From positions 1-64,000 of the forward strand of contig JACRNB010000005.1 of assembly GCA_016219425.1 (NCBI GenBank): a stretch of 64,000 bases of DNA, read 5' to 3'. The notes beneath the pieces were generated by a model. The model searched no databases, was not told where the DNA came from, and saw only the letters and a program-made list of their open reading frames with translations. Below are positions 1 to 64,000 of this stretch, piece by piece. Numbering within the stretch: the stretch's first letter is position 1; each line of letters opens with the position of its first letter. The position numbers and the translations under genes were made by a program. The stretch is from Betaproteobacteria bacterium (lineage in GTDB: Bacteria > Pseudomonadota > Gammaproteobacteria > Burkholderiales > Thiobacillaceae).

Positions 1-49
1 CTTGCAGCCCCAGGGCGGCGGTAAACAGGGTTTCAACAGGCAGGTTCAT
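1..49 (-). CDS. ISL3-family transposase, N-terminal fragment (cut by window edge)
   Basis: Only 16 codons are visible: MNLPVETLFTAALGLQ. The short motif LFTAALGLQ resembles the start of ISL3-family transposases, which begin with a brief helical lead before a zinc-finger domain. The rest lies to the left of position 1, so intactness cannot be judged. Its position just inside a GGCTCT-type terminal repeat at 141 supports the call. Confidence 0.5.
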   Translation of the reverse strand, partial: MNLPVETLFTAALGLQ

Positions 50-141
50 GGCTGGAATCGCATTCAGGTCGCAACAGCCCACATTGGGCCAGCTTCGTCA
101 CCGTATATGAAGTCAACTTCCACTCGAAACGGCATAGAGCC
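1..141 (-). mobile_element. Left end of an ISL3-family insertion sequence, continuing off the window
   Basis: The minus strand from 141 begins GGCTCTATGCCGTTTCGAG, which has the form of ISL3-family terminal inverted repeats (GGCTCT, then a CGTTT-like stretch). About 90 bases further in, a transposase reading frame starts at 49 and runs off the window edge. The element interrupts an acyltransferase gene on the same strand. ISL3 elements usually duplicate 8 bases of target; the other end is outside the window, so the duplication (candidate GGTGGCAT at 142-149) cannot be tested. The family call is from memory of the repeat pattern and the transposase N-terminus. Confidence 0.65.
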
Positions 142-415
142 GGTGGCATGGGCTGAATAGTGTCGTATAGGAACGTAGTCGATTTGATACGGCATGGAAG
201 TTCTTGCCTATCCTGATTTCTCCGGGGCCGTCGATCAGAAACCGTATCGTGCCCCATACCTTGTATGGTTTTGTGATGTTCAACCTGCCGAGATATATTT
301 TTTGCGCAATGAATATCTGGAGCGCACCTATTTTTCTTAGGTATTTTTCCCGGATATAAAATATGGGGTCGCTGCGATGCAGGGCCGATATTATTTTTCT
401 AATCAATGAAGGCAT
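142..415 (-). pseudogene. Truncated hexapeptide-repeat acyltransferase, interrupted by the ISL3 element
   Basis: The frame opens at 415 (MPSLIRKIIS), just after the stop of the dehydrogenase gene at 426. It codes about 91 residues before running into the IS end and stopping at 113. The N-terminal layout (a helical lead, then a line like GEIRIGKNFHAVSNRLRS) parallels the intact left-handed beta-helix acyltransferase at 3776-4420 (SIVDIGNDFSFISNNRR). The hexapeptide coil and the catalytic histidine region are missing. An intact version would have O- or N-acylated a sugar. The last IS-derived codons (113-141) are not part of the original protein. An upstream in-frame ATG at 457 would overlap the previous gene and is less likely. 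Confidence 0.6.
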
Positions 416-425
416 GTGCTTGAGG

Positions 426-1358
426 CTACGGGATCTGATTCGTGTCCAATCCGCCAATCGCCGCCCGCCCCATGGCCAGCACCGCTTCCTCGGCGCTGCC
501 GCCGATATGCGGGGTCGCGAGGAAATTCTTCAATTGCAGCAGTTCCCGATCCTGCGGCGGTTCATTGGCGAAGACATCGAAGGCGGCTGCGGCAATGCGT
601 CTTTCCATCAGCGCCCGCTTCAAGGCGGCTTCATCCACCAGACCGCCTCGCGCAGCGTTGATCAGGATGCTGGTGGGCTTCATCAGGGCCAGTAGCTCGG
701 CAGTGAGCATGCCGCGGGTGGAGTCGTCCAATGGGACGTGCAGCGTTACCACGTCGGCGCGGGCAAGCAATTCCTCCATGCTCACAGCCTCAATGGCGTA
801 CTCGGCGTAAAAGTCGGGGTAGTCGCGAATGTCGTTGACCAGTATGGGGCAGCCAAAGGGCTGTAGCAGGCGAACCAGATCCTTGCCGATGTTGCCGCAA
901 CCGATGATGCCCACGGTGCGACCGCTGAGCAGTCCGCCCATCAGTTGGCGCCATGTCCCCTCCAGTACCTCGCGGTTGGCCGCCGGGACGTGGCGCAGCA
1001 TGGCAATGGCGAAGGCGAGGGTCAGTTCGGACGCGGAGCGTTTGTTGACTCCGCTGGTCCAGCCCAACCGCTTGCCGTGTCGGCGCATGGCATCAAGATC
1101 AATCATGTCGAGCCCGACGCCGTATTTCCCGATGACCTTCAGTTCCGGTAAGGCGGCAAGCACATGGTCATTGATACGCTCCAACGCGGTGATGGCCTTG
1201 TCGTGACCCTGCAGAAAGGCGATCAGTTCGTCGCCTTCCAATTGACGCCCGGTTTCGTTGAAGGTGACCTGTTCGTACCGGGCCTGCAATTCGGCGCGAA
1301 GCACTGGATTCTTGGAAAACGAGCGGGAGCAAACCGCCACTTTGTCTGTTTTGTTCAT
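426..1358 (-). CDS. D-2-hydroxyacid dehydrogenase, PGDH-like
   Basis: This is an NAD-dependent dehydrogenase of the D-isomer-specific 2-hydroxyacid family, about 310 residues, close to the family length. It has the nucleotide-binding GCGNIG near residue 155. The three catalytic residues are present: Arg in ARGG near 237, Glu in NEPP near 266 and His in TPHIGG near 284. It would interconvert a 2-hydroxy acid and a 2-keto acid in the cytoplasm. In this operon, next to an aldolase and a CMP-sugar synthetase, the substrate may be a sugar acid rather than phosphoserine precursors; that is inference. The start is ATG at 1358. A TTG at 1373 overlapping the upstream stop (TTGA) is an alternative. Confidence 0.85.
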   Translation of the reverse strand: MNKTDKVAVCSRSFSKNPVLRAELQARYEQVTFNETGRQLEGDELIAFLQGHDKAITALERINDHVLAALPELKVIGKYGVGLDMIDLDAMRRHGKRLGWTSGVNKRSASELTLAFAIAMLRHVPAANREVLEGTWRQLMGGLLSGRTVGIIGCGNIGKDLVRLLQPFGCPILVNDIRDYPDFYAEYAIEAVSMEELLARADVVTLHVPLDDSTRGMLTAELLALMKPTSILINAARGGLVDEAALKRALMERRIAAAAFDVFANEPPQDRELLQLKNFLATPHIGGSAEEAVLAMGRAAIGGLDTNQIP

Positions 1359-1369
1359 TTCTGGCTCAA

Positions 1370-2122
1370 TCAATCTCTAATGTGGCCATTGCTGGCAAAT
1401 ACATCCAACGAATGGACGAAACGTCCGGCTTTAATGGCCGTACAGCCGCCGGCGCCTTGCACCAGCGCCAGGCCGGCGGCCACGTCCCAGAGCATGATGT
1501 CCTGCTCGGCGTAGGCCTCAGCCGCCCCTTTTGCGACCTGAAGCAGCGAGAGGGAGGCCGCCCCCAGCATGCGCACCTTGCTGTACGCACCCACGCGGCG
1601 CGCAAATCCGGCCAGCCCCGGCTCGGAAAAGTCGAAGCGGGAGGGGAACCCGGTGCAGAGAACCGCCTTCCCCTTTTCGGTGAGGGCGGAGACCCGCAAT
1701 GGTTGTTGATCCATGTACGCGCCCAGAGTCGCACCACCCCAGGCGATCTTGCCCGAGGGGAATTCGGCAATGACTCCGAGGACGGGGACATCGCCCCGGC
1801 ACAGGGCAATGGAGACGGCGCAGGGCGCCAGGCCGCGAATGAAGTTGACGGTTCCATCCAGGGGGTCGACCACCCAGCACAGATCGTTGGCGTTGCATTC
1901 CCCCAGAGCACCCGCTTCTTCGCTCAGTACTGCGATGCCGGTGGGCAGAAGCCGTTTCAGGATGATGTCTTCGAGCACCCGGTCGGTTGCCGCCTTCATC
2001 TCTCTGGGCAAGGTTTCGACAAACTCGAATCGGGTCGACTCCGGTCTGGCCAGGGCGAGGGCCGCCAGGGCCTCGCCGGCCACCGCCCTGGCTAAATCCA
2101 GTTCAGCCTGCAAGGGCTTCAT
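1370..2122 (-). CDS. Inositol monophosphatase-family sugar phosphatase
   Basis: This 250-residue protein belongs to the lithium-sensitive IMPase fold. The metal-binding motifs are visible in order: SEEAG near residue 68, DPLDGT near 86 and WDVAAG near 213. The family hydrolyses phosphate from inositol, fructose bisphosphate, PAP or other sugar phosphates, so the exact substrate is open. It overlaps the SIS gene upstream by 20 bases and ends just before the dehydrogenase, so it is translated as part of the operon. Its place beside an isomerase, an aldolase and a cytidylyltransferase suggests it dephosphorylates a sugar phosphate intermediate of the glycan precursor pathway. Confidence 0.85.
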   Translation of the reverse strand: MKPLQAELDLARAVAGEALAALALARPESTRFEFVETLPREMKAATDRVLEDIILKRLLPTGIAVLSEEAGALGECNANDLCWVVDPLDGTVNFIRGLAPCAVSIALCRGDVPVLGVIAEFPSGKIAWGGATLGAYMDQQPLRVSALTEKGKAVLCTGFPSRFDFSEPGLAGFARRVGAYSKVRMLGAASLSLLQVAKGAAEAYAEQDIMLWDVAAGLALVQGAGGCTAIKAGRFVHSLDVFASNGHIRD

Positions 2123-2717
2123 GCTGAACGACGCGGCTCAGGTAGGCGCCCACCAGATGATCCAGGACCATGTGGGCGTCTTCCGCTGGCCCGTATTCTT
2201 TGGGGGCGGTAGGCACATGGACGACTTCGTCTGCCATCTGCTTCATCTTGCCGCCGTCGAAGGCGGTAAGCGCCACGGTCTTGATGCCTGCCGTCTTGGC
2301 ATATTCAAAGGCACGGATCAGGTTGGGTGAATTGCCGGAAGCGGAGATCGCCACCACCACATCGCCTGCTCGGCCCAATACCTTCAGTTGCCGCGCAAAC
2401 ACGTCTTCATAGCCGAAATCATTGGCCAGGGCGGTAATGATGGCCTGATTGTCAGTAAGACTGACTACGCGAAAGGGCTGCTCATAGGAGTTGGTGCCGA
2501 TGGCGAGATCGTTGGCAAAGTGGCTGGCGGTGGCCGCGCTGCCTCCATTGCCGACGAAGAACACCGTTGCGCCACTCTTGCGCGCCGCCAGTAGCGTTTC
2601 TATGAAACGGGCAATGGACTCGGGGTCAATGCTGTTCAGGACGCTACCCAGATAGTGCATATAGCGCCGGGCGAATTCGGCGGCGTCTCGGGTAAAGAAT
2701 TGGTCAAGGTTATTCAT
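2103..2717 (-). CDS. SIS-domain sugar-phosphate isomerase, GmhA-like
   Basis: A single SIS domain fills the 204 residues. The phosphate loop GNGGSAATASHFANDL lies near residue 56 and ISASGNSPN near 124, the two hallmarks of phosphoheptose isomerase-like SIS proteins. GmhA converts sedoheptulose 7-phosphate to D-glycero-manno-heptose 7-phosphate; relatives isomerise other aldose-ketose phosphates. A second SIS gene lies at 16488-17087 beside heptose-pathway genes, so this copy may serve another sugar, perhaps the substrate of the nearby KdsB-like enzyme. The start overlaps the stop of the oxidoreductase gene (ATGA). Confidence 0.8.
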   Translation of the reverse strand: MNNLDQFFTRDAAEFARRYMHYLGSVLNSIDPESIARFIETLLAARKSGATVFFVGNGGSAATASHFANDLAIGTNSYEQPFRVVSLTDNQAIITALANDFGYEDVFARQLKVLGRAGDVVVAISASGNSPNLIRAFEYAKTAGIKTVALTAFDGGKMKQMADEVVHVPTAPKEYGPAEDAHMVLDHLVGAYLSRVVQHEALAG

Positions 2718-3760
2718 GGCGTGATTTTATTGGGGTCCGGGATATTGAATTTGTCACGCCAAGTCGGGTCGGCGTAATAGATCTGGGAGACCAGTTTCAT
2801 GGTGTTGAACGCATCCTGGGAGGTGCCGCTTTCGATAGGCTTGCCCTCCAGGATGCTGGCGGCAAAGCGGTTGATCTCTTGTTCCCAAGAGGGATCGCGA
2901 TTGTAGTGGGTGATCTGCTCGCGTGGATCGCCGTTGTCGTTGTCATGGTCCACGGTGACCACGGTTAGCGTCTCGGCGCCGTAGCTCTTGGTGCCGGTGA
3001 GCAGTCCGCCCAGGATGATGCTGCCCTTCTCCAGGTTGATGTCGAGATGGAAGCGGTGACGCCACTGGGTGGCGGATGAATTGAGCATGCCGACGATGCC
3101 GTCTGCGGTGCGCATCAGGGCGTAGGCGTTGTCCTCGACGTCGAATCCCCAGTGACTGTTGGCGACGATGCTTTGCACTGCGACGAACTCGCCGGCGAAC
3201 AGGCGCATGAGATCGACCATGTGGATGCCCTGATCGAGCAACACGCCGCCGCCCGCCACCTCGCGTTTGGTGCGCCAGTCGGATTGGTTGAAGGTGATGA
3301 TCTTGGATTTACCGTAGACGCCGCGCAGGTTGATGATGCGGCCCAGTTCGCCGGAGCGGATGAGCTTGAGCGCGTCCTGCACCGAGTCGTGATAACGGTG
3401 ATTGAAGCCATACATGAGTCGCAGGTCGGGATGCTGCCGTTCGCTACGGATGACCCGCGCAATGTCTTCCAGATCGCGGCCCGGTGGTTTTTCACAAAAG
3501 ACGTGTAGTCCGCGCTCAAGTCCGGCGATCGTGACCTCGGGGGCGACATCGTTCGTCATGCACACGATCAGCACATCCAGGTCTTCGCCCAGTAGATCGT
3601 GGTAGTTGGTGTAATAGCGAATCCCGTCGGGAAATGCCCCATTGTCCTCATAAAACTGGTCGCAGACTGCGATCAGTTCCATATTCGGATGGCGATCCAC
3701 GCACCCGCGTCGGCGCTTGCCGACGATGCCGTATCCGGCGATACCGACTTTGAGTTTCAT
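2714..3760 (-). CDS. Gfo/Idh/MocA-family sugar oxidoreductase
   Basis: This is a 348-residue NAD(P)-dependent oxidoreductase. The N-terminal Rossmann motif is GIAGYGIVGKRR near residue 6, the family signature is CEKPPGRD near residue 90, and the catalytic-face motif is LLDQGIHMVDL near 175. Enzymes of this family oxidise or reduce a hydroxyl on sugars, inositols or nucleotide sugars. It begins 15 bases after the acyltransferase gene and its stop overlaps the SIS gene start. The substrate cannot be read from sequence; a sugar or sugar-acid intermediate of the locus is likely. Confidence 0.85.
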   Translation of the reverse strand: MKLKVGIAGYGIVGKRRRGCVDRHPNMELIAVCDQFYEDNGAFPDGIRYYTNYHDLLGEDLDVLIVCMTNDVAPEVTIAGLERGLHVFCEKPPGRDLEDIARVIRSERQHPDLRLMYGFNHRYHDSVQDALKLIRSGELGRIINLRGVYGKSKIITFNQSDWRTKREVAGGGVLLDQGIHMVDLMRLFAGEFVAVQSIVANSHWGFDVEDNAYALMRTADGIVGMLNSSATQWRHRFHLDINLEKGSIILGGLLTGTKSYGAETLTVVTVDHDNDNGDPREQITHYNRDPSWEQEINRFAASILEGKPIESGTSQDAFNTMKLVSQIYYADPTWRDKFNIPDPNKITP

Positions 3761-3775
3761 AAACTGAACGCCATT

Positions 3776-4420
3776 TTATTGGTTACCTAGCTTTCTGATT
3801 AGACGGGCCGGAGTCCCCGCCAACAAACTGTTTTCAGGAAATGATCCATTCACGACGCTTCTTGCTGCTACCACGGAACCGTTGCCAATATTTGTCCCCG
3901 GCAATAGGAGGCAGCCGGTTCCAATCCATACATCAGAGCCAACGGTTACATCCTCATCAAGCCCAGTTCCTGGGTAGCTTCCTCTTTCTTCTGGAGGCCA
4001 TAGCTTGTGATAGGGGGAGTCCATAATCACAACATTGGGCGCAACCATTGATCCTTTTCCAATGGTTATTCTTGCGCTTCTTGATACGATCGAGGTGCCA
4101 TTTAGCCCTACATTGTCGCCAATAATGATCACGGATGAAGGAGAGTGGGTGTGAATTCGGCAGGGCGCGTAAATTGATCCTGATGAGCAGCGGCGATTGT
4201 TGCTGATGAACGAGAAGTCATTGCCTATGTCAACTATGCTCTTTGGGTTGATTTTAATAATTGGCCGACCAAATAGTTTCCCGTTTCCTGTTTTTGCTCC
4301 GCGCAGCCGCATCTCGATTTGCCATAATTTTCCGAGTGTAGGCAGTATCAAAAAATCGTAGAGGTGATCTAAAAAATAAAAAGCCACCGACAGAAACTCT
4401 CTTGTATTTCTTGGTGTCAT
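3776..4420 (-). CDS. Left-handed beta-helix (hexapeptide) acyltransferase
   Basis: About 214 residues with hexapeptide repeats from residue 60 on (IIIGDNVGLNG, ITIGKGSMVAPN, VTVGSDVWIGTGCLL, IGNGSVVAARSVV), ending with the CoA-binding type tail LAGTPARLIRKLG. Members transfer acetyl or similar groups to sugar hydroxyls or amines, like WcaF or LacA. The start at 4420 is chosen because its ATG overlaps the methyltransferase stop (ATGA). The gene is clearly more AT-rich than its neighbours, which points to separate acquisition. The IS-truncated gene at 142-415 appears to be a relative. Confidence 0.85.
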   Translation of the reverse strand: MTPRNTREFLSVAFYFLDHLYDFLILPTLGKLWQIEMRLRGAKTGNGKLFGRPIIKINPKSIVDIGNDFSFISNNRRCSSGSIYAPCRIHTHSPSSVIIIGDNVGLNGTSIVSRSARITIGKGSMVAPNVVIMDSPYHKLWPPEERGSYPGTGLDEDVTVGSDVWIGTGCLLLPGTNIGNGSVVAARSVVNGSFPENSLLAGTPARLIRKLGNQ

Positions 4421-5418
4421 GGGTTCACTTCCGCTTTTGTTATGCCGCTCACCCACGCATGGGAACTGAGGCGGTTTTCGGCAAGAAACCCCTGAAAGGC
4501 TGCGGCGAGGCGGTCATCCTGGATCAGGTGCTGCAGGAAGCGCTGGCCGCTCAATAGTTCCGGGTGTTGGCGGTTGGCATTGCGCACGATGTCCACATCC
4601 AGCTTTCCTGGCGTGGTCACGCTCACGTCCACCAGCCCGGCGCGTTCGAACAGACGCTGAAAACCTGCTACCGAAAGAAAGTTGATGTGGTGCGGGGGGG
4701 AGATCTGGTTGGATTGGTCCCACAGGGTCTGCAAATCAAACCCGTCGATGCACAAGGTACTGACAAACACCGTGCCGCCGGGACGGACGAGTCGTGCCAG
4801 CGTCTGTACGAAGGATGCCGGGTCGTAGACATGCTCCAGTACTTCGAAACACACCGCCAGGTCGGCGAAGCCATCGTAGCCGGTGACTTGCTCCACGATG
4901 TTTTCGACCACTTCAAACCCTTTGGCCCGGCATTCCGCCGCCAGAGCCGAAGAGGGCTCGACCGCCACCAGTTGCGTTGCCGGGGAACGCTTGCGCCACT
5001 CGTCGAGCAGGATGCCGTACCCGGCGCCCACATCAATGAGGCGCTGGACCGGGTTGCCGCTCGCCTCGCACAGCGCCGCCAGCCGTTCCACGCGCGGGCG
5101 GAATATCTTTTCGCGCCGGGCTTCCGCCACGGCGGGGAAAAAGACCTCCGCCCAGTAGTTGGAGGATTCCGAGTCGCGATAAAAGGCCTCGAACGCCGCC
5201 AGCGTCGGACGCGGGTTTTGGTAGAGCGTGCCGCAGGCGTTGCAGCGGCTGTAGCCGAAGCCGTGCTTGTTGAATGCGTGGGCGATATCGTCGCCGCCGC
5301 AGGCTACACAGGGGATTTCTGCGCGCGGGTCGTTCCCGAAACAGCGCTCGGCGTCCTGCACGCTCAGTTCGAGATAGCGCTTGAGCAGCGCCTCGGGGCG
5401 GATGTCGCTCTCTTTCAT
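4417..5418 (-). CDS. Class I SAM-dependent methyltransferase with N-terminal zinc ribbon
   Basis: A 333-residue protein. Two Cys pairs (CVACGG and CNACGT, near residues 37 and 58) form a likely zinc ribbon, followed by a Rossmann methyltransferase domain with the SAM-binding LIDVGAGYG near residue 123 and the motif VCFEVLEHVYDP near 188. This architecture is common in polysaccharide clusters, where such enzymes methylate sugars or sugar nucleotides. The C-terminus overlaps the acyltransferase start by 4 bases and the start overlaps the cytidylyltransferase stop. The acceptor is unknown. Confidence 0.85.
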   Translation of the reverse strand: MKESDIRPEALLKRYLELSVQDAERCFGNDPRAEIPCVACGGDDIAHAFNKHGFGYSRCNACGTLYQNPRPTLAAFEAFYRDSESSNYWAEVFFPAVAEARREKIFRPRVERLAALCEASGNPVQRLIDVGAGYGILLDEWRKRSPATQLVAVEPSSALAAECRAKGFEVVENIVEQVTGYDGFADLAVCFEVLEHVYDPASFVQTLARLVRPGGTVFVSTLCIDGFDLQTLWDQSNQISPPHHINFLSVAGFQRLFERAGLVDVSVTTPGKLDVDIVRNANRQHPELLSGQRFLQHLIQDDRLAAAFQGFLAENRLSSHAWVSGITKAEVNP

Positions 5419-6188
5419 CGCGGCAGATAGCGCGCAAGGTCCGGATCGGTCTGGAGGCGTCGTTCCGCTTCCGCCAGCTCTTCCGGGGTATCCACGCCAA
5501 TGGTGAAGGCATCAATCGGCGCCATCCGGATGCTGCCTCCTGTTTCCAGCACCCGGTTCATGTCCACCGACTCGTGTTGTTCCAGGGGCGTCTCCTGCAT
5601 GGCGTTGAAGTGCAGCAGCACGTCGCGTCGGAAGGCGATGATGCCGGTCTGCATGTAGCGCGGGAGGTGCTCCCAGCCCTTCCAGGGGGAGGGAATCGGC
5701 TCGCGGGAGAAGTACAGGGCATCGCTGTTTCTGTTGACGACCACCTTGACGTTGTTCTTGTCCACAAAGGCTTCCAGCGTGCGTAGTTTGGACATCACAT
5801 TGACGATGTTCACCGCCGGGTCTGCGAAATGTCGCAGGGTTTCGCTGATGGTTTCAGGTGCGATCAGGGGTTCGTCGCCCTGCACCATCACCACCACATC
5901 GACGCGCTCGCCGGTCTCCCGCTCAATGATTTCCAGCGCCTCCGCCGTGCGGGTGGTGGCGCGATTGTGCGTGGAGGCGGTCATTACCGCGCGTCCGCCG
6001 ATCCCTTCCACATAACGGGCGATGGCCTCGTCACAGGTGGCCACATAGGCCGCCGCGAGACCGGGGGCGAGGCGTGTGCGGTGGTAACAATGGCCGATCA
6101 TCGGCATGCCCAGCAGGGGGGCCATGGGTTTACCCGGGAAGCGGGTGGCGCCCATGCGGGCGGGGATGATTCCTATGGCTTTCATCAT
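5415..6188 (-). CDS. KdsB-like CMP-sugar synthetase (ulosonic acid cytidylyltransferase)
   Basis: A 257-residue nucleotidyltransferase with the N-terminal CTP loop IIPARMGATRFPGKP near residue 5 and VQGDEPLI near 96, as in 3-deoxy-manno-octulosonate cytidylyltransferase. Two places depart from housekeeping KdsB. The usual SGTDR-type segment reads NRATTRTAEA, and the C-terminal LEQLR-type segment reads LEQHESVDMNRVLE. That suggests a related acidic sugar other than Kdo. The start at 6188 overlaps the aldolase stop (ATGA); an upstream open frame to 6554 is read-through. It would make the CMP-activated donor for a glycosyltransferase outside the window. Confidence 0.85.
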   Translation of the reverse strand: MMKAIGIIPARMGATRFPGKPMAPLLGMPMIGHCYHRTRLAPGLAAAYVATCDEAIARYVEGIGGRAVMTASTHNRATTRTAEALEIIERETGERVDVVVMVQGDEPLIAPETISETLRHFADPAVNIVNVMSKLRTLEAFVDKNNVKVVVNRNSDALYFSREPIPSPWKGWEHLPRYMQTGIIAFRRDVLLHFNAMQETPLEQHESVDMNRVLETGGSIRMAPIDAFTIGVDTPEELAEAERRLQTDPDLARYLPR

Positions 6189-6970
6189 GTTTGCGCTTTC
6201 TCCTGTGTAACCAAAACGCCTGTCCGGGCGGAGACGTCCAGCATGCGGATGTCCACGCTGTAGGCAATGAACCGGTAGCCTTCTTGGATAACCTGACGCA
6301 GCCGGGCCGGGTCGGGTTCGACGATATGCAGGCCGGGCGGGCAGCCCAGCCGCAGGCCGGTGGTCAGAATCCGGTCCATCGCCGCCAGGAATTCGGGCCG
6401 CTCGAACTCGCCGGGGATGCCCATGGAGCAGGACAGGTCGTAGGGGCCGATGATGAAGCCATCGACGCCGGGTGTTGAGAAGATGGCTTCGAGGTGGTCG
6501 AGCGCGGACTGATGTTCGATCTGCACGATCACCACCGGGCCGTCCTGTTGCCATTGCAGGTAGTCCTTGAAACCGGGGCCGTAGCGCTGTGCGCGCGCCA
6601 GCCCGACGCCGCGATGGCCTTGCGGCGCATAGCGGGTCGCCGCCACAGCATGCTCGGCGTCGCGCACGGAATTCACCATCGGTACGACGATGCCGTGCGC
6701 CCCGGCATCCATCACCCTTTTGATCTGGTTGGCATCGTTCGAGGTCAATCGCACCAGCGGCGAGGCTCCGGCCAGGTCAATGGTGCGGATCAACTCTCCG
6801 GCCTGTTCCATGGAGAGGGTGGAATGTTCCAGGTCCACCACCAGCCAGTCGAAGCCGGCGTTGGCGAAGATCTCGGCGATGCCGGGGTGGCCCAGGGTGA
6901 TCCACGAACCGAGACTGAGTTGGTTCGTCTTCAGTTTTTCTTTCAGACGGTTGTTCAAGGTTTTTTCCAT
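6185..6970 (-). CDS. HpcH/HpaI-family pyruvate aldolase
   Basis: A 261-residue TIM-barrel protein of the class II HpcH/HpaI aldolase/citrate lyase family. Visible features are DWLVVDLEHS near residue 41, the metal/pyruvate segment VQIEHQSAL near 147 and FIIGPYDLSCSMG near 172. Family members reversibly join or split pyruvate with an aldehyde to give 2-keto-4-hydroxy acids, or act on 2-keto-3-deoxy sugar acids. Encoded directly upstream of a CMP-ulosonate-type synthetase, it could build the 3-deoxy-2-keto acid skeleton. That biosynthetic direction is inference; catabolic use is the better known role. Confidence 0.85.
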   Translation of the reverse strand: MEKTLNNRLKEKLKTNQLSLGSWITLGHPGIAEIFANAGFDWLVVDLEHSTLSMEQAGELIRTIDLAGASPLVRLTSNDANQIKRVMDAGAHGIVVPMVNSVRDAEHAVAATRYAPQGHRGVGLARAQRYGPGFKDYLQWQQDGPVVIVQIEHQSALDHLEAIFSTPGVDGFIIGPYDLSCSMGIPGEFERPEFLAAMDRILTTGLRLGCPPGLHIVEPDPARLRQVIQEGYRFIAYSVDIRMLDVSARTGVLVTQEKAQT

Positions 6971-7647
6971 AGGTTTGTTTCATCTTCCAACAGCCAGGTC
7001 GCCCCCAGCACCATCCGCGCCGGCAAGGCCTCCACCGCCTCCGGAGTGCGCAGGGCCTCCGCCAGCGCTGCCGCTTTGGCCGCGCCCGCCGCGAGCACGA
7101 AGACGGAACGGGCCTGACGGATTACGGGCGGGGTGATGGTCAGACGCCGGGGGGGCGGCTTCGGCCCCGTGATCGCCACTACCCTCCGCCGGGTCTCGCC
7201 CAGCGCGGCGCTGTGGGGAAAGAGCGAGGCGATGTGGCCATCTTCTCCCACTCCGAGCAACAGGACGTCGACGTAATCGGGCAGGGCGGCGGCGTAACGA
7301 TCCGCCGCCGCTTCCTGATCTGCGCTGTCGGCCTCCATGCGCTGCACCGTGCAGCCCGCAGGCAGGCCAGAGGCAAACAGGGTACGCATGGCCAGGCCGT
7401 AGTTGCTCTCGCTGTGATCGGGGGGGACACAGCGTTCGTCACCGAAATAAAACGCCACCCCGGTCAGACTGCGGAACTCGGGATGGCGCGCCCAGGCAGT
7501 GTACAACTGCGCCGCGCTACGTCCGCCGGTGAGCATCACGGCGCAGTGGCCGACCTCACGCAGGCGGGCCGCGATGCGAGCCAGTACGGCGTCGGCGGCG
7601 ACGTCTGCCCAGCGTTCACGGGGGGCGCTCAGTATCTGTATGGTCAT
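6955..7647 (-). CDS. pgl: 6-phosphogluconolactonase-like protein
   Basis: A 230-residue member of the glucosamine/galactosamine-6-phosphate isomerase-like fold, of the lactonase type. Signatures are VMLTGGRSAAQLYTAW near residue 38, FYFGDERCVPPDHSESNYG near 67 and LLGVGEDGHIASLFP near 130. The known reaction is hydrolysis of 6-phosphogluconolactone. There is no zwf or gnd next to it; it sits between an aldolase and a 2-hydroxyacid dehydrogenase, so a role on a sugar lactone of the glycan pathway is possible. The start overlaps the dehydrogenase stop (ATGA). Confidence 0.85.
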   Translation of the reverse strand: MTIQILSAPRERWADVAADAVLARIAARLREVGHCAVMLTGGRSAAQLYTAWARHPEFRSLTGVAFYFGDERCVPPDHSESNYGLAMRTLFASGLPAGCTVQRMEADSADQEAAADRYAAALPDYVDVLLLGVGEDGHIASLFPHSAALGETRRRVVAITGPKPPPRRLTITPPVIRQARSVFVLAAGAAKAAALAEALRTPEAVEALPARMVLGATWLLEDETNLWKKP

Positions 7648-10478
7648 CAGAGAAATGCGCGCATGACTTCGGCGATATGCAGGGGACTGCGCTCGCTCAG
7701 GTCGTTGATCTGGTGCCGGCAGGAAAAACCGTTCGATACCACCCAGGCCTCCGCCGGGGCGCCGGCGAGACGGGGCAACAGTTTCTGCGCGGCGACCTGA
7801 CGCGAGAACCCGGCATGCTCCGCCTCGTAACCGAAGGCCCCCGCCATGCCGCAGCAGCCGGCCTCGCTATCTTTCACCACGGCGTCGGGGATGCGCGCCA
7901 ACAGTCGGTGAGTCCAGCGCCCCCCGTCGAGCGTCTTCTGGTGGCAGTGTCCATGCACCATGAATTGAGGACGCGCCCCGTTTGCCGGGGACTTGAGGTC
8001 CAGGCGGCAGCGGCCTGCCGCCAGTTCCTGCTCCAGAAAGTGGTCCAGCATCTTCACCCTGCCCGCTACGCGTCCGGCCATCTCCGGGTCATCCAGCAGG
8101 TCCGGCAGGTCATCGGCCAGGGCGGAGGCGCAACTGGGTTCACACACCAGGATCGGTGCATTGTCCCCACGCCGGTCCAGGCGTTTGAACAATCGAGCGC
8201 CCAGGCGTTTGGCGCGGTCCAGGTCGCCCTGCGAGAGGGCGCTGCGCTGGCTGTCGCCCAGAGTTGCCAGGTCCACCCGAAATCCTGCCGCCTCCAGCAG
8301 TTCGATGGCGGCGCGACCCACTTGGGGCAGGTAGTGCTCCATGTAGGTGTCGTTGAACAACACGATGCGACCGGACTGCCCCGTTCCGCCGGCCTGCCTG
8401 TGTGCGAACCAGCGGCTCAGGCGCTGGGTGGCGAAGGCTGGCAAAGGCCGGTCGGCAGCCAAACCCAGTGTGTGTTGCAGCAGGCGGCGGGCAGGCTGCG
8501 TATGGAGCAGCCAGTTGATGAATGCCGCCTGCGGCCCGGCGGCCAGCCCGGCCAGACGGGACTGCCGCACAAAAAAGCGGCTGCGCAGACTGCGTCCCCG
8601 CCGCTGTTGGTACAGCACCTCCGACTTGAGACGGGCCATGTCCACGCTGTTGGGACACTCGCCCTTGCATCCCTTGCAGGCCAGGCAGAGGTCCATCACC
8701 TGCCGGACCTCCTCGCTGGCCAGCCCCTCTGCACCCAGTTGCCCGCTCAGCGCCAGGCGCAGGGCGTTGGCGCGCGCACGGGTGCTGTGCAACTCGTCGC
8801 GGGTGAGCATATAGGACGGACACATCACCCCGGACAGGGTCTTGCGGCACGAAGCAACCCCCGTGCATTGCTCGGCGGTTTGCAGCATGCCGCCGAACTC
8901 GCGGAAGTGAAAGGCAGTCTGGATGGGTTGTGGCTGATAGCCGGGGCCAAAGCGCAGGTTGGCGTCCACGGGGGGGGTATCGAGAATCTTGCCCGGGTTC
9001 ATTCGCCCTTCGGGATCGAAGAGGCGCTTGATCTCACGGAATCCTTGGTGAATCGCATCTCCAAAGAAGCGCTGGTTGAAGCCGCCGCGCACGATGCCGT
9101 CGCCGTGTTCGCCGCTCCAGGAGCCCTGGTAATGAAGCACTAGCGGAAACACCTCCTCCTGGATCTGCTTCATGCGGGCTACGTCTTCCTCCACATGCAG
9201 GTCGTGCAGAGGGCGAATGTGCATGAGGCCCACACTGGCATGTCCGAATAGGGAGACGGGCTGGTCATGCCGCTGACACACAGCCAGCACCTCGGCTACA
9301 TAGTCGGCCAGATGCTCGGGCGGCACTGCCGCATCTTCAATGTAGGGGACGGGCTTTTTCGGTCCCCGCAAGGTCGTCATCAGGCCCAGTGCACTACTGC
9401 GCAACTGCCAGACGCGCCGGATGTCGTCCGCCGCCGTCATCACCGGGGCGGCGTAGGCATAGGGCTGAAGGGCATCGGCTATGGCGCGGATGCGGCGTTC
9501 AACCTCTGCCAGGTCATCGTCCTGCACCTCAATGACCTGGATGGCGGCAGGCTCGCCTTCCAGTAAGCCGCACACCTCGCGCGTCAGGGGATGCAGCCGG
9601 GCCTGACCCAGGATCACCCCGTCGATCAGTTCCGCGGCGGAGCATCCGCCTTGCACCACCGGTACGGCGGCGCGCAGAGCGGAGTCCAGGGTTGCAAAGT
9701 GCGCCAGGCAGAGCGCGCTATGTCTGGGTAAGGGGGTAAGTTTGAGCCGGGCTTCCAGAATTACGCCCAGGGTGCCCTCGCTGCCACAGATCAATTTGGC
9801 AAGGTTGAAGGGCGCGGCATCCACCAAGGCATCGAGCGCATAGCCGCCGGAACGACGAATGACCTTGGGATAGCGGGCGCGGATATCGTCCGCCAGCGCT
9901 GCCACGGTGGAATGCACCCCCCGATACAAAGCGCCTTCGCTGTCCTCCTGTGCGCATTTGGCTTCGAGTTGGTACGGGTCAAGGGGGCCCAATGTGAGCG
10001 CCTCCCCCGAGGCCAGAGCCAGGTCCAGGCTGATGACATGGTCAATGGTCATGCCGTAACGCACCGAGCGCATCCCCGCCGAGTTGTTGGCGATCATCCC
10101 GCCGATGCAGGCGCGGTCCAGCGTCGCCGGGTCAGGAGCGAAATGCACACCATGAGGCGCCAGGAAGGCATTCAATTCCGCGCACACCACGCCCGGTTCC
10201 ACACGCACCCAACCTTCTTTCAGATTGAGTTCAAGAATGCGGTTCAGGTGGCGCGAGGTATCCAATATCACCGCATGACCAATGGACTGCCCGGTCAGAC
10301 TGGTGCCGCCGCCCCGGGCGAGAATGGGGTGGCCGGCCTGGCGCGCCTTAGCCAGCGCCTGCAGTACGCCATTCCTGTCAACGGGGGCGAATGCCGCCAG
10401 CGGCGCCAATTGATACATGCTGGCGTCGGTGGCAAATGGCCAGGTGCTCAAAGTGGCGTGCAGAGGCAGCGGATGCAA
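7647..10478 (-). CDS. FAD-linked 2-hydroxyacid dehydrogenase fused to Fe-S/CCG domains (GlcD-GlcF type)
   Basis: A 943-residue fusion. The N-terminal half is a VAO-type FAD domain (LARGGGTSLTGQSIG near residue 53, then GGMIANNSAGMRSVRYG near 127). It is followed by an iron-sulfur region with CTGVASC near 538 and CLACKGCKGECP near 596. The C-terminal part has the two CCG-type motifs GHCHQKTL and EAGCCGMAGAFG. The layout matches D-lactate or D-2-hydroxyglutarate dehydrogenases of the YdiJ type, which oxidise a 2-hydroxy acid to a 2-keto acid and pass electrons to the respiratory chain. A sugar acid substrate is possible from context but unproven. Confidence 0.85.
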   Translation of the reverse strand: MHPLPLHATLSTWPFATDASMYQLAPLAAFAPVDRNGVLQALAKARQAGHPILARGGGTSLTGQSIGHAVILDTSRHLNRILELNLKEGWVRVEPGVVCAELNAFLAPHGVHFAPDPATLDRACIGGMIANNSAGMRSVRYGMTIDHVISLDLALASGEALTLGPLDPYQLEAKCAQEDSEGALYRGVHSTVAALADDIRARYPKVIRRSGGYALDALVDAAPFNLAKLICGSEGTLGVILEARLKLTPLPRHSALCLAHFATLDSALRAAVPVVQGGCSAAELIDGVILGQARLHPLTREVCGLLEGEPAAIQVIEVQDDDLAEVERRIRAIADALQPYAYAAPVMTAADDIRRVWQLRSSALGLMTTLRGPKKPVPYIEDAAVPPEHLADYVAEVLAVCQRHDQPVSLFGHASVGLMHIRPLHDLHVEEDVARMKQIQEEVFPLVLHYQGSWSGEHGDGIVRGGFNQRFFGDAIHQGFREIKRLFDPEGRMNPGKILDTPPVDANLRFGPGYQPQPIQTAFHFREFGGMLQTAEQCTGVASCRKTLSGVMCPSYMLTRDELHSTRARANALRLALSGQLGAEGLASEEVRQVMDLCLACKGCKGECPNSVDMARLKSEVLYQQRRGRSLRSRFFVRQSRLAGLAAGPQAAFINWLLHTQPARRLLQHTLGLAADRPLPAFATQRLSRWFAHRQAGGTGQSGRIVLFNDTYMEHYLPQVGRAAIELLEAAGFRVDLATLGDSQRSALSQGDLDRAKRLGARLFKRLDRRGDNAPILVCEPSCASALADDLPDLLDDPEMAGRVAGRVKMLDHFLEQELAAGRCRLDLKSPANGARPQFMVHGHCHQKTLDGGRWTHRLLARIPDAVVKDSEAGCCGMAGAFGYEAEHAGFSRQVAAQKLLPRLAGAPAEAWVVSNGFSCRHQINDLSERSPLHIAEVMRAFL

Positions 10479-10488
10479 TATTCGGCGT

Positions 10489-12306
10489 TCATTCGTGCTC
10501 TACCGTACTGCCGACGGAGCGAAACAGGGTTTCCAATTGCCCCAGCATGTCATCAGGTTTTTTTGCATAGCGATGGCAAAAGGCCCGGCGTGCAGATTGC
10601 ACGGCCTCGCTTTTCCACCAGCCTTCCACATCGTCCCAGATGCGCGCCATCTGCCGCGCGGCGTCTTCCGGTGTTTCATGGAAAACGCCGACTGCCTTTA
10701 ATTGTTCGAAATAGGGTTTCGCGTCCTCGCGCAATTCCCAATGTGCGGGGTTCCAGAAAATGATCGTGGGAAAATCAAGCGTCAATGATTCCAAATACGT
10801 CGTTGCGTTGTAGGTGCTGATGTATATCCGGGTTTTCTGAAGTAGGGCGGACATTGGCTGCCTGCCATCATCCAGTGCGAGTTGGGGGAAGTGCTGACGC
10901 CAGCGTTCCGCTTGCTGATGCCCGTAATCCTGCGAGTAGAGCCGCACCAGAACCCCCGCCCGCAAGGCATCGGGGAGGGCATCAATAAATCGGCGCTGAT
11001 CCTCGAAATAGGCCTGCCACTGGCCCGCAGCGACCGGAACGCTGTACATGTGGTAGCTGTAGCGCGGAAAGGCGTTTTCCACGATGAGAGCCACGCCTCT
11101 GGGGTCCGGCGTGATATACCGGTCAAAATCCTTGAAATTGCCAACGGGCGTCACCTTTTCCTGGCCGGCAGCCTCCCATCCCCAGGTAAGGAACCGGTCG
11201 CTGATGGCGATCTGGTGATCTTCGTTGAAGTTCCACAGCGCCATACCGTAGTTGCCGCCGTGCTGACCAATAAACAGCGAAGACCCGCAGGATTCAACCC
11301 GCGTCGCTGCCCAGGCTTTGAATACCTCATCGGAATTCCAGGAATTACTGTCGAAAATGGCCTTGGGGCGCTTGGGCCATGGCAAGCTTTCCGCGGTGGA
11401 AACAAGCTTCCCATACCCTTCCAGGTAAACGGTGGGAATATGTCTTGGAATCATTATGCCCAGTAGCGCCACGAAGTCATCCGCCGCTACGGGGTGGGGG
11501 GGCATGCCGGATATGGCTAGGTGCCAATTGCGTGCATCAGGATCAACTTTGGCCAATGGCGCAGGGGCAGATCCCCAAAGCTTCGGAACTTGTCCAAGTC
11601 GAAGTTGAAGAAAAATATCTGAGCGCTGGCCAAGGTAGGTGGAAATAAAGAAGTGCTCATCGGGGCGTGAAAAAACCCCCAATACCCGACTGAGCAAAGC
11701 TCCAATTTTTCTTCTTGTGGAAATGGAGGGGGGGGCTGGGCTTAATTCTTCCTGTTTTGTCTGGGCAGGTATCCGCTCAACCGGAATGTCCATCCATTCC
11801 AGAATTTGCCCGCAGATCAATTCGTTCCAATTGTCCCCAGTGAATAAATGTCCCTGGTGCCTCGGATGAGGGTAGGTCCAGTCGGTCATGTCATTCGGAA
11901 CCAGTTCGCCGGGGTTGCGGTCAATGATGCGCGCGCCGGAAATTTCATAACTGTTGATCGCTACCCGCAGCATAAACCAGCGATCAAAAAGCATTTGAAT
12001 AAAATAGCCTAACCAGGGGCCGGCTAAAATGCGCCAATAGCGTAAGGAGTAGTGCATTCCATGCGACTGATTAAGCTGATCTGCAAGTGCGCGCAGCGAA
12101 GACTCATATGCCTTTTGCAGATATAAATAATCCCGACACAGCTTGTCCCGGTCATCCCAATGATAAGGGGCGACCGTCGCGTCAAGCCCAGCCCATTTTG
12201 ACTGTCGGTTAAACAGTCGGCACCACTCGCCCAGAAATAGAACGGGAGCGTCATTCTCTGGCCAGGTTTCTTCTAGCGCCGTCGTAACGAGGGCGCGACT
12301 TACCAC
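10489..12306 (-). CDS. LIC12162-family putative transferase
   Basis: A 605-residue protein that I recognise as the LIC12162 family, from its N-terminus (LVTTALEETWP, then VLFLGEWCRLF) and the later lines EGYGKLVSTAESLPWP and TYNATTYLESLTLDFPTIIFWNP. The family occurs in lipopolysaccharide and other surface glycan loci and is annotated as a putative transferase; its C-terminal part looks like a GT-B-type fold. No activity is established to my knowledge. The GTG start at 12306 overlaps the SDR stop, and the C-terminus lies 10 bases from the dehydrogenase start. It may transfer the unusual acidic sugar made by this operon. Confidence 0.75.
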   Translation of the reverse strand: MVSRALVTTALEETWPENDAPVLFLGEWCRLFNRQSKWAGLDATVAPYHWDDRDKLCRDYLYLQKAYESSLRALADQLNQSHGMHYSLRYWRILAGPWLGYFIQMLFDRWFMLRVAINSYEISGARIIDRNPGELVPNDMTDWTYPHPRHQGHLFTGDNWNELICGQILEWMDIPVERIPAQTKQEELSPAPPSISTRRKIGALLSRVLGVFSRPDEHFFISTYLGQRSDIFLQLRLGQVPKLWGSAPAPLAKVDPDARNWHLAISGMPPHPVAADDFVALLGIMIPRHIPTVYLEGYGKLVSTAESLPWPKRPKAIFDSNSWNSDEVFKAWAATRVESCGSSLFIGQHGGNYGMALWNFNEDHQIAISDRFLTWGWEAAGQEKVTPVGNFKDFDRYITPDPRGVALIVENAFPRYSYHMYSVPVAAGQWQAYFEDQRRFIDALPDALRAGVLVRLYSQDYGHQQAERWRQHFPQLALDDGRQPMSALLQKTRIYISTYNATTYLESLTLDFPTIIFWNPAHWELREDAKPYFEQLKAVGVFHETPEDAARQMARIWDDVEGWWKSEAVQSARRAFCHRYAKKPDDMLGQLETLFRSVGSTVEHE

Positions 12307-13139
12307 GCGCTACGTCCTCCATCCATCACCACGTTCTGCCCATTCATGTAGGCGGAGGCGTCCGAGCACAGGAACAGCACGGCGGCGCGGTATTCATCCC
12401 GGGTCGCCATGCGTCCTTGGGGGATCAGGCTGGTCAGGCGACGTACAAAGGCCTCGCCCTGCCCGTTGAATATCCCGCCGGGCGAGAGCGCATTGCAGCG
12501 CACTCCTTGGTCCGCCCAATAGGTGGACAGATATCGGGTCAGACCGATCAGGCCCGCCTTGATGACGGAGTAGGTCACGGGTTTGACCGGTTGCATGTCC
12601 TCGGGCAGACCCTCCTTGCGATACAGCCGCTGGTCCGGCGCGAAAACCGAAAGATCGGAGGCGATGTTGAGGATGACGCCGCCCTTCCCGTCACGCGCCA
12701 TGGCGGCGCCAAAGACCTGGCTGCACAGGAATGCGCCGGTCAGGCCCACGCCAATCTGCAAATCCCATTGCTCCAGCGGGAAATGTTCCAGGCGGGAAGT
12801 TTCCACCACCCCCTGTTCCCCCTTGACCTTGGGGTCGATCGCCGCATTGTTGACCAGGATGTCGATGCGCATCCCGCGCAAGTGGAGTTCCAGGGCAACT
12901 TGTTGCACCGCCTCGGGCTTGGAGACGTCGAGCAGAAAGACATGGATTCGCTCGCTCCGTCCGGGACCGCCCAAGGATTGCCTGGCCCGTTCCAGCCCGT
13001 CCTGGCTGACATCCGTCAGCACCACTTGCGCGCCGCTTTCCAGCAAGGCCGCGGCATGTTCCATCCCCAGCAGGCCTGCCGCCCCCGTGATCAAGGCGGT
13101 CTTGCCGTGCAGATCAAATTTTTCAAATGCTGATGCCAT
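12300..13139 (-). CDS. Short-chain dehydrogenase/reductase (SDR)
   Basis: A 279-residue classical SDR. The cofactor motif is ITGAAGLLGMEHA near residue 17, NNAAID lies near 97, and the active site is YSVIKAG near 178 with a preceding serine in NIASDLS. An insertion near 155 (YRKEGLPEDMQPVKP) sits between the catalytic Ser and Tyr. ATG at 13139 is preferred over TTG at 13145. The gene is paired with a second SDR immediately upstream and a TIM-barrel isomerase, so it probably oxidises or reduces a sugar intermediate. The exact substrate is unknown. Confidence 0.85.
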   Translation of the reverse strand: MASAFEKFDLHGKTALITGAAGLLGMEHAAALLESGAQVVLTDVSQDGLERARQSLGGPGRSERIHVFLLDVSKPEAVQQVALELHLRGMRIDILVNNAAIDPKVKGEQGVVETSRLEHFPLEQWDLQIGVGLTGAFLCSQVFGAAMARDGKGGVILNIASDLSVFAPDQRLYRKEGLPEDMQPVKPVTYSVIKAGLIGLTRYLSTYWADQGVRCNALSPGGIFNGQGEAFVRRLTSLIPQGRMATRDEYRAAVLFLCSDASAYMNGQNVVMDGGRSAW

Positions 13140-13160
13140 GTTCAAACCTGTAAGAAGTGT

Positions 13161-13922
13161 TCACGAACGTGTCTGTCCGCCGTCCAGGACGTACACGCCG
13201 CCGGTGGCGAATGATGATTTTGACGAGGCCAGCCAAGCCACCCATTCCGCGACCTGGGCCGGGCTCCCGAGCGCGGCCAGCGAGACCTCGCGTTCAAGCA
13301 TCGCCGTCACGGCGGATGGATCCTGCGCCTGCTTCCTGGCCCACACAGAGCCGTCGAACAGGATGTTACCGGGCGCGATTGCGTTGATGCGCACGCCTCG
13401 TTTTCCCAGAGGGCGCGCAATGCCCCGTACATAGGCATTGAGCGCCGCTTTGGCCGCTGAGTAGGTCACTGGAGCGCCTGGCACGACTTCCACGCCGCAG
13501 ATCGACGACACGCAGACGATAGCGCCCCGTGTCTGCGCCAGCGCCTCCGAGGCGGCCTCGACCATGTTGGTGGCGCTCCACAGGTTGAGCGCGAACACGC
13601 GCTGCCATTCGTCGTGGGTCTCCTGCCCTGGCGGTACGGAGGAACCACTGCCCACGTTGCAGATCAGGATATCGAGTCGACCCCAGGCCTGGAGCGCCTG
13701 ATCCACCACGCGCCGGGCGTCGTCCGGGCGGGAGGCGTCCCCCGCGATCCGCAGCACCGGCTCCCCGCCCAAGGCTTCCGCAGCTTGGTCCAGCGCAACG
13801 GCATTGCGCCCATTGATGGCGACCTTGCAGCCCTGGCGCAGAAGCAATTCGGCGATGGCCAGCCCGATCCCTTTGGAGGAACCGGTGACCAGTGCTGTCT
13901 TGCCCGACAGGTCAAGCTGCAT
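13161..13922 (-). CDS. Short-chain dehydrogenase/reductase (SDR), second copy
   Basis: A 253-residue classical SDR with VTGSSKGIGLAIAE near residue 12, CNVGSGSS near 88, catalytic Ser in VSSICG near 137 and YSAAKAALN near 152. It resembles 3-oxoacyl-ACP reductase-like sugar dehydrogenases. It shares the operon with the other SDR but differs in sequence, so the two likely act at different steps, for example successive oxidation and reduction around an epimerisation. It overlaps the TIM-barrel isomerase gene by 11 bases. Confidence 0.85.
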   Translation of the reverse strand: MQLDLSGKTALVTGSSKGIGLAIAELLLRQGCKVAINGRNAVALDQAAEALGGEPVLRIAGDASRPDDARRVVDQALQAWGRLDILICNVGSGSSVPPGQETHDEWQRVFALNLWSATNMVEAASEALAQTRGAIVCVSSICGVEVVPGAPVTYSAAKAALNAYVRGIARPLGKRGVRINAIAPGNILFDGSVWARKQAQDPSAVTAMLEREVSLAALGSPAQVAEWVAWLASSKSSFATGGVYVLDGGQTRS

Positions 13923-14760
13923 GGGCGCGATGCCGGTCTATCCAGCCTTCAATCAACTGCCGGTATTGAGTCAGCGCGCCGGCATGGTCGCCGTCGCCGG
14001 CGCGCGCGGTCTGCATGATGTAGTTGCCCGCGTAGCCGGCCTTCGCCAGCGCCGAAAAGACGGTATCGAAATCGGCGTTCCCCGTCCCCAGTGGCACGGT
14101 CGTACCGCCCAGAAGACGATCCTTGACGTGGACATTGACGATGCGTTCGCCATAGGCCGCGAATTCCTCGGCGGGATCAAAGCCCAATGCGGCGCTGTTG
14201 CCGATGTCGTAATTGATGCCGAACCAATCCGCCGGCAGTCGGGCGATGAACCGCGCCAGTTCAGCCGGGGAATAATCGGACTCGAAGATTACTTCCAGGC
14301 CGTGCTGCGTAAGAAACGGTCGCTGTTCCAGCAGGAAAGAAACCAGGAGGTCTTCCTGTTCGGGGGTATCCAGGCGTCCGTTGTCCACCAATGGCACGAC
14401 CATCATGCGGATACCCGCCTGCGCGCAGGCGCGGCCAATGGCAAGAAAATCACGCTGCAAATCGGCGCACGCCTGGCCATTGGCCTTCCAGAAAGGCGCC
14501 TGCATGAAGCAGTCTCCCGTCAGGGAAGGAATAGCAAAGCCATGTTGCCGGCAGAGGCCGCGAATCTCTTCCTGCCCGGACGGGGTCATCAGGGGGTTCT
14601 CGTAGAGACGCTCCTGATCCAGCGTCCACTCCATGCGGTTCAGGCCGATCTTGGCGGCTGCGGGGAATTCCGCCCTCCAGTCATCCCAGGGGAAGGCCTG
14701 AATGCGTCCGTTGACCAAGGGCGACAAGCGCCCCTGCATGAATCCGATCTTGTACGTCAT
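13912..14760 (-). CDS. Sugar phosphate isomerase/epimerase, xylose isomerase-like TIM barrel
   Basis: A 282-residue AP-endonuclease-2-like TIM barrel: FMQGRLSPLVNGRIQAFP near residue 7, FESDYSPAELARFI near 173, GINYDIGNSAALG near 194 and NVHVKDRL near 221. The acidic and histidine residues of these strands are the expected metal ligands. Proteins of this group isomerise or epimerise sugars or sugar acids. The start at 14760 is fixed by an ATGA overlap with the aminotransferase stop; the longer frame to 14955 is read-through. It is related in fold to the C-terminal domain of the NeuB fusion at 17084-18976. Confidence 0.85.
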   Translation of the reverse strand: MTYKIGFMQGRLSPLVNGRIQAFPWDDWRAEFPAAAKIGLNRMEWTLDQERLYENPLMTPSGQEEIRGLCRQHGFAIPSLTGDCFMQAPFWKANGQACADLQRDFLAIGRACAQAGIRMMVVPLVDNGRLDTPEQEDLLVSFLLEQRPFLTQHGLEVIFESDYSPAELARFIARLPADWFGINYDIGNSAALGFDPAEEFAAYGERIVNVHVKDRLLGGTTVPLGTGNADFDTVFSALAKAGYAGNYIMQTARAGDGDHAGALTQYRQLIEGWIDRHRAHAA

Positions 14761-15734
14761 TTGCTTTTGAACCGGTAAGGGGTGGGGGCGTCGCCGGACG
14801 CGGTGACGGTCCGGGCCGCATCCCAACCCTGGATCTGGCCCACGATGTCGATGCCGGTATTGGCGCTCCATTGCCCGATCAGATGATTGAATCCTGGCCC
14901 GACCATGCCCGCGCCTATGGGATTTCCATTCAGAGAGGTGACCGGAAGCATGCAAAACGGGGTGCCGGTCATGAATGCTTCATCCGCCGTGTAAATGTCA
15001 TACGCCTCGATATTCTTTTCTACCATGGGCATGCCGAGTTGAGGGCACAGTTCATGCATGACGTAATCACGGGAGATGCCGCGCAGTATGTTGCGCCCCT
15101 CCGGGGTGATCACCACGCCGTCCTTGATGATGAAGAAATTGTCCCCGGTGCCTTCGGCCACAAAACCATCCGGGTCGAGCAGCAGGGCCCAGTTGTTGTC
15201 CCCTTCGATCTGGCCCGCTTCGATATTGGCCATCAGGTAATGGATGCGGCTCCGGTTCTTGATCTTGGGGTCCAGCAGATGCCCAGGAATGGCGCGCTGC
15301 GAGGTGATCACCGCGTTGATGCCCTGATCGAACAAAGCGCCCATGGTCGCCACCGTCCAACGCAGGGGAAAGTCGGCAATGATCACGTTCGGACCCTTGT
15401 GCAGCCCCTCAATACCTTGATAGATGCCAAGCAGACCGCGCGAGACGTCGATCATCAGACGATGCTCGTCGTCCTCGGCAAACAGATGGTCATTGGCCTC
15501 CATGGTCTGATAGCAGGCGCGTTCCATCTCTTCCGGCGTCATCTTCAGAGGGATGCGCAGCACCTTGACCCCTGCGTACAGCCGATCAATATGCTCACGC
15601 AATTTGAACTGTTTCTTGTTGAACGAGCGGGTCATCTCAAACACCATGTCGCCGAACATCAGGGCGGAATCGTAAATCGAGATCTTGGCTTCCGTTTCTG
15701 GAACCAGTTGCCCGTTGAAATAAACCGTGCGCAT
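14757..15734 (-). CDS. PLP-dependent class IV aminotransferase
   Basis: A 325-residue fold-type IV aminotransferase related to branched-chain and D-amino-acid aminotransferases. The N-terminus YFNGQLVPETEAKISIYDSA is typical, the lysine for PLP is likely in DPKIKNRSRIHYL near residue 160, and EGTGDNFFIIKDG near 195 and EAFMTGTP near 254 match the cofactor and substrate loops. Class IV aminotransferases in a nucleotide-sugar operon are unusual, since sugar amination is normally done by the DegT/DnrJ (fold type I) family. It may aminate a keto-sugar acid or supply an amino-acid substituent. Confidence 0.85.
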   Translation of the reverse strand: MRTVYFNGQLVPETEAKISIYDSALMFGDMVFEMTRSFNKKQFKLREHIDRLYAGVKVLRIPLKMTPEEMERACYQTMEANDHLFAEDDEHRLMIDVSRGLLGIYQGIEGLHKGPNVIIADFPLRWTVATMGALFDQGINAVITSQRAIPGHLLDPKIKNRSRIHYLMANIEAGQIEGDNNWALLLDPDGFVAEGTGDNFFIIKDGVVITPEGRNILRGISRDYVMHELCPQLGMPMVEKNIEAYDIYTADEAFMTGTPFCMLPVTSLNGNPIGAGMVGPGFNHLIGQWSANTGIDIVGQIQGWDAARTVTASGDAPTPYRFKSK

Positions 15735-15747
15735 ATTTTTCAGCCCA

Positions 15748-16491
15748 TCAAGATTGGAGTTTCAGAAACACTTCGTCGTACCAACGAATCGTGTCGGTAA
15801 TATGAAAATCAGGATTTCTGGGATACAGATATTCATACAACTGCCGCAAGAAATCGTACTGCTCCGGTGTATTTACATCCAGAACCAGATCCGGGCGGCG
15901 GAATGCGGCGGGGCACTTCAAGGTGCTGATCGGACACCACTGTTCATCCACGCTCTTGCCCGTAGCGTAATCGTAAAAGTTCAGGTGGACATGTTCCCTT
16001 TGCCGGGGGTCGTCATGCCGCTCCCTGGCTTCCGCGAGCAGCGAGAAATCAAACATCTCTGCGCCGATGCCATCCGGGTAGCCCGAGTCGGCGATCTGGG
16101 CGAGATTCGAAGAGAAACCGCGTCGCCCCAGCGCGAGATGATGTTCGACGATGCGGTCGATCTCGGAGGGCTCGGGCGTCGCGTTATCCGCCGGCAGCCT
16201 GCCGACGATATCCGCGCCGGACCAAAGCGCCGCCTGATAGTACCGCTCGACCAGATCGTTCTCGGAACCGGCAAAGACCTTCACGCCGTAGCGCTCGCCC
16301 AGTCCTTGCAGCACCCGATCCTTCTCCGTATCGGGAATCGCCAGGACGATGTCATCCAGTTTTGTGCACCGTTTAACCCGTTCCAGGATACGCCCGACCA
16401 AGGGCGCCCCAGCCAGGTCCATCATGGATTTTCCCGGCAGCCGGGACGACCCCATGCGGGCCTGGATGATGAGCACCACTTGCTTTGTCAT
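15748..16491 (-). CDS. SpsF/NeuA-like cytidylyltransferase
   Basis: A 247-residue nucleotidyltransferase with the N-terminal loop VVLIIQARMGSSRLPGKSM near residue 5, VFAGSENDLVERYYQAA near 72 and VGRLPADNA near 91, the pattern of SpsF-type proteins. SpsF-like enzymes are placed with the CMP-sugar synthetases and often accompany NeuB-like synthases. The ATG at 16491 overlaps the SIS stop (ATGA). With the NeuB fusion a few genes upstream it probably activates the resulting ulosonic acid with CTP. The substrate is inferred. Confidence 0.8.
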   Translation of the reverse strand: MTKQVVLIIQARMGSSRLPGKSMMDLAGAPLVGRILERVKRCTKLDDIVLAIPDTEKDRVLQGLGERYGVKVFAGSENDLVERYYQAALWSGADIVGRLPADNATPEPSEIDRIVEHHLALGRRGFSSNLAQIADSGYPDGIGAEMFDFSLLAEARERHDDPRQREHVHLNFYDYATGKSVDEQWCPISTLKCPAAFRRPDLVLDVNTPEQYDFLRQLYEYLYPRNPDFHITDTIRWYDEVFLKLQS

Positions 16492-17087
16492 GCCAGCTCT
16501 CCCCTGAAATACATGTCTTCCACCAACCCGCACACGATATGCCCCACCAGGATATGGCTTTCCTGGATTCGAGCCGTATCCGACGAGGGGATGCACAGGC
16601 ATTCGCAGCGCGGTTGCAACTTGCCGCCTTCCGCCCCCGTGAGGGCGACGACGCGGATGCTCAGACCGTTCGCGGCCTCCACGGCGGCCAGGATGTTCGG
16701 ACTGTTTCCGCTGGTGGAGATGGGAACGAAGACGTCACCGGGCTTGGCAAGCGCCCTGAGTTCCCGCGCAAACACCTGTTCATATCCGTAATCGTTGCCG
16801 ATGGCGCTGAGGGCGGAGTTGTTGACGCCCAGCGCCACGGAGGGCAGTGGCGCGCGGTCGAACTGAAAGCGCGAGATGAACTCGGCGGAGAGATGCTGTG
16901 CGTCGGCAAAGCTGCCGCCATTGCCGGCGAAGATGATCTTCCCGCCGGATCGCAAGGCGGAAACGCAGGAGGCTACGAGCGATTCGATCTGGGCAAGGAG
17001 GCGTGCATCGTCCAGGATCGCCTGCTTGACCGCGATGGACGCCTCAATGCGGGAGCGAATCCCGGAGGCTAGCGAACCCCCGTTCAC
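16488..17087 (-). CDS. gmhA: SIS-domain phosphoheptose isomerase, GmhA-like
   Basis: A 199-residue SIS protein with FAGNGGSFADAQHLSAEF near residue 50 and STSGNSPN near 120, matching sedoheptulose 7-phosphate isomerase. Conserved GmhA-type residues such as the late His in SHILVGHIVC are present. The start is taken as GTG at 17087 because it overlaps the NeuB-fusion stop (GTGA); an ATG-started frame to 17183 would overlap far into that gene. Kinase, phosphatase and nucleotidyltransferase of the same heptose pathway lie upstream, so the heptose assignment is better supported here than for the SIS gene at 2103. Confidence 0.82.
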   Translation of the reverse strand: MNGGSLASGIRSRIEASIAVKQAILDDARLLAQIESLVASCVSALRSGGKIIFAGNGGSFADAQHLSAEFISRFQFDRAPLPSVALGVNNSALSAIGNDYGYEQVFARELRALAKPGDVFVPISTSGNSPNILAAVEAANGLSIRVVALTGAEGGKLQPRCECLCIPSSDTARIQESHILVGHIVCGLVEDMYFRGELA

Positions 17088-18976
17088 AGGGTTCCCTCTA
17101 ACCGCTCCAGGGCGACCCAGAATCCTTCGCCGCCGTTCTTGTGTCCTTGCCATATCTCGGGAATGAAGGTGGCGGCGGGGCATCCCCGGTGCAGGATGGC
17201 GCCCAGACGAGCAAAGTCGATATCCCCGTCTCCAACCTGCAAGCCTTCGCCATTCAGCCCCTTGGCGTCGCCCAGATGCAGATGGGCGCTGAAGGGGGCG
17301 ATCTTGGTGCTGAACTCGTAAAAATCGTGGTTGAAATGATTACAGGTCAGGCGGCTGTGCGAGATATCGAAACACATGCGCAATTTGAGCCTGTCGCACC
17401 ATTCGACGATCTCGTCGATCTGCACGAACAGGTTCTGATAGCGCTGACCGCCGAAATGCCAGGGGAAGGGGGCCATGGTCTGAGGAATCAGTTCCACGCC
17501 TTCCATATCCAGTTCTTGCAGGCTTTGTGCGAAGCGTTCGTAATAGCCTCGAATCGCCGACGCGGGCAGGGGCTGATCCATGGTGAAGCCGCCGATGTTG
17601 GCCACGATCTGCGGCCTTTGCGTCTTGGGGAAATAGCGTTTCATGGCGCGAGTAATGTCGATGACGCGCTGCGTTTCACGAATCGATTCGTTGCGATAGG
17701 CGTCATCCGGCGTGGCCAGGTCCATCAGCCGGCTGCCGGCGAACAACTCGGGCGCATGCACCACGAAGTCTTCGCTATAGGGGCCGTCCAGGTAGTCCGC
17801 CAGGGCGAGGTCCATGTCGGAATAGGAAAGATGGAACTCCCACAGGTCAGGCTTTATCCGCGCGGCGTATTCCCGGAAATCGTGATATCGGACGGGAACT
17901 CCCCAGGGGCGCGTGAACCGGTAGGCGCGCGGCTCTATGCGGTCGTCGCGCAGATCGGAGGGGTAAAAGAAGTCCTCCTCGCCCATATCGTGTTGCAGGG
18001 TGCGGCCAAGCAGTTCTTCGTAACGCTGGGGGGACAGACCCTGCCCCGGACTGCGCACCTTGATGTGGTCGGGGCCGAGTCGCACGCCCTTGGCGAGGGG
18101 GCGGGCGGCCACCAGACTCTTGCCCAGGTTTTCGCGGTTGATCATCTCGCCTTGCGAGAGCTGACGCACCTGCCCCGACCCCAGCGCCTGTTCGATTTCA
18201 CGAATGCCCTCAACCATGCGGGCGAATTCGGGCTGCGTCAGGCTGGCGGCGTGGTCCGGGCCTTCCATGTTGCGATCCAGCGTGAAATGCCGCTCGATGA
18301 CGCATGCGTTCAGCGCTACCGCCGCCAAGGAAACATGAATGCCGCGTTCATGGCCGGAGTAGCCGACCAGCGGATGGATCTGCCGAAGCGAGTGCATCCA
18401 CCTGAGATGGATGTCGTGCAACGGGGCGGGATAGGTGCTGTTGCAATGGAGCAGCGCAAATTGCACGCCACGCTGGTTGAGGAACGCTGCCGTGGTTTTC
18501 ACCTCTTCGGTCGTACTCATGCCGGTGGACAGGATCAACGGCTTCCCGGTTTGCGCCAGCCGATCCAGCAGCGGCAGGTTGGTGAGATCAGCGGACGCCA
18601 CCTTGTAGGCCGGCACGCCCATGCCTTCCAGGATCTCGACGCTCTTGCCGTCCCACGGGGTACACAGATAGGGGATGCCGGTTTGCGCGCAGTACGCGGA
18701 CAGGCGGCGGTGCTCATCCACGCTCAGTTCAAAACGATTCAGCAGGTCGATGACGTATTCCGTGCCCAGGTCTTCGCCGCCTTTGCGCAGGCTGCGCTGA
18801 CGATAGACCTCGTCCAGATGGCGCATCTGAAACTTGGCGCAGTCGGCCCCCGCTGTACGGGCGCGATCCACCATCTCGATGGCGCGCTCAAAACTGCCGT
18901 TGTGGTTGTTGCCGATTTCGGCGATGACATAGATACGTCCAGCGCCGATGTCGTGATTACCGATTCTGATGTTCAT
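17084..18976 (-). CDS. NeuB-type ulosonic acid synthase fused to SAF and TIM-barrel isomerase domains
   Basis: A 630-residue protein with three parts. Residues 1-275 are a NeuB-type PEP-condensing barrel (VIAEIGNNHNGSFERA near 17, STGMSTTEEV near 150, LLHCNSTYPAP near 172, metal-ligand histidines in GYSGHERG and IERHFTLDR). Residues 290-350 are an antifreeze-like SAF domain (RPLAKGVRL, then GQGLSPQRYEELLGR). The remaining 270 residues form an AP-endonuclease-2/xylose isomerase-like barrel with CFDISHSRL, HLHLGDAKGLNGEG and FIPEIWQGHKNGGEGF. NeuB proteins are normally about 340-350 residues, so the C-terminal domain is an addition. The fusion suggests that isomerisation and condensation are coupled. 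ATG at 18976 overlaps the kinase stop. Confidence 0.85.
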   Translation of the reverse strand: MNIRIGNHDIGAGRIYVIAEIGNNHNGSFERAIEMVDRARTAGADCAKFQMRHLDEVYRQRSLRKGGEDLGTEYVIDLLNRFELSVDEHRRLSAYCAQTGIPYLCTPWDGKSVEILEGMGVPAYKVASADLTNLPLLDRLAQTGKPLILSTGMSTTEEVKTTAAFLNQRGVQFALLHCNSTYPAPLHDIHLRWMHSLRQIHPLVGYSGHERGIHVSLAAVALNACVIERHFTLDRNMEGPDHAASLTQPEFARMVEGIREIEQALGSGQVRQLSQGEMINRENLGKSLVAARPLAKGVRLGPDHIKVRSPGQGLSPQRYEELLGRTLQHDMGEEDFFYPSDLRDDRIEPRAYRFTRPWGVPVRYHDFREYAARIKPDLWEFHLSYSDMDLALADYLDGPYSEDFVVHAPELFAGSRLMDLATPDDAYRNESIRETQRVIDITRAMKRYFPKTQRPQIVANIGGFTMDQPLPASAIRGYYERFAQSLQELDMEGVELIPQTMAPFPWHFGGQRYQNLFVQIDEIVEWCDRLKLRMCFDISHSRLTCNHFNHDFYEFSTKIAPFSAHLHLGDAKGLNGEGLQVGDGDIDFARLGAILHRGCPAATFIPEIWQGHKNGGEGFWVALERLEGTL

Positions 18977-20364
18977 GCGGTCTCGATTTCCATGTGATTT
19001 CTGCATTCGCGCACGGTCCACGCGCGCAGGCCATCCTGCTCGAAGCGGAAAGGCCGCACCTTAAGACCGCTTCGTTCCAGATGTATGATCAGTTCATGCT
19101 TGAGAAAGGGCGGCACGTAGAAAAGGAAGAAGCCGCCACCGCCGGCGCCCAGCAGTTTGCCGCCGATAGCGCCATGGGCGCGCGCGCTTTCGTAGATTTG
19201 GTCCAGCCGGGCGGAGCTGATCTTTTCGCTGAGCTGGCGCTTGATCTGCCAGGCCTTGTCCAGCGCCTGGCCGAACTGCAACAGCCTGCCGCGCAGCAAG
19301 TCGTTGCGCATGTGGTAACAAAGCTCGACATTGTTCTCCACCTGCTCGCGCACCTTGGCCGCCACCATCATCTGGCGCTGATCCTGGTGGATATCACCTG
19401 AATCGTGGGTCGTTCCGGTATCGCACAGAATCAGGCTTTCTTCCAGTTCCAGCAGGGTATCGGGGTGGATGCGCAACGGATGGACGATGTTCTGATCCAT
19501 GCGGAATTCCATGAAATTAAAACCGCCGAATACCGTGGCGTACTGATCTTGCCAGCCACCGGCCACACCCAGATATAGGCGCTCGGCCTGATAGGCGATC
19601 TCGGCCAACTCGTGCGGATCCCACTGGTCGCGGCGGAATTGGTTGAAGCAGCCCAGCACCGCCGCCGACACGACCGCCGACCCGCCCAGGCCGGAGTTCA
19701 TCGGAAAGTCGGAATGCAGGAACAGTTCAAAGCCGAAATCCGGATTGACGGCTCTGAGCAGGGCCTGAATCAGACCGAATCGGCCCGGTTGCTTCAGTGC
19801 GGCGGACAGGTCATTAGCATCCAGGGTCTCCCCCAGATCGAGCGATCGGATGATGACCCGTGCATCGTCGCGCAAGCGTAGCGTGGCGTGGCTATAGAGC
19901 GAGATGGTGGTGTTGATGACCGCACCGCCCTCCCGCCCGGAAAAGTAGTGCGTCACGTCTGAGCCGCCGCCGCCAAAGCTGATGCGCACAGGCGCACGGG
20001 CGCGCGCGTATACGGCCATCTCGGCCTGCACAGGCATGTGGTCGCGGCTCACCAACCCCACCAGGCGTCGCGCCGCATCAAGCAGCGGGATCACGCGGAT
20101 GCGATGGTCGAGCTTTTTGAGCAAGAGTTCGCGCGGAGTGGCCGGTCCCTCCCAGACGAAATCAGCGTTCGCACAGAGGGCGATCGCATCATCAAGGGCG
20201 CCGCCTTCCAGCAGACGCCGACGGATATCGCCATCCGTAACCAAGCCGATCACGGCGCCATGCGGCTCGGTCACGAAGATCACACCATGGTGATTGGTCT
20301 CGATACGCCACAACGCCTCGCGCAGGGAATCGTTTTCGGCAATGAGAAAGCTGTCTAGCTGCAT
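18973..20364 (-). CDS. CBS-pair fused to GHMP sugar kinase (heptose 7-phosphate kinase-like)
   Basis: About 463 residues. The first 115 form a CBS pair (VIGLVTDGDIRRRLLEGG near 47, VGLVSRD near 105). The rest is a GHMP kinase with ARAPVRISFGGGGSDVTHYF near 120, the ATP loop SGLGGSAVVSAA near 220 and KLLGAGGGGFFLFYV near 400, like D-glycero-D-manno-heptose 7-phosphate kinase HddA. Such kinases are usually about 340 residues and lack CBS domains. The CBS pair is of the type normally attached to sugar nucleotidyltransferases, and a CBS-less nucleotidyltransferase lies immediately upstream, so a domain swap is possible. A short ATG at 20364 is preferred over a frame starting at 20400. Confidence 0.82.
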   Translation of the reverse strand: MQLDSFLIAENDSLREALWRIETNHHGVIFVTEPHGAVIGLVTDGDIRRRLLEGGALDDAIALCANADFVWEGPATPRELLLKKLDHRIRVIPLLDAARRLVGLVSRDHMPVQAEMAVYARARAPVRISFGGGGSDVTHYFSGREGGAVINTTISLYSHATLRLRDDARVIIRSLDLGETLDANDLSAALKQPGRFGLIQALLRAVNPDFGFELFLHSDFPMNSGLGGSAVVSAAVLGCFNQFRRDQWDPHELAEIAYQAERLYLGVAGGWQDQYATVFGGFNFMEFRMDQNIVHPLRIHPDTLLELEESLILCDTGTTHDSGDIHQDQRQMMVAAKVREQVENNVELCYHMRNDLLRGRLLQFGQALDKAWQIKRQLSEKISSARLDQIYESARAHGAIGGKLLGAGGGGFFLFYVPPFLKHELIIHLERSGLKVRPFRFEQDGLRAWTVRECRNHMEIETA

Positions 20365-21068
20365 AGTTGGCCTTGGCGTCCCGACTCTATCCAATGACAA
20401 AACCGGTAATAGTCCTCAGGAATGCCGATATCCATGAAATCCGTTTGCAGGGGAACCGCCTGCAGAACGGCTTGGCGCACGAGGGTGCAGAAAAGATCAC
20501 GCTCCAGCGAAAAGGGTCGTCCGTCCCAATCCGAAAACAACTCGGCATTCAAACGACACAGGCCGGCATTGATCCATCCCGGCTCGGGGTGCGTGTTTTT
20601 TTCAGCAAAGGCGGTCACCCGTGAGTCGCCGTCAAAATGAACCTGCCCGTAACGTTCGATGTTCGCCAGTCTTACGACTGCCATCGCCGGCGAGGCCTTC
20701 TGCGTTAATGCCATCACCCCGGTTCCCAACCAGGTATCTGCGTTGGTCAAGAGAAAATCGTTGGTCAGATTCAATTCCTTTACCGCATGCGCCACGGCGC
20801 CGCCCGTATCCATGGGCGTGGGCTCAATAACCCACTCGATTCGGCAATCCTTGAGCAATCCGGTTTGTTGCGACTGGAGATAGCCGATGATGTGCTCGGC
20901 TTGGTGATACAACAAAAATACGAATGACCGTATCCCCTGGGCAATCCAGTGCTCGATCTGCAAATGCAAAAAGGGCGTTGCGCCAACCGGCGCCAGGGCC
21001 TTGGGCACAGCCGCCACAGCCGTTTGCAGGCGGGTGCCGAATCCTCCGGCCAAAACCAGCATTCTCAT
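20355..21068 (-). CDS. Sugar-1-phosphate nucleotidyltransferase, HddC-like
   Basis: A 237-residue NTP transferase with the N-terminal loop LVLAGGFGTRLQTAVAAVPK near residue 4, LLTNADTWLG near 108 and the C-terminal DFMDIGIPEDYYRF. It resembles D-glycero-alpha-D-manno-heptose 1-phosphate guanylyltransferase (HddC/WcbM) and related mannose/glucose 1-phosphate transferases. The neighbours, a GHMP kinase and a GmhB-like phosphatase, supply the order 7-phosphate, 1,7-bisphosphate, 1-phosphate and GDP-sugar. ATG at 21068 overlaps the phosphatase stop (TGATG). The nucleotide used (GTP or CTP) cannot be read from sequence. Confidence 0.82.
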   Translation of the reverse strand: MRMLVLAGGFGTRLQTAVAAVPKALAPVGATPFLHLQIEHWIAQGIRSFVFLLYHQAEHIIGYLQSQQTGLLKDCRIEWVIEPTPMDTGGAVAHAVKELNLTNDFLLTNADTWLGTGVMALTQKASPAMAVVRLANIERYGQVHFDGDSRVTAFAEKNTHPEPGWINAGLCRLNAELFSDWDGRPFSLERDLFCTLVRQAVLQAVPLQTDFMDIGIPEDYYRFCHWIESGRQGQLCS

Positions 21069-21634
21069 CACGCCCTCAGCAACGGTTGGCCGCCACCCAG
21101 GAACGGCAACGCCTCGCGCAGGGCGGTGATGCTGTGATAAGCCACGCCATCCAGTTCAGGAGGGCGTTCCTGCGCGAAAAGAATGTTCACGCCGACATCT
21201 GCGGCAACGCCTGCCTGGATATCACTTGCCTTGTCGCCAATCAGGATGGAATTCGGCAGGTCCAGATCAAGCTCCTGCGCGGCCTGCACAATCATTCCGG
21301 GTTGTGGTTTACGGGAGAAATCCTCCTTTTTATATCGCCCTATCCCTGCAGTCGGATGAAAGGGGGAAAAATACACTCTATCAATTGGCGCCCCAGCTTC
21401 GGCAAAGACCCCGCACATCCAGTCGGACAAGCGATGAAAATCCTCTTCACTGTAATAACCGCGCCCTATACCCGCCTGATTGGTAATCACCACGATCTTG
21501 TACCCCAGGCCATAAGCCTGACGCGCCACATCAAAAACGCCGTCAATGAAATCAAAGTTCTCGATCTTGTGCACATAGCCATGATTGAAGTTGATCACCC
21601 CGTCCCGATCGAGAAAAACGGCGCGCTGCGGCAT
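21068..21634 (-). CDS. HAD-IIIA phosphatase, GmhB-like, with a cysteine-poor zinc loop
   Basis: A 188-residue HAD phosphatase: FLDRDGVINFNHGYV near residue 7 (nucleophile and acid/base Asp), VITNQAGIGRGYY near 49, and SRKPQPGM then ILIGDKASDIQAG for the later motifs. It matches D,D-heptose 1,7-bisphosphate 7-phosphatase, but the region that in canonical GmhB binds zinc through CPHHP and CxC reads SPFHP and KKEDFSRKP, so those cysteines are lost. It would remove the 7-phosphate before nucleotidyl transfer. It overlaps both neighbours by a few bases. Confidence 0.82.
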   Translation of the reverse strand: MPQRAVFLDRDGVINFNHGYVHKIENFDFIDGVFDVARQAYGLGYKIVVITNQAGIGRGYYSEEDFHRLSDWMCGVFAEAGAPIDRVYFSPFHPTAGIGRYKKEDFSRKPQPGMIVQAAQELDLDLPNSILIGDKASDIQAGVAADVGVNILFAQERPPELDGVAYHSITALREALPFLGGGQPLLRA

Positions 21635-22503
21635 CAATCGGCGGCTTCCAGATACGCGATCAAGGTATCGCTCCTGCCCACCGCAGCCAGGGCATCCGCG
21701 TACGCATTGACCAGGTCCGGACTATCCAGAAACGACCACTGCTGATGACCGCCCGGTTTGCCTCGGGAAAGCCAATGCAGGTGATTCGAAAGCGGGTAAC
21801 GTTGATAGTGCCGGATTGCGGTAACACGCAGACCCGCCTGGCGCGCCAGAGTTTCCAGCGTCGCTGTATTGAACAAAAACAGATGCTGGCTCCAGTAAGT
21901 AAAACGCTGGAATGCATCGCAGTCATACAAGGTCAGTAGGGCATCTTCAGAGCTAGGCACTTCAATAATCATGCGCCCCTGTGGTGCCAGCAGGCCAGCA
22001 AGCTCGGCCAACATGGCGCGCGGATCAGGGAGATGTTCAATGACATGAAAGGCGGTAATCAGATCATATCCCCTGCCTGCGGTCCCGATGCTTGGGTATA
22101 TCTTGAGCCTGCCCGCCCAGTGATCGTGAACACGAGACTCCAGCTCAATGCCCGCGACTTCGCCGGCCAATGGCTGGGCTTTTTGCAGGAAGCCCCCCGC
22201 ACCACAGCCAAAATCGAGAAGTTTCTTGTTGGGCAGCATCGTCTTGACCATCTCCAATCGACGCTGGTCATCCCATTCGGTTTCTCTCAACCACACTGCC
22301 ATTGGTGTGGGTTCCATTCCATGCATGCCGGAATTTTCATAAAAACCAGGTTGGATGTGACCGATGCTGCCGAGGGTCACAAGTCCGCAGTTTTTGCATT
22401 GCAATATCTGCATTCCGGACGCATCACGGACTTCGCCTTTACGCGGCGTGAAAAAATTTGAGTGACAAATATAGCAATGCATGGGGCTGACCAACTTGTT
22501 CAT
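21634..22503 (-). CDS. Class I SAM methyltransferase with N-terminal zinc ribbon
   Basis: A 289-residue methyltransferase. Cys pairs CYICHS near residue 9 and CKNCGL near 36 form a zinc ribbon, followed by the SAM site KLLDFGCGAGGFLQKA near 93 and ITAFHVIEHLPDP near 148. It shares its architecture, but little detailed sequence, with the methyltransferase at 4417. Enzymes like this methylate sugars in polysaccharide clusters. Its stop overlaps the GmhB-like start and its start is 18 bases from the end of the AT-rich gene, marking the right edge of the tightly packed operon block. Confidence 0.85.
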   Translation of the reverse strand: MNKLVSPMHCYICHSNFFTPRKGEVRDASGMQILQCKNCGLVTLGSIGHIQPGFYENSGMHGMEPTPMAVWLRETEWDDQRRLEMVKTMLPNKKLLDFGCGAGGFLQKAQPLAGEVAGIELESRVHDHWAGRLKIYPSIGTAGRGYDLITAFHVIEHLPDPRAMLAELAGLLAPQGRMIIEVPSSEDALLTLYDCDAFQRFTYWSQHLFLFNTATLETLARQAGLRVTAIRHYQRYPLSNHLHWLSRGKPGGHQQWSFLDSPDLVNAYADALAAVGRSDTLIAYLEAAD

Positions 22504-22521
22504 GTAGAGGCGAATTATTTG

Positions 22522-23823
22522 TTACTTTGTTTGTCTGTCCCGGATTCTGTTGATGGTTTCTTTTATAAAGTTGCTTGGCCTGTGTATGAGGTTGTTGTAG
22601 CTGTAAATTTTTAAAATCTTGAAATTGTTCCATGGTGATTTGCTTATTAGGCTCCTGATTATTGTGAGGAGGTCTATTAAATATAGTAATGCTCTTCCCC
22701 GGTGGTAATTCGATCTTTTTGTTTTCATATTTTCTTGTTTTACGAGGTTTGTTATGTCTGCCGCGATGGCGTCTATTGGATCCATGGTCGAGTCGAGCGA
22801 GTAAAACTCATTGAAGTATGTGTCTAGTTCTTTGGACTTCTTTGCCTTGAGATTTTTTGTCAAACATAAGGCTTCGGCTTCGTCAATGTTGTTTGGTGTG
22901 TACGCAGCAAGATCGAATCTTCCAAGATTTATTCTTTGCGATTCTGTTATGTAATGAAATCGTTGTATTGCCGATGTTGATATTATTGGTGTTTCGTGAA
23001 TGTATGCGTCAGCAAAGGCTGTGGATGTCGTTCCGATAACCACGGATACATTGCTTAGCCATTCCTGAATTCCTATGCAATTGTCTATGCTTAAACGTTT
23101 CCCGTACATTTTTTTGAGTATTTTGTAAGATTCGAGGTTTTCGTTGGGGTGGGGTCTAATTGATATGTATATGTCTTGTTTGACTAGGCGATCTATTATT
23201 TTGCATATGATTGAAAAAACTTCCGAATCTATTGCGCATCGTTCGTAATACCATTTGTATTTGTCATCTGTTGGGTCTAGTGCGATTAGATTTGTAAATG
23301 GGTGTCTTTTGTCGAATGTGTTTAGAATCTCGAATCTTGAGATTATGCCAACCGGTTTATTGGGTTTGTTGTTGATGTCCCTGAGGTATGAGCTTTGATT
23401 TATTGAGCCGGTTGTTTGTATTTTTTCTTTGTCAATTCCTCTGTGTTTTATAAGCCAGTCTCTCGTGTATTTTCCCCAAACATAAAACCTTGAGAAGTTC
23501 TGGTAGTCAATGTCGCTGCCATTGTGATTTTTTGGGTAAGTTAAGACTACGACATCTTCATGGTCCACTCCTTCAACTTCTTTAATTAATAGTATTACTC
23601 CTTTTTTTGATAGAGCTTTGTTCGTTTTTGGTGACAGTTGGAATACATGTGAACTGATGAATATGTCTGGGGTGAATAGCTTCAGGAGTAATGTTGTTGA
23701 ATTTCTGGATGATAGCAATACATTTATGCCGTCAAGTTCTAGCTTCTCCTGTAGTGCTCTGGCGGCGCAATATTCTCTTCTTAGTGCGTCTATATGTATT
23801 ACTGCGGTTTTTTTTGAAGCCAT
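22522..23823 (-). CDS. Surface carbohydrate biosynthesis protein, GT-B-like, strongly AT-rich
   Basis: A 433-residue protein from ATG at 23823 (MASKKTAVIHIDALRREYC). The lines FYVWGKYTRDWLIKHRGI near residue 131, ISIRPHPNEN near 237 and VSVVIGTTSTAFADAYIHE near 273 resemble surface polysaccharide biosynthesis proteins with a GT-B fold related to CDP-glycerol glycerophosphotransferases. It probably transfers or exports a glycan unit; the activity is not known. The base composition and codon choice are strikingly AT-rich compared with both flanks, which indicates recent import. A longer frame starting at 23859 is possible but less natural. Confidence 0.65.
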   Translation of the reverse strand: MASKKTAVIHIDALRREYCAARALQEKLELDGINVLLSSRNSTTLLLKLFTPDIFISSHVFQLSPKTNKALSKKGVILLIKEVEGVDHEDVVVLTYPKNHNGSDIDYQNFSRFYVWGKYTRDWLIKHRGIDKEKIQTTGSINQSSYLRDINNKPNKPVGIISRFEILNTFDKRHPFTNLIALDPTDDKYKWYYERCAIDSEVFSIICKIIDRLVKQDIYISIRPHPNENLESYKILKKMYGKRLSIDNCIGIQEWLSNVSVVIGTTSTAFADAYIHETPIISTSAIQRFHYITESQRINLGRFDLAAYTPNNIDEAEALCLTKNLKAKKSKELDTYFNEFYSLDSTMDPIDAIAADITNLVKQENMKTKRSNYHRGRALLYLIDLLTIIRSLISKSPWNNFKILKIYSYNNLIHRPSNFIKETINRIRDRQTK

Positions 23824-23913
23824 GTTTCCTCGTGTTTCGATGCGGTGTTTAAATTTCATACCTTGCGGTATGACGAATTGCGACTTATGTGTAGCATCCC
23901 TGATGAGCAGATG

Positions 23914-23974
23914 CGCTCATTTGCGTCGGTTCGTTGAAAAGCTCACTGAAAACATCGGGTTATTCGAGGTGCCC
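23914..23974. repeat. 61-base repeat copy A, overlapping the 3' end of pseI
   Basis: Positions 23914-23974 align without gaps to 31026-31086, with 48 of 61 bases identical by hand count, both ending in a GGGTTATTCGAGGTGCCC-like core. The repeat covers the last codons of pseI, so the PseI tail after FENQPQ (GTSNNPMFSVSFSTNRRK) is encoded by it. The shared core also matches the terminal repeats of the transposase remnant at 30571-31002. The likeliest reading is the end of an insertion sequence left behind at this junction. Confidence 0.6.
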
Positions 23975-25026
23975 TGGGGTTGGTTTTCGAATAATTCCCA
24001 CTTGGTTGCATTCCCCCTGCTCACCGCGACTTTCAGTCGCCGTCCCACGATCTGGTCGAAATATTTTGGCGGGAGTCCCATCCCAGGGCGAATACGCCGG
24101 ATATCTTTTGCTTCTACTACTGTACCCGCGGGGAGATCCCGCACGAAATACACGGAGCGTCGGAATGTTTTCATCGCTGCTTCGGCGGGTTGTCGCTCAT
24201 AACTTGCCCGACCCAAGGCACTCCAGGCGTCGCGGGTGTCGGTGCAGAGCCGGGTGAGTTCCGCTGGCTCCAGGGAAAATTCGCTATCCGGGCCTTTGTC
24301 TGCACGACTTAGGGTGAAGTGCTTTTCTATCAGGCAGGCACCCAGCGCCACCGCCGCAATGGATGCAGTGGCGCCCATGGTGTGGTCTGACAGACCTGGT
24401 GTGGCTCCGAAACGTCGTGCGAGTTCGGGCATCTGGCGCAGATTGGCCTGTTCCATTGGGGCTGGGTAGCTGCTGATGCAGTGGAGCAGAACCAAATCTT
24501 TGCAACCGGCTTCTCGCGCTGCGGTCACGGCCTCTTCAATTTCCATTTCATTGGCCATGCCGGTGGACATGATCATCGGTTTGCCGGTGCTGGCTGCGTA
24601 ACGGATCAGGGGAAGATCCAGCATTTCGAAGGAGGCGATTTTGTAGGCAGGGGCGTGGATGCTTTCCAGTAGATCCACCGCCGATTCGTCGAAGGGGGTG
24701 GAGAACACGGTAATGCCGCGTTTGCGGGCGTGTTCGAACATGGCCTGATGCCATTCAAAGGGCGTCTGCGCCCATTGGTACAGGTCGTAGAGCTTGAAAC
24801 CATCCCACAGGCCGCCCTGGATCACGAAGTCGGGCGCATCGCAGTCGATGGTCATGGTGTCTGCGGTATAGGTTTGCAACTTGACGGCGTCTGCACCGCA
24901 ATGCATCGCTGCGTCGATGGTCTCCAGCGCTCTTTCCAGCGAACCGTTATGGTTGGCGGATAACTCGGCAAGGATGTAGGGCGGATGGTCGGGGCCGATG
25001 GGGCGTCCGTTAATGGAAATGGTCAT
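23917..25026 (-). CDS. pseI: Pseudaminic acid synthase PseI
   Basis: A 369-residue NeuB-family enzyme that condenses PEP with 6-deoxy-AltdiNAc to form pseudaminic acid. Features are YILAELSANHNGSLERA near residue 17, VKLQTYTADTMTID near 47, STGMANEMEI near 147, LLHCISSYPAP near 172, metal histidines in GLSDHTMG and IEKHFTLSR, and a SAF domain near 290-350 (RDLPAGTVVEAKDIR). The TYTADTMT segment is characteristic of PseI rather than NeuB. The last 18 residues come from the repeat at 23914-23974 and are probably a non-native tail. It follows the PIG-L gene by 15 bases. Confidence 0.92.
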   Translation of the reverse strand: MTISINGRPIGPDHPPYILAELSANHNGSLERALETIDAAMHCGADAVKLQTYTADTMTIDCDAPDFVIQGGLWDGFKLYDLYQWAQTPFEWHQAMFEHARKRGITVFSTPFDESAVDLLESIHAPAYKIASFEMLDLPLIRYAASTGKPMIMSTGMANEMEIEEAVTAAREAGCKDLVLLHCISSYPAPMEQANLRQMPELARRFGATPGLSDHTMGATASIAAVALGACLIEKHFTLSRADKGPDSEFSLEPAELTRLCTDTRDAWSALGRASYERQPAEAAMKTFRRSVYFVRDLPAGTVVEAKDIRRIRPGMGLPPKYFDQIVGRRLKVAVSRGNATKWELFENQPQGTSNNPMFSVSFSTNRRK

Positions 25027-25041
25027 GTTCGTTTTGATCGG

Positions 25042-25713
25042 TTATCGGATGAGGCGGATGGAGATGAACGATTCTGCCGCCTCCACGCCCACGGAATATC
25101 CGCGATGCCGAGCCAGGTGTTCGACGTGTTCGATGCTGCGCGAATGGGGGGCGGATCGCATCTCACTCTGGTAAGCCCGCAGGGCGCTGAGTTTGATCGA
25201 GAGGAAGTCGCTGATGTCGACGAAAACATTCGGCGCGAAAGGTTCCTGCTGCGGGGTGGCCCATTCGGTACTGGAAAGTACTTCGAAGCCGTAAATTTCG
25301 CGCACGGGGCTGCCAGGGAGGGGACGGCAGGCGGTCATGACGGCCTGATGGGTGATGCGATGGTCGATGTTGAGATCGCCATGGTGATGGGTGTAGATCA
25401 CCTGGGGCGCGAGGGGCTCAATGGCTGCCTCCAGGGCTTGCACCACATCCAGCAGAGGTAGGCTGTCCATTCGGTTGTCGGGCAGACCCAGATACTGCAC
25501 CCGTCGCAGTCCCAGTATTTCGTGGGCCTGCCTTGCCGCCGCCATGCGGCGATCCATGTCTTCCGGGGTTGTATCCGGACGCGAACTGACGCCATCGGCC
25601 ATGAATACCGCATGCACGGCATCCCCTGCAGCGACGTGGCGCGCAATGGCGCCGCCGCATCCCAGGGCTTCGTCATCGGTATGGGCGGCGATGATGAGAA
25701 CGGTTTGATTCAT
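25042..25713 (-). CDS. PIG-L/LmbE-family deacetylase
   Basis: A 223-residue zinc hydrolase with the signature IIAAHTDDEALGCGG near residue 7 (AHxDDE) and the second ligand region IYTHHHGDLNIDHR near 109. Family members remove N-acetyl groups from GlcNAc-type sugars. Between the formyltransferase and pseI in a pseudaminic acid locus, it could free an amine on a pseudaminic acid derivative or its precursor so that a formyl or acetimidoyl group can be attached; that order is inference. It lies 9 bases from the formyltransferase stop. Confidence 0.85.
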   Translation of the reverse strand: MNQTVLIIAAHTDDEALGCGGAIARHVAAGDAVHAVFMADGVSSRPDTTPEDMDRRMAAARQAHEILGLRRVQYLGLPDNRMDSLPLLDVVQALEAAIEPLAPQVIYTHHHGDLNIDHRITHQAVMTACRPLPGSPVREIYGFEVLSSTEWATPQQEPFAPNVFVDISDFLSIKLSALRAYQSEMRSAPHSRSIEHVEHLARHRGYSVGVEAAESFISIRLIR

Positions 25714-25722
25714 GTCTGGCCG

Positions 25723-26400
25723 TTATCGGGTGCGAGAGACCCGGACGTTGGCGTGCAATCCATCTCCGCGCAGGTCTGCGTGGGAGAACTCCAATCGGAA
25801 ATCGCCGTGGTCGATGAAGGCCAATGGATAGGTCGGGGCGTCGAGCATGCGAATGTGGTCGTAGAGGCGCTCCAGGCTACCTTCCGGGGGCAACGCGCTC
25901 TGTTCCGGTTTGCGCCGTGTGAATTGGGTTACTTCTCCGGTTTGCGGCGACGGTTCGGGATTCGTTTCAACCATCCAGCGGATCATCTCCCAACTGAGTT
26001 CGCCTGCCCGAAGATAGATATCTTCGGCGCGTCCTTCCAGTGACATCGGGCGTTTGGCGTACACCGGACCTGCGTCCATTTCTTCCACCATGCGTAGCGC
26101 CGTAAGTTTCGTCTCCTGCAATCCCGCCACGATCAGGTTCTGTAACGGACTGCCGCCGCGGCCATAGGGCACGTCGGTCATGTGGAAACACACGCATTCA
26201 TGGGCGGACCAGATTTCCCGAGGCACCAGCCAGTTCCAATGAAGAAAGAATGCATAGCGAGGTGCGGCGGATTCAATCGCCCGCCCCAGTTCGTCCGGTG
26301 TGCTGACATACGCCCACGGCCCGGCGTTCTCCTGGCGAATGCGGTCAAATGCCTCCCGATGCCATGGTTTGCTGCTGGCGATGATGTGGCCGTTCATCAT
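25723..26400 (-). CDS. Formyltransferase-family protein (sugar N-formyltransferase-like)
   Basis: A 225-residue protein of the methionyl-tRNA formyltransferase fold. It has the His of the active site in VCFHMTDVPYGRGGSPLQN near residue 71 and the Asp in MVEEMDAGPVYAKRP near 107, with the usual Asn apparently replaced (VCFH instead of NIH). Sugar N-formyltransferases use 10-formyltetrahydrofolate on amino sugars. It has no recognisable C-terminal tRNA domain, and the context is pseudaminic acid synthesis. ATG at 26400 overlaps the stop of the upstream gene (TGATG). Confidence 0.8.
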   Translation of the reverse strand: MMNGHIIASSKPWHREAFDRIRQENAGPWAYVSTPDELGRAIESAAPRYAFFLHWNWLVPREIWSAHECVCFHMTDVPYGRGGSPLQNLIVAGLQETKLTALRMVEEMDAGPVYAKRPMSLEGRAEDIYLRAGELSWEMIRWMVETNPEPSPQTGEVTQFTRRKPEQSALPPEGSLERLYDHIRMLDAPTYPLAFIDHGDFRLEFSHADLRGDGLHANVRVSRTR

Positions 26401-27956
26401 CAAAGTGGTCGACGGTAGACGACTTGCCCGCCCTCCTGACGATCTGATTCAAATCCCAGTGCCTCAAACACTTTGCACGATGCCTCGTTGGAATCTTTGA
26501 CTCGCGCCAACAGCAGGGCTTGGCCTGTGTTTGTGCGCAAGGCCGACATTGCGGTTTGCAGCAGCGGTTTACCCAGACCGCGCCCCCGCGCGCGGGCATC
26601 CAGCGCGTAATCAATCTCCCACGCGCCATCCGAGCGCTCGAAGCGAGTCTGACCGACCGGGAGGCCTTCCTCGGTTTCCACCACATACAGTTGGCAATGC
26701 TCCGGATCGCGCAGGCGTTTGCGAAACCAGGTGCGGTGGGTGGCAGGGTCAATCGCTTCCGATGCAAACGCGTTTCGGCGCACCAGCGGGTCGTTGGCCC
26801 ATTGCAGGATCAGGGATTCATCCTCCAGCCGCGCCAGCCGCGCCTTGAATCGGGTTTGCTCGTTGAGCATGAGGGTGCTGACTACCCGTTCCGCCCCCTG
26901 GCCATCCACAGGTTGCTGTCGGAATCGTTCCGCCCATTCGGGCGAAATCCCGGTGGCGAAAATATCCTGCAATGCCTGGGTGAAGGTCGTTTCACTGACT
27001 TCATGTTTGTGCCCCAGCCAGCGCAGGAGGCCGCGCCGGTCCAGTTCTGCTGCGATGGGTTTTTGGTTTTCCGCCAGGGTGATGACCAGTGCCGGTAGGC
27101 CCAGGCAGCAGCGCTCCCAGGAGGTCGCGCCGCCAGCGCCAAGGGCCAGATCGGCTTGAACCATCAGCGGCGCCAAGCTTGGTAACTCGTTATGCAGGAC
27201 GACTTGCGCACATCCGTCCGCCTGCTGGCGGAGACTTGCGGCATGAGGACTGGCGGGGTTGATCACCACATCCAGCGTGATGTCCGTTCGCCCGAGGCGG
27301 ATAAAGGCCGCAACGGCCTTGCCGGTAAGGTTGTCGGTGTCGGCTCCGCCGAAATAGATCAGCACCCGCCTCACCGGGCCTTCGCGCGGCGGTACGCGGG
27401 AGTGCAGTTCGGCGTATTGCGGCTGCAGCAAGGCATATTCCGGCCCCAGCATGTGACCGCAGTGGTCAGGTGTCTTGCCGTTGTAGCGGCGGGTCATATC
27501 CGCAGTCAGGTTCTGGTCCAGCAGCAGGTCGCAGTCGTGGGGACGATCCGCCAGATCGTCAATGACCATGAGTTTGCGGCAATGGGGCCGCAGGGCCGAT
27601 TCCCAGCGGCTGTCCAAGGCGTAGTGGTCAACCACCAGCCAGTCGACCGCCGCATTCCCCATGCCGGTCTTCGTCTGCTCCGCATCGGTGCGCCAGTCCG
27701 CCCCCAGCCAGGCGGCATGCGCCAAGGGAGCCTTAGTGGTGTCTGCTGCTCGATGTGCCTCTTCGGTATGCATCGGCAGTGTCACCACCTCAAAACCTTG
27801 TTTGCGAATAACCTGAAGTAGGTTGCCAGGATGTTCGCGACAGACAAATTGGCACGCCATGCCGCGCCCACTCAAGGCTTGAGCCAACGTTAGGCAGCGC
27901 ACCACATGACCGGTGCCAATCTGGAGAGAGGCATCAGAGCGGAAGATGAATTTCAT
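26400..27956 (-). CDS. pseG: PseG nucleotide-sugar hydrolase fused to a GNAT acetyltransferase
   Basis: A 518-residue fusion. The first 350 residues are PseG, a GT-B-like UDP-sugar hydrolase (FIFRSDASLQIGTGHVVRCL near 3, DHYALD near 137, LIYFGGADTDN near 221, LALGAGGATSWERCCLGLP near 291). The last 150 residues are a GNAT acyltransferase (NDPLVRRNAFASEAI near 387, YALDARARGRGLGKPLL near 454, SNEASCKVFEALGF near 490). The GNAT part could perform the PseH step, N-acetylation of UDP-4-amino-4,6-dideoxy-AltNAc, before PseG releases UDP. Such fusions are seen in other bacteria. It overlaps hisF by 4 bases. Confidence 0.9.
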   Translation of the reverse strand: MKFIFRSDASLQIGTGHVVRCLTLAQALSGRGMACQFVCREHPGNLLQVIRKQGFEVVTLPMHTEEAHRAADTTKAPLAHAAWLGADWRTDAEQTKTGMGNAAVDWLVVDHYALDSRWESALRPHCRKLMVIDDLADRPHDCDLLLDQNLTADMTRRYNGKTPDHCGHMLGPEYALLQPQYAELHSRVPPREGPVRRVLIYFGGADTDNLTGKAVAAFIRLGRTDITLDVVINPASPHAASLRQQADGCAQVVLHNELPSLAPLMVQADLALGAGGATSWERCCLGLPALVITLAENQKPIAAELDRRGLLRWLGHKHEVSETTFTQALQDIFATGISPEWAERFRQQPVDGQGAERVVSTLMLNEQTRFKARLARLEDESLILQWANDPLVRRNAFASEAIDPATHRTWFRKRLRDPEHCQLYVVETEEGLPVGQTRFERSDGAWEIDYALDARARGRGLGKPLLQTAMSALRTNTGQALLLARVKDSNEASCKVFEALGFESDRQEGGQVVYRRPL

Positions 27957-28738
27957 TCATTGTTATTATCGTTAAAATTTCTACGTACAAGTATTCCGGC
28001 TGCTTGCATAGCGGCTTTGGCTTCTGCCGGGGTCTGTTGGGTGAAATGGAACATGCTTGCCGCCGCAACTGCTGATGCACCAGCTTTTTTGACAGCATCA
28101 ATCATGTGTTGGTAGTTGCCAGCACCACCTGATGCAATAACGGGGACACTCACAGCTCCCACTACAGTTTCAATTAGAGCTAAGTCGTAGCCTTGAAAGG
28201 TGCCATCTCTCTCGATAGAAGTAACAACTATTTCGCCGACCCCACGATCTTCAATTTCACGCGCCCATGCGACGACGTTACGTCCGGTAGGAGTTTTTCC
28301 TGAATGGCTGAAGCATTCCCACCCCTTGCTTTGAATTGCTTTTCGAACATCAATACTTGCAACCGTACATTGCGAGCCGTATCTCTTGGATATTTCATTC
28401 AATAGTTCAGGGTTGGTATAGGCCGCAGTATTCACACAAACCTTGTCTGCGCCAGACCTTAACATTAATTGTACCTGATCGATATCGTGGATACCGCCGC
28501 CAACAGTGAGAGGAACAAAGCAATCTTGAGAAAGTTCTTCAATAGATTCAATATCGATTTCATCCGCTGACTGATTTGCTACAATGTCAAACAACATAAG
28601 CTCATCAACTTCCCGCTGGTTATAGACCTTAACAGCAGGAAGCGCAGGACCGACTCTGCGCCAGCTATCAAAGCCGACCCCCTTTACTAAGCCGAAGTTT
28701 TTCAACAGTAAGGTGGGGATAATTCGAACTTTTAGCAT
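27953..28738 (-). CDS. hisF: HisF-like cyclase subunit, glycan-modification paralogue
   Basis: A 261-residue TIM barrel of the imidazole glycerol phosphate synthase HisF type (IIPTLLLKNFGLVKGV near 6, LTVGGGI near 79, ASIDVRK near 128). The first catalytic Asp of true HisF, in the CLDV-type segment near residue 11, is replaced (TLLL), whereas the second Asp (SIDV) is kept. That argues against histidine biosynthesis and for the LPS/flagellin role in which HisF-HisH pass ammonia to a WbpG/PseA amidotransferase. It overlaps hisH by 7 bases and lies in an AT-richer stretch. Confidence 0.85.
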   Translation of the reverse strand: MLKVRIIPTLLLKNFGLVKGVGFDSWRRVGPALPAVKVYNQREVDELMLFDIVANQSADEIDIESIEELSQDCFVPLTVGGGIHDIDQVQLMLRSGADKVCVNTAAYTNPELLNEISKRYGSQCTVASIDVRKAIQSKGWECFSHSGKTPTGRNVVAWAREIEDRGVGEIVVTSIERDGTFQGYDLALIETVVGAVSVPVIASGGAGNYQHMIDAVKKAGASAVAAASMFHFTQQTPAEAKAAMQAAGILVRRNFNDNNNE

Positions 28739-29373
28739 GCCGGTTGCGCTATGAAATTTTTTAATAATCGAAATCCCGCGCGAGAGCTTTTTTCGGGGTG
28801 GAATTGGACCCCAAAAATGTGTCCATGCCTGACGGCCGTTGTAACTGGTATGTCGTAAACGGTAGTGGCTAGTACATTTGATGGTTCATCTGGCACAAAC
28901 GCATAACTATGAACAAAGTAGAAATCAGTACCATTGGGGATGCCGTCAAACAATGTATCCGATGTGGTGTGATTAACTTCATTCCAGCCAACATGGGGGA
29001 CACGTAATTTGCAGCCTAAGTTCCGTAAACTTTCCACGCGCCCTGGAATGAGGCCTAAACCAGCAATCCCTTTGCTTGAACTCTTGGAGGCACCCTCCGT
29101 ACCAGTGGTCGCCAGAAGCTGCATGCCGAGGCAGATGCCAAGTAAGGGTTTCCTAGTTACGAGCACTTCATTCTGTATGGCTGTCACCCATCCACCTTCG
29201 TTCAGCAAGCGCGCACAGTCAGCAAAGCTTCCCACGCCAGGCAAAATCAATCTATCTACGGTTTTTACATCGGTTGCGCGCGAAATTAAAATTGTGTTTG
29301 CATGTAACTCGCCGAGTGCTCGAGTCACTGAGCCAATGTTGCCTATGCCGTAATTAATTATTCCAACTTTCAT
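28732..29373 (-). CDS. hisH: HisH-like glutamine amidotransferase
   Basis: A 213-residue class I glutaminase: GIINYGIGNIGSVTRAL near residue 4, the nucleophile in LLGICLGMQLLATTGTEG near 79, and the His-Glu pair in FGVQFHPEKSS near 192. It releases ammonia from glutamine for use by its HisF partner. Together with the downstream hisF and the upstream PP-loop amidotransferase it forms the three-gene set known for making acetamidino sugars. All three catalytic residues are retained, unlike the partner HisF. Confidence 0.87.
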   Translation of the reverse strand: MKVGIINYGIGNIGSVTRALGELHANTILISRATDVKTVDRLILPGVGSFADCARLLNEGGWVTAIQNEVLVTRKPLLGICLGMQLLATTGTEGASKSSSKGIAGLGLIPGRVESLRNLGCKLRVPHVGWNEVNHTTSDTLFDGIPNGTDFYFVHSYAFVPDEPSNVLATTVYDIPVTTAVRHGHIFGVQFHPEKSSRAGFRLLKNFIAQPAC

Positions 29374-30521
29374 ATATTGTCATAATTTATCTTGGTGAGA
29401 TTTCCGGTGTGGTCCTTTATTAGTGTTCCTGACGCGTCGCGCCGGAATAATTTTTTGTTTGTGAATTTATCGCAAATTTTTATAAACTCATCGACAGTCA
29501 TGTCAAGCGGTTTAAGGGTGTCTGCGAGCGATTTTCCAAGATACTCAGACGGGAATTTTCCATCTAGTCGCTTTGTAATGGATAATCCCATTTCCCTTGT
29601 TAGTCGGCCCCTTCGGATATGAAGGCAAACGTGGTCAGTTGCACGTCCGAACCCAAACTTCAGATACTTAAAGTACTCGTGGATTGCAACCTGGTGATTG
29701 TCTAGATTTTCGTAATTAACCATGGAGCCAAGAGTTGGTAACGGTGGTGTTGAAAACCCGAATGCTTGAGCAACAAGCGCGTTGGAAAGTCCATCCCAGG
29801 GCAAGTAATGCCCCAAGAATAATCCGGTTACTCCAACTTGATCGAGAACCTGGTCGTCGGGATAAAGATAGGGGATCAAGTCTTTTTGTGAAATGTTGTT
29901 TGTTCCAATTAAGTCTGAGACGCGCAGTCCCAATAAGCCGCCAAATTCTTCAAGCCATCTCCGGTTGAGGGTGTTGTTTTCTGCTGCGCTTGCGGGTCCA
30001 CCGTATTCATTTTGTGAGTTTTCACCCCATATAATCAGCGGTATATTGTTCTGAACTGCGGCTCTGACCGGAATTGTAAAAATTCCAACATGTTCTGGCC
30101 ATGAGATGTCGCCAACTTGCGTCAAACCAATTCTATTTAGTTTCGCTCGCACCTGTGGATTTGGTGATATTTCAATATGATCTACACCTAGTTGTTTTAT
30201 GTTCTCAATGTTCTTTCGTCCTATTTCTGTAGGATCGCATGTTGTTGCAGTTACACATAGAGGGTTCATACCAAGTTGTAACATTTGTATGACTTGGTAT
30301 GTACTGTCCTTGCCTCCGCTGACTGGGATGATGCAGTCCCAGTTGGCACCAGTTTTGTTTTTATAGCGGTTCAGTATGGCTATCAAGTCATTTCTCCGAG
30401 CCTGCCAATCTACTTCTCTTCTTTTTTCATAGCTTCGACATGCGTTGCAGATTCCATCTTCGTCAAGATGCAAATCTGGTTTTGTTGATGGCATGACGCA
30501 ACGTTTGCAATATGTAAGCAC
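29370..30521 (-). CDS. N-acetyl sugar amidotransferase (WbpG/PseA family)
   Basis: A 383-residue PP-loop ATPase with an N-terminal Cys set (YCKRCVMP and CNACRSYE near residues 4 and 26) and the ATP loop IIPVSGGKDSTYQ near 66. This family converts an N-acetyl to an N-acetimidoyl group on sugars such as pseudaminic acid (PseA) or in Pseudomonas O-antigen (WbpG), with ammonia from HisH/HisF. The start is GTG at 30521, with GGAGAG six bases upstream. Immediately upstream is the IS remnant, so its promoter region is IS-derived. Confidence 0.87.
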   Translation of the reverse strand: MLTYCKRCVMPSTKPDLHLDEDGICNACRSYEKRREVDWQARRNDLIAILNRYKNKTGANWDCIIPVSGGKDSTYQVIQMLQLGMNPLCVTATTCDPTEIGRKNIENIKQLGVDHIEISPNPQVRAKLNRIGLTQVGDISWPEHVGIFTIPVRAAVQNNIPLIIWGENSQNEYGGPASAAENNTLNRRWLEEFGGLLGLRVSDLIGTNNISQKDLIPYLYPDDQVLDQVGVTGLFLGHYLPWDGLSNALVAQAFGFSTPPLPTLGSMVNYENLDNHQVAIHEYFKYLKFGFGRATDHVCLHIRRGRLTREMGLSITKRLDGKFPSEYLGKSLADTLKPLDMTVDEFIKICDKFTNKKLFRRDASGTLIKDHTGNLTKINYDNI

Positions 30522-30570
30522 GATATTCTCTCCAGGCCATGTGGCTATCTACAATCAAGGAACCCCCTGA

Positions 30571-31002
30571 AGGGTGCCTCGAAAAAACCCTGATTCGTCA
30601 TGCCCGCGAAAGCGGGAGTCCAGTGAAATCCGGCGCGCGTCAAGGTGGTTGTCGCTTCAGTCACGCCGCTTTGATCTGAGTATGTTGAGTGCCGACGGTC
30701 GTGTTAATGGTCAGTGCGGCGCGATGATGGCTTCCCAAGCGATATCGTCCTTGGCTAGAAAGCGATACGCCGCCTGGGTTTTCGCCCAGCCTCCGCACGC
30801 TTGCGGAATGCTGGTCATCAGCTTGGCTGCCATGCACTCGGCCAACAGCGCTGTCCTCTCGTCCAGGCGACGGTCACCCAGCTCGCCATGTACATCTTAC
30901 TTCTCTCGAAAAGTCAGTATGTTACGCATGGAGGTTAAAGTTGTGTGTAGTGACATGGGGCTGGTGCCCTTCTCTACCCCTATCGGGTTTTTCGAGGTGC
31001 CA
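30571..31002. mobile_element. Remnant insertion sequence with GG(T/C)(G/A)CCTCGAAAAACCC ends
   Basis: This stretch holds no intact gene. Its left end reads AGGGTGCCTCGAAAAAACCC (30571-30590). The right end, read on the minus strand from about 31002, is TGGCACCTCGAAAAACCCG. The ends are inverted with respect to each other. Inside is a minus-strand fragment of a Tn5-like transposase and, next to the left end, a small palindrome CCCGCGAAAGCGGG (30603-30616). A full element would be far longer, so this is a deletion derivative. It separates pseF from the amidotransferase gene. Confidence 0.55.
30711..30896 (-). pseudogene. Tn5/IS4-like transposase, N-terminal DNA-binding domain fragment
   Basis: The minus strand from 30896 encodes about 60 residues, including GELGDRRLDERTALLAEC and SIPQACGGWAKTQAAYRFLA, then WEAIIAPH and a stop at 30711. 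The pattern LGDRR followed by CGGWAxTxAAYRFL is the signature of the Tn5-type transposase N-terminal domain. No start codon is available in frame (a TAA lies just upstream) and the catalytic domain is gone. It is a decayed remnant. Confidence 0.7.
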
Positions 31003-31025
31003 ATCAGAAGAATCACAGCCAACCC

Positions 31026-31086
31026 GCTTATTCGCATCGGTTTTTTGCAATGTTCACCGGAAACCTTGGGTTATTCGGGGTGCCCG
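31026..31086. repeat. 61-base repeat copy B, at the 3' end of pseF
   Basis: This copy aligns to 23914-23974 (48 of 61 identical, no gaps, by hand count). Its GGGTTATTCGGGGTGCCC core reaches the last codons of pseF, which ends GHPE. Together with the right end of the neighbouring IS remnant (30981-31002) it puts two IS-end-like sequences within about 100 bases of each other. Confidence 0.6.
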
Positions 31087-31763
31087 GTTATTGATTTGAA
31101 TATTCGTTCGGCATGCTGCCAGTCTTCATTCGTGTCTATGTCAACAACGCGCCAGTTTGGGATTGCATAACCAATCCCATTATTGTGGATGTGTTTTTTG
31201 GTTAGCCAAGTGTTTGTTTTTCCCCAATAGAATTGGCCGGCATCGTAGTAGGCCGACTCTAAATCTTGTGTTCTTGTTGTTTCGAATTCTGGGTGAAAGG
31301 GCTGTACTCTGTTGTTACTTAATAGCCTGAGTGCGCGCTGAATCTTGGATGGGTGCTCCGTTATAGGGAAACAGTAGCCGCAGTTGACTTTCATTAGGAG
31401 TTCAAGTGAGCCTATGATGTCATCTATTTGAATTAATGGTACTCCTGGGTATATACAACAAACGTAATCAAATTGCCAACCTAACTTCTTGCAAGCTTCA
31501 ATTGCATGGGCAATGACAGGCACCGTTGTGGTGTGATCGTCTGCCAGTTCATTTGGTCGCGTAAAGGGAACTTCCGCTCCCCATGCTGTGGCTATATTGC
31601 AAGTTTCATTGTCATCGGTCGAGACAATAATGTGCCCAAAAAGACGTGATTCTATTGCGGCATTAATGGCGTAAGCGATCATGGGTTTTCCGCAGAATTC
31701 CTTAATATTCTTACGGGGAATTCGTTTGCTTCCTCCTCGTGCGGGGATAATTGCAATATTCAT
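31071..31763 (-). CDS. pseF: Pseudaminic acid cytidylyltransferase PseF
   Basis: A 230-residue CMP-sugar synthetase. The CTP loop IAIIPARGGSKRIPRKN is at residue 3, IIVSTDDNETCNIA near 47, and RPNELADDHTTTVPV near 69, matching PseF/NeuA-type enzymes. It activates pseudaminic acid as CMP-Pse. The gene is AT-richer than pseC. Its ATG overlaps the pseC stop (ATGA), and the final residues come from the repeat at 31026-31086. Confidence 0.9.
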   Translation of the reverse strand: MNIAIIPARGGSKRIPRKNIKEFCGKPMIAYAINAAIESRLFGHIIVSTDDNETCNIATAWGAEVPFTRPNELADDHTTTVPVIAHAIEACKKLGWQFDYVCCIYPGVPLIQIDDIIGSLELLMKVNCGYCFPITEHPSKIQRALRLLSNNRVQPFHPEFETTRTQDLESAYYDAGQFYWGKTNTWLTKKHIHNNGIGYAIPNWRVVDIDTNEDWQHAERIFKSITGHPE

Positions 31764-32923
31764 GAAGTTAGATTCTGTCGTAAAATGTCAATCACCGTTT
31801 CCTGCTCCGTCTCGGTCAGCGTTGGGAACATGGGCAGGCTGATGGCCTCCTTGTGATACTGCTCCGCCTCCGGGCAGTACCCCGCCTTGAATCCCATGGC
31901 CTCGTAATAGGGCTGCCGATACACCGGGATGTAATGCAGGTTCACGTTGATTCCAGCAGCCATGAAGGCGTCGTACACCTGTCGTTGGGTCTTGCCGCAG
32001 TCCGCCTGGCGCACACGAATCGGATAGAGGTGATAGCTCGACCAGGCATCCGGATGTTGCCAGGGGGCGGTGATCGGCAGCTTGGCAAGGGCGGAGTCGT
32101 AGCGCTCGGCAATCTCATGGCGTCTGGCGACGAATGTGTCCAAGCGCGTCATCTGGCTGAACCCCAGTGCGGCCTGAATGTCGGTGATGCGGTAGTTGTA
32201 GCCCAGGCGGATCTGCTGGTAATTCCAGATCTCGTCCGCAGGCCTGGGCTGCATCTGGGTGCGGTCGCTGGTAATGCCATGACTGCGGTGGCGCTGCAGG
32301 CGGTCGGCCAGCAAGGGGTCATTGGTCAGCGCCATGCCCCCCTCGCCGGTGGTGATGATCTTCACCGGATGGAAACTGAACACGGAGATGTCGCTGTAGC
32401 GGCCATTGCCGACGGGGGCGTTCCGGTACTGGCCGCCGATGGCGTGAGAGGCGTCCTCGATGATCCTGAAGCCGTATTCCCGGCTCAGCGCGTGGATCGC
32501 CGCCATGTCACAGCTTTGGCCGCAGAGATGCACCGGGATCACCACTTTGGGTAGCGCGCCCTGGGCCTTGGCAACGGAAAGTTTTTCCGACAGGCGCGTC
32601 ACGTCCATGTTGTAGGTGCGGGGGTCAATGTCGACAAAATCCACCGTTGCACCGCAGTAGATCGCGCAGTTGGCCGTAGCGACGAAGGTGTTCGGACTGG
32701 TCCATACCCGGTCGCCCGGACCCACGTCCAGGGCCAGACAGGCGATGTGCAGCGCCGCCGTGGCGCTGTTGACAGCCACCGTATGGCGCGCGCCGCAGTA
32801 ACCGGCCACGGCTTGTTCAAAGCGAGCAATCGTCGGTCCCTGGGTAAGCCAGTCGGAGCGCAATACCTCGACCACCGCGTCGATGTCGGCCTGGGAAATG
32901 TCCTGTTTGCCGTAGGGGATCAT
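31760..32923 (-). CDS. pseC: UDP-4-amino-4,6-dideoxy-AltNAc transaminase PseC
   Basis: A 387-residue DegT/DnrJ-type aminotransferase. The N-terminus MIPYGKQDISQADIDAVVE is typical of PseC, the PLP lysine lies in SFHPVKIITTGEGGM near residue 190, and IIEDASHAIGGQY near 155 holds the cofactor Asp. It aminates the 4-keto sugar made by PseB. No pseB lies upstream: 132 bases later the ABC transporter ends. The gene is GC-rich, unlike pseF, so the module looks mosaic. Confidence 0.92.
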   Translation of the reverse strand: MIPYGKQDISQADIDAVVEVLRSDWLTQGPTIARFEQAVAGYCGARHTVAVNSATAALHIACLALDVGPGDRVWTSPNTFVATANCAIYCGATVDFVDIDPRTYNMDVTRLSEKLSVAKAQGALPKVVIPVHLCGQSCDMAAIHALSREYGFRIIEDASHAIGGQYRNAPVGNGRYSDISVFSFHPVKIITTGEGGMALTNDPLLADRLQRHRSHGITSDRTQMQPRPADEIWNYQQIRLGYNYRITDIQAALGFSQMTRLDTFVARRHEIAERYDSALAKLPITAPWQHPDAWSSYHLYPIRVRQADCGKTQRQVYDAFMAAGINVNLHYIPVYRQPYYEAMGFKAGYCPEAEQYHKEAISLPMFPTLTETEQETVIDILRQNLTS

Positions 32924-33055
32924 CCGATCCGCCCGGTCTGATTGCGCAGGGTCGTGGTGTGGCGGAAAGCGAGGGCGACCGCAGGGACAAGGCCGGAGAG
33001 CAGGGGGAAGGCGTTCGTCAGCATCGGTAACTTGGTTTTGTTGAGGGGTGGAAAG

Positions 33056-34852
33056 TCATTCGACAGGACTATGCCCGGTCATGGCGCGGAAGGTTTCGTT
33101 GCGTTCCACCAGTTCGTCATAGGTGCCCTGGGCCGTGACCCGACCTCCGCCCAGCAGATAGATCTGGTCGCACTCGCGCACGGTGCTGAGGCGGTGGGCG
33201 ATGAGGATGATGGTGACCTCGTGTCCCAGGTTATGCACAGCCTCCATCACCGCCTGTTCAGTCAGGTTATCGAGCGCGCTGGTGGCCTCGTCCAGAATCA
33301 GCACCTGCGGGTTGTGGTAGAGGGCGCGGGCGATGCCGATGCGCTGGCGCTGGCCGCCGGAAAGACGCACACCGCGTTCACCCACCGTGGTGGTGTACCC
33401 CAGAGGCAGTTCGTTGACGACGAAATCATGCAGGTTGGCGATGCGTGCGGCGCGTACCACGGCAGCCTGATCGATCTCATCAGGACCGAGACCGAAGGCA
33501 ATATTGGCGGCGATGGTGTCGTCGGCCAGATAGATGTGCTGCGGCACATAACCGATGGTGCGCTGCCATTGGCGGCGGTTGGTGGCGTCAATCGGCGTTC
33601 CGTCCACCTCCAGACGCCCCTGTTCCGGTTCAAGCAGACCGAGGATCAGGTCCACGGTAGTGGTCTTGCCGCTGCCGGTGGAGCCCACCAGACCGACGGT
33701 GCCGCGCGCCGGAATGCTGAGATTGAGATCTTGCAGGGACGGTTGTGATGCCTTTGGGTAGGTGAACTGGATACCGTTCAGGGTAATGAATTGAGAGAGA
33801 GGCATCGGGGTGACCTCCTGGCTGGAGGATATTGCAGGATTTAAGTTGAGCATATCCGCATGCACAGAATCGAGGGTGCGACCAGAGACACGTAGTTGCG
33901 CGAGATTTTGGTATATCTGTTGTAATGCCGGTAGTAGACGGTAACCTGCAAAGGCGTAAAGGGATATTATCGGAAGTGCTGTTTCTAATGTGCTTTCGTA
34001 AGCAAGTAAAAAAAGCAGAAAAATTATGAGGCCACCAAATGCCATTCCCTCTAGTGCGTAACGCGGCCATTGTTGAGCCGCTACGGCTACCGCTGCATGG
34101 CTCGCATAGATCATGGCTGGTTTGGTGTAGCGACGAATAAAAACCTGTTCTAGTCCACGCACCTTGACTTCTTTTATGGCGCCAAAGAGTTCGTGTAACA
34201 CAAGAAAGCGAGCATCATTTGCCTCATAGCGTTCGCTGCCGATACGGGATAGCTTTCGACGAAAGGCTATATACAAACACGCATACATTGTTCCAAGGCC
34301 GCCACTCACCAGAAGCGCCATTTTTGGGTGTGCGAAAATCAGCACGCAAATCATTAATATTACAATAAGGGTGTTGCTAGTTAGTAACATAAATGGGAGC
34401 AGCGCCCCGCTGATTAAGCTATTGACTTCAGATAGAATGGTTTTCCCCAGCTCTGCGCTGTGACGGTTGAGAAACCAAGTGTAGGGTTGGTGCAGGTAGC
34501 CTTCAACCAACCGTCGACCGATGCTGTATTCGCGCATTAGGGCGAAGCGAAATTGGGCATAGGTGGTGATGGCTTTGAAAATGAGTGACGCCACCAAGGC
34601 GACAAACACCACTACTCCCAAGAAAATCAAGTAATGTTGGACATCGCTGAAACCCATGCCCGTATAAACTGACGCGAGGAGGGTATTGGTTTCGACAAAG
34701 TGCGGATTAGCCAGTACCACCATGAAAGGCATGATGGATGCTACACCGACGACGTCCAGCATTGCCATCACCAGTGTCATGGCAAGCAATAACACAGCAC
34801 GACGGCGTTCATGTGGGGTAAGAAGGTCGAGGAGTTTTTTGAGAGTGCTCAT
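33056..34852 (-). CDS. ABC transporter, PglK-type glycan flippase
   Basis: A 598-residue half-transporter: about six membrane segments in residues 1-310, then a nucleotide-binding domain with Walker A GSTGSGKTTT near 391, signature LSGGQRQRIGIARAL near 496, Walker B VLILDEATSALD near 518 and the H-loop AHRLST near 553. The layout and length match PglK/WlaB flippases that move lipid-linked oligosaccharides across the inner membrane. The membrane half is AT-richer than the ATPase half. It reads toward pseC, with a 132-base gap that holds no convincing gene. It is the only export candidate in the locus. Confidence 0.87.
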   Translation of the reverse strand: MSTLKKLLDLLTPHERRRAVLLLAMTLVMAMLDVVGVASIMPFMVVLANPHFVETNTLLASVYTGMGFSDVQHYLIFLGVVVFVALVASLIFKAITTYAQFRFALMREYSIGRRLVEGYLHQPYTWFLNRHSAELGKTILSEVNSLISGALLPFMLLTSNTLIVILMICVLIFAHPKMALLVSGGLGTMYACLYIAFRRKLSRIGSERYEANDARFLVLHELFGAIKEVKVRGLEQVFIRRYTKPAMIYASHAAVAVAAQQWPRYALEGMAFGGLIIFLLFLLAYESTLETALPIISLYAFAGYRLLPALQQIYQNLAQLRVSGRTLDSVHADMLNLNPAISSSQEVTPMPLSQFITLNGIQFTYPKASQPSLQDLNLSIPARGTVGLVGSTGSGKTTTVDLILGLLEPEQGRLEVDGTPIDATNRRQWQRTIGYVPQHIYLADDTIAANIAFGLGPDEIDQAAVVRAARIANLHDFVVNELPLGYTTTVGERGVRLSGGQRQRIGIARALYHNPQVLILDEATSALDNLTEQAVMEAVHNLGHEVTIILIAHRLSTVRECDQIYLLGGGRVTAQGTYDELVERNETFRAMTGHSPVE

Positions 34853-34893
34853 GCCGAATAATGGCGCTATTTGCAGATCGCCTGTGAAAATTT

Positions 34894-35263
34894 AGGAACC
34901 TCTGAACAACACACCAACCTCGTCCTACCGAACCAAAATTTCATTGAATTCGGCGCTCATTGCTCAGGACGAAGTCGTTCTTGCCTAATTTTTTATCAAT
35001 TCCATCGTTTACAGGGCCGGCATTGACCGGCATCTGGCCCTTTCGGGCCATTGCGGGCGGATTACGCCCCTTGTGCGCAATTCCTGTTCGTTGTTTGTAT
35101 CAGCTTTCCCCGCAACAAATACAAATTGGTCAGCCAAAACTGGGTCTTCATTTTCGCGATATTTTTGACCAATCCCCGAAACCGGGTTTTCCGATAGCCG
35201 AATTGACATTTCACAATCCGAATTTAGATGGGGCAAGGGGTTTGAGGTTGTTCAGAGATTGCT
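34894..35263. mobile_element. MITE-like or deleted IS with inverted ends
   Basis: The 417 bases between the flippase gene and the regulator gene contain a segment bounded by AGGAACCTCTGAACAAC (34894-34910) and, inverted, AGCAATCTCTGAACAAC (35247-35263); 15 of 17 bases match. Similarity continues raggedly inward. The inside has only short open frames and one inverted pair around GCCGGCATTGACCGGC. This is the form of a miniature inverted-repeat element or an internally deleted insertion sequence. No intact transposase is visible, and a target duplication was not evident by eye. Confidence 0.5.
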
Positions 35264-35269
35264 TTGTTT

Positions 35270-35650
35270 CTATTGATGTGGCATAAATAAATTGTCCGTT
35301 TGTAATGATGGCTGATTCTTTATCTCTGATCTCAATGTTTCTATTTCGTATTTCAGCGCCTCGTACTCCCCCATCTTGCGCTTGAGAAATTGGGCCGTAA
35401 GTTTTGATTTTTCAATAATTCCGGAGGGCGTAAGCAAATAGACGTAGCCCATCTTGTGTTTGCTATGGCTGAAGTTTTGCATTTTTACCCAGCCCTTTTC
35501 CATCAATGCCTGAAAACAGAAATTGATGCTTCCCAGGCTGATGCCGAGCTCTTTCGCCAGGGTGCGCTGACTGATGTCCGGGGTTTCATGCAGGCGTCGC
35601 AACACCTGGAATTGGATGTCTTCCTGAAATTCAGCCCGTTTGCTCATCAT
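35270..35650 (-). CDS. MarR-family EPS-associated transcriptional regulator
   Basis: About 126 residues from ATG at 35650. The winged-helix DNA-binding part is EDIQFQVLRRLHETPDISQRTLAKELGISLG... (residues 9-40), followed by KGWVKMQNF, a wing (KMGYVYLLTPSGI) and a C-terminal helix. The match is to the MarR-like family found at the head of exopolysaccharide clusters in proteobacteria. The gene is the first of the minus-strand glycan locus. An in-frame extension to 35785 runs through the ops-like element and is judged non-coding. Confidence 0.82.
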   Translation of the reverse strand: MMSKRAEFQEDIQFQVLRRLHETPDISQRTLAKELGISLGSINFCFQALMEKGWVKMQNFSHSKHKMGYVYLLTPSGIIEKSKLTAQFLKRKMGEYEALKYEIETLRSEIKNQPSLQTDNLFMPHQ

Positions 35651-35679
35651 GGATTTGTGTTGTTCAACAGCGTTTTTAG

Positions 35680-35692
35680 GCACGCTACCGCC
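35680..35692 (-). promoter_or_regulatory. ops/JUMPstart-like element
   Basis: On the minus strand these bases read GGCGGTAGCGTGC, the core of the ops element that recruits RfaH to paused RNA polymerase in long polysaccharide, LPS and capsule operons. It lies 30 bases upstream of the first gene, in the transcribed orientation, where ops elements belong. The bases after it (CTAAAAACG) are less like the enterobacterial T-run. No rfaH gene is in the window. Confidence 0.6.
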
Positions 35693-35753
35693 ATGCCGTT
35701 TCACGATCGGCAGGCGCGGGAGGTTTTGGAGAAGGGGCCAGGAACAGGAAAAC

Positions 35754-35770
35754 TTCGTTCGCGTGACGAA
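35754..35770. promoter_or_regulatory. Short palindrome in the regulator leader, possible operator
   Basis: TTCGTTCGCGTGACGAA is an interrupted palindrome (TTCGT, seven bases, ACGAA) 104 bases upstream of the MarR-type gene. Dimeric MarR regulators bind palindromes of this size near their own promoters. No clear -10/-35 pair was identified by eye, so this is only a candidate. Confidence 0.25.
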
Positions 35771-35885
35771 CAGATTGTGCCGCACGGAGCCTGGTTTTGG
35801 AAGGTCTTTTTGCCGTGTCGGGCGTGTGGAAGAGGCTGTGCACGGGCGCGGTGGCGGCGCTTTGAGGCGTTGCCAGACCGCGCTT

Positions 35886-36476
35886 TTAGCGTCGCCGGAA
35901 CCATCCGGTGAGACTGACGCGGTCGCGCCGTGCGGGGGTGACTTCGTGCCAGAAACGCTCCGACAGAAAGGTCACCAGCGTCCCGCCCAGGGGGGCGATC
36001 ACCTGCGGGGCGACATCCGGATTCGGCCAGAACAGGAGTTGGCCGCCATCCTCTTCGCCCCAGTCCGGCGGGTTGAGGTAGAGGATGACGGTGAGGGTGC
36101 GACGGTCATCATCGCGGAAACGGTCCAGATGGCGCTGATAGCCCGCGCCGGGGGGGTACACGGCGTAGTGCAGTTCCACGTCGAACAGGCCCAGAAACAG
36201 CGCCTGGTTCACCGCCTGCCGCAGGGTCTCCAGACGTTCCAGCACGGCGCGCAGGGGTGGAGCGGCCTGGGATTCGTCGATCCAGAACACATGGTCGCCG
36301 CGAATCTCGCCCCGTACCTGGGCGCTGCCTTTGCCGACCCCGGCGGCGTGGAACGCGCCGGCGGCCTGGCGCGCCTGGGCGTCGTCGTGCAGGGCGTCGA
36401 TCTCTTCCGGGGTCAGGAAGCCGGGGGCGACGTGCCAGCCGGGGCCGGCCAGATCGGCCAGGAGGACGTCGAACAT
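35886..36476 (-). CDS. 2OG-Fe(II) oxygenase, prolyl hydroxylase-like
   Basis: A 196-residue non-heme iron oxygenase. The iron ligands appear as His and Asp in YQRHLDRFRDDD near residue 122 and the distal His in ERFWHEVTPARRDRVSLTGWF near 177, with the following Arg to bind 2-oxoglutarate. This resembles the SM-20/EGL-9 type of bacterial oxygenase. Its target is unknown. ATG at 36476 overlaps the stop of the DUF4139 gene (ATGA), so the two are co-transcribed; the longer frame to 36968 is read-through. Confidence 0.85.
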   Translation of the reverse strand: MFDVLLADLAGPGWHVAPGFLTPEEIDALHDDAQARQAAGAFHAAGVGKGSAQVRGEIRGDHVFWIDESQAAPPLRAVLERLETLRQAVNQALFLGLFDVELHYAVYPPGAGYQRHLDRFRDDDRRTLTVILYLNPPDWGEEDGGQLLFWPNPDVAPQVIAPLGGTLVTFLSERFWHEVTPARRDRVSLTGWFRRR

Positions 36477-37894
36477 CAGTATTTCACTCGCACACGCCAG
36501 GTCAGCACCGTCTTGCCTTCCGCCGCCACCGCCACGTCCCATACCGCCGTGTGGGCGCTGGCCTTGGTGTGGGGTTGGCTCTCCTGCACCATCTGCCACT
36601 CGCCCGGCACGGGCTCCACCACACGCACCGTCACCTTCTCGGTCTTGGCGTTGCGGATCTCGATCTGGTAGGCGGTCTCGTAGACGCCATTGCGCCCGCC
36701 CGCGATCTTCTGGAAATCCGTCTGTTTTTTGTCGGCGGTGATGTCGAAGGCCTCGCCCAGGCGCAGGCGGATGGTCTCGCCCTTGGCGGTGTGGTCGATG
36801 CGGTCCTCGCCGATGAACTGGGCGCGCCCGGCGGAATCTTTCTTGTAGACCCGCACCACGCCCTTGGGCAGGGGCACGCCCAGGTTCTCGCCCTTGTTGC
36901 TGAACTCCATGAACACGCCGGGCTTGATGCGCTGGCCCAGGTCGCCGTACTGGCCGCTGTAGTACCACTCGCCGCCCTGGATGCGGAACTCCTTCTGCGT
37001 CGCCACCTGTTGCGCTGAAAGCAGCGCCACCTGCTTGGTCTGGTTATCCCCTAGCGAGGTGGGCCGGCCCAGGGTGTAGAGGTGGTACTCAAACAGGCTT
37101 TCCTCTTTCATGTCCGGCGCGGCCTCGGCGCGCGCCATGGCCATCATCACCTTGGGCATGGGCATGCGTTCCGGGCGCGCCCGGTTCACCTCGCCCGCCA
37201 CCAGTTGCAGGCGCGCGTTGGGGTAGGCCGCGCCGCTGGTGTTGGTGAGCGTGACCCAGCCGTTGAGGTCGATGCTGTCTTCCCTGGCGGACAGTTCGGC
37301 GACGTAGTCCGCCTTCCAGGTCAGGCCGCCGGTGAGGTAGGAAAGCTCCAGCCCCTGTTCCTGCGCCGCGCCGGGGTCGGTCTTCAGGGTCATGGTGAGG
37401 GTGGGCTTGTCGCGCAGGTCGGCGGGGACATGGTCGAAGGCCAGACGCCCCGGCAGGCCGGTCTCGACCCGGTCGGCGAACTTCAGCACCACGCCTTCGT
37501 TGGCGGAGAGCACCGTGGCGGTTTCATAGGCCTCGGAGCCGTTGCTCGGGTGGGTGCGGATCACGCGCACCTTCTCGCCCACCGACTTCTCCAGCAGTTT
37601 CTGCGGCGTGAGCAGGTCGAAGTTGAAGTTCTGTTCCAGCAGGCCGAGCTTTTTGCCGTCCAGGCTGCGCAGCAGGGCGGTCTCGGGCTGCATGCGCGCG
37701 GACACCTCGCGCCAGGCGAGCGGGTTCTCGCCGCCGGGCAGCTTTATCTTGCGCGCGTCCTTCACCAGGGCCAGGTCGCCGTTGTAGATGGTCACCGCCA
37801 CGGCGGTCTGGTCGGCGGCGGTGGTGCGCAGTTCTTCGGCGGCGAGGGCGGGCAGGGCAAGGGTCAGGGCAACAAGGAGGAAGGTGTGACGCAT
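36476..37894 (-). CDS. DUF4139 domain-containing exported protein
   Basis: A 472-residue protein with a signal peptide (MRHTFLLVALTLALPALA, cleavage likely before AEE). The body, with lines such as TVYNGDLALVKDARKI-like openings near residue 35, LSYLTGGLTWKADYVAELS near 204 and EFSNKGENLGVPLPKGVVRVY near 330, matches the DUF4139 family. The family is built of beta-rich domains, is secreted or periplasmic, and has no assigned function. It is co-transcribed with the downstream oxygenase. No active-site residues can be named. Confidence 0.8.
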   Translation of the reverse strand: MRHTFLLVALTLALPALAAEELRTTAADQTAVAVTIYNGDLALVKDARKIKLPGGENPLAWREVSARMQPETALLRSLDGKKLGLLEQNFNFDLLTPQKLLEKSVGEKVRVIRTHPSNGSEAYETATVLSANEGVVLKFADRVETGLPGRLAFDHVPADLRDKPTLTMTLKTDPGAAQEQGLELSYLTGGLTWKADYVAELSAREDSIDLNGWVTLTNTSGAAYPNARLQLVAGEVNRARPERMPMPKVMMAMARAEAAPDMKEESLFEYHLYTLGRPTSLGDNQTKQVALLSAQQVATQKEFRIQGGEWYYSGQYGDLGQRIKPGVFMEFSNKGENLGVPLPKGVVRVYKKDSAGRAQFIGEDRIDHTAKGETIRLRLGEAFDITADKKQTDFQKIAGGRNGVYETAYQIEIRNAKTEKVTVRVVEPVPGEWQMVQESQPHTKASAHTAVWDVAVAAEGKTVLTWRVRVKY

Positions 37895-37988
37895 GGCGGC
37901 TCCTGGGTGATGGGATGGGTGAGGTTATAGCGCCAAGGGGAAAAGGCGGGTTGACCTAGAATTCCGCTTCCGCTTCGGAGGCGCCGCC

Positions 37989-38771
37989 ATGACCCCCACC
38001 CTCGTATTCGACATTGAAACCATCCCCGATATCGCCGGCCTGCGCCGCCTGCACAACGTCGGCCCCGAGGCCAGCGATCATGAAGTGGGCGAGATGGCGC
38101 TGCTCATGCGCCGCCAGCAGACCGGCGGTTCCGACTTCCTGCCGCACTACCTGCACCGCGTCGTCACCATCTCCTGCGTGCTGCGCGAGGGCGACCGTTT
38201 CCGCGTGTTCTCGCTCTCGGAACCGGAGGCGGACGAGGGCCAGATCATCCAGCGCTTCTTCGACGGGATCGAGAAATACACCCCGCAGATCGTGAGCTGG
38301 AACGGCGGCGGCTTCGACCTGCCGGTGCTGCACTACCGCGCCATGCTGCACGGCGTGACCGCGCCGAAATACTGGGACTGGGGCGATGACGACCGCGACT
38401 TCAAATACAACAACTACCTCAACCGCTACCACACCCGCCACCTGGACCTGATGGACGTGCTGGCGATGTTCTCGGGTCGCGCCAATGCGCCGCTGGACGA
38501 ACTGGCCAAGCTCTACGGCTTTCCCGGCAAGCTGGGGATGGACGGTTCCGCCGTCTGGCCCGCCTATGAGCGCGGCGAGATCGCGGCGATCCGCGATTAC
38601 TGCGAAACGGATGTGGTGAACACCTGGCTGGTGTACCTGCGCTTCATGAAGATGCGCGGGTCATTGACCGCCGCCCAATACGAGCAGGAGATCGCCCTGG
38701 CCCGCGCCAGTCTGGAAGAGATTGGCGCGGAGCACTGGTTCGAGTTTCTGGAGGCGTGGGGCGAGGGCTGA
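37989..38771 (+). CDS. DNA polymerase B-like 3'-5' exonuclease
   Basis: A 260-residue DnaQ/DEDD-fold nuclease, similar to the stand-alone exonucleases annotated as PolB elongation-subunit relatives. Visible are the ExoI motif VFDIETIPD near residue 5, SWNGGGFDLPVLHYR near 102, HLDLMDVLAMF near 148 and YCETDVVNTWLVYLRF near 204. The acidic residues Asp-Glu, Asp and Asp of the family are present. It has its own divergent promoter region next to the DUF4139 gene. A role in DNA repair or replication fidelity is plausible from the fold only. Confidence 0.85.
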   Translation: MTPTLVFDIETIPDIAGLRRLHNVGPEASDHEVGEMALLMRRQQTGGSDFLPHYLHRVVTISCVLREGDRFRVFSLSEPEADEGQIIQRFFDGIEKYTPQIVSWNGGGFDLPVLHYRAMLHGVTAPKYWDWGDDDRDFKYNNYLNRYHTRHLDLMDVLAMFSGRANAPLDELAKLYGFPGKLGMDGSAVWPAYERGEIAAIRDYCETDVVNTWLVYLRFMKMRGSLTAAQYEQEIALARASLEEIGAEHWFEFLEAWGEG

Positions 38772-38782
38772 CCCCACGCGGT

Positions 38783-39505
38783 TTACCAGCGGATGCCGAC
38801 CTTGGCGGACAGGGTGTCGTTGCTGCCGGTGCGGTCGTATTCCACTGCCAGATTGCCCAGCAGGATGTTCCAGTTCAGGCCGACGAAGGCCTTGGTGGCG
38901 GTGTTGGATTCCGAGGACAGGGTGAACGGGGCGGGCAGGGTGGCGGAGGCCTTGCTGCGCACGACGCCGACGCCGCCGTAGGGGGTGACGCCCACGAATC
39001 CCTTGGAGATGAGCAGTTCCAGGCTTTGGGTGTCGAAGCTCAACTGGCTGACGCCGTCCAGTTTGGTGTAGGCGCCGCGCACCGCCACGGCGGGGGTGAG
39101 GGCGGAACCTTCCAGTACGGCGTATTTCAACTCGGCCCCCCACAGCTTGATATTGGTGGTGGGAACGGAGGTGTAGAAGCCGCCGATGTCGATGCCGAAG
39201 GGCAGGCCCTTGCTGACGTGGAGCTTGGGCACGGGCAGGACGCTGAGGTCGTAGCCGGAGGCCTTCTGCCACAGGCTGCTGTGCTTCATCTGGGTGCCGG
39301 ACAGGCTCAGGCCCACATCGAAGCCGGTGACGCCCAGAGGGACTGCCGGGGCGACGCCCTTGTAACTGAGGGCGCCGGTGAGATCCTTGGCGAAATTCTT
39401 GAATTCGCTCTGGGCCAGGGATTGCAAGGTATTGATGTCTGCGGCCCATGCGCCGGTGGCAAGAAATGCGCCGCTCAGGATTCCGATGATTTGCTGCAAG
39501 GACAT
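38783..39505 (-). CDS. Outer-membrane beta-barrel-like protein
   Basis: A 240-residue exported protein from ATG at 39505 (MSLQQIIGILSGAFLATGAWA, signal peptide). The rest alternates hydrophobic and polar residues, with repeated short strands (GFDVGLSLSGTQM, PFGIDIGGFYTS, GVTPYGGVGVVRS, NLAVEYDRTGS) and ends with VGIRW, a C-terminal aromatic suited to outer-membrane insertion. No specific family is recognised. It converges with the exonuclease gene, with an 11-base gap. It is most likely a small outer membrane protein of unknown role. Confidence 0.65.
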   Translation of the reverse strand: MSLQQIIGILSGAFLATGAWAADINTLQSLAQSEFKNFAKDLTGALSYKGVAPAVPLGVTGFDVGLSLSGTQMKHSSLWQKASGYDLSVLPVPKLHVSKGLPFGIDIGGFYTSVPTTNIKLWGAELKYAVLEGSALTPAVAVRGAYTKLDGVSQLSFDTQSLELLISKGFVGVTPYGGVGVVRSKASATLPAPFTLSSESNTATKAFVGLNWNILLGNLAVEYDRTGSNDTLSAKVGIRW

Positions 39506-39604
39506 GATGTTCTCCACGGGTCAGACAGGTTATGAGCGCCGCATCGCGCCGCGTTCCGGTCGGCGGATTATTTCAGACGCGGAAGCCCAGCGCCTAGCGT
39601 CCCC

Positions 39605-39678
39605 TGTAGGAGCCCGGCTATGCCGGGCGATCCAACCTTCGCACGCCGCGCATCGCCCGGCACAGCCGGGCTCCTACA
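39605..39678. repeat. REP-like palindromic repeat
   Basis: Two arms of 27 bases, starting TGTAGGAGCCCGGCT and ending as its reverse complement (AGCCGGGCTCCTACA), with one imperfect spot (TATG/CACA), around a 20-base spacer. This is the form of REP/BIME elements in GC-rich proteobacteria. It lies between the divergent beta-barrel and rlmD genes, so it could form a strong hairpin in either transcript. Confidence 0.8.
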
Positions 39679-39732
39679 AGGGGGGCGACATCCAGTACAG
39701 TGCGCGGCGCATCTCTTCTTCGCACCAACCTC

Positions 39733-41031
39733 ATGACCCTCCTCCAGATCGAATCCCTAGACCATGAAGGCCGCGGCGTGGCCCATCTCGATGGCAAGAC
39801 CTATTTCGTTGATGGCGCGCTGCCCGGCGAGCGGTGCGAGGCCCACAGCTACCGCAAGAAGCCGAATTTCGAACAGGCCCAGGCCACCTGCATCCTCCGG
39901 CCCAGCCCCTTCCGCGTCGCCCCGCAATGCCGCTGGTTTGGCGTATGCGGCGGCTGTTCGCACCAGCATCTGGACGAGGCCGCGCAGGTGGCGTGCAAGC
40001 AGCGGGTGCTGGAAGACTGTCTGCGCCACATCGGCAAGGTGCAGCCGGAATCCATCCTGCCCCCCATCCACGGTCCCACCTGGGGCTACCGCACCCGCGC
40101 ACGTCTGTCTGTACGCCATGTGGAAAAGAAGGGCGGCGTGCTGGTGGGCTTTCACGAGAAGCGCAGCAGTTACGTCGCCGACATGATCGGTTGCGAGGTA
40201 CTGCCCCGGCGCATCTCCGACCTCCTGCCCAAGCTGCGCATCCTGGTGGCGGGGCTCAGCATCCGCGACCGTCTCCCTCAGATCGAACTGGCGGCGGGCG
40301 AGGACATCGACGTGCTGGTGCTGCGCGTGCTGGAGCCGCCCTCGCCGGAGGACGAGGCCCGGTTGCGGGAATTCGCCGACCTCCATCGCATCCAGTTCTG
40401 GCTGCAACCCAAGGGGCCGGACACCGCCACCCCATTCCACCCGCTGGCGGGTGCGGAGCTGTGCTACCGCCTGCCCGAGTTCAACCTGGTGATGCCGTTT
40501 CGCCCCACCGAATTCACCCAGGTCAACCACGGCATCAACCGCATGTTGATCCGCCGCGCCATGCGTCTGTTGGCGCCGGCGCCGGGGGAGCGCATCGCTG
40601 ATTTCTTTTGCGGCCTGGGCAACTTCAGCCTGCCCATCGCCCGCCTGGGGGCCTCGGTGGTGGGCATCGAAGGCAGCGCCGGGCTGGTGGCGCGGGCGCT
40701 GGAGAACGCCCGGCGCAATGGTCTGGAGGCCCGGAGCGCGTTCCAGGTGGCGGACCTGTTCCAGATGACGCCCGAGAGCTACGCCGGGCTGGGGCGCTTC
40801 GACAAGCTGATGATTGACCCGCCCCGCGACGGCGCCATCGAACTGGTGAAATCGTTGCCGGAGGAGGGTGCGCCCCATCGCATCGTCTACGTCTCCTGCA
40901 ACCCCTCCACCCTGGCGCGGGACGCCGCCGTGCTGGTGCATCAGAAGGGCTACCGGCTGGTTTCGGCGGGGGTGGCCAACATGTTTCCGCACACGGCCCA
41001 TGTGGAAAGCATCGCTCTGTTCGAACGATGA
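39733..41031 (+). CDS. rlmD: 23S rRNA (uracil-1939-C5)-methyltransferase RlmD
   Basis: A 432-residue TRAM/RumA-type rRNA methyltransferase. The N-terminal TRAM part ([28 protein letters not shown]) is followed by the Fe-S cysteines (C in [21 protein letters not shown] near 76), the SAM motif [14 protein letters not shown] near 293, [10 protein letters not shown] near 360 and the nucleophile Cys in [12 protein letters not shown] near 387. It methylates U1939 of 23S rRNA. ATG at 39733 is used; the in-frame start at 39700 adds eleven residues not seen in the family. Confidence 0.93.
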
Positions 41032-41081
41032 CGCGCGGAACGATGACGCGCGCACGGACAAGCTGAGGAATAATCCAGGCC

Positions 41082-41585
41082 ATGAAGGAACTGACCCCCG
41101 ACAACTGGCTGGAACCCGACACCGCGCAGACGGTGCTGGACGCCCGCGCCTGGCGCGACGATTTCCTGGCGGTGCGGCTGGATGCCGCCGTCCCCCGCGA
41201 GTTGGCGGACATGTTCGAGGCGGCGCGCGGGGCCATGATCTACGGCTATTTCTTCCAGCCCCTGGTGACTTTGGGCGTGGAACACTGCTACCGCGCACTG
41301 GAGGCGGCGGCGCGGGCGCGCTGCACGCTGCTCGGTTTGCCGGTGTCGTGCGCCGACAGCCAGGGCAAGGAGCATCCCCTGTCGTTCAGCCACAACCTGC
41401 GCGCCCTGGGCGCGCGCAGCCTGATCTCGGAAGAGGACACCAAGCTCTGGTATCAGGCGCGGGAACTGCGCAACTGGGCCGCCTCGCCCGACCGGCAGAC
41501 GCTGCTCACCCCGGACCACGGCGCCACGGCCCTGTCGCGCACGGCGGAACTGCTGGGAAAATTGTTTCGCGACTCCCCGGAGTAA
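41082..41585 (+). CDS. Hypothetical protein
   Basis: A 167-residue soluble protein with no recognised family. It is rich in charged and helical residues, with lines such as MFEAARGAMIYGYFFQPLVTLG, HCYRALEAAARARCTLLG and LISEEDTKLWYQARELRNWA, and no membrane segment. The pattern suggests an all-alpha domain of the sort seen in toxin-antitoxin or HEPN-like proteins, but no catalytic motif (such as RxxxxH) stands out. It reads with rlmD, 50 bases upstream, and the HicA-like gene, 9 bases downstream. The GAGGA upstream of ATG at 41082 is a weak ribosome site. The function is unknown. Confidence 0.6.
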   Translation: MKELTPDNWLEPDTAQTVLDARAWRDDFLAVRLDAAVPRELADMFEAARGAMIYGYFFQPLVTLGVEHCYRALEAAARARCTLLGLPVSCADSQGKEHPLSFSHNLRALGARSLISEEDTKLWYQARELRNWAASPDRQTLLTPDHGATALSRTAELLGKLFRDSPE

Positions 41586-41594
41586 GCCATCGCC

Positions 41595-41876
41595 ATGAGC
41601 CACAAACACGCCCACCTCATCGAGGCAATCTTTCAAGACCCCATCAACGGCAATATCCAGTGGCATGACGTGGAGTCGCTGCTGACGCATCTGGGGGCCG
41701 ATGTCCAGACCCAGTCCGGGGCCTCTCTGCATGTGAAGCTGAACGGTTTTGAGGGCGCTCTGCATCGGCCCCATCACAGCAATTCCCTGAGCCGCCAGGA
41801 CGTGAAGCACCTGCGCGAGTTCCTCGCCCATGCCAGGGTGACGCCTTCCATGTATCAGGAAGCGCACAAGCACTGA
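41595..41876 (+). CDS. HicA-family protein, no HicB partner
   Basis: A 93-residue protein with the double-stranded RNA-binding-like fold of HicA/YcfA toxins: NIQWHDVESLLTHLGADVQ near residue 20, the histidine context GASLHVKLNG near 42, and SLSRQDVKHLREFLAHARVTP near 63. HicA toxins cleave mRNA and use a histidine. No HicB antitoxin gene is present on either side, so this is an orphan, either a domesticated protein or a remnant. Similar HicA-like orphans with this N-terminus are common in proteobacteria. Confidence 0.65.
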   Translation: MSHKHAHLIEAIFQDPINGNIQWHDVESLLTHLGADVQTQSGASLHVKLNGFEGALHRPHHSNSLSRQDVKHLREFLAHARVTPSMYQEAHKH

Positions 41877-41900
41877 TCCCCGCCACTACCGCAGACTGAT

Positions 41901-43172
41901 TTGGACGAGATTTCGCTGGAGATTTTGCTGGGGGCGCTGGTCCTGATGCTCCTGTTTTCGGGATTTTTCTCCGCCGCGGAGACCAGCATGATGGCGGTGA
42001 ACCGCTATCGCCTGAAGACCCTCTCCCGCGCCGGCCACCGCGGCGCAAAGCTTGCGGAATGGCTCCTGGGGCAGACCGACAAGCTGCTGGGCGTGGTGCT
42101 GTTGGGCAACAACCTGATCAATGCCGCATCGGCCTCCCTGGTCACCATCATCGCCTTCCGCCTGTTTGGCCAGAACGAATTCGCGCTGACCCTCTCCACC
42201 CTGGTGGTCACTTTCCTGATCCTGGTGTTCTCGGAGGTCACGCCCAAGGTGCTTGGGGCCAGTTATCCGGATCGCATCGCCCCTGCCGCCAGTTTTGTCC
42301 TGGCGCCGCTGCTCAAGCTGTTTTCCCCCGCCATCTGGTTCGTCAACCTGTTTGTTCAGGGCCTGCTCCGGCTCATGCGCCTGCAACCCGGCGCCGTCGC
42401 CCAGAACAGCATGGGCGTGGAGGAATTACGCACCCTCCTGGCCGAGTCCGGCACCTTCCTGCCGGCCCAGCACCGCGGCATCCTGATGAATCTGTTCGAC
42501 CTGGAACAGGTCACCGTGGACGACGTCATGCGTCCGCGCGGCCAGATCGAGGCCATCGACCTGGCCACCGAGCCGGAGGAGATCCTGCATCAGCTCGCCA
42601 CCAGCCACCACGGGCGTCTGCCGGTCTACGAGGACGATCCCAACAACGTCATCGGCATCGTGCATGTGCGCCGCGCCCTGGCCCGCCCCCGCGACGACGG
42701 CTTTGACCCGATTGAATTCCGCGAATCCCTGCGCGAGCCCTATTTCATCCCCTCCGGCGCATCGCTCTACACCCAGCTCACCCAGTTCCAGTCCACGCGC
42801 CAGGCCCTGGGTCTGGTGGTGGACGAATACGGCGAACTGCTGGGACTGGTGACGATGGAAGACATCCTGGAAGAGATCGTCGGAGAGTTCAGCGCCTTCC
42901 GTCCCGGCGAACAGTCCAGGCCGGAGCGGGCCGAGGATGGCAGCGTCCTGGTGGAAGGCGCCGCCAGCCTGCGCGAACTCAACCGCAAACTGGGGCTCGC
43001 CTTTCCTGTCGATGGTCCCCGCACCCTCAATGGCCTGCTGCTGGAACAGCTCGAATCCATGCCCGAGCCGGGGATCAGCGTGATGGTCAACGGCTACCCG
43101 GTGGAGATCATCCAGGTGCAGGACCGCATGGTGAAAACCGCCCGCATCGGCCCGAAGCGCGAAACGGCCTGA
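41901..43172 (+). CDS. HlyC/CorC-family transporter (DUF21-CBS-CorC)
   Basis: A 423-residue membrane protein. Residues 1-180 form the DUF21 part, with membrane segments (EILLGALVLMLLFSGFFSAAE, LVVTFLILVFSEVTPKVLG). Next come a CBS pair from about 200 to 325 (DDVMRPRGQIEAI, FIPSGASLYTQL) and a CorC_HlyC domain at the end (ELNRKLGLAFPVDG, then YPVEIIQVQDRMVKTARI). Such proteins are linked to magnesium or cobalt efflux and membrane homeostasis. The start is a TTG, which is uncommon; the next ATG lies about 30 codons in, inside the first transmembrane region. Confidence 0.87.
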   Translation: MDEISLEILLGALVLMLLFSGFFSAAETSMMAVNRYRLKTLSRAGHRGAKLAEWLLGQTDKLLGVVLLGNNLINAASASLVTIIAFRLFGQNEFALTLSTLVVTFLILVFSEVTPKVLGASYPDRIAPAASFVLAPLLKLFSPAIWFVNLFVQGLLRLMRLQPGAVAQNSMGVEELRTLLAESGTFLPAQHRGILMNLFDLEQVTVDDVMRPRGQIEAIDLATEPEEILHQLATSHHGRLPVYEDDPNNVIGIVHVRRALARPRDDGFDPIEFRESLREPYFIPSGASLYTQLTQFQSTRQALGLVVDEYGELLGLVTMEDILEEIVGEFSAFRPGEQSRPERAEDGSVLVEGAASLRELNRKLGLAFPVDGPRTLNGLLLEQLESMPEPGISVMVNGYPVEIIQVQDRMVKTARIGPKRETA

Positions 43173-44690
43173 TCAAGCCAGGAACAGCTTGTAGGCCGGA
43201 TTGCGGCACTCGTTCCAGTAGCGGTAACCCAACCCGTCGAGGAATTTCTGGAACGCCGCCTTGTCCTTGGGCGGCACCTGAATGCCCACCAGCACACGCC
43301 CGTAATCCGCGCCGTGGTTGCGGTAGTGGAACAGGCTGATGTTCCAGGCGTGGCTCATGCTGTTGAGGAAGCGCATCAGCGCTCCCGGACGTTCCGGGAA
43401 CTCAAACCGGTACAGCACCTCGTGTTCCGCCTGCGGCGCGCGCCCGCCCACCAGATGGCGGATATGCAGCTTGGCCATCTCGTTGTCGGTAAGGTCGAGC
43501 ACCGGCAGGTCGTGTTTCTTCAGCGCCGCCAGCAGCTTGTCCACCTCGGCGGGCTTGCTCACCTGCACGCCGACGAAGACATGCGCCATCGTCGGGTCGG
43601 AATAGCGGTAGTTGAATTCAGTGATGGCGCGGCCATCGAGCTGGGCGCAGAACTGCTTGAAGCTGCCGGGGCGCTCGGGGATGGTGACGGCCAGCACCGC
43701 CTCGCGCTTCTCGCCCAACTCGGCGCGCTCGGCGACGAAGCGCAGGCGGTCGAAGTTCATGTTGGCGCCGGAGGCGATGGCGACCAGATTCTTGTCCTTC
43801 GCCTTCTCGCGCGCGGCCCAGACCTTGAGCCCGGCCACGCCCAGCGCACCCGCCGGTTCGAGAATTGAACGGGTGTCCTCGAACACATCCTTGATGGCGG
43901 CGCAAATCGCGTCATTCGAGACCCGGATCACCTCGTCCACGTACATCTGGCACAGGCGAAAGGTCTCTTCCCCCACCTGCTTCACCGCCACGCCGTCGGC
44001 GAAGATGCCCACCTGCGGCAGGATCACCCGCTCCTTGCGGCACAGGGAACGGAACAGGGCGTCGGCGTCTTCCGGCTCCACGCCGATGACCTTGATCTCC
44101 GGGCGCAGGCGCTTGAGATACGCGCCGATGCCCGCGATCAGCCCGCCGCCGCCCACGGGCACGAACACCGCCTCGATGGGGCCGTGCGCCTGACGCAGCA
44201 GCTCCATGCCGATGGTGCCCTGGCCCGCGATCACCTCGGGGTCGTCATAGGGGTGGACGAAGGTCTTCTTCTCGCGCTTGGCAATCTCCTTGGCGTGCTT
44301 GTAGGCGTCGTCGTAGGAATCGCCATGCAGCACCACCGCGCCGCCCCGTTTGGCCACCGCATCCACCTTGATGGCGGGAGTGGTGGCGGGCATGACGATG
44401 GTGGCGGCGCAGCCCAGCACCTGGGCCGAGAGCGCCACGCCTTGCGCATGGTTGCCGGCGCTGGCGCACACCACGCCGCGCTTCAACTGCGCCTTGGTCA
44501 GGCCCGCCATTTTGTTGTACGCCCCGCGCAGCTTGAACGAGAACACCGGCTGCATGTCCTCGCGCTTCAACAGCACCTGGTTGCCGGTGCGACGCGAGAG
44601 GTTGGGGGCCAGGTCCAGGTCGGACTGCACGGCCACGTCGTAGACGCGGGCGAGGAGGATGCGCTCCAGGTAGTCGGGGGTAGAAGTCAT
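43173..44690 (-). CDS. ilvA: Threonine ammonia-lyase, biosynthetic
   Basis: A 505-residue PLP enzyme that deaminates threonine to 2-oxobutyrate, the first step to isoleucine. The PLP lysine is in VFSFKLRGAYNKM near residue 56, the phosphate loop is PVGGGGLIAGIG near 183, and two ACT-like regulatory repeats cover 325-505 (AVTIPERPGSFKQF, FEFPERPGALMRF). The two-ACT form matches the isoleucine-inhibited biosynthetic enzyme. The ATG at 44690 abuts the stop of rmuC (44692). It converges with the CorC-family gene without a gap. Confidence 0.93.
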   Translation of the reverse strand: MTSTPDYLERILLARVYDVAVQSDLDLAPNLSRRTGNQVLLKREDMQPVFSFKLRGAYNKMAGLTKAQLKRGVVCASAGNHAQGVALSAQVLGCAATIVMPATTPAIKVDAVAKRGGAVVLHGDSYDDAYKHAKEIAKREKKTFVHPYDDPEVIAGQGTIGMELLRQAHGPIEAVFVPVGGGGLIAGIGAYLKRLRPEIKVIGVEPEDADALFRSLCRKERVILPQVGIFADGVAVKQVGEETFRLCQMYVDEVIRVSNDAICAAIKDVFEDTRSILEPAGALGVAGLKVWAAREKAKDKNLVAIASGANMNFDRLRFVAERAELGEKREAVLAVTIPERPGSFKQFCAQLDGRAITEFNYRYSDPTMAHVFVGVQVSKPAEVDKLLAALKKHDLPVLDLTDNEMAKLHIRHLVGGRAPQAEHEVLYRFEFPERPGALMRFLNSMSHAWNISLFHYRNHGADYGRVLVGIQVPPKDKAAFQKFLDGLGYRYWNECRNPAYKLFLA

Positions 44691-44691
44691 A

Positions 44692-46440
44692 TCAAGGGGT
44701 GTCAGTGGGTTCGTTGGTGACCGTATCTTTGCGGTGATCTTCAATAGCTACCTCAAGCAACTTTGAAGGTAGAGCTTTGCTTGGTTTGACTCCTAATTCC
44801 TTGAGCATCTCCGCTTGGCGAATCACATTGCCCTTGCCGAGGCTGAACTTGCCGGTAGCTAACTCATAGGCCTTCTGGGCCTGGTTTAGCTTGATACCGA
44901 GGTTCTCCATGTCCTCCACGAACCCGACAAGTTTGTCGTAAAGCTCACCCCCTCGTTTGGCTATCTCCTGTGCATTCCGGCTTTGCTGCTCTTGTCGCCA
45001 GAGGTGGGCTACGGTCCTGACTACGAACAATAGTGTGCTCGGGCTGACCAGAAGGACATTCTTGGTCCAGGCGTCTTGCCATAGGGCGCCATCGTTGGCG
45101 ATGGCAAGCATGAAGGCGGGCTCGATGGGCACAAACATCAGCACGAAGTCCAGGGACTTCAACCCATAGAGGGCCTCGTACCTCTTTTCAGAAAGCCCTC
45201 GGATATGGTTTCGCACTGACTCCAGGTGTCGTCGAAGGGCCGCTTCACGTAGGGCATCGCTGTCCGCATTGGAATAATCCTCATAGGCATTGAGGCTCAC
45301 CTTGGCATCCACGATCAGATGCCGTTCTTCCGGAAGATGAATCACCACATCAGGCTGAACACGACTACCGTCCTCGCGGGAATGGCTCTCTTGGACATCG
45401 TACTCAAAACCGCGTCGCAAGCCGGAAGACCCCAGTACCTTTTCCAAGATCATCTCTCCCCAGTTCCCCTGAGTTTTGGCCTGCCCCTTGAGTGCGTTGG
45501 TGAGATTGTGCGCATCCTTGGAAAGCTGTTGGTTCAGGGTCATGAGACTCTTAACCTGTTCTGCAAGAGCGCTGCGATCCTTGCCCTCTTGCACATAGAC
45601 CTCTTCTACCTTGCCCTTGAACTCATGAAGCTGGGTACGCAATGGATGAAGAAGTTGTTCTAGGTTCACCTGATTTTGTTCGGTGAAGCGCTTCGATTTC
45701 TCTTCCAGGATTTCGCTGGCCAGATTCTTGAACTGGAGAGACAGCTGCTCCCTGGCCTCCTGCAGCAGCGCAAGTTTTTCCTGCGCTTGTTGTCGCTCTG
45801 CTTCGAGGGAGGTGGTAATTGCGGCCAACTGCCCCTGTTGTCCCGCATTGATCCGCTGCAAGTCATCCTTGGCTCTGAGTGTTTCCTCCAGTATTGCTTG
45901 GGCCGAAGCGTGCTGCTCCTGTAAAGATTTCAGCTCGCTGAAGGTTTTGCCCTGCGCCTCTCTCATGTTTGCGTTATCACGTTGGATCAATTCCAAAGAC
46001 TCGCCGGTTTTACCCAGTCGCGCAGCCAGATCAGATGCTTCCCGACGTGAGGCTTCCAGCGATTGCGAAGCCGCTGCTTTTTCCTGACTGACTTGGAGCA
46101 TCTGCTCCTGCATGCTCTTGGCTTGGCCTTCCATCTCGCGAAGGCGGGTTTCCAGGCTAGAAACGCGAGAAGTTCGCTCCCCCAAACGGGCGTTCTCATC
46201 TCGCGCCTTGTCCAACTCGTCGCGCCAAATCTTGGCCTCAGCCTGCAATCGGACATGACTGCGCCCCAACTCATCCGTCTGTCGTTGAATGGCAATCAAT
46301 CTTTCATTGAGTGTCGCCGCCTCCAACTGTGCTTCGGCCTGTATCTGCTGATAGGAGGATTGATAGCGGCTTCGCGCCAGAAGCCCCATGAACAGGATTC
46401 CAACCAGCACACCCATAGCAAGGTAGATCAGGTTTTCCAT
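44692..46440 (-). CDS. rmuC: DNA recombination protein RmuC
   Basis: A 582-residue protein with an N-terminal membrane segment (LIYLAMGVLVGILFMGLLA), a long coiled coil from about 30 to 290, and the RmuC nuclease-like domain (LGSSGLRRGFEYDVQES near 330, QPDVVIHLPEERHLIVDAKVS near 355, ALYGLKSLDFVLMFVP near 417). The PD-(D/E)XK-like Asp-x(n)-Asp-Ala-Lys pattern is intact. RmuC limits inversions at short repeats in E. coli. It starts 43 bases after the end of zorD, so it probably shares the Zorya transcript. A frame beginning at 46500 is less likely. Confidence 0.9.
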   Translation of the reverse strand: MENLIYLAMGVLVGILFMGLLARSRYQSSYQQIQAEAQLEAATLNERLIAIQRQTDELGRSHVRLQAEAKIWRDELDKARDENARLGERTSRVSSLETRLREMEGQAKSMQEQMLQVSQEKAAASQSLEASRREASDLAARLGKTGESLELIQRDNANMREAQGKTFSELKSLQEQHASAQAILEETLRAKDDLQRINAGQQGQLAAITTSLEAERQQAQEKLALLQEAREQLSLQFKNLASEILEEKSKRFTEQNQVNLEQLLHPLRTQLHEFKGKVEEVYVQEGKDRSALAEQVKSLMTLNQQLSKDAHNLTNALKGQAKTQGNWGEMILEKVLGSSGLRRGFEYDVQESHSREDGSRVQPDVVIHLPEERHLIVDAKVSLNAYEDYSNADSDALREAALRRHLESVRNHIRGLSEKRYEALYGLKSLDFVLMFVPIEPAFMLAIANDGALWQDAWTKNVLLVSPSTLLFVVRTVAHLWRQEQQSRNAQEIAKRGGELYDKLVGFVEDMENLGIKLNQAQKAYELATGKFSLGKGNVIRQAEMLKELGVKPSKALPSKLLEVAIEDHRKDTVTNEPTDTP

Positions 46441-46483
46441 GGTGTTTACCTTGAAAATCAGGTTGAGAGCGCTCGTTGCCCCA

Positions 46484-49400
46484 TCAAGCCTGCAAGTCAA
46501 CGAAATCAGCGATAGTCAGATCTCCAGCGCCATTGAGCATGTCCTGAGACAGTGCCCGCTTCCAGTCCAGCAACTGGTCCAGCTTCTGGTCGAAGGTGAC
46601 AAAATCAGCCGCCACGATGACCGGGTAATAGACCACCACTTCCCGAGACTGACCGATACGGTAGGCCCGATCGGTAGCCTGGTCCTCTTTGGCTGGGTTC
46701 CATGTTCGCGTGAAGTGAATGACGTGGTTCGCCGCCTGGATATTCACGCCGAAACCAACGGCGAGTGGAGACAACACGATGGCCCCGAAGCCTGGCTTAT
46801 CCTGAAAGGCGCGGATTCGCTTTTGGCGACTAGAGGCGTGATCGGCTGCAGAAGAGGTTTCGCCGTTGATGATGTCAACGTGCATGTTGAAGGTGCTGGC
46901 GATGCAACGTTGTAGCGTACGTTGAATGTCACGGAATTCGCAGAAGACAATGGCTTTCTCTTGCCGAATCTGGATATCCCGCAACACGTTCAGTAGCCAA
47001 GCCATCTTCGGTGAATGCTGGACGATTTCGTTTACGGAAGCTCGATCAGCCGCATATGCGTCCTCCACCATGGGGTCGGAGCACAGGCGCCGCAGGAATT
47101 GCAGCAACCCAAGGTGAGCGGAATCGTCTTCTTTTACCCGTTGCCGGAAAGCTACGAGAGCTTGAGCGTAAAGACTACGTTGCTTGGTGGAAATCGGCAG
47201 GGTGCGACAGTTGGCATCGATAAGTTTCTTTGGTAGGTCGCGGGCGACATCTTTCTTCTCGCGTCGGAGTAATTGCGGCTTGATGATTGCCCGCAACTCC
47301 TCAATCCGTTGCTTTTCATCCTCGGTTTCCGCCTCGATGGGCTTGCGGTACTGTCGCCCAAACTGATTCAGGGAACCCAGCAGACCTGGCTGTACAAAAT
47401 CAAACAGGCACCAAAGGTCAGTCAGGGTGTTCTCTACTGGAGTGCCGGTGCAGGCGACACGAAAGCGAACGTTTTGCTTCTTTGCTGCTCGGGTCACCAT
47501 GGCATTGGGGTTTTTTATCTTCTGCGCCTCATCACAGATCAAGATGGACCAACGCTGGGCGGCAAATGCGAATTCCAAGTTGCGCAACGTCTCGTAGGTC
47601 GTCAACACCACTCTGGCGTCTCCCAGCCAGTCACGCTTCAGTAACCGGGTGATGCCCTGTTGGACTAACTCTTGGTCCATCTGGTGCTTGGGTAGGCGTT
47701 TCTCAGCTAGGTTGCTGCCGTACAAAGTGAGGATTGGTATGGCTCCGTCAACGAAGAATTTGTTGATTTCCTCATTCCAGTTCTCCAGCAAGGCTACGGG
47801 GGCAACCACTAGAACGGGATCAAGTTCAGTGTTGCTTTCCAGGCAATGAGCAACAAACGACAGGAGTTGTATGGTTTTTCCGAGGCCCATGTCGTCCGCC
47901 AGAACGCACCCCCGACAATAAGCGGGGGACAAACGCCACAGGTGCTGGAGCCAGCTCAAGCCGACGTGCTGATGTACCTTCAATTGCATCTCGGGTCTGA
48001 GCGAGGCCGGCAGGTCTGGAGGCGTATCCGGGTTGTGCTGCAACAGACCGCTCCTGCCTTCTTCGTAATCCAGTCTATCGATGTTCGCCTTTACCACCAG
48101 ATGCTGGCGTTTAATTAGCTGGGGCTTCTTGTTCTCATCCGGGGAAAACTCTCCTTGCTTGACCTTATCCAGGGCCAACTGGAATGTGGCTAAGAGGTGC
48201 TGTGCATCCTGGGTCGCTATCGGTTCAGGGCATCCTGGAATGTTCACGCTGTACTGGCCTGTTTTGATGGCGTCTTCCACCAAAGTGGAAAGCTCCCCGA
48301 CGCGGGAAACATCCATAGGCACCTTGATGGGGGGGGAGCCATCCTTTGGCGTGAATTCGAAGCCGAATAGCACGTTAACCGGGAACCAGCCTTCCGCATC
48401 CGTCTTGCGTGCGATAAACGGGGAGAAGTAATTCTTCTCCACGCCGAAGCCCTCTACCCGTTCGGAGTAACGCGAAAGATCAAAGATTTCCGCCACGGAA
48501 AGCTGTAGCGGTGCCTGCCACTCATCAAGGATCTGACGCAACTGCTCTAGGTGGGCCGGCGTATCGCCCAGAATCTCAAGTTCATACCCCGCCCAGAAGC
48601 AGCACTGCGAATCTCGTGTCATCTGCTCGGCCAGCTTATCGACGAATCTCTGCAGCAGCTCTGGTGCGGTAAATATGATTTCCTCGTTCGGTAGCATGTC
48701 GTTGCTAATCTGCTCCACCAGCAGCCCAACCTGCTCAATGCGCGCGTCTTCGCTGCGACGGACGGTCGGGATGAAGCGCTGGAAGCCAAGGTTGGCAGCC
48801 TCCCGCGTCTGCTCAAAATCCTCTACATCGATCACCATTGCCGCTTCTTCACCCAATACGGCAAAAGGATTCCGCACAAATGCCTCGGCTCGACTGCCAG
48901 ATACACGACGGCCAGGCATGCGCTTGACCTCGCCCAAGACAGAGCGGACTTCGGGGGGCACCACTACATGCACGAGTTCCTGGCCGACGGGAATCTCGTA
49001 ACGTTCCGGAACGCTGGGCAGGCGGTCGAATATCTCTAACCAGCGTGCAGGCGCATCCACGAACGTCGGGGCTACCTCCACCGTCTTGTTTTCACCCTCT
49101 CCGGCCCTGCGCAAATCAAGGTGCAGCTTGTCTGGAGTCAGGACAATGGTCCTTTGAAGAAAATCCGACAAAGGTGCATGTACCGCTTGGGCGTCCACCC
49201 GCATTTCGCCCCAAATTTTTCGGTGATAGTCAGCGTTATGCTGTTCCGATGTCCGCTGGTAGAAGGCCGCTACCTTGTCCAACAAACGCCAGGTGGGAGC
49301 TTTAAGTAGTAGCTGCCTAGTGCCATGACGGACGAGTGGTCCGGTCAGTTGAGGAGAAGGTGCCGGTGCGCCAGTCGCGTCCACCCAGCCGCTCACCAGG

Positions 49401-49774
49401 ATGGCGAAGTCTGCGTCCCCAAGTGCACCACGGCTGCTTAACACAGGCCGCAAGTCCCCGAGTGGCGGAAGCTCCAGTAAGTGCAGGCTATGGTCATAAG
49501 CCCCGTCCTGCATCAGCCGATAGACATCTGCCCAGGGCAGATGGAACCGTTCCTCTACGAGAACGCCATAGCCGTCATCCAGCAATTGACCGAGCAGAGA
49601 CGCCAAACCAGCTTGATCTCCAGAGTCGTGGGGCGATAACAAACACTGATTAATAAAAAATGGCTTGGCGATATAACTGAGACCGCTGGCATCAAGGATC
49701 CTTGATATTTCATGGGCGCTTTTTTTGGGCATCTTAGACGGGGATATCCCTAACAACCGATCCAAAATTTTCAT
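46484..49774 (-). CDS. zorD: ZorD: Snf2-type helicase of a type I Zorya anti-phage system
   Basis: A 1096-residue protein. The N-terminal 600 residues lack a well-known motif, and the C-terminal part is a complete SNF2 ATPase: Walker A DDMGLGKTIQLLSF near 630, DEAQKIKNPNAM near 747, then VACTGTPVEN and, near the end, TRTWNPAKEDQATDRAYRIGQ. ZorD is the nuclease/helicase-type effector acting on invading DNA in type I Zorya; I infer this from the gene order zorA-zorB-zorC-zorD. ATG at 49774 overlaps the zorC stop (ATGA). The end of the gene lies 43 bases before rmuC. Confidence 0.9.
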   Translation of the reverse strand: MKILDRLLGISPSKMPKKSAHEISRILDASGLSYIAKPFFINQCLLSPHDSGDQAGLASLLGQLLDDGYGVLVEERFHLPWADVYRLMQDGAYDHSLHLLELPPLGDLRPVLSSRGALGDADFAILVSGWVDATGAPAPSPQLTGPLVRHGTRQLLLKAPTWRLLDKVAAFYQRTSEQHNADYHRKIWGEMRVDAQAVHAPLSDFLQRTIVLTPDKLHLDLRRAGEGENKTVEVAPTFVDAPARWLEIFDRLPSVPERYEIPVGQELVHVVVPPEVRSVLGEVKRMPGRRVSGSRAEAFVRNPFAVLGEEAAMVIDVEDFEQTREAANLGFQRFIPTVRRSEDARIEQVGLLVEQISNDMLPNEEIIFTAPELLQRFVDKLAEQMTRDSQCCFWAGYELEILGDTPAHLEQLRQILDEWQAPLQLSVAEIFDLSRYSERVEGFGVEKNYFSPFIARKTDAEGWFPVNVLFGFEFTPKDGSPPIKVPMDVSRVGELSTLVEDAIKTGQYSVNIPGCPEPIATQDAQHLLATFQLALDKVKQGEFSPDENKKPQLIKRQHLVVKANIDRLDYEEGRSGLLQHNPDTPPDLPASLRPEMQLKVHQHVGLSWLQHLWRLSPAYCRGCVLADDMGLGKTIQLLSFVAHCLESNTELDPVLVVAPVALLENWNEEINKFFVDGAIPILTLYGSNLAEKRLPKHQMDQELVQQGITRLLKRDWLGDARVVLTTYETLRNLEFAFAAQRWSILICDEAQKIKNPNAMVTRAAKKQNVRFRVACTGTPVENTLTDLWCLFDFVQPGLLGSLNQFGRQYRKPIEAETEDEKQRIEELRAIIKPQLLRREKKDVARDLPKKLIDANCRTLPISTKQRSLYAQALVAFRQRVKEDDSAHLGLLQFLRRLCSDPMVEDAYAADRASVNEIVQHSPKMAWLLNVLRDIQIRQEKAIVFCEFRDIQRTLQRCIASTFNMHVDIINGETSSAADHASSRQKRIRAFQDKPGFGAIVLSPLAVGFGVNIQAANHVIHFTRTWNPAKEDQATDRAYRIGQSREVVVYYPVIVAADFVTFDQKLDQLLDWKRALSQDMLNGAGDLTIADFVDLQA

Positions 49775-51471
49775 CGCCGCCACCATCCTTTTCCTGGTGC
49801 ATAACGAAAACCAAACTCAAACATTTTTTTGTTCAAATTGGCGTTTGTATTGTCGGATAGAATCCATAGAGGACCACCTTTGTGTCTATTATCATCAAAT
49901 TGCAGTTTCATCTTCGTTATCAGTTCGACGACCTGATCCATCTCGTTGGGTGGCCTTTGCCAAGAGTGGCGAACGAACTGAGCCTTGTCCTGATTCCTGC
50001 TTACAGCCTCACGTTGCAAAACTGGTGCGGCTCGTGTTTTTTTCTGATTGGATATGTCTGGCCGCCAGCCGATTCTAGGGCAAAGCCAGGAATCAAAGGC
50101 GGATTCCCAGTCGTGCATGTGAAGCAGTCGGCCCACATGATTGTTTCCTTTCAGGCTGTAAGTGCTCATTTCCCGTTTCTCGAAATCAATTCTGGAGTCT
50201 TCAATGTTGAATATGTAGGTCGCATTCCCGGTTACGCCGAATTCCACAATGAGAAAGTGACCTACTTTCATCAGGAAGGCGTTGTTGAAGGGGGACCCTT
50301 GTCCACTCAAATGATGTAACCGTCCTTGCATTCGGTTACGCATCTCCTGGAATTCTGAGGAAGTCTTCGTGCGTGCATGAGACCCCAGTGCAAACCACAT
50401 GTCCTCAATGACCGGTTCGAACCGAATCCAGTAATGTAGACGACGCGGATCGGCTGCACCGTCTTCGGAGAGTAAGGCAAAAAAATCCGTGATCAGGCGG
50501 CGTTTGAGCCAGCCATCCACCATCTTGCGCGCCTGGTCGTTGCGGACTCTGGCATCCCAGTCTGCGCGGCGCAGCCAGGGATTGCCGATATGTTCCACCG
50601 CCCTATCCCGTAGCCGGTGATGCTCGGGCTTGTCAGTGCATGCGGCGTAGCGGACCAGGATCATTCCAAGGTTTTCCTGAATCACGGATTTACTCAATCT
50701 GACCTCCGCGTTGCTACAAATCAGATTTAGCATGGCATTAACCCTGTCGCGGAATTCGGCATCATCAGCCTGCGTACAAACCGCCCGTACACTGGACAAA
50801 ATCGCTTCCTGCCATACCCAGGAGTTGGTGCCGATTCCGATATCCTCCGCGGCAAGCGCCAAGGAAGCTTTGTTTCCATTGAGTAAATCGGCTGCATAGG
50901 GTTTACAGGGCAGATCCGATAGCAGATTGTCATGCAACTTCAACGTCATCAACCAAGTCGGCGCATTGGATGCTGATAAAGCGATCTTTAGCTGATTGGA
51001 GAGATACTCCCGCAGCAGAATAAAGTTATCGCCATTGCCAGATTCTCCCTCATCGAATAACGGGTAGCTGAAATAGCTATGCATCAGGCCTTGGTAACAC
51101 TTGCGAAAACGCCGTGGATTTTTTCGTTCTCTGGTCACCTCTTCCAACAGTGTGCGTAATAGATTGGCGTCGGCCATCACTGACCACTCCTCGCCCCGCG
51201 ACCGGATCTTCAAGGAAAGTCCATAGCAGCCATATTTCAGGTCAATGAAATTGGTAAAGCGGCCACTCTCCTTGAACCGGACCAGTGCCTGCTGGCTGGA
51301 ATTGTCATCGGTTTCCACCGTGCCAGAATCGAACGCCTTGCGGACCAACGACAAGGCCTTAGTCATTTGCTCCGGAGCGCCAAACGGGCAACTGTGCTGC
51401 AAACTTTGCATCAGTGCGACAGTCAGTTTTCCGTGCAAACGTTGCAGGGCGGGACTCAATCCAGAGGACAT
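49771..51471 (-). CDS. zorC: ZorC of a type I Zorya system (EH_Signature-type)
   Basis: A 566-residue soluble protein without membrane segments. Its position between an OmpA-like ZorB and a SNF2 ZorD, and its length, identify it as ZorC, the protein that carries the EH_Signature domain. Typical lines are YCGYGLSLKIRSRGEEWSV-like near residue 85, AVEHIGNPWLRRADWDARV near 288 and FRYAPGKGWWRR at the very C-terminus. The C-terminal EFGFRYAPGKGWW is reminiscent of a compact DNA-binding end. ZorC is reported to bind DNA with ZorD. It overlaps zorB by 16 bases and zorD by 4. Confidence 0.87.
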   Translation of the reverse strand: MSSGLSPALQRLHGKLTVALMQSLQHSCPFGAPEQMTKALSLVRKAFDSGTVETDDNSSQQALVRFKESGRFTNFIDLKYGCYGLSLKIRSRGEEWSVMADANLLRTLLEEVTRERKNPRRFRKCYQGLMHSYFSYPLFDEGESGNGDNFILLREYLSNQLKIALSASNAPTWLMTLKLHDNLLSDLPCKPYAADLLNGNKASLALAAEDIGIGTNSWVWQEAILSSVRAVCTQADDAEFRDRVNAMLNLICSNAEVRLSKSVIQENLGMILVRYAACTDKPEHHRLRDRAVEHIGNPWLRRADWDARVRNDQARKMVDGWLKRRLITDFFALLSEDGAADPRRLHYWIRFEPVIEDMWFALGSHARTKTSSEFQEMRNRMQGRLHHLSGQGSPFNNAFLMKVGHFLIVEFGVTGNATYIFNIEDSRIDFEKREMSTYSLKGNNHVGRLLHMHDWESAFDSWLCPRIGWRPDISNQKKTRAAPVLQREAVSRNQDKAQFVRHSWQRPPNEMDQVVELITKMKLQFDDNRHKGGPLWILSDNTNANLNKKMFEFGFRYAPGKGWWRR

Positions 51472-52166
51472 CTTGGATCCAAGTCTAGGGGCAGGGGCTG
51501 AGATAGTTGGCGGTGTTCGCCGATATCGAGAAATTCCAGCTTCAATTCAATGCGGCGACTTTCCTCCGGGGTCGATCTCAGAGAATTGAATGAAGATCCC
51601 CCCACCAGAAACATCTCCCGTATCAGCAAGCGATCCGTGTCGGGTAACGCAGCCCCCCCCGCCTTTGGTGCTAACAAGGCGCACAACACCCGCTCTGAGC
51701 GTTGCAGGCTCAGGTTGAGATTGTGCAAGTACGAGCCACGCTGATCCGCAAAACCCTCCACGATCACTCGTTTGATCCATTTCTGGCCCAGGGGATCCCG
51801 TGCAATCCCCAGGATCCTTGGCACCACCGCCCGCAACAACTGTTCCTGCTCTTGGTTTAATCGGTGGCTGCTGGTATCAAACCGCGCCCGATCTCCGAAA
51901 TCCACTGAACGACCATGCACCGAAACCCCAGGGAAGTCCTGTGTGATGGCCTTGATTCGTTGCATCAGATCGTCGATGTCCCTGTCCCTGGCCGCCTTCT
52001 CCTGTTCAACTTTGGAGATTTCATGAGTTACAGCCAGCAGGGCCACGGTCATCGCCACCAAAAACAACACCATCAAGGCCGACATCAGATCGGAAAATGA
52101 AATCCAGAAAGGCTTCTCGCCGTCCTCTCGACCTTTGCCCCGTAAGGGCAAACGCATCCCGAGCAT
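51456..52166 (-). CDS. zorB: ZorB: MotB-like stator and OmpA-type peptidoglycan-binding protein
   Basis: A 236-residue protein. One membrane segment (LMSALMVLFLVAMTVALLA) follows the sequence PFWISFSDLMSA, in which the Asp near residue 26 matches the proton-carrying Asp of MotB. After a linker, residues 80-225 form an OmpA-like domain (IVEGFADQRGSYLHNLNLSLQRSERV near 134). In Zorya, ZorB pairs with ZorA as an ion-driven membrane motor anchored to the cell wall. ZorA is encoded immediately upstream, leaving five bases between the genes. Confidence 0.92.
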   Translation of the reverse strand: MLGMRLPLRGKGREDGEKPFWISFSDLMSALMVLFLVAMTVALLAVTHEISKVEQEKAARDRDIDDLMQRIKAITQDFPGVSVHGRSVDFGDRARFDTSSHRLNQEQEQLLRAVVPRILGIARDPLGQKWIKRVIVEGFADQRGSYLHNLNLSLQRSERVLCALLAPKAGGAALPDTDRLLIREMFLVGGSSFNSLRSTPEESRRIELKLEFLDIGEHRQLSQPLPLDLDPRCPLD

Positions 52167-52171
52167 GAGCT

Positions 52172-54343
52172 TTACTCCTTCAGCGCCACGGCATCCAGGG
52201 TGTCGCCCAGATCCTGAATGGCGCCCTTGAGTCGGTTAACTGCTTCGGATAACTCCAAATGGAACTGGGTATTGCCCATCCGAAGCGACTTCTCGATGCC
52301 CTCCGCGAAACTGGTATGGGCCGTAGCGAGTACGTCGGAAATGCCGTCTAGGTACGCATCGGCGCTACGCTGGGCGGCGGTGAGTTTGTCGGTGGCGGAA
52401 GCCAGTTGTGTGAGGATGTCACTGACCATGGAAGCCTCCCTGCGGGCGTTCTCCACCACCATGCGCAGGTTTTCCACCATGCCGGCCAAGCTGTCATGGG
52501 TGGCGCGGTAGTCATCCATGACGCCCACCACAGTATTGGAGGACTCAAGCAGGTTGGAGGATGCCGTGACCAGCCTGTCACTGCTGTCAGCGATGCCCGC
52601 CGTCGCCGCGTCTATGCCCGCCATCCCCTGAGCGAGGTGATCCGTGGCGGCATTCAACATCGCAGCCCCCGTGTTCATGCGCTCGATGGCGTCCCGGCTG
52701 GTGTTGGATAACTTATCGACCGACGTGTCCATGGCTTGGCTGGCACGCTGCACACTGCTGGAAAGGTCCTCTATCTTCTGGGCAAGCCTGTTCAGCACCA
52801 CCTCAGTCTGCTCGCCAAACTGGGCTTGGCGCTCCGCTTGAACCCGAGTAGCTTGCTCGCTTTGCTTCTGCAAAGAAGCAACCAGGCCAGCGGTCTTGCC
52901 TCCCAGTTCCTCCAGGCTGTGCTGCATCTTCTCCCCGGTTTCGCGTTGGTAGCGGACCACCACCATTTCCGTCACCTTGAGGAAGCGTTCCAACTGCTCC
53001 TCCAGTTTGCTCACCTGTTGGGCATGGCCCGCCTGCGATTGCATAGACTGCTGCTCTAGTTGCGTCACCACAGCGCTCATCTGATTACCCAATGCTTCCA
53101 ACAAGGCGCGGGATTTCTCTGCCGACTCGCTCTGGACGCCATCAACTGACCGGCGAATTTGCTCCGCAAACTCCATCATGCGGCCATTCATGATCTCCTG
53201 GCGAGCATCCAGATCGCCCACCAATACCCCCATGCGATCTGCCATCTGGGTTACTGCCCCCTGGCCCGCGCTCTGCATGTTGTCCGCCAACTGGTCGAAC
53301 CGGGTTGATGCGCCTTGGATGGACTTCGAGGTCTCCTGCAACATCTCGTTCATGCCGCGCAACTGACCGCCAAACATTTCCTGCATTTGATTTGAGAAAT
53401 TCGCCAGAACATCGGTGAGCATCCGATTTACCGCCTCACCCTGATTGCCGGACACCTGTTCCACCGCCTCGGAAATCCGGGTGATTGGTTCCTTGAGACT
53501 TTCTGAAAAGGTGCGCGCCATGGACTCCGACAACTGCCGGTTATGCTCGGCATAAGCAGTGTTTTGCTGATGGGCAATTTCGGCCAGCACCTCCTTGAGG
53601 TCTGCCACCAGGGCATCCTTGATTTGGATGGCTTGGGTAGCAGAGGTCTCCGATGCCTGCACGAGTCGGGCGAGGTATTCCTCACCGGCGCCGGCGTCGA
53701 ACAGGCTGTCGATGAGAACGCACAACTCTTCTACTTGGCGGTAGCGCCGAGTAACTAGGGATTTCTCGACCCAGGTGGCCAGCATGGCCAGAGTGATCGC
53801 GGAGGCTGAAACCACGAAGGCATGACCCACGTTCTGAATCAGGCCAGCCAGACTTTGCCGCACCTGATCGGCGTTGGAGGTGACCTGGAAATTGATCAGG
53901 CCGAGGATCAGGCCAGTGAAGGTGCCGATGATTCCGATGCCGGTGAGGATGCCGGGCAGGTGCTTGTAGAACTCGGTCTTAAGGGGCGTTTCTACCAAGG
54001 CCTGATCAGTGAAAAAAGTCTCCGCCAACGCAGTAGCCCGAAAACGAACAACCGCTTCCTGCCCTTGACTGTTGATCCCGGTCTGACCATGCAAGGTCTC
54101 ACGGAATTCGCTCCAGCAATGGGACAGGGTGGCACCCTGCATCACCTCAGCAGCAATGCGGTCCAGATCAGTGGCATGGGTGCCCGCCTCCCGCTTGATG
54201 GTTTGCAGTCTGGCAATGGCGGTATCCAATTCACGCCCTATCCTCCGAGCCGGTTTTACGAAATGGCTGACAAAGGCAAAAGCGATCACGGCCAGAACTG
54301 TCCCCGTGATGACCACGTTCCAATACAGTTCGAGAAATTCCAT
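52172..54343 (-). CDS. zorA: ZorA: MotA-like motor with long coiled-coil tail
   Basis: A 723-residue protein. The MotA/TolQ/ExbB-type membrane part (WNVVITGTVLAVIAFAFVS near residue 8, GILTGIGIIGTFTGLILGL near 130, AFVVSASAITLAMLATWVE near 175) is followed by about 500 residues of coiled coil (for example MAFGGQLRGMNEMLQ-like, then QSEQATRVQAERQAQFGEQ) ending near VALKE. The long tail extends into the cytoplasm and is thought to carry the signal to ZorC/ZorD. ATG at 54343 follows GGAG by six bases and is preferred over the TTG at 54355. It is the first gene of the set. Confidence 0.92.
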   Translation of the reverse strand: MEFLELYWNVVITGTVLAVIAFAFVSHFVKPARRIGRELDTAIARLQTIKREAGTHATDLDRIAAEVMQGATLSHCWSEFRETLHGQTGINSQGQEAVVRFRATALAETFFTDQALVETPLKTEFYKHLPGILTGIGIIGTFTGLILGLINFQVTSNADQVRQSLAGLIQNVGHAFVVSASAITLAMLATWVEKSLVTRRYRQVEELCVLIDSLFDAGAGEEYLARLVQASETSATQAIQIKDALVADLKEVLAEIAHQQNTAYAEHNRQLSESMARTFSESLKEPITRISEAVEQVSGNQGEAVNRMLTDVLANFSNQMQEMFGGQLRGMNEMLQETSKSIQGASTRFDQLADNMQSAGQGAVTQMADRMGVLVGDLDARQEIMNGRMMEFAEQIRRSVDGVQSESAEKSRALLEALGNQMSAVVTQLEQQSMQSQAGHAQQVSKLEEQLERFLKVTEMVVVRYQRETGEKMQHSLEELGGKTAGLVASLQKQSEQATRVQAERQAQFGEQTEVVLNRLAQKIEDLSSSVQRASQAMDTSVDKLSNTSRDAIERMNTGAAMLNAATDHLAQGMAGIDAATAGIADSSDRLVTASSNLLESSNTVVGVMDDYRATHDSLAGMVENLRMVVENARREASMVSDILTQLASATDKLTAAQRSADAYLDGISDVLATAHTSFAEGIEKSLRMGNTQFHLELSEAVNRLKGAIQDLGDTLDAVALKE

Positions 54344-54590
54344 CAATGGCTCCAAGGCTTGGATAGTTCAAATATGGCGGTCTAACAGGATGTCCTGACC
54401 GGGTTCTGTTGGTTGCGCTGAGTTGTCTTGATCCTCCGCTTAGCGAGTAGGCGCTTCAGAGGGACGGATGTGGGGTCGGCGGCGGGCTCTTGGATGACCG
54501 GTTTTTGGCTATGGAGGCAGGAGTGAGGTTGTCCACTTGGACGCGGGCAACATAGTCATTTGATTTCTATTTCATGTACATGACGGCTGT

Positions 54591-55502
54591 TCAGTGCTTC
54601 CCAGGTGGTTGTGGAGTTTCGGAAGGGGGCGTTTCTTGCGTCAAGGCGTGTCCAAGCAGGCCACCAGCCTCCCGTTCTTGCAAGGTCAGTTTGGGCTTGG
54701 CGCTCTTGATCCGCATTTCTACCTCCTTGATGTGTTCTGCCGGCGGGATGTTTTCAGGCAACGTGCCGCCAATGCGCTGGATGGCTTGGCGGACTTCCTG
54801 GCCGACCTGTTCATGGGCCTGGATGGCGTGGGCCTGGCTATGGATGCCTTCCCGCGCGAGCTTGTCGCGGGTCTGGGTCATGCGGAACTGGTTGGCAGCC
54901 AATTCCGTGGCGTTCATGCGATCGAGCAGGTTGTCTTTCTCGGGGATGGCTTTGCGGCGTTTGATGGCATCCCGGCCCAGGCCGCCGTACAGGCCTTTGT
55001 ACCCGGCATCGTGGAAGACGCCAAACATCTTGCTTTGCACCCCGGCATCTTGGGCGGCGCCGGAGAGGGCTTTGAATTCCTCGGTAGTCTGTTTGCGTAA
55101 TTCCAGCCGTTCAAGGTCGGCGGCGGTCTGGTCATTGAGTTCCTGGCGGCGGGCCTGGATGGCGAAGTACTTCTGCGCCTGGGCTATCTCGGGTTTGCGC
55201 GGGTCGCCGTTCTGGGCGATTAGGTAGCAGGCGAAGCGGGAGAGGTGGTAGTTCTGGACAACTTGCACCGCCCCCTTGCCGCCGATGATCGGTTTGCCGA
55301 CGCCGGCAAAGTGATAGTCGGGCTGATTTCCTGATTCCTGACAAGAGGTTATGGCGCGTTCGATGGCTTGCTCAAAGCGCCGCCACTGGCTGTACCCGAG
55401 CAAGACTTGCAGGTCGCGCGCACTCCAGTATTCGGCGCTGTGCTCGTTTGTCTGCTTAATGGATTCGAAAGTTTGGCTGCCGATGACAGGGAGGCTGTTC
55501 AT
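54591..55502 (-). CDS. dinD: DinD-like DNA damage-inducible protein
   Basis: A 303-residue protein. The N-terminal region (IKQTNEHSAEYWSARDLQVLLGYSQWRRFEQAI) is a Bro-N-type domain, followed by the line YHLSRFACYLIAQNGDPRKPEIAQAQKYFA near 95 and QARRQELNDQTAADLERLELRKQTTEEFK near 125, which match DinD. E. coli DinD inhibits RecA strand exchange and is SOS-induced; no LexA box was searched for thoroughly here. The start at 55502 is ATG with AAGGA nine bases upstream. It is upstream of zorA with 247 bases between; its co-location with Zorya suggests a shared defence island. Confidence 0.85.
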   Translation of the reverse strand: MNSLPVIGSQTFESIKQTNEHSAEYWSARDLQVLLGYSQWRRFEQAIERAITSCQESGNQPDYHFAGVGKPIIGGKGAVQVVQNYHLSRFACYLIAQNGDPRKPEIAQAQKYFAIQARRQELNDQTAADLERLELRKQTTEEFKALSGAAQDAGVQSKMFGVFHDAGYKGLYGGLGRDAIKRRKAIPEKDNLLDRMNATELAANQFRMTQTRDKLAREGIHSQAHAIQAHEQVGQEVRQAIQRIGGTLPENIPPAEHIKEVEMRIKSAKPKLTLQEREAGGLLGHALTQETPPSETPQPPGKH

Positions 55503-55844
55503 GGTTACGCATCCTTTTATGGGTTTTCTCGGAAGCTTGACGGTCGTCAGCCCGACGTCCCGGCTCGGGTGGAAGCTGTCGCAGCAGCGGGTTGCCTCAG
55601 ATTCATGTCGGTTGGGTTCCCTACAGTGGCACGGTATCTGCTGATTGTGGTTGAGCCAATGCACGAAGCCGCCGCTTTGGATAGTGGGCAATGGGTATCT
55701 CGCACAATTCAGAACAGATGTTTGGGGCAGCGTCATGGGTGAGGTGTCAGGCGCATCCAGGGACATTCGGTTGGTTGGTTTGATATGACTGACGTGGCTG
55801 GGTATTCTCGCGGCTTACCCACAAACGACCAAGAGACCATCGAA
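55503..55844. other. Divergent intergenic region between dinD-like and rpiA
   Basis: This 342-base stretch separates two divergent genes and must hold both promoters. No open frame convincingly resembles a gene. No strong sigma-70 pair or LexA box was found by eye. The sequence begins, on the dinD side, with the AAGGA ribosome site. Confidence 0.4.
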
Positions 55845-56504
55845 ATGATGACGCAAGACGAAATGAAGCAAGCCACCGCCCGCGCCGCCATCGAATATGT
55901 GCCCGCCGGGATCATCGGCGTGGGCACCGGCTCCACTGCCAACTACTTCATCGACGCCCTGGCCGACATCAAGGGCCGCATCGACGCTGCCGTGGCCTCC
56001 AGCGTGGCCACTGCCGAGCGCCTGAAAAAGAATGGCATCCGCGTGATCGACCTGAACGAGGCGGGCGAGATGGAGGTGTACGTGGACGGCGCCGACGAGA
56101 TCACCCGCCACATGGCCATGATCAAGGGCGGCGGCGGTGCGCTGACGCGGGAGAAGATCGTCGCCGCCTGCGCCAAGAAGTTCGTCTGCATCGTGGACCA
56201 GAGCAAGCTGGTGGATGTGATGGGCGCGTTCCCGCTGCCGGTGGAGGTGATCCCGATGGCGCGCTCGTATGTGGCGCGACAACTGGTGAAGCTGGGCGGC
56301 GCGCCGGTGCTGCGTGAGGGGTTCACCACCGACAACGGCAACGTGATCCTCGACGTGCATGGTTTGAACATCCTCGACCCGGTGGCGATGGAGTCCGAGA
56401 TCAATCAACTGGTCGGCGTGGTCACCGTGGGCCTGTTCGCCCGGCGCGGTGCGGATGTGTGCCTGATGGGGACGCCGGAAGGGGTCAAGACCCTGACCCG
56501 TTGA
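55845..56504 (+). CDS. rpiA: Ribose-5-phosphate isomerase A
   Basis: About 219 residues from the ATG at 55845 ([19 protein letters not shown]). Signatures are [17 protein letters not shown] near residue 22, [14 protein letters not shown] near 77 and [22 protein letters not shown] near 91, ending PEGVKTLTR, all as in RpiA. It interconverts ribose 5-phosphate and ribulose 5-phosphate in the pentose phosphate pathway. The in-frame ATG at 55785 would add 20 residues not found in the family. It converges with the sulfurylase gene. Confidence 0.94.
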
Positions 56505-56509
56505 GAACG

Positions 56510-56586
56510 TGGGATGCGGTGAGCAAAGCGAGCCTCATCACCCGGCCACACCGGGGAACGATGCGGTTCGTTCCTCACCGCATCCT
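56510..56586. repeat. Palindromic repeat between convergent genes
   Basis: GGATGCGGTGAG (56512-56523) is repeated inverted as CTCACCGCATCC (56574-56585), with a smaller inner pair CCCGG/CCGGG around 56541-56555. It lies between rpiA and the sulfurylase/APS kinase gene. It can form a long hairpin and may end both transcripts, though no T-run is seen; it also has the look of a dispersed repeat. Confidence 0.7.
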
Positions 56587-56603
56587 ACGGTTGCTGCAAA
56601 GGG

Positions 56604-58301
56604 TTAGCGCAAATACCCCTCGCGCTCCAGTTTGAGCACGATGCGGGCCACCGCCTCTTCCACGCTGTACTGGGCGGTGTCGATGTTCAGTTCCGGGGTT
56701 TCCGGGGTCTCGTAGGGGTCGGACACGCCGGTGAATTCCGGGATCAGGCCGGCTCTGGCCTTGGCGTAGAGGCCTTTGCGGTCCCGCTTCTCACACATCT
56801 GGAGGTCGGTGGAGACGAACACCTCGATGAAGCCGCCCCATTGTTCGATGCCTGTTCGTACATCCCGCCGGGTCTGGCGGTAGGGGGCGATGGGGGCGCA
56901 GATGGCGATGCCGCCGTGCTTGGTGATCTCGCTTGCGACATAGCCGATGCGGCGGATGTTGATGTCGCGGTGGGCCTTGGAGAATCCCAGTTCCGAAGAC
57001 AGGTTCTTGCGCACCACGTCGCCGTCCAGCAGGGTGACGCGGCGGTCCCCCAGTTCCATCAGTTTCACCGTCAAGGCGCGCGCGATGGTGGACTTGCCCG
57101 CGCCGGAAAGCCCGGTAAAGAACACCGTGAAGCCCTGGCGTTGGCGTGACGGGTAGGCCCGCGTCATCTCCGCCAGCACCTCGGGGTAGGCGTACCAGTC
57201 CGGCACCTTGGCTCCGCGCATCATGCGCTGCGCCATCTCGTCCGCCGACATGCGCTGGATGCGGGAGCCCTCCGGCGCCTCGGACTCTTCCAGGTATTCG
57301 TCCCGGTCTTCCACATAAACCAACCGGGGGAAGGGGATCAGTTCCATGCCGAGACGCACCCGCGCGAAGGCGGTGATGCGGCTTTGCGCGTGGGCCAGAT
57401 CGGCGCCGCGCCGCTCGCGTCCTTCGCCCGCCGCGCCTTCGCCGCCGACGATCAGGTGGGTGCAGCCGAAATTGCGCGCGATGATGGCGCGCAGGAGCAC
57501 GGCGCGCACGTTGGCCGCCTGGTCCATGAGCGGGCTCAGGGCCATGAGGGTGGTGGCGGCGTTGAAGCGGGGCAGCACCGCCAGACTGGCGCGGACATGG
57601 CTGAAGTGGGTGGCGTCGTGCACCGGGTCGGCGCCGCCGGCCACATGGATGAACAGGTTGGCTTCCTGATCCTGGGCGGCGCGCTGGAAGAACTCCACAT
57701 GCATGCGGTGCAGGGGACGCGCCGGCATGGCCGCCACTACGCGACGCCAGCCGCGGCGGGCGAACTGGGCGCGAGCCTCGGCAGGCGTCAGACGCAGGGG
57801 GAGAAAGTCGTGGCGCGGCGGCAGGCTGATGCCCTCGACGCGGCCTGCGATGTAGTGTTGCCCGGCCTTGCCGGGCGACGTGAAGGGGACTTTCCAGCCC
57901 GTTTCCGCCAGTTTTTCTTCCCGCTCCGGGTCCGCCGGCCAGATTTCGCTGACGTGCAGGATGGCGGGCATGAAGCCTTCCGCATCTCGCAGCGCCACGG
58001 ACAAGCCGGGCTGGAGGGTCTCGGCCTGTTTGGCGTCGATGGCCAGCATGATGGGCTGGGGCCAGAACACGCCGTTGGCCAGACTCATCTCCGCTAGCAC
58101 CCGCTCGTAGTCGGCCTGACTCAGGTAGCCGGTGAGGGGGGCCAGCGCGCCCGTGAGCAGCAATTCCAGTTCGCACAGTTGCCGCCAGTCCAGGTCGATG
58201 GAGGGCCAGGTTCTGGCCTCCGCCCGGATGGCTTCGGCGCGATAGGCGTCGTTGATCAGTTCCGGCAGATCGCCGCCATAGGGGGGGGTCAGTTTTTGCA
58301 T
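56604..58301 (-). CDS. ATP sulfurylase-like/APS kinase fusion
   Basis: A 565-residue fusion. Residues 1-385 have the ATP sulfurylase fold (PUA-like start SIDLDWRQLCELELLLTGALAPLTGYL near 34, ARPLHRMHVEFFQRAAQDQ near 194). Residues 395-565 are an APS kinase with GLSGAGKSTIARALTVK near 397 and LLDGDVVRKNLSSELGFSK near 428. In the sulfurylase half the canonical QTRNPLHRAH reads MPARPLHRMH and the GRDHAG loop reads GGEGAAGEG, so several nucleotide-binding residues are changed. The kinase half looks intact. It should make PAPS from APS; the sulfurylase activity is doubtful. Confidence 0.8.
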   Translation of the reverse strand: MQKLTPPYGGDLPELINDAYRAEAIRAEARTWPSIDLDWRQLCELELLLTGALAPLTGYLSQADYERVLAEMSLANGVFWPQPIMLAIDAKQAETLQPGLSVALRDAEGFMPAILHVSEIWPADPEREEKLAETGWKVPFTSPGKAGQHYIAGRVEGISLPPRHDFLPLRLTPAEARAQFARRGWRRVVAAMPARPLHRMHVEFFQRAAQDQEANLFIHVAGGADPVHDATHFSHVRASLAVLPRFNAATTLMALSPLMDQAANVRAVLLRAIIARNFGCTHLIVGGEGAAGEGRERRGADLAHAQSRITAFARVRLGMELIPFPRLVYVEDRDEYLEESEAPEGSRIQRMSADEMAQRMMRGAKVPDWYAYPEVLAEMTRAYPSRQRQGFTVFFTGLSGAGKSTIARALTVKLMELGDRRVTLLDGDVVRKNLSSELGFSKAHRDINIRRIGYVASEITKHGGIAICAPIAPYRQTRRDVRTGIEQWGGFIEVFVSTDLQMCEKRDRKGLYAKARAGLIPEFTGVSDPYETPETPELNIDTAQYSVEEAVARIVLKLEREGYLR

Positions 58302-58365
58302 GGTGGGGGCTGGGTGGATGGAGCTGGGTGAATCAACCTAAGCCGGACGAGCCGGAGCCAAAGAG

Positions 58366-58444
58366 GTAGCCCGGATGGAGCGCAGCGGAATCCGGGGAAT
58401 TTCGCGGTGCGATCCCGGATTCCGCTGCGCTCCATCCGGGCTAC
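58366..58444. repeat. Perfect 31-base inverted repeat (REP-like)
   Basis: Two arms of 31 bases (58366-58396 and 58414-58444), starting GTAGCCCGGATGGAGC, are exact reverse complements with a 17-base spacer. This element type (GTAGCCCGGAT...ATCCGGGCTAC) is scattered in many GC-rich proteobacterial genomes. It lies upstream of the sulfurylase gene and downstream of the DHH gene, both minus strand. Confidence 0.85.
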
Positions 58445-58493
58445 GAATCTGCTCACAAAATGCGAAGACTTGAGTCATTAGTGACTAGAAACC

Positions 58494-59453
58494 TCAGTTG
58501 TCCGGGTAGGCCGTGAAAAAGGCGCTGGCAAAGGCGGGAATGTCCGCCTCCGGCAGGACGTTGATGCCTGCCGCCGCCTTGCGTCCGCCGCCGGTGTCGA
58601 ATTGGCGGCAGAGTTCATCCGCGCCGCTGCGGCGGTTCAGGGGGGCGCGCACGCTCACGACGTAATGCCCCTTGGGGGAGCGGGTGAGCAGGGCGTGGGC
58701 GCGCGCCGGGTGGGCGGTGGCGAGGTCGTTGGCGTATACCCCGGACACCCGGCGCGCCCAGGCGGCGTCCGGCAGCACGAACAGCACGCCCCCGGCGCGG
58801 GCTTGATCCGGGGTCAGGTTGCGGGCGAGGGCCATGTCCTCGGCGTAGCCGGCGCGCAGGGTGCGGAAGACGCCGGATTCGGCCATGAAGGCGAATGGGT
58901 CGGTGTAGGGGTGCAGCGCCCGGTACAGGTCGGCAGGGTGGAAGTGCAGGTCTTCCGGGCTGTCGCCGTAGCCGTTGTAGTTGAGGCACTCCCCCAGTTC
59001 GCGCAGGGCGTCGAGTTGATCTTCTCGGTATTCCAGCGGTTCGGCGGCGAGGCGGGCGGCGGCATGGAGGTTGTCGCCGAAGGCGGCGGCCACGGCCCAG
59101 GGCCGCCAGGCGCCGGCCAGATGCCGGTCCACCAGCAGGCTGGTGCAGACCTCCGCCGCGGTGTCGATGGTGGCGTGGAAGTTGGGGTGCGTCGGCAGGT
59201 CGCCCGGATGGTGGTGGTCGAACCAGCGCACCTTGACGCCGCGATCCAGCAAGGCGGCAAGGGCGGCGGCGTTCTTTTCCACGGCGATGTCCAGGGCCAG
59301 CACCTCATCCCCCGCGTGGGCGTCGATGCGGCGCAGCAGTCCGATATCCCGCTTTACGCCGGTGACCAGGGTGGATTCCGCCGGTTCGGCCAGCCGCATC
59401 TGGTGCAGGGCGCAGATGCCGTCGGCATCGCCGTTGAAGGCGTCGTAGATCAT
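58494..59453 (-). CDS. DHH-family phosphoesterase
   Basis: A 319-residue protein with the metal-binding FNGDADGICALHQMRL near residue 6, LALDIAVEKN near 54 and the DHH motif WFDHHHPGD near 76. The C-terminal GGGRKAAAGINVLPEAD near 288 resembles the DHHA1 substrate-binding GGGH region. DHH proteins cleave nanoRNA, pAp or c-di-nucleotides, or single-stranded DNA (RecJ). Which of these applies here is not clear. ATG at 59453 is used, seven bases after the EpsD stop. Confidence 0.83.
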   Translation of the reverse strand: MIYDAFNGDADGICALHQMRLAEPAESTLVTGVKRDIGLLRRIDAHAGDEVLALDIAVEKNAAALAALLDRGVKVRWFDHHHPGDLPTHPNFHATIDTAAEVCTSLLVDRHLAGAWRPWAVAAAFGDNLHAAARLAAEPLEYREDQLDALRELGECLNYNGYGDSPEDLHFHPADLYRALHPYTDPFAFMAESGVFRTLRAGYAEDMALARNLTPDQARAGGVLFVLPDAAWARRVSGVYANDLATAHPARAHALLTRSPKGHYVVSVRAPLNRRSGADELCRQFDTGGGRKAAAGINVLPEADIPAFASAFFTAYPDN

Positions 59454-59460
59454 TCCGGGG

Positions 59461-60333
59461 TCACTTGGGCGGCTGCGCGGTGAGGGCGGGCTGCGGCTTG
59501 CCGAGATCGGCGTATTCGCCCAGATATTCGATCTTGGCCTTGTCGCGCAGGGCCTGGAGCTGAACCTGGGCGGCATCCCGTTTCTTGGCGCTGCTCAGGT
59601 AGCGCTCGATCACCGGGCGCGCAGCGGTCTGATCCACGGGGCGGGTCTGGGCGTCCGCCACCTGCACCACCAGCAGACCGCCCTCCACCGGCATGGCCAT
59701 GATCTGGCCCGGCTTCAGGGCATGCAGCTTGGGCAGGATCTCCAGCGGCAACTGTTCCGCCGGCTTCACGCTCTGGCCGGCCTGGGCCTGGATGCCCCGC
59801 TCCCGCAGCCATTGGATGAAGTCGTTCAGGTTGCCGGTCTGGCTCAGCCGGGCTTTCGCTTCCGCCACGGTGGCGGAGTTTCCGCGCAGGTTGATCTCCT
59901 GAAGCTTGTAGATGCGCCGTTCGGAGAACAGCCAGGGATTGGCGTTGTAGTAATCCGCCATCTCGGTCTGGGTCGGCTGGGCCGCCGCGCCCGTGGTCTT
60001 GTCCAGCCAGGCGCTGGCCAGCACCTGGGCGCGCACGGACTCCAGCGCCTGTTGCACCTGCGGGTTCTGGTCCAGTTTTTCCGCCAGGGCCTGCTGCGCC
60101 AGCAGTTGCCGGTCGGCGAGGTTGCGCAGGGCCTGGCGCGTGGCGGCCTTGGCCTGTTCGGGCGGGAGCTTGCCCTGACGGGTGACTTCGTAGTCCAGTT
60201 GGCTGGCGCGGATGACCTGACCGTTGACCTGGGCGACCGCGCCGTCCTCCGCCTTTTTCTCGTTACAGCCGCTCAGGCTCAGGGACAGCGCCAGCAGGGT
60301 TGCGCCAGCCAGGGGGAAATGCGTGGGTTTCAT
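59461..60333 (-). CDS. EpsD-family peptidyl-prolyl cis-trans isomerase (lipoprotein)
   Basis: A 290-residue SurA/parvulin-like protein with a lipobox signal peptide (LLALSLSLSGC, lipidated Cys near 23). The N-terminal SurA_N-like helices (QVIRASQLDYEVTRQGKLP) are followed by a PPIase-like segment (ERRIYKLQEINLRG near 138, MAMPVEGGLLVVQVADAQ near 212). It matches the EpsD PPIase family of betaproteobacterial exopolysaccharide clusters, but the EPS locus itself is not adjacent; the MarR-type EPS regulator is 24 kb away. It probably assists folding in the periplasm. The gene overlaps no neighbour and reads toward the DHH gene. Confidence 0.8.
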   Translation of the reverse strand: MKPTHFPLAGATLLALSLSLSGCNEKKAEDGAVAQVNGQVIRASQLDYEVTRQGKLPPEQAKAATRQALRNLADRQLLAQQALAEKLDQNPQVQQALESVRAQVLASAWLDKTTGAAAQPTQTEMADYYNANPWLFSERRIYKLQEINLRGNSATVAEAKARLSQTGNLNDFIQWLRERGIQAQAGQSVKPAEQLPLEILPKLHALKPGQIMAMPVEGGLLVVQVADAQTRPVDQTAARPVIERYLSSAKKRDAAQVQLQALRDKAKIEYLGEYADLGKPQPALTAQPPK

Positions 60334-60348
60334 CGTCGGGTTCCAGGG

Positions 60349-61752
60349 TCAAAGTACGCTGGCGGCGTGGTCCGCCAGACGGGAGCGCTCGCCGCGCGCC
60401 AGGGTGATGTGGCCGGAATGCGGCCAGCCCTTGAAGCGGTCCACCACGAAGGTGAGGCCGGAGGAGCCTTCCGTCAGGTAGGGGGTGTCGATCTGGGCGA
60501 TGTTGCCCAGACACACCACCTTGGTGCCGGGGCCGGCGCGGGTGATCAGGGTCTTCATCTGCTTGGAAGTCAGGTTCTGCGCCTCGTCGATGATGAGGAA
60601 CTTGTTGATGAAGGTGCGTCCGCGCATGAAGTTGAGCGATTTCACCTTGATGCGGCTGCGGATCAGATCCTGGGTGGCGGCGCGACCCCACTCGCCGGCG
60701 TCGTCGTCGGTCTTGTTGAGCACGTCCAGGTTGTCCTCCAGCGCACCCATCCAGGGGGTCATCTTCTCTTCCTCGGTGCCGGGCAGGAAGCCGATGTCTT
60801 CGCCCACCGACACGGTGACGCGGGTCATGATGATCTCGCTGTAGGTCTTCTGCTCCAGGATCTGGGTCAGTCCGGCGGCCAGCGTGAGCAGGGTCTTGCC
60901 GGTGCCGGCCTGGCCCAGCAGGGTGACGAAGTCGATCTCCGGGTCCATCAGCATGTTGAGGGCGAAGTTCTGCTCGCGATTGCGCGCGGTGATGCCCCAG
61001 ACGTTGTTCTTGTGGTGGCTGTAGTCCTTGAGCGTGACCAGAACGGCGGTGTTGCCCGCCACCTCCTGCACGCGCGCCTGGAACGGGTTGGGCAAGTCCT
61101 GCCAGACGAACTGGTTCACCAGCAGGCCGGCGCAGAGCGGGCCGGTGACGCGGTAGTAGGAGCGCCCGTCCTTTTGCCACGATTCCATGCCCTTGCCGTG
61201 CTTGTCCCAGAAGTCAGCCGGCAGTTCCAGCACGCCGGTGTAGAGCAGGTCGGTGTCTTCCAGCACCTTGTCGTTGAAGTAGTCCTCCGCCGGAATGCCC
61301 AGGGCGCGCGCCTTGATGCGCATGTTGATGTCTTTCGACACCAGGATCACCGGGCGTTCCGGGTGGCGCTGCTTGAGATGGGCGACCACGCCCAGGATCT
61401 GGTTGTCCACCTTGCTGTTGGGCAGGATGGCGGTGACGTCGCCGGCGATGGGCTGGGTTTGCAGGAACAGGCGTCCGGTGGCGGCCTTGTGGCTATGAGA
61501 GGCGAGATCGGCGCCGTCCTCGATGCTTTCCTCGGAGGCGCTGACGATCTCTTCGATGAAGCGCGTGGCCTGACGCGCATTGCGCGCCACTTCCGTCATG
61601 CCCTTCTTGTTGTGGTCCATCTCCTCCAGCGTCGCCATGGGCAGGAAGATGTCGTGTTCCTGAAAGCGGTACACGCAGGTGGGGTCGTGCAGCAGGACGT
61701 TGGTGTCGAGTACGAACAGCTTGGTGGGTTTCTTGCCGGACTTGCGCGCCAT
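60349..61752 (-). CDS. PhoH-family PIN-ATPase
   Basis: A 467-residue protein. The N-terminal PIN domain (LFVLDTNVLLHDPTCVY near 12, with acids LVSKDINMRIKARALG near 141) is followed by a PhoH-type ATPase (LGQAGTGKTLLTLAAGL near 278, MRGRTFINKFLIIDEAQNLT near 377, KVVCLGNIAQIDTPYLTEGSSGL near 417). PhoH2-type proteins act as ATP-dependent RNA helicase-ribonucleases. The gene starts 60 bases downstream of bcp's stop and ends 15 bases before the EpsD gene. The function in this organism is not known beyond the family. Confidence 0.92.
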   Translation of the reverse strand: MARKSGKKPTKLFVLDTNVLLHDPTCVYRFQEHDIFLPMATLEEMDHNKKGMTEVARNARQATRFIEEIVSASEESIEDGADLASHSHKAATGRLFLQTQPIAGDVTAILPNSKVDNQILGVVAHLKQRHPERPVILVSKDINMRIKARALGIPAEDYFNDKVLEDTDLLYTGVLELPADFWDKHGKGMESWQKDGRSYYRVTGPLCAGLLVNQFVWQDLPNPFQARVQEVAGNTAVLVTLKDYSHHKNNVWGITARNREQNFALNMLMDPEIDFVTLLGQAGTGKTLLTLAAGLTQILEQKTYSEIIMTRVTVSVGEDIGFLPGTEEEKMTPWMGALEDNLDVLNKTDDDAGEWGRAATQDLIRSRIKVKSLNFMRGRTFINKFLIIDEAQNLTSKQMKTLITRAGPGTKVVCLGNIAQIDTPYLTEGSSGLTFVVDRFKGWPHSGHITLARGERSRLADHAASVL

Positions 61753-61812
61753 CAGTTTCGTCCCCTGGTTGGGTTGGGTGCGGGAAAACTCGGAGAAAGA
61801 CGTGGAGGTGGA

Positions 61813-62271
61813 TCAGGCCAGGCCGCGGACGAAGTCCAGCACCTGCCGGGCATGATCGGGGGCCTTCACGCCGCGCCAGACTTTCGCCGTCACGCCGTCC
61901 GGGGTGATGGCGAAGGTGCTGCGTTCAATGCCGCGTACCTGTTTGCCGTACATGTTTTTCAACTTCATGACACCGTACTCCTGGCACACGGTTTCATCCG
62001 GGTCGGACAGGAGTTCAAAGGGGAACTGATGCTTGGCCTTGAAACCTTCGTGGGACTTCACGCTGTCGCGGGAAATCCCGAACACCTCCCAGCCCAGGGC
62101 CTGGAATTCGGGGTGCAGGTCGCGGAATTCCAGGCCTTCCGTGGTGCAGCCCGGGGTGTTGTCCTTGGGGTAGAAGTACAGGACGATGCCGCGTCCTTTC
62201 AGATTTGCCAGGCGGAGGGTCTTGCCGCCGGTGGCGGCCAATTCGAAATCCGGCGCGGGGTGTTGTTCCAT
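61813..62271 (-). CDS. bcp: Thioredoxin-dependent thiol peroxidase, Bcp/PrxQ type
   Basis: A 152-residue peroxiredoxin. The active-site Cys lies in YPKDNTPGCTTEGLEFRD near residue 42; no Cys follows it five residues later as in two-Cys Bcp, but the family also has one-Cys members. QEYGVMKLKNMYGKQVRGIERSTF near 100 is typical of the family. It reduces alkyl hydroperoxides and H2O2. ATG at 62271 is used; the longer frame from 62484 covers non-coding sequence. Confidence 0.92.
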   Translation of the reverse strand: MEQHPAPDFELAATGGKTLRLANLKGRGIVLYFYPKDNTPGCTTEGLEFRDLHPEFQALGWEVFGISRDSVKSHEGFKAKHQFPFELLSDPDETVCQEYGVMKLKNMYGKQVRGIERSTFAITPDGVTAKVWRGVKAPDHARQVLDFVRGLA

Positions 62272-62434
62272 GGCTAGCTCGGACGTGAAACTGCTCGGAT
62301 TATCAACGAGCCTCGGAAAACCCATCAACCCGGATTGTGCATGAGTCGGCCCTTCAAGCCGCCGCGCAGTCCGGCGCGGGGCCGGGGCTAGAATGAGCCC
62401 CGTCGCCGCGTTCTGACTTACCCAGGAGATGATC

Positions 62435-62965
62435 ATGCTGGAATCCCTTGCTTTCGCCCTCGTCAAAACCCTGATCTCGTTCATGTTCCAGCAACACCTG
62501 GAAGAGAGTCAGGCGGTGCGCATGGAAGGCGCCCCCGCCTGGTACTACCGCCAGGCGGAAAACCAGTTGTGCGAATCGGCCTTTGCCCAGGGCGGGCTGG
62601 AGGCGGTGGAGGCTTCCAAATCCAATGCGCGGGCGCAACTGGTCACGCGCATCAATCGCGCCATGGATGTGGTGATCTACGACAACTTCCGCAATCGCCG
62701 TGATCCGGCGGAACGGGATCTGATCGACCGCTTCCGTCTGGATGCGGACCTGCCCGTCTTTGTGGACGGCAGCGCCGTGGACGAGAACCTGGAATACCGG
62801 GAGCAGCAACGTACCGCCTACGCCCGCGCCTGCCTGCCCAAGGAGAAGCTGGTTTCCTACCAGACCGAGCGCGTGGGAAAACTGCGGAAGTCCGTCACCC
62901 TGCATCGCCGCGACCGCGGGTTTGAGGAGATGGATGCTGACGTGGGCAAGCCGGCGAAGAAGTGA
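62435..62965 (+). CDS. Hypothetical protein, possibly periplasmic or LPP20-like
   Basis: A 176-residue protein with no family I can name with confidence. The N-terminus (MLESLAFALVKTLISFMFQQH) is a hydrophobic segment that may anchor it, after which come charged helices: WYYRQAENQLCESAFAQGG near 32, ARAQLVTRINRAMDVVIYD near 60, and AYARACLPKEKLVSYQTE near 129. The 'alternating QAExxLCExAF' pattern is reminiscent of LPP20-type lipoprotein domains, without strong support. ATG at 62435 has AGGAG six bases upstream. It is divergent from bcp. Confidence 0.6.
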   Translation: MLESLAFALVKTLISFMFQQHLEESQAVRMEGAPAWYYRQAENQLCESAFAQGGLEAVEASKSNARAQLVTRINRAMDVVIYDNFRNRRDPAERDLIDRFRLDADLPVFVDGSAVDENLEYREQQRTAYARACLPKEKLVSYQTERVGKLRKSVTLHRRDRGFEEMDADVGKPAKK

Positions 62966-63011
62966 CCGATTCACTGCGCCCGGGCCGCCCCCCGCTGCGG
63001 GGGCGAGTCGT

Positions 63012-63548
63012 TCAGCCCCGGGCCGGCTCCATCACCGCATCCAGGTTCAGGTTGTCGCAGTAATCAAAGAAATCGCCGCGCAGGGTGGGCAGATGCATGT
63101 TGGCGGGCACGCCGATGGTGATGTTGACCGAGAACATGGGGGTGCCGGTGTGGGGCGCGGGATAGGTCTCGGTGCCCAGTTCCTCGATGTTGATGCCCTG
63201 GCGTGAGAAGAACTCCGCCATCTTGTGCACGATGCCCGGATGGTCCATGGCCACCACGTTGACGCGGTAGGGCACCAGGGGCACGGGGCGTTCCTGGGGG
63301 CGGGTGCGCTTGTGCAGGATGGACAACCCCAGTTCCTCGCCGATGCCCGCCATGCGGTCCTCCAGCTTGGTCAGGGCGTGCCAGGGGCCGGAGATCAGCA
63401 TGAGGATGGCGAACTGGCCGCCCAGTACGGCCATGCGGGATTCCTCGATATTGCCGCCGGCATCCAGAACCCGGCTGGTAAAGCGTTCCACCAGACCCAC
63501 CCGGTCGTCGCCGGAGGCGGTAATGGCGAGATAGTCGATGTTGCTCAT
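63012..63548 (-). CDS. gcvR: Glycine cleavage system transcriptional repressor GcvR-like, two ACT domains
   Basis: A 178-residue protein with two ACT domains: LAITASGDDRVGLVERFTSR near residue 6 and VNVVAMDHPGIVHKMAEFFSRQ near 95, with GINIEELGTETYPAPHTGTPMF between. It matches GcvR, which binds glycine and modulates GcvA control of the glycine cleavage operon in E. coli. No gcv genes are adjacent, so the target is not shown here. ATG at 63548 is used; the in-frame codons to 63560 add four residues only. Confidence 0.87.
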   Translation of the reverse strand: MSNIDYLAITASGDDRVGLVERFTSRVLDAGGNIEESRMAVLGGQFAILMLISGPWHALTKLEDRMAGIGEELGLSILHKRTRPQERPVPLVPYRVNVVAMDHPGIVHKMAEFFSRQGINIEELGTETYPAPHTGTPMFSVNITIGVPANMHLPTLRGDFFDYCDNLNLDAVMEPARG

Positions 63549-63576
63549 GGCGTGCTCCAAAGGGGATGCGCGGATT

Positions 63577-64000
63577 CTACCCGGCGACCGGGCATTGGGC
63601 GTTCAGAGGGCAAGCGCCGCAACGAGGGCGGGGGCGGCAGAATTCCTTGCCCAGATGCACGATCAGCGCGTGGTACTCGTTGTACAGCGCCCGATCCGGC
63701 GGCAGATGCGCGGTGAAGGCGGCCTGGATCTCGCTATAGCGCTCATCGCCCCGCAGCCGCCCCAGGCGGGTGAAGAGGCGACGGGTATAGGCATCCACCA
63801 CGAACACCTGCAGGTCCAGGGCGTAGAGCAGGATGGAATCCGCCGTTTCCTCCCCCACCCCATTCACCGCCAGCAGGCGGCGGCGCAACTCCGGCAGGGG
63901 GGCGGCCTGCGCCAGCAGCACCGGGTCGTCGAGCGCGCCTTCCTGCTCCAGATACGCGCACAGGGCCTTGAGACGGCGCGTCTTGACGTTGAAATAGCCC
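63577..64000 (-). CDS. Endonuclease III-like DNA glycosylase, C-terminal part (window edge)
   Basis: About 140 residues are visible, continuing past 64000. The helix-hairpin-helix reads NGVGEETADSILLYALDLQVFVVD, with the catalytic Asp in VFVVDAYTRRLF. The C-terminal iron-sulfur cysteines are CRPRPRCGACPLNAQC. The position that is Lys in bifunctional Nth (GVGxKTA) is Glu here, which suggests a monofunctional glycosylase, like the MagIII branch, rather than an AP lyase. The N-terminal half is missing, so the assignment to a subfamily is tentative. Confidence 0.8.
   Translation of the reverse strand, partial: GYFNVKTRRLKALCAYLEQEGALDDPVLLAQAAPLPELRRRLLAVNGVGEETADSILLYALDLQVFVVDAYTRRLFTRLGRLRGDERYSEIQAAFTAHLPPDRALYNEYHALIVHLGKEFCRPRPRCGACPLNAQCPVAG

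Follow-up and report, generated by a model that had tools for sequence, protein, structure and literature searches.

The fusion gene and its operon

We analysed a 64,000-nucleotide stretch of DNA (the window) in which one minus-strand gene encodes a NeuB-type sialic acid synthase, complete with its SAF domain, joined to a second, isomerase-like barrel. The genes of the operon, the domains of the fusion and a pseudaminic acid synthase gene nearby are as follows.

12300..13145, minus: SDR oxidoreductase 1 (PF13561, E 2.9e-41)
13161..13922, minus: SDR oxidoreductase 2 (homologues at fusion loci)
13912..14757, minus: separate UlaE-like isomerase/epimerase barrel (PF01261, E 3.3e-25)
14757..15734, minus: class IV aminotransferase (PF01063, E 2.3e-44)
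15748..16491, minus: CMP-sugar (KdsB/NeuA-like) cytidylyltransferase (PF02348, E 7.6e-21)
16488..17087, minus: GmhA-like sugar-phosphate isomerase (TIGR00441, E 3.3e-49, below cut-off)
17084..18976, minus: NeuB-SAF-isomerase barrel fusion, 630 aa (ATG at 18976, stop at 17084)
17087..17929, minus: C-terminal xylose-isomerase-like barrel of the fusion, residues 350-630 (PF01261; metal-type residues Q499, D537, H540, H567, E607)
17948..18118, minus: SAF/antifreeze-like domain of the fusion, residues 287-343 (PF08666, E 1.2e-10, 42.2 bits)
18170..18874, minus: NeuB TIM barrel of the fusion, residues 35-269 (PF03102, E 4.2e-83, 278.9 bits)
18973..20400, minus: CBS domain and HddA-like GHMP kinase (Pfam/NCBIfam; stop overlaps the fusion's ATG by 4 bases, ATGA)
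20355..21071, minus: HddC-like nucleotidyltransferase (PF00483; NF049965, E 4.2e-36, below cut-off)
21068..21637, minus: GmhB-like HAD phosphatase (TIGR00213, 187.3 bits, above the cut-off of 149.6)
23917-25026: PseI (TIGR03586 passed, 512 bits)

A sequence-only reading had described the 630-residue product as a complete NeuB barrel and SAF domain followed by a TIM-barrel isomerase-type domain, and both halves of that description are borne out. PF03102 and the SAF model each exceed their cut-offs, which places the protein in the NeuB superfamily, and AP_endonuc_2 (PF01261) matches residues 403-611 (E 7.1e-18; 65.6 bits, cut-off 31.1). AlphaFold predicts eight barrel strands for the last 281 residues (pLDDT 90.7), so that the C-terminal domain belongs to the xylose-isomerase-like TIM barrel class by fold as well as by profile. 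The model of the full-length protein has a pLDDT of 92.2 and a pTM of 0.76, the latter making the relative placement of the two halves less sure.

All four enzyme types of the GDP-D-glycero-D-manno-heptose pathway (GmhA, HddA, GmhB and HddC) occur in the operon, which differs from that pathway in the N-terminal CBS domain of the kinase and in the presence of the NeuB fusion and a CMP-transferase. The heptose assignment is only at family level, since the GmhA-, HddA- and HddC-like proteins miss the NCBIfam equivalog cut-offs (166.9 against 209.45, 235.7 against 600 and 124.7 against 300 bits, respectively). The GmhB-like protein passes TIGR00213 but falls below the stricter PRK08942 (161.1 against 178) and NF050049 (152.2 against 250). 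The GmhA-like gene has a candidate GTG start with a 4-base overlap with the fusion's stop. The same genome has a separate gmhA adjoining an hldE-type gene, and the GmhA of the operon is therefore an extra copy. The second, separate TIM-barrel gene that had been reported in the operon is the UlaE-like one; it keeps E159, D184 and H210, with a fourth ligand that is mostly Gln249. A normal PseI is also present nearby, at a distance of about 5 kb rather than the 6 kb first given.

Distribution and phylogeny

The fusion is a real protein family. The C-terminal barrel and NeuB share one open reading frame at 88 of the 88 loci examined, which, together with the single intact frame in the window, argues against a chance joining. 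These loci are partly non-independent, in that 26 are from Bradyrhizobium or Bradyrhizobiaceae and three viral loci look alike. In a careful tree, built from 58 of the 101 rows of a quick tree after long-branch rows such as L016 had been dropped, the computed phylogeny groups the fused NeuBs as a single clade (support 100/99). Among 60 relatives besides the source genome no match extended past query residue 362, so that no fusion was found in close relatives. A further 368 genomes of the class yielded three with the fusion.

Our searches of the open-licence PubMed Central literature found no characterised member of the family and no experiment on it. Among the papers listed, no title or abstract start concerned a NeuB-barrel fusion or a deculosonic acid, and passage searches of PMC13214540, PMC7371886 and PMC7591256 gave nothing on such a fusion. 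Thus, within these searches, the family is not one already characterised, and its C-terminal region has both a TIM-barrel match and a conserved, if altered, metal site.

The NeuB half

Judging from its residues, the synthase half apparently retains PEP-condensing activity. Counterparts of Glu25, Gln55, Lys129, His215 and Glu234, which form the PEP and metal site, are kept in the alignment. Like NeuB/SiaC of Neisseria meningitidis (1XUU, 4IPI), the protein has a NeuB barrel followed by a SAF domain (residues 3-326, E 3.6e-54 to 4IPI), but it carries an additional 281-residue barrel and differs by Arg314 to Ser, F112 to W, D214 to G and T216 to E. PMC6795526 lists the active-site residues of this model enzyme and describes Arg314 as contacting the acceptor and helping to position the N-acetyl group of ManNAc. 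The counterpart in the window protein, within the SAF domain, is Ser309. Across the family, 87 of 89 fused proteins have Ser at this position, whereas all 30 unfused proteins that align there have Arg (2 of the 32 unfused are gapped). The replacement suggests that the acceptor sugar is probably one without an N-acyl group. The window protein also scores below the models for N-acetylneuraminate synthase (TIGR03569, 336.8 bits against a cut-off of 399.65) and pseudaminic acid synthase (TIGR03586, 238.3 against 340.25), as does the fused protein of locus L096, these two being the members scored.

The C-terminal barrel

The best fold match to the barrel model is 3wqo, the D-tagatose-3-epimerase-like MJ1311 (Z 23.8), with the L-ketose-3-epimerase of T. 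maritima at Z 23.2; over the ketose 3-epimerases MJ1311, UlaE (3CQJ) and D-tagatose 3-epimerase the common fold is matched at Z 21.7 to 23.8. Ketose 3-epimerases have four metal ligands, Glu-Asp-His-Glu, and both Glu are bases. The fused barrel, which unlike them has a NeuB attached, shares the Asp, His and second Glu of this set but replaces the first Glu by Gln499 in 88 of 89 sequences (the 88 loci and the window). The motifs with apparent metal ligands put forward earlier map to D537/H540, H567 and E607, which are invariant in 89/89. W609, Q610 and H612 are equally invariant, and in total 15 polar residues of the C-terminal domain (among them R363, H382, H407, D570 and E577 in addition to the polar residues just named) are the same in all 89 sequences, even where identity to the domain in the window falls to 26%. 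The barrel residues are alike in both clades of the family, triple fusions included. The structure alignments comprised 50 sequences (A5) and 46 sequences (A6).

A barrel that had lost catalysis altogether and served as a substrate-binding or assembly domain would account for the Gln at the first ligand, but it would not be expected to hold so many polar residues at such divergence, and we consider it very unlikely. The same Gln makes a two-base epimerase less likely, and this raises another way to view the domain, namely that its substrate is an activated sugar, either GDP-heptose or heptose 1-phosphate, which it releases or hydrolyses to give the free acceptor. It would then replace the hydrolysing epimerases NeuC/LegG and would not isomerise the sugar. 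Bacterial NeuB enzymes with a SAF domain use free sugars, the operon is apparently able to make activated heptose, and the barrel family meets the phosphodiesterase endonuclease IV in a profile match (1xp3, E 0.0035) that covers part of the chain only. Endonuclease IV, however, has a nine-residue, three-zinc site, and that set appears to be only partly present in the barrel; the best structural matches remain the ketose 3-epimerases, and no such supply genes adjoin the triple fusions. Release of an activated sugar is thus improbable, though less so than a dead barrel.

Conservation of the neighbourhood

The operon, with its kinase, GmhA, CMP-transferase and isomerase/SDR module, is conserved across phyla. 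We counted neighbours (homologues at coverage of at least 60% and identity of at least 30%) at full-flank loci, defined by 7 kb or more of sequence to either side. Of the 88 loci, 34 outside Bradyrhizobium and 25 within it qualify. In 61/88 loci the fusion is preceded, at a distance of no more than 150 bases, by a full-length kinase homologue, and one is found in 28 of the 34 non-Bradyrhizobium full-flank loci, the six without it being triple-fusion loci; a looser count of 31/34 includes three triple-fusion loci with a partial match to the query. GmhA occurs in 23 of these 34 loci, SDR 1 in 26 and SDR 2 in 20, and both SDRs occur in 25/25 Bradyrhizobium loci. Around 20 unfused NeuB genes of relatives, by contrast, neither kinase nor GmhA was found (0/20 each). 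The aminotransferase slot is taken elsewhere by a class III or DegT aminotransferase or by GFO/MocA or SDR genes. This slot and the surroundings of the triple fusions were surveyed in 63 of the 88 loci, with 23 near-identical Bradyrhizobium loci and 2 viral ones left out.

Kinase, barrel and SDRs are all found at 25/25 full-flank Bradyrhizobium loci, for which reason we weighed a link to bradyrhizose, a ten-carbon sugar of the Bradyrhizobium O-antigen, and rejected it. GmhA is missing from all of these loci (25/25), and the genomes themselves offer only weak matches to it (33-35% identity in 3/4, none in 1/4).

The triple fusions have a CMP-transferase as their only neighbour, or none. Three of their genomes were scanned, and in two (L095 and L096) a convincing GmhA or HddA homologue is missing, with GmhA absent from one and reduced in the other to a match of 23% identity at E 1.3e-4. 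The acceptor in these two genomes is therefore not a GmhA-made heptose. Such loci fit an alternative in which the product is a neutral, KDN-type C9 acid: a common ketose (phosphate) would be turned by the barrel into mannose (phosphate), NeuB would condense this with PEP, and the heptose genes would have no other role than to provide GDP-heptose for the glycan that contains the acid. The likeness of the barrel residues in both clades agrees with this, and loss of the Arg314 counterpart is compatible with any neutral acceptor. Against it, the fusion gene is overlapped on one side by the kinase gene and on the other by GmhA, neither of which was seen near the 20 unfused genes. An origin of the operon arrangement by insertion of the kinase between the CBS and NeuB parts of a triple fusion is not favoured by CBS identities, since the CBS domains of the kinases are about as close to those of triple fusions (mean identity 31.6%) as to their counterparts in nucleotidyltransferases (29.3%).

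Short NeuBs without a SAF domain

Two genomes of the same genus (L122, L123) have no fusion. They carry the same CMP-transferase-to-SDR module as the window, together with GmhA, a KDN-9-phosphate-phosphatase-like HAD and a short, SAF-less NeuB. In the stretches read in these genomes an HddA-like kinase was not seen, and the one nucleotidyltransferase seen is distant, at 25% identity. Their enzyme types are those of the KDN-9-phosphate/Kdo route (isomerase, PEP condensation, HAD phosphatase and CMP-transferase), except that the isomerase is GmhA-like; where they have the short NeuB and a KdsC-like phosphatase, the window operon has the kinase and the fusion.

All eight short NeuBs (8/8) share R52, W108 and G208 with the fused NeuB. 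A KdsC/KDN-9-phosphatase-like HAD adjoins six of the eight, four of those six without GmhA; four of the eight are accompanied by a CMP-transferase with a KdsC-like phosphatase domain but not by GmhA; and beyond the two same-genus genomes a GmhA-like gene was seen in 0/6 regions read. Four short NeuBs thus share part of the fused signature without GmhA, and a mannose-derived acid of the KDN type fits them equally. GmhA accompanies the short NeuB in L122 and L123, where no kinase was seen, which counts against that alternative. Taken together with the triple fusions, a KDN-type product is possible, if doubtful.

A proposed pathway

The sequence-only reading held that the fusion couples isomerisation or epimerisation of a sugar with PEP condensation to give an unusual ulosonic acid. 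Such an acid is likely, given the strictly kept polar residues of the barrel, the apparently active synthase and the CMP-transferase of the operon; isomerisation by the barrel we carry over as a proposal only, one base/ligand Glu being Gln. The architecture, the single clade, the kept and changed residues and the operon are computed; for the acceptor, the barrel's reaction, the product and the order of steps we infer the following. In the NeuB-SAF half, PEP would be condensed with the aldehyde group of a sugar that bears no N-acyl group at C2. The fused metal barrel would belong to this pathway too, and its most likely task is to make or epimerise the open-chain acceptor that the NeuB site uses. 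In the window clade the acceptor would probably derive from D-glycero-D-manno-heptose by way of the flanking GmhA/HddA/GmhB/HddC-like enzymes, making the product a 3-deoxy-dec-2-ulosonic acid (C7 + C3). The neighbouring CMP-transferase would activate this acid, and the aminotransferase, the UlaE-like barrel and the two SDRs may alter one keto position before its transfer to a surface glycan. Weighing against a heptose acceptor, there is no known step to the free sugar if the heptose genes lead to GDP-heptose. A bifunctional ulosonic-acid synthase with a neutral acceptor, and in the window clade a heptose converted to a C10 acid, is the reading we prefer, tentatively and at somewhat less than an even chance. 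Its wider form is unlikely: that many phyla make CMP-activated, ten-carbon 3-deoxy-dec-2-ulosonic acids from heptose and PEP, with the fusion as a committed step that brings its own acceptor-preparing isomerase, and with the short SAF-less NeuB, GmhA and KdsC-like phosphatase of the same genus using a phosphorylated route to an identical end product.

Bacterial contacts with hosts and phages are shaped by nonulosonic acids, a class of surface sugars, and the acid that a genome makes is predicted from its enzyme types. The fused type is widespread, one genome collection containing at least 547 related places. With the two members scored falling below the Neu5Ac and Pse synthase cut-offs and the N-acetyl-contacting residue lost, this type is probably the mark of an acid not yet described, either neutral or derived from heptose, which the label "sialic acid synthase" would hide.

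Domain architecture and distribution of the fusion

The open reading frame at 17084–18976 encodes 630 residues, which the sequence-only reading had described as a NeuB barrel and SAF domain followed by a C-terminal TIM-barrel isomerase domain. That description proved accurate, with three Pfam domains above cut-off and an eight-strand barrel in the model.

Fusion protein and its domains (all three domains above Pfam cut-off)
17084–18976, minus strand: fusion gene
residues 35–269: NeuB barrel
residues 287–343: SAF domain
residues 403–611 (Pfam match): AP_endonuc_2/xylose-isomerase-like barrel

AlphaFold predicted eight barrel strands in the last 281 residues (pLDDT 90.7). The full-length model has a pLDDT of 92.2 and a pTM of 0.76, which makes it less certain how the two halves sit relative to each other. 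Comparing the two parts separately with solved structures, we found N. meningitidis SiaC/NeuB closest to the N-terminal part (E 3.6e-54), and MJ1311, which its entry names as uncharacterised (3wqo, Z 23.8), together with ketose 3-epimerases closest to the C-terminal part; no characterised fusion appeared among these structures or in the open-licence PubMed Central literature searched.

A profile of the C-terminal domain matched at least 547 relatives in genome_contigs, the best 80 of which were taken further, and gave four matches in viral contigs. Barrel and NeuB shared one open reading frame in 88 of 88 loci examined (L014–L101), counting two (L056 and L092) where part of NeuB is missing at a contig end; these loci are partly non-independent, 26 being Bradyrhizobium or Bradyrhizobiaceae, and the search patterns were subfamily-specific, such that unfused distant cousins would escape. 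Fused NeuBs formed a single clade (support 100/99) in a tree of 29 fused sequences, 21 ordinary NeuBs and 8 short SAF-less NeuBs, alongside which a quick tree was run. By record title, carriers among the matches listed include Proteobacteria, Bacteroidota, Chlorobium, cyanobacteria, Mycobacterium and a Thalassobacillus. In 60 relatives of the window's own genome no match extended beyond residue 362 of the fusion, and 4 of 369 genomes of the class, its own included, matched the C-terminal domain. Horizontal spread of the fusion is therefore likely. Four IMG/VR contigs (L098–L101) also encode it, with barrel identity of about 43%, and may represent phages or mislabelled bacterial contigs.

Active sites of the two halves

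Aligned to N. meningitidis NeuB, the fusion retains the counterparts of Glu25, Gln55, Lys129, His215 and Glu234. According to PMC6795526, Arg314 of the SAF domain touches ManNAc and may position its N-acetyl group and hence the aldehyde; the Ala mutant is inactive and the Lys mutant active. We compared 89 fused proteins with 32 unfused NeuBs from relatives and from the fusion loci themselves, Pse-type included. At the Arg314 position the window's protein and most other fused ones have Ser (87 of 89 in total), versus Arg in all 30 aligned unfused ones (the other two are gapped). Position 208 is Gly in 88/89 versus Asp in 32/32, position 210 Glu in 88/89 versus Thr or Ser in 32/32, and position 52 Arg in 87/89 (two gaps) versus none of 32. 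The NeuB half is thus probably active with an altered acceptor, and the loss of Arg314 suggests one without an N-acyl group.

In the fused barrel, D537, H540, H567 and E607 are invariant (89/89), and Q499 (88/89) occupies the place of an MJ1311 Glu kept only in L015. The operon's separate barrel (13912–14757) has UlaE as its nearest relative (E 5.3e-24); across 65 sequences its E159, D184 and H210 never vary, whereas the fourth ligand, which pairs with E607 in a profile alignment, is Gln in 59 of them and Glu in the other 6. The Glu-to-Gln changes are complementary, affecting the first ligand in the fused barrel (17087–17929) and the fourth in the separate one. In ketose 3-epimerases two glutamates serve as metal ligands and bases. 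Since each operon barrel has Gln at one of these, neither looks like a plain two-base epimerase; each has the look of an active metal enzyme whose chemistry has been modified.

Operon context and the acceptor

Operon, from high to low coordinates
GmhB-like
HddC-like
CBS plus HddA-like kinase
fusion (four-base overlaps with both neighbours)
GmhA-like
CMP-transferase
class IV aminotransferase
UlaE-like barrel (AP2)
SDR2
SDR1

This order recurs across phyla with a variable aminotransferase slot, which may hold class III aminotransferase, glyoxalase and methyltransferase, or an SDR, GFO/MocA or DegT gene; from this exchange we infer a single keto intermediate, either aminated or reduced.

Neighbours at ≥60% coverage and ≥30% identity (kinase: matches of ≥250 residues that extend into the kinase part; looser counts were also made), near 34 non-Bradyrhizobium fusion loci with ≥7 kb each side; 25 Bradyrhizobium fusion loci; 20 unfused NeuB genes of relatives
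Full-length kinase: 28; 25; 0
SDR1: 26; 25; 4
GmhA: 23; 0; 0
HddC: 22; 10; 0
SDR2: 20; 25; 3
AP2: 18; 25; 2
GmhB: 10; 9; 0

The window's HddA-, HddC- and GmhA-like proteins all score under NCBIfam cut-offs. Its gmhA is an extra copy, since another in the same genome adjoins an hldE-type gene (named from sequence). Most likely the fusion is a bifunctional enzyme that makes a neutral ulosonic acid so far undescribed, and on the boldest reading its product would be a heptose-derived C10 acid.

The main rival is a KDN-type C9 acid. The six loci lacking the kinase, among the 34, are all six triple fusions in that set. Triple fusions (L014, L017, L091, L094–L097) add a CBS-like part to NeuB, SAF and barrel, and have neither heptose kinase nor GmhA alongside; a CMP-transferase lies immediately upstream in L017, L094, L095 and L096. 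The Dulcicalothrix genome (L095) gave no GmhA match, that of Thalassobacillus (L096) a single one at 23% identity (E 1.3e-4), and neither a convincing HddA. Thus, heptose cannot be the acceptor in every fusion unless it is made otherwise. A Crocosphaera genome (L091) has adjacent HddA-like and HddC-like genes, with GmhA elsewhere, and four Bradyrhizobium genomes have a weak HddC-like gene (33–36%) about 9–25 kb from the kinase on the same contig, three of them also weak GmhA-like matches. The Crocosphaera triple fusions (L091, L097) stand alone amid unrelated genes, with no CMP-transferase alongside.

Short NeuBs and the adjoining cluster

In two genomes of the same genus (L122, L123), a short SAF-less NeuB without the barrel precedes the same downstream module as in fusion operons (CMP-transferase, class III aminotransferase, glyoxalase, methyltransferase, AP2, SDR2, SDR1). 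Between GmhA (206 bits in L122, cut-off 209) and this NeuB lies a HAD gene.

HAD genes
L122, 15013–15576: nearest KDN-9-phosphate phosphatase (E 3.6e-20, under cut-off)
L123, 14968–15528: 80% identical to the L122 HAD

The order resembles the Kdo route (isomerase, PEP condensation, phosphatase, CMP-transferase) but starts with a heptose isomerase. One possibility, on these two cases from one genus, is a heptose-derived ulosonic acid reached by a phosphorylated route. No GmhA-like gene was seen in six other short-NeuB regions, four of which (L156–L159) carry a KdsC-like phosphatase domain inside the CMP-transferase reading frame (25–33% identity to the L122 HAD). The acceptors of short NeuBs thus appear to be phosphorylated, though not in every case a heptose. 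All eight share R52, W108 and G208 with fused NeuB, and four share E210.

A pseudaminic acid cluster adjoins the operon (23917–30521, minus strand), and its PseI passes TIGR03586. PseI is followed by genes named from sequence as LmbE-type deacetylase, formyltransferase, PseG-acetyltransferase fusion (26400–27956), HisF/HisH-like and amidotransferase-like; the pseudaminic acid made by this cluster may be formylated or amidinated.
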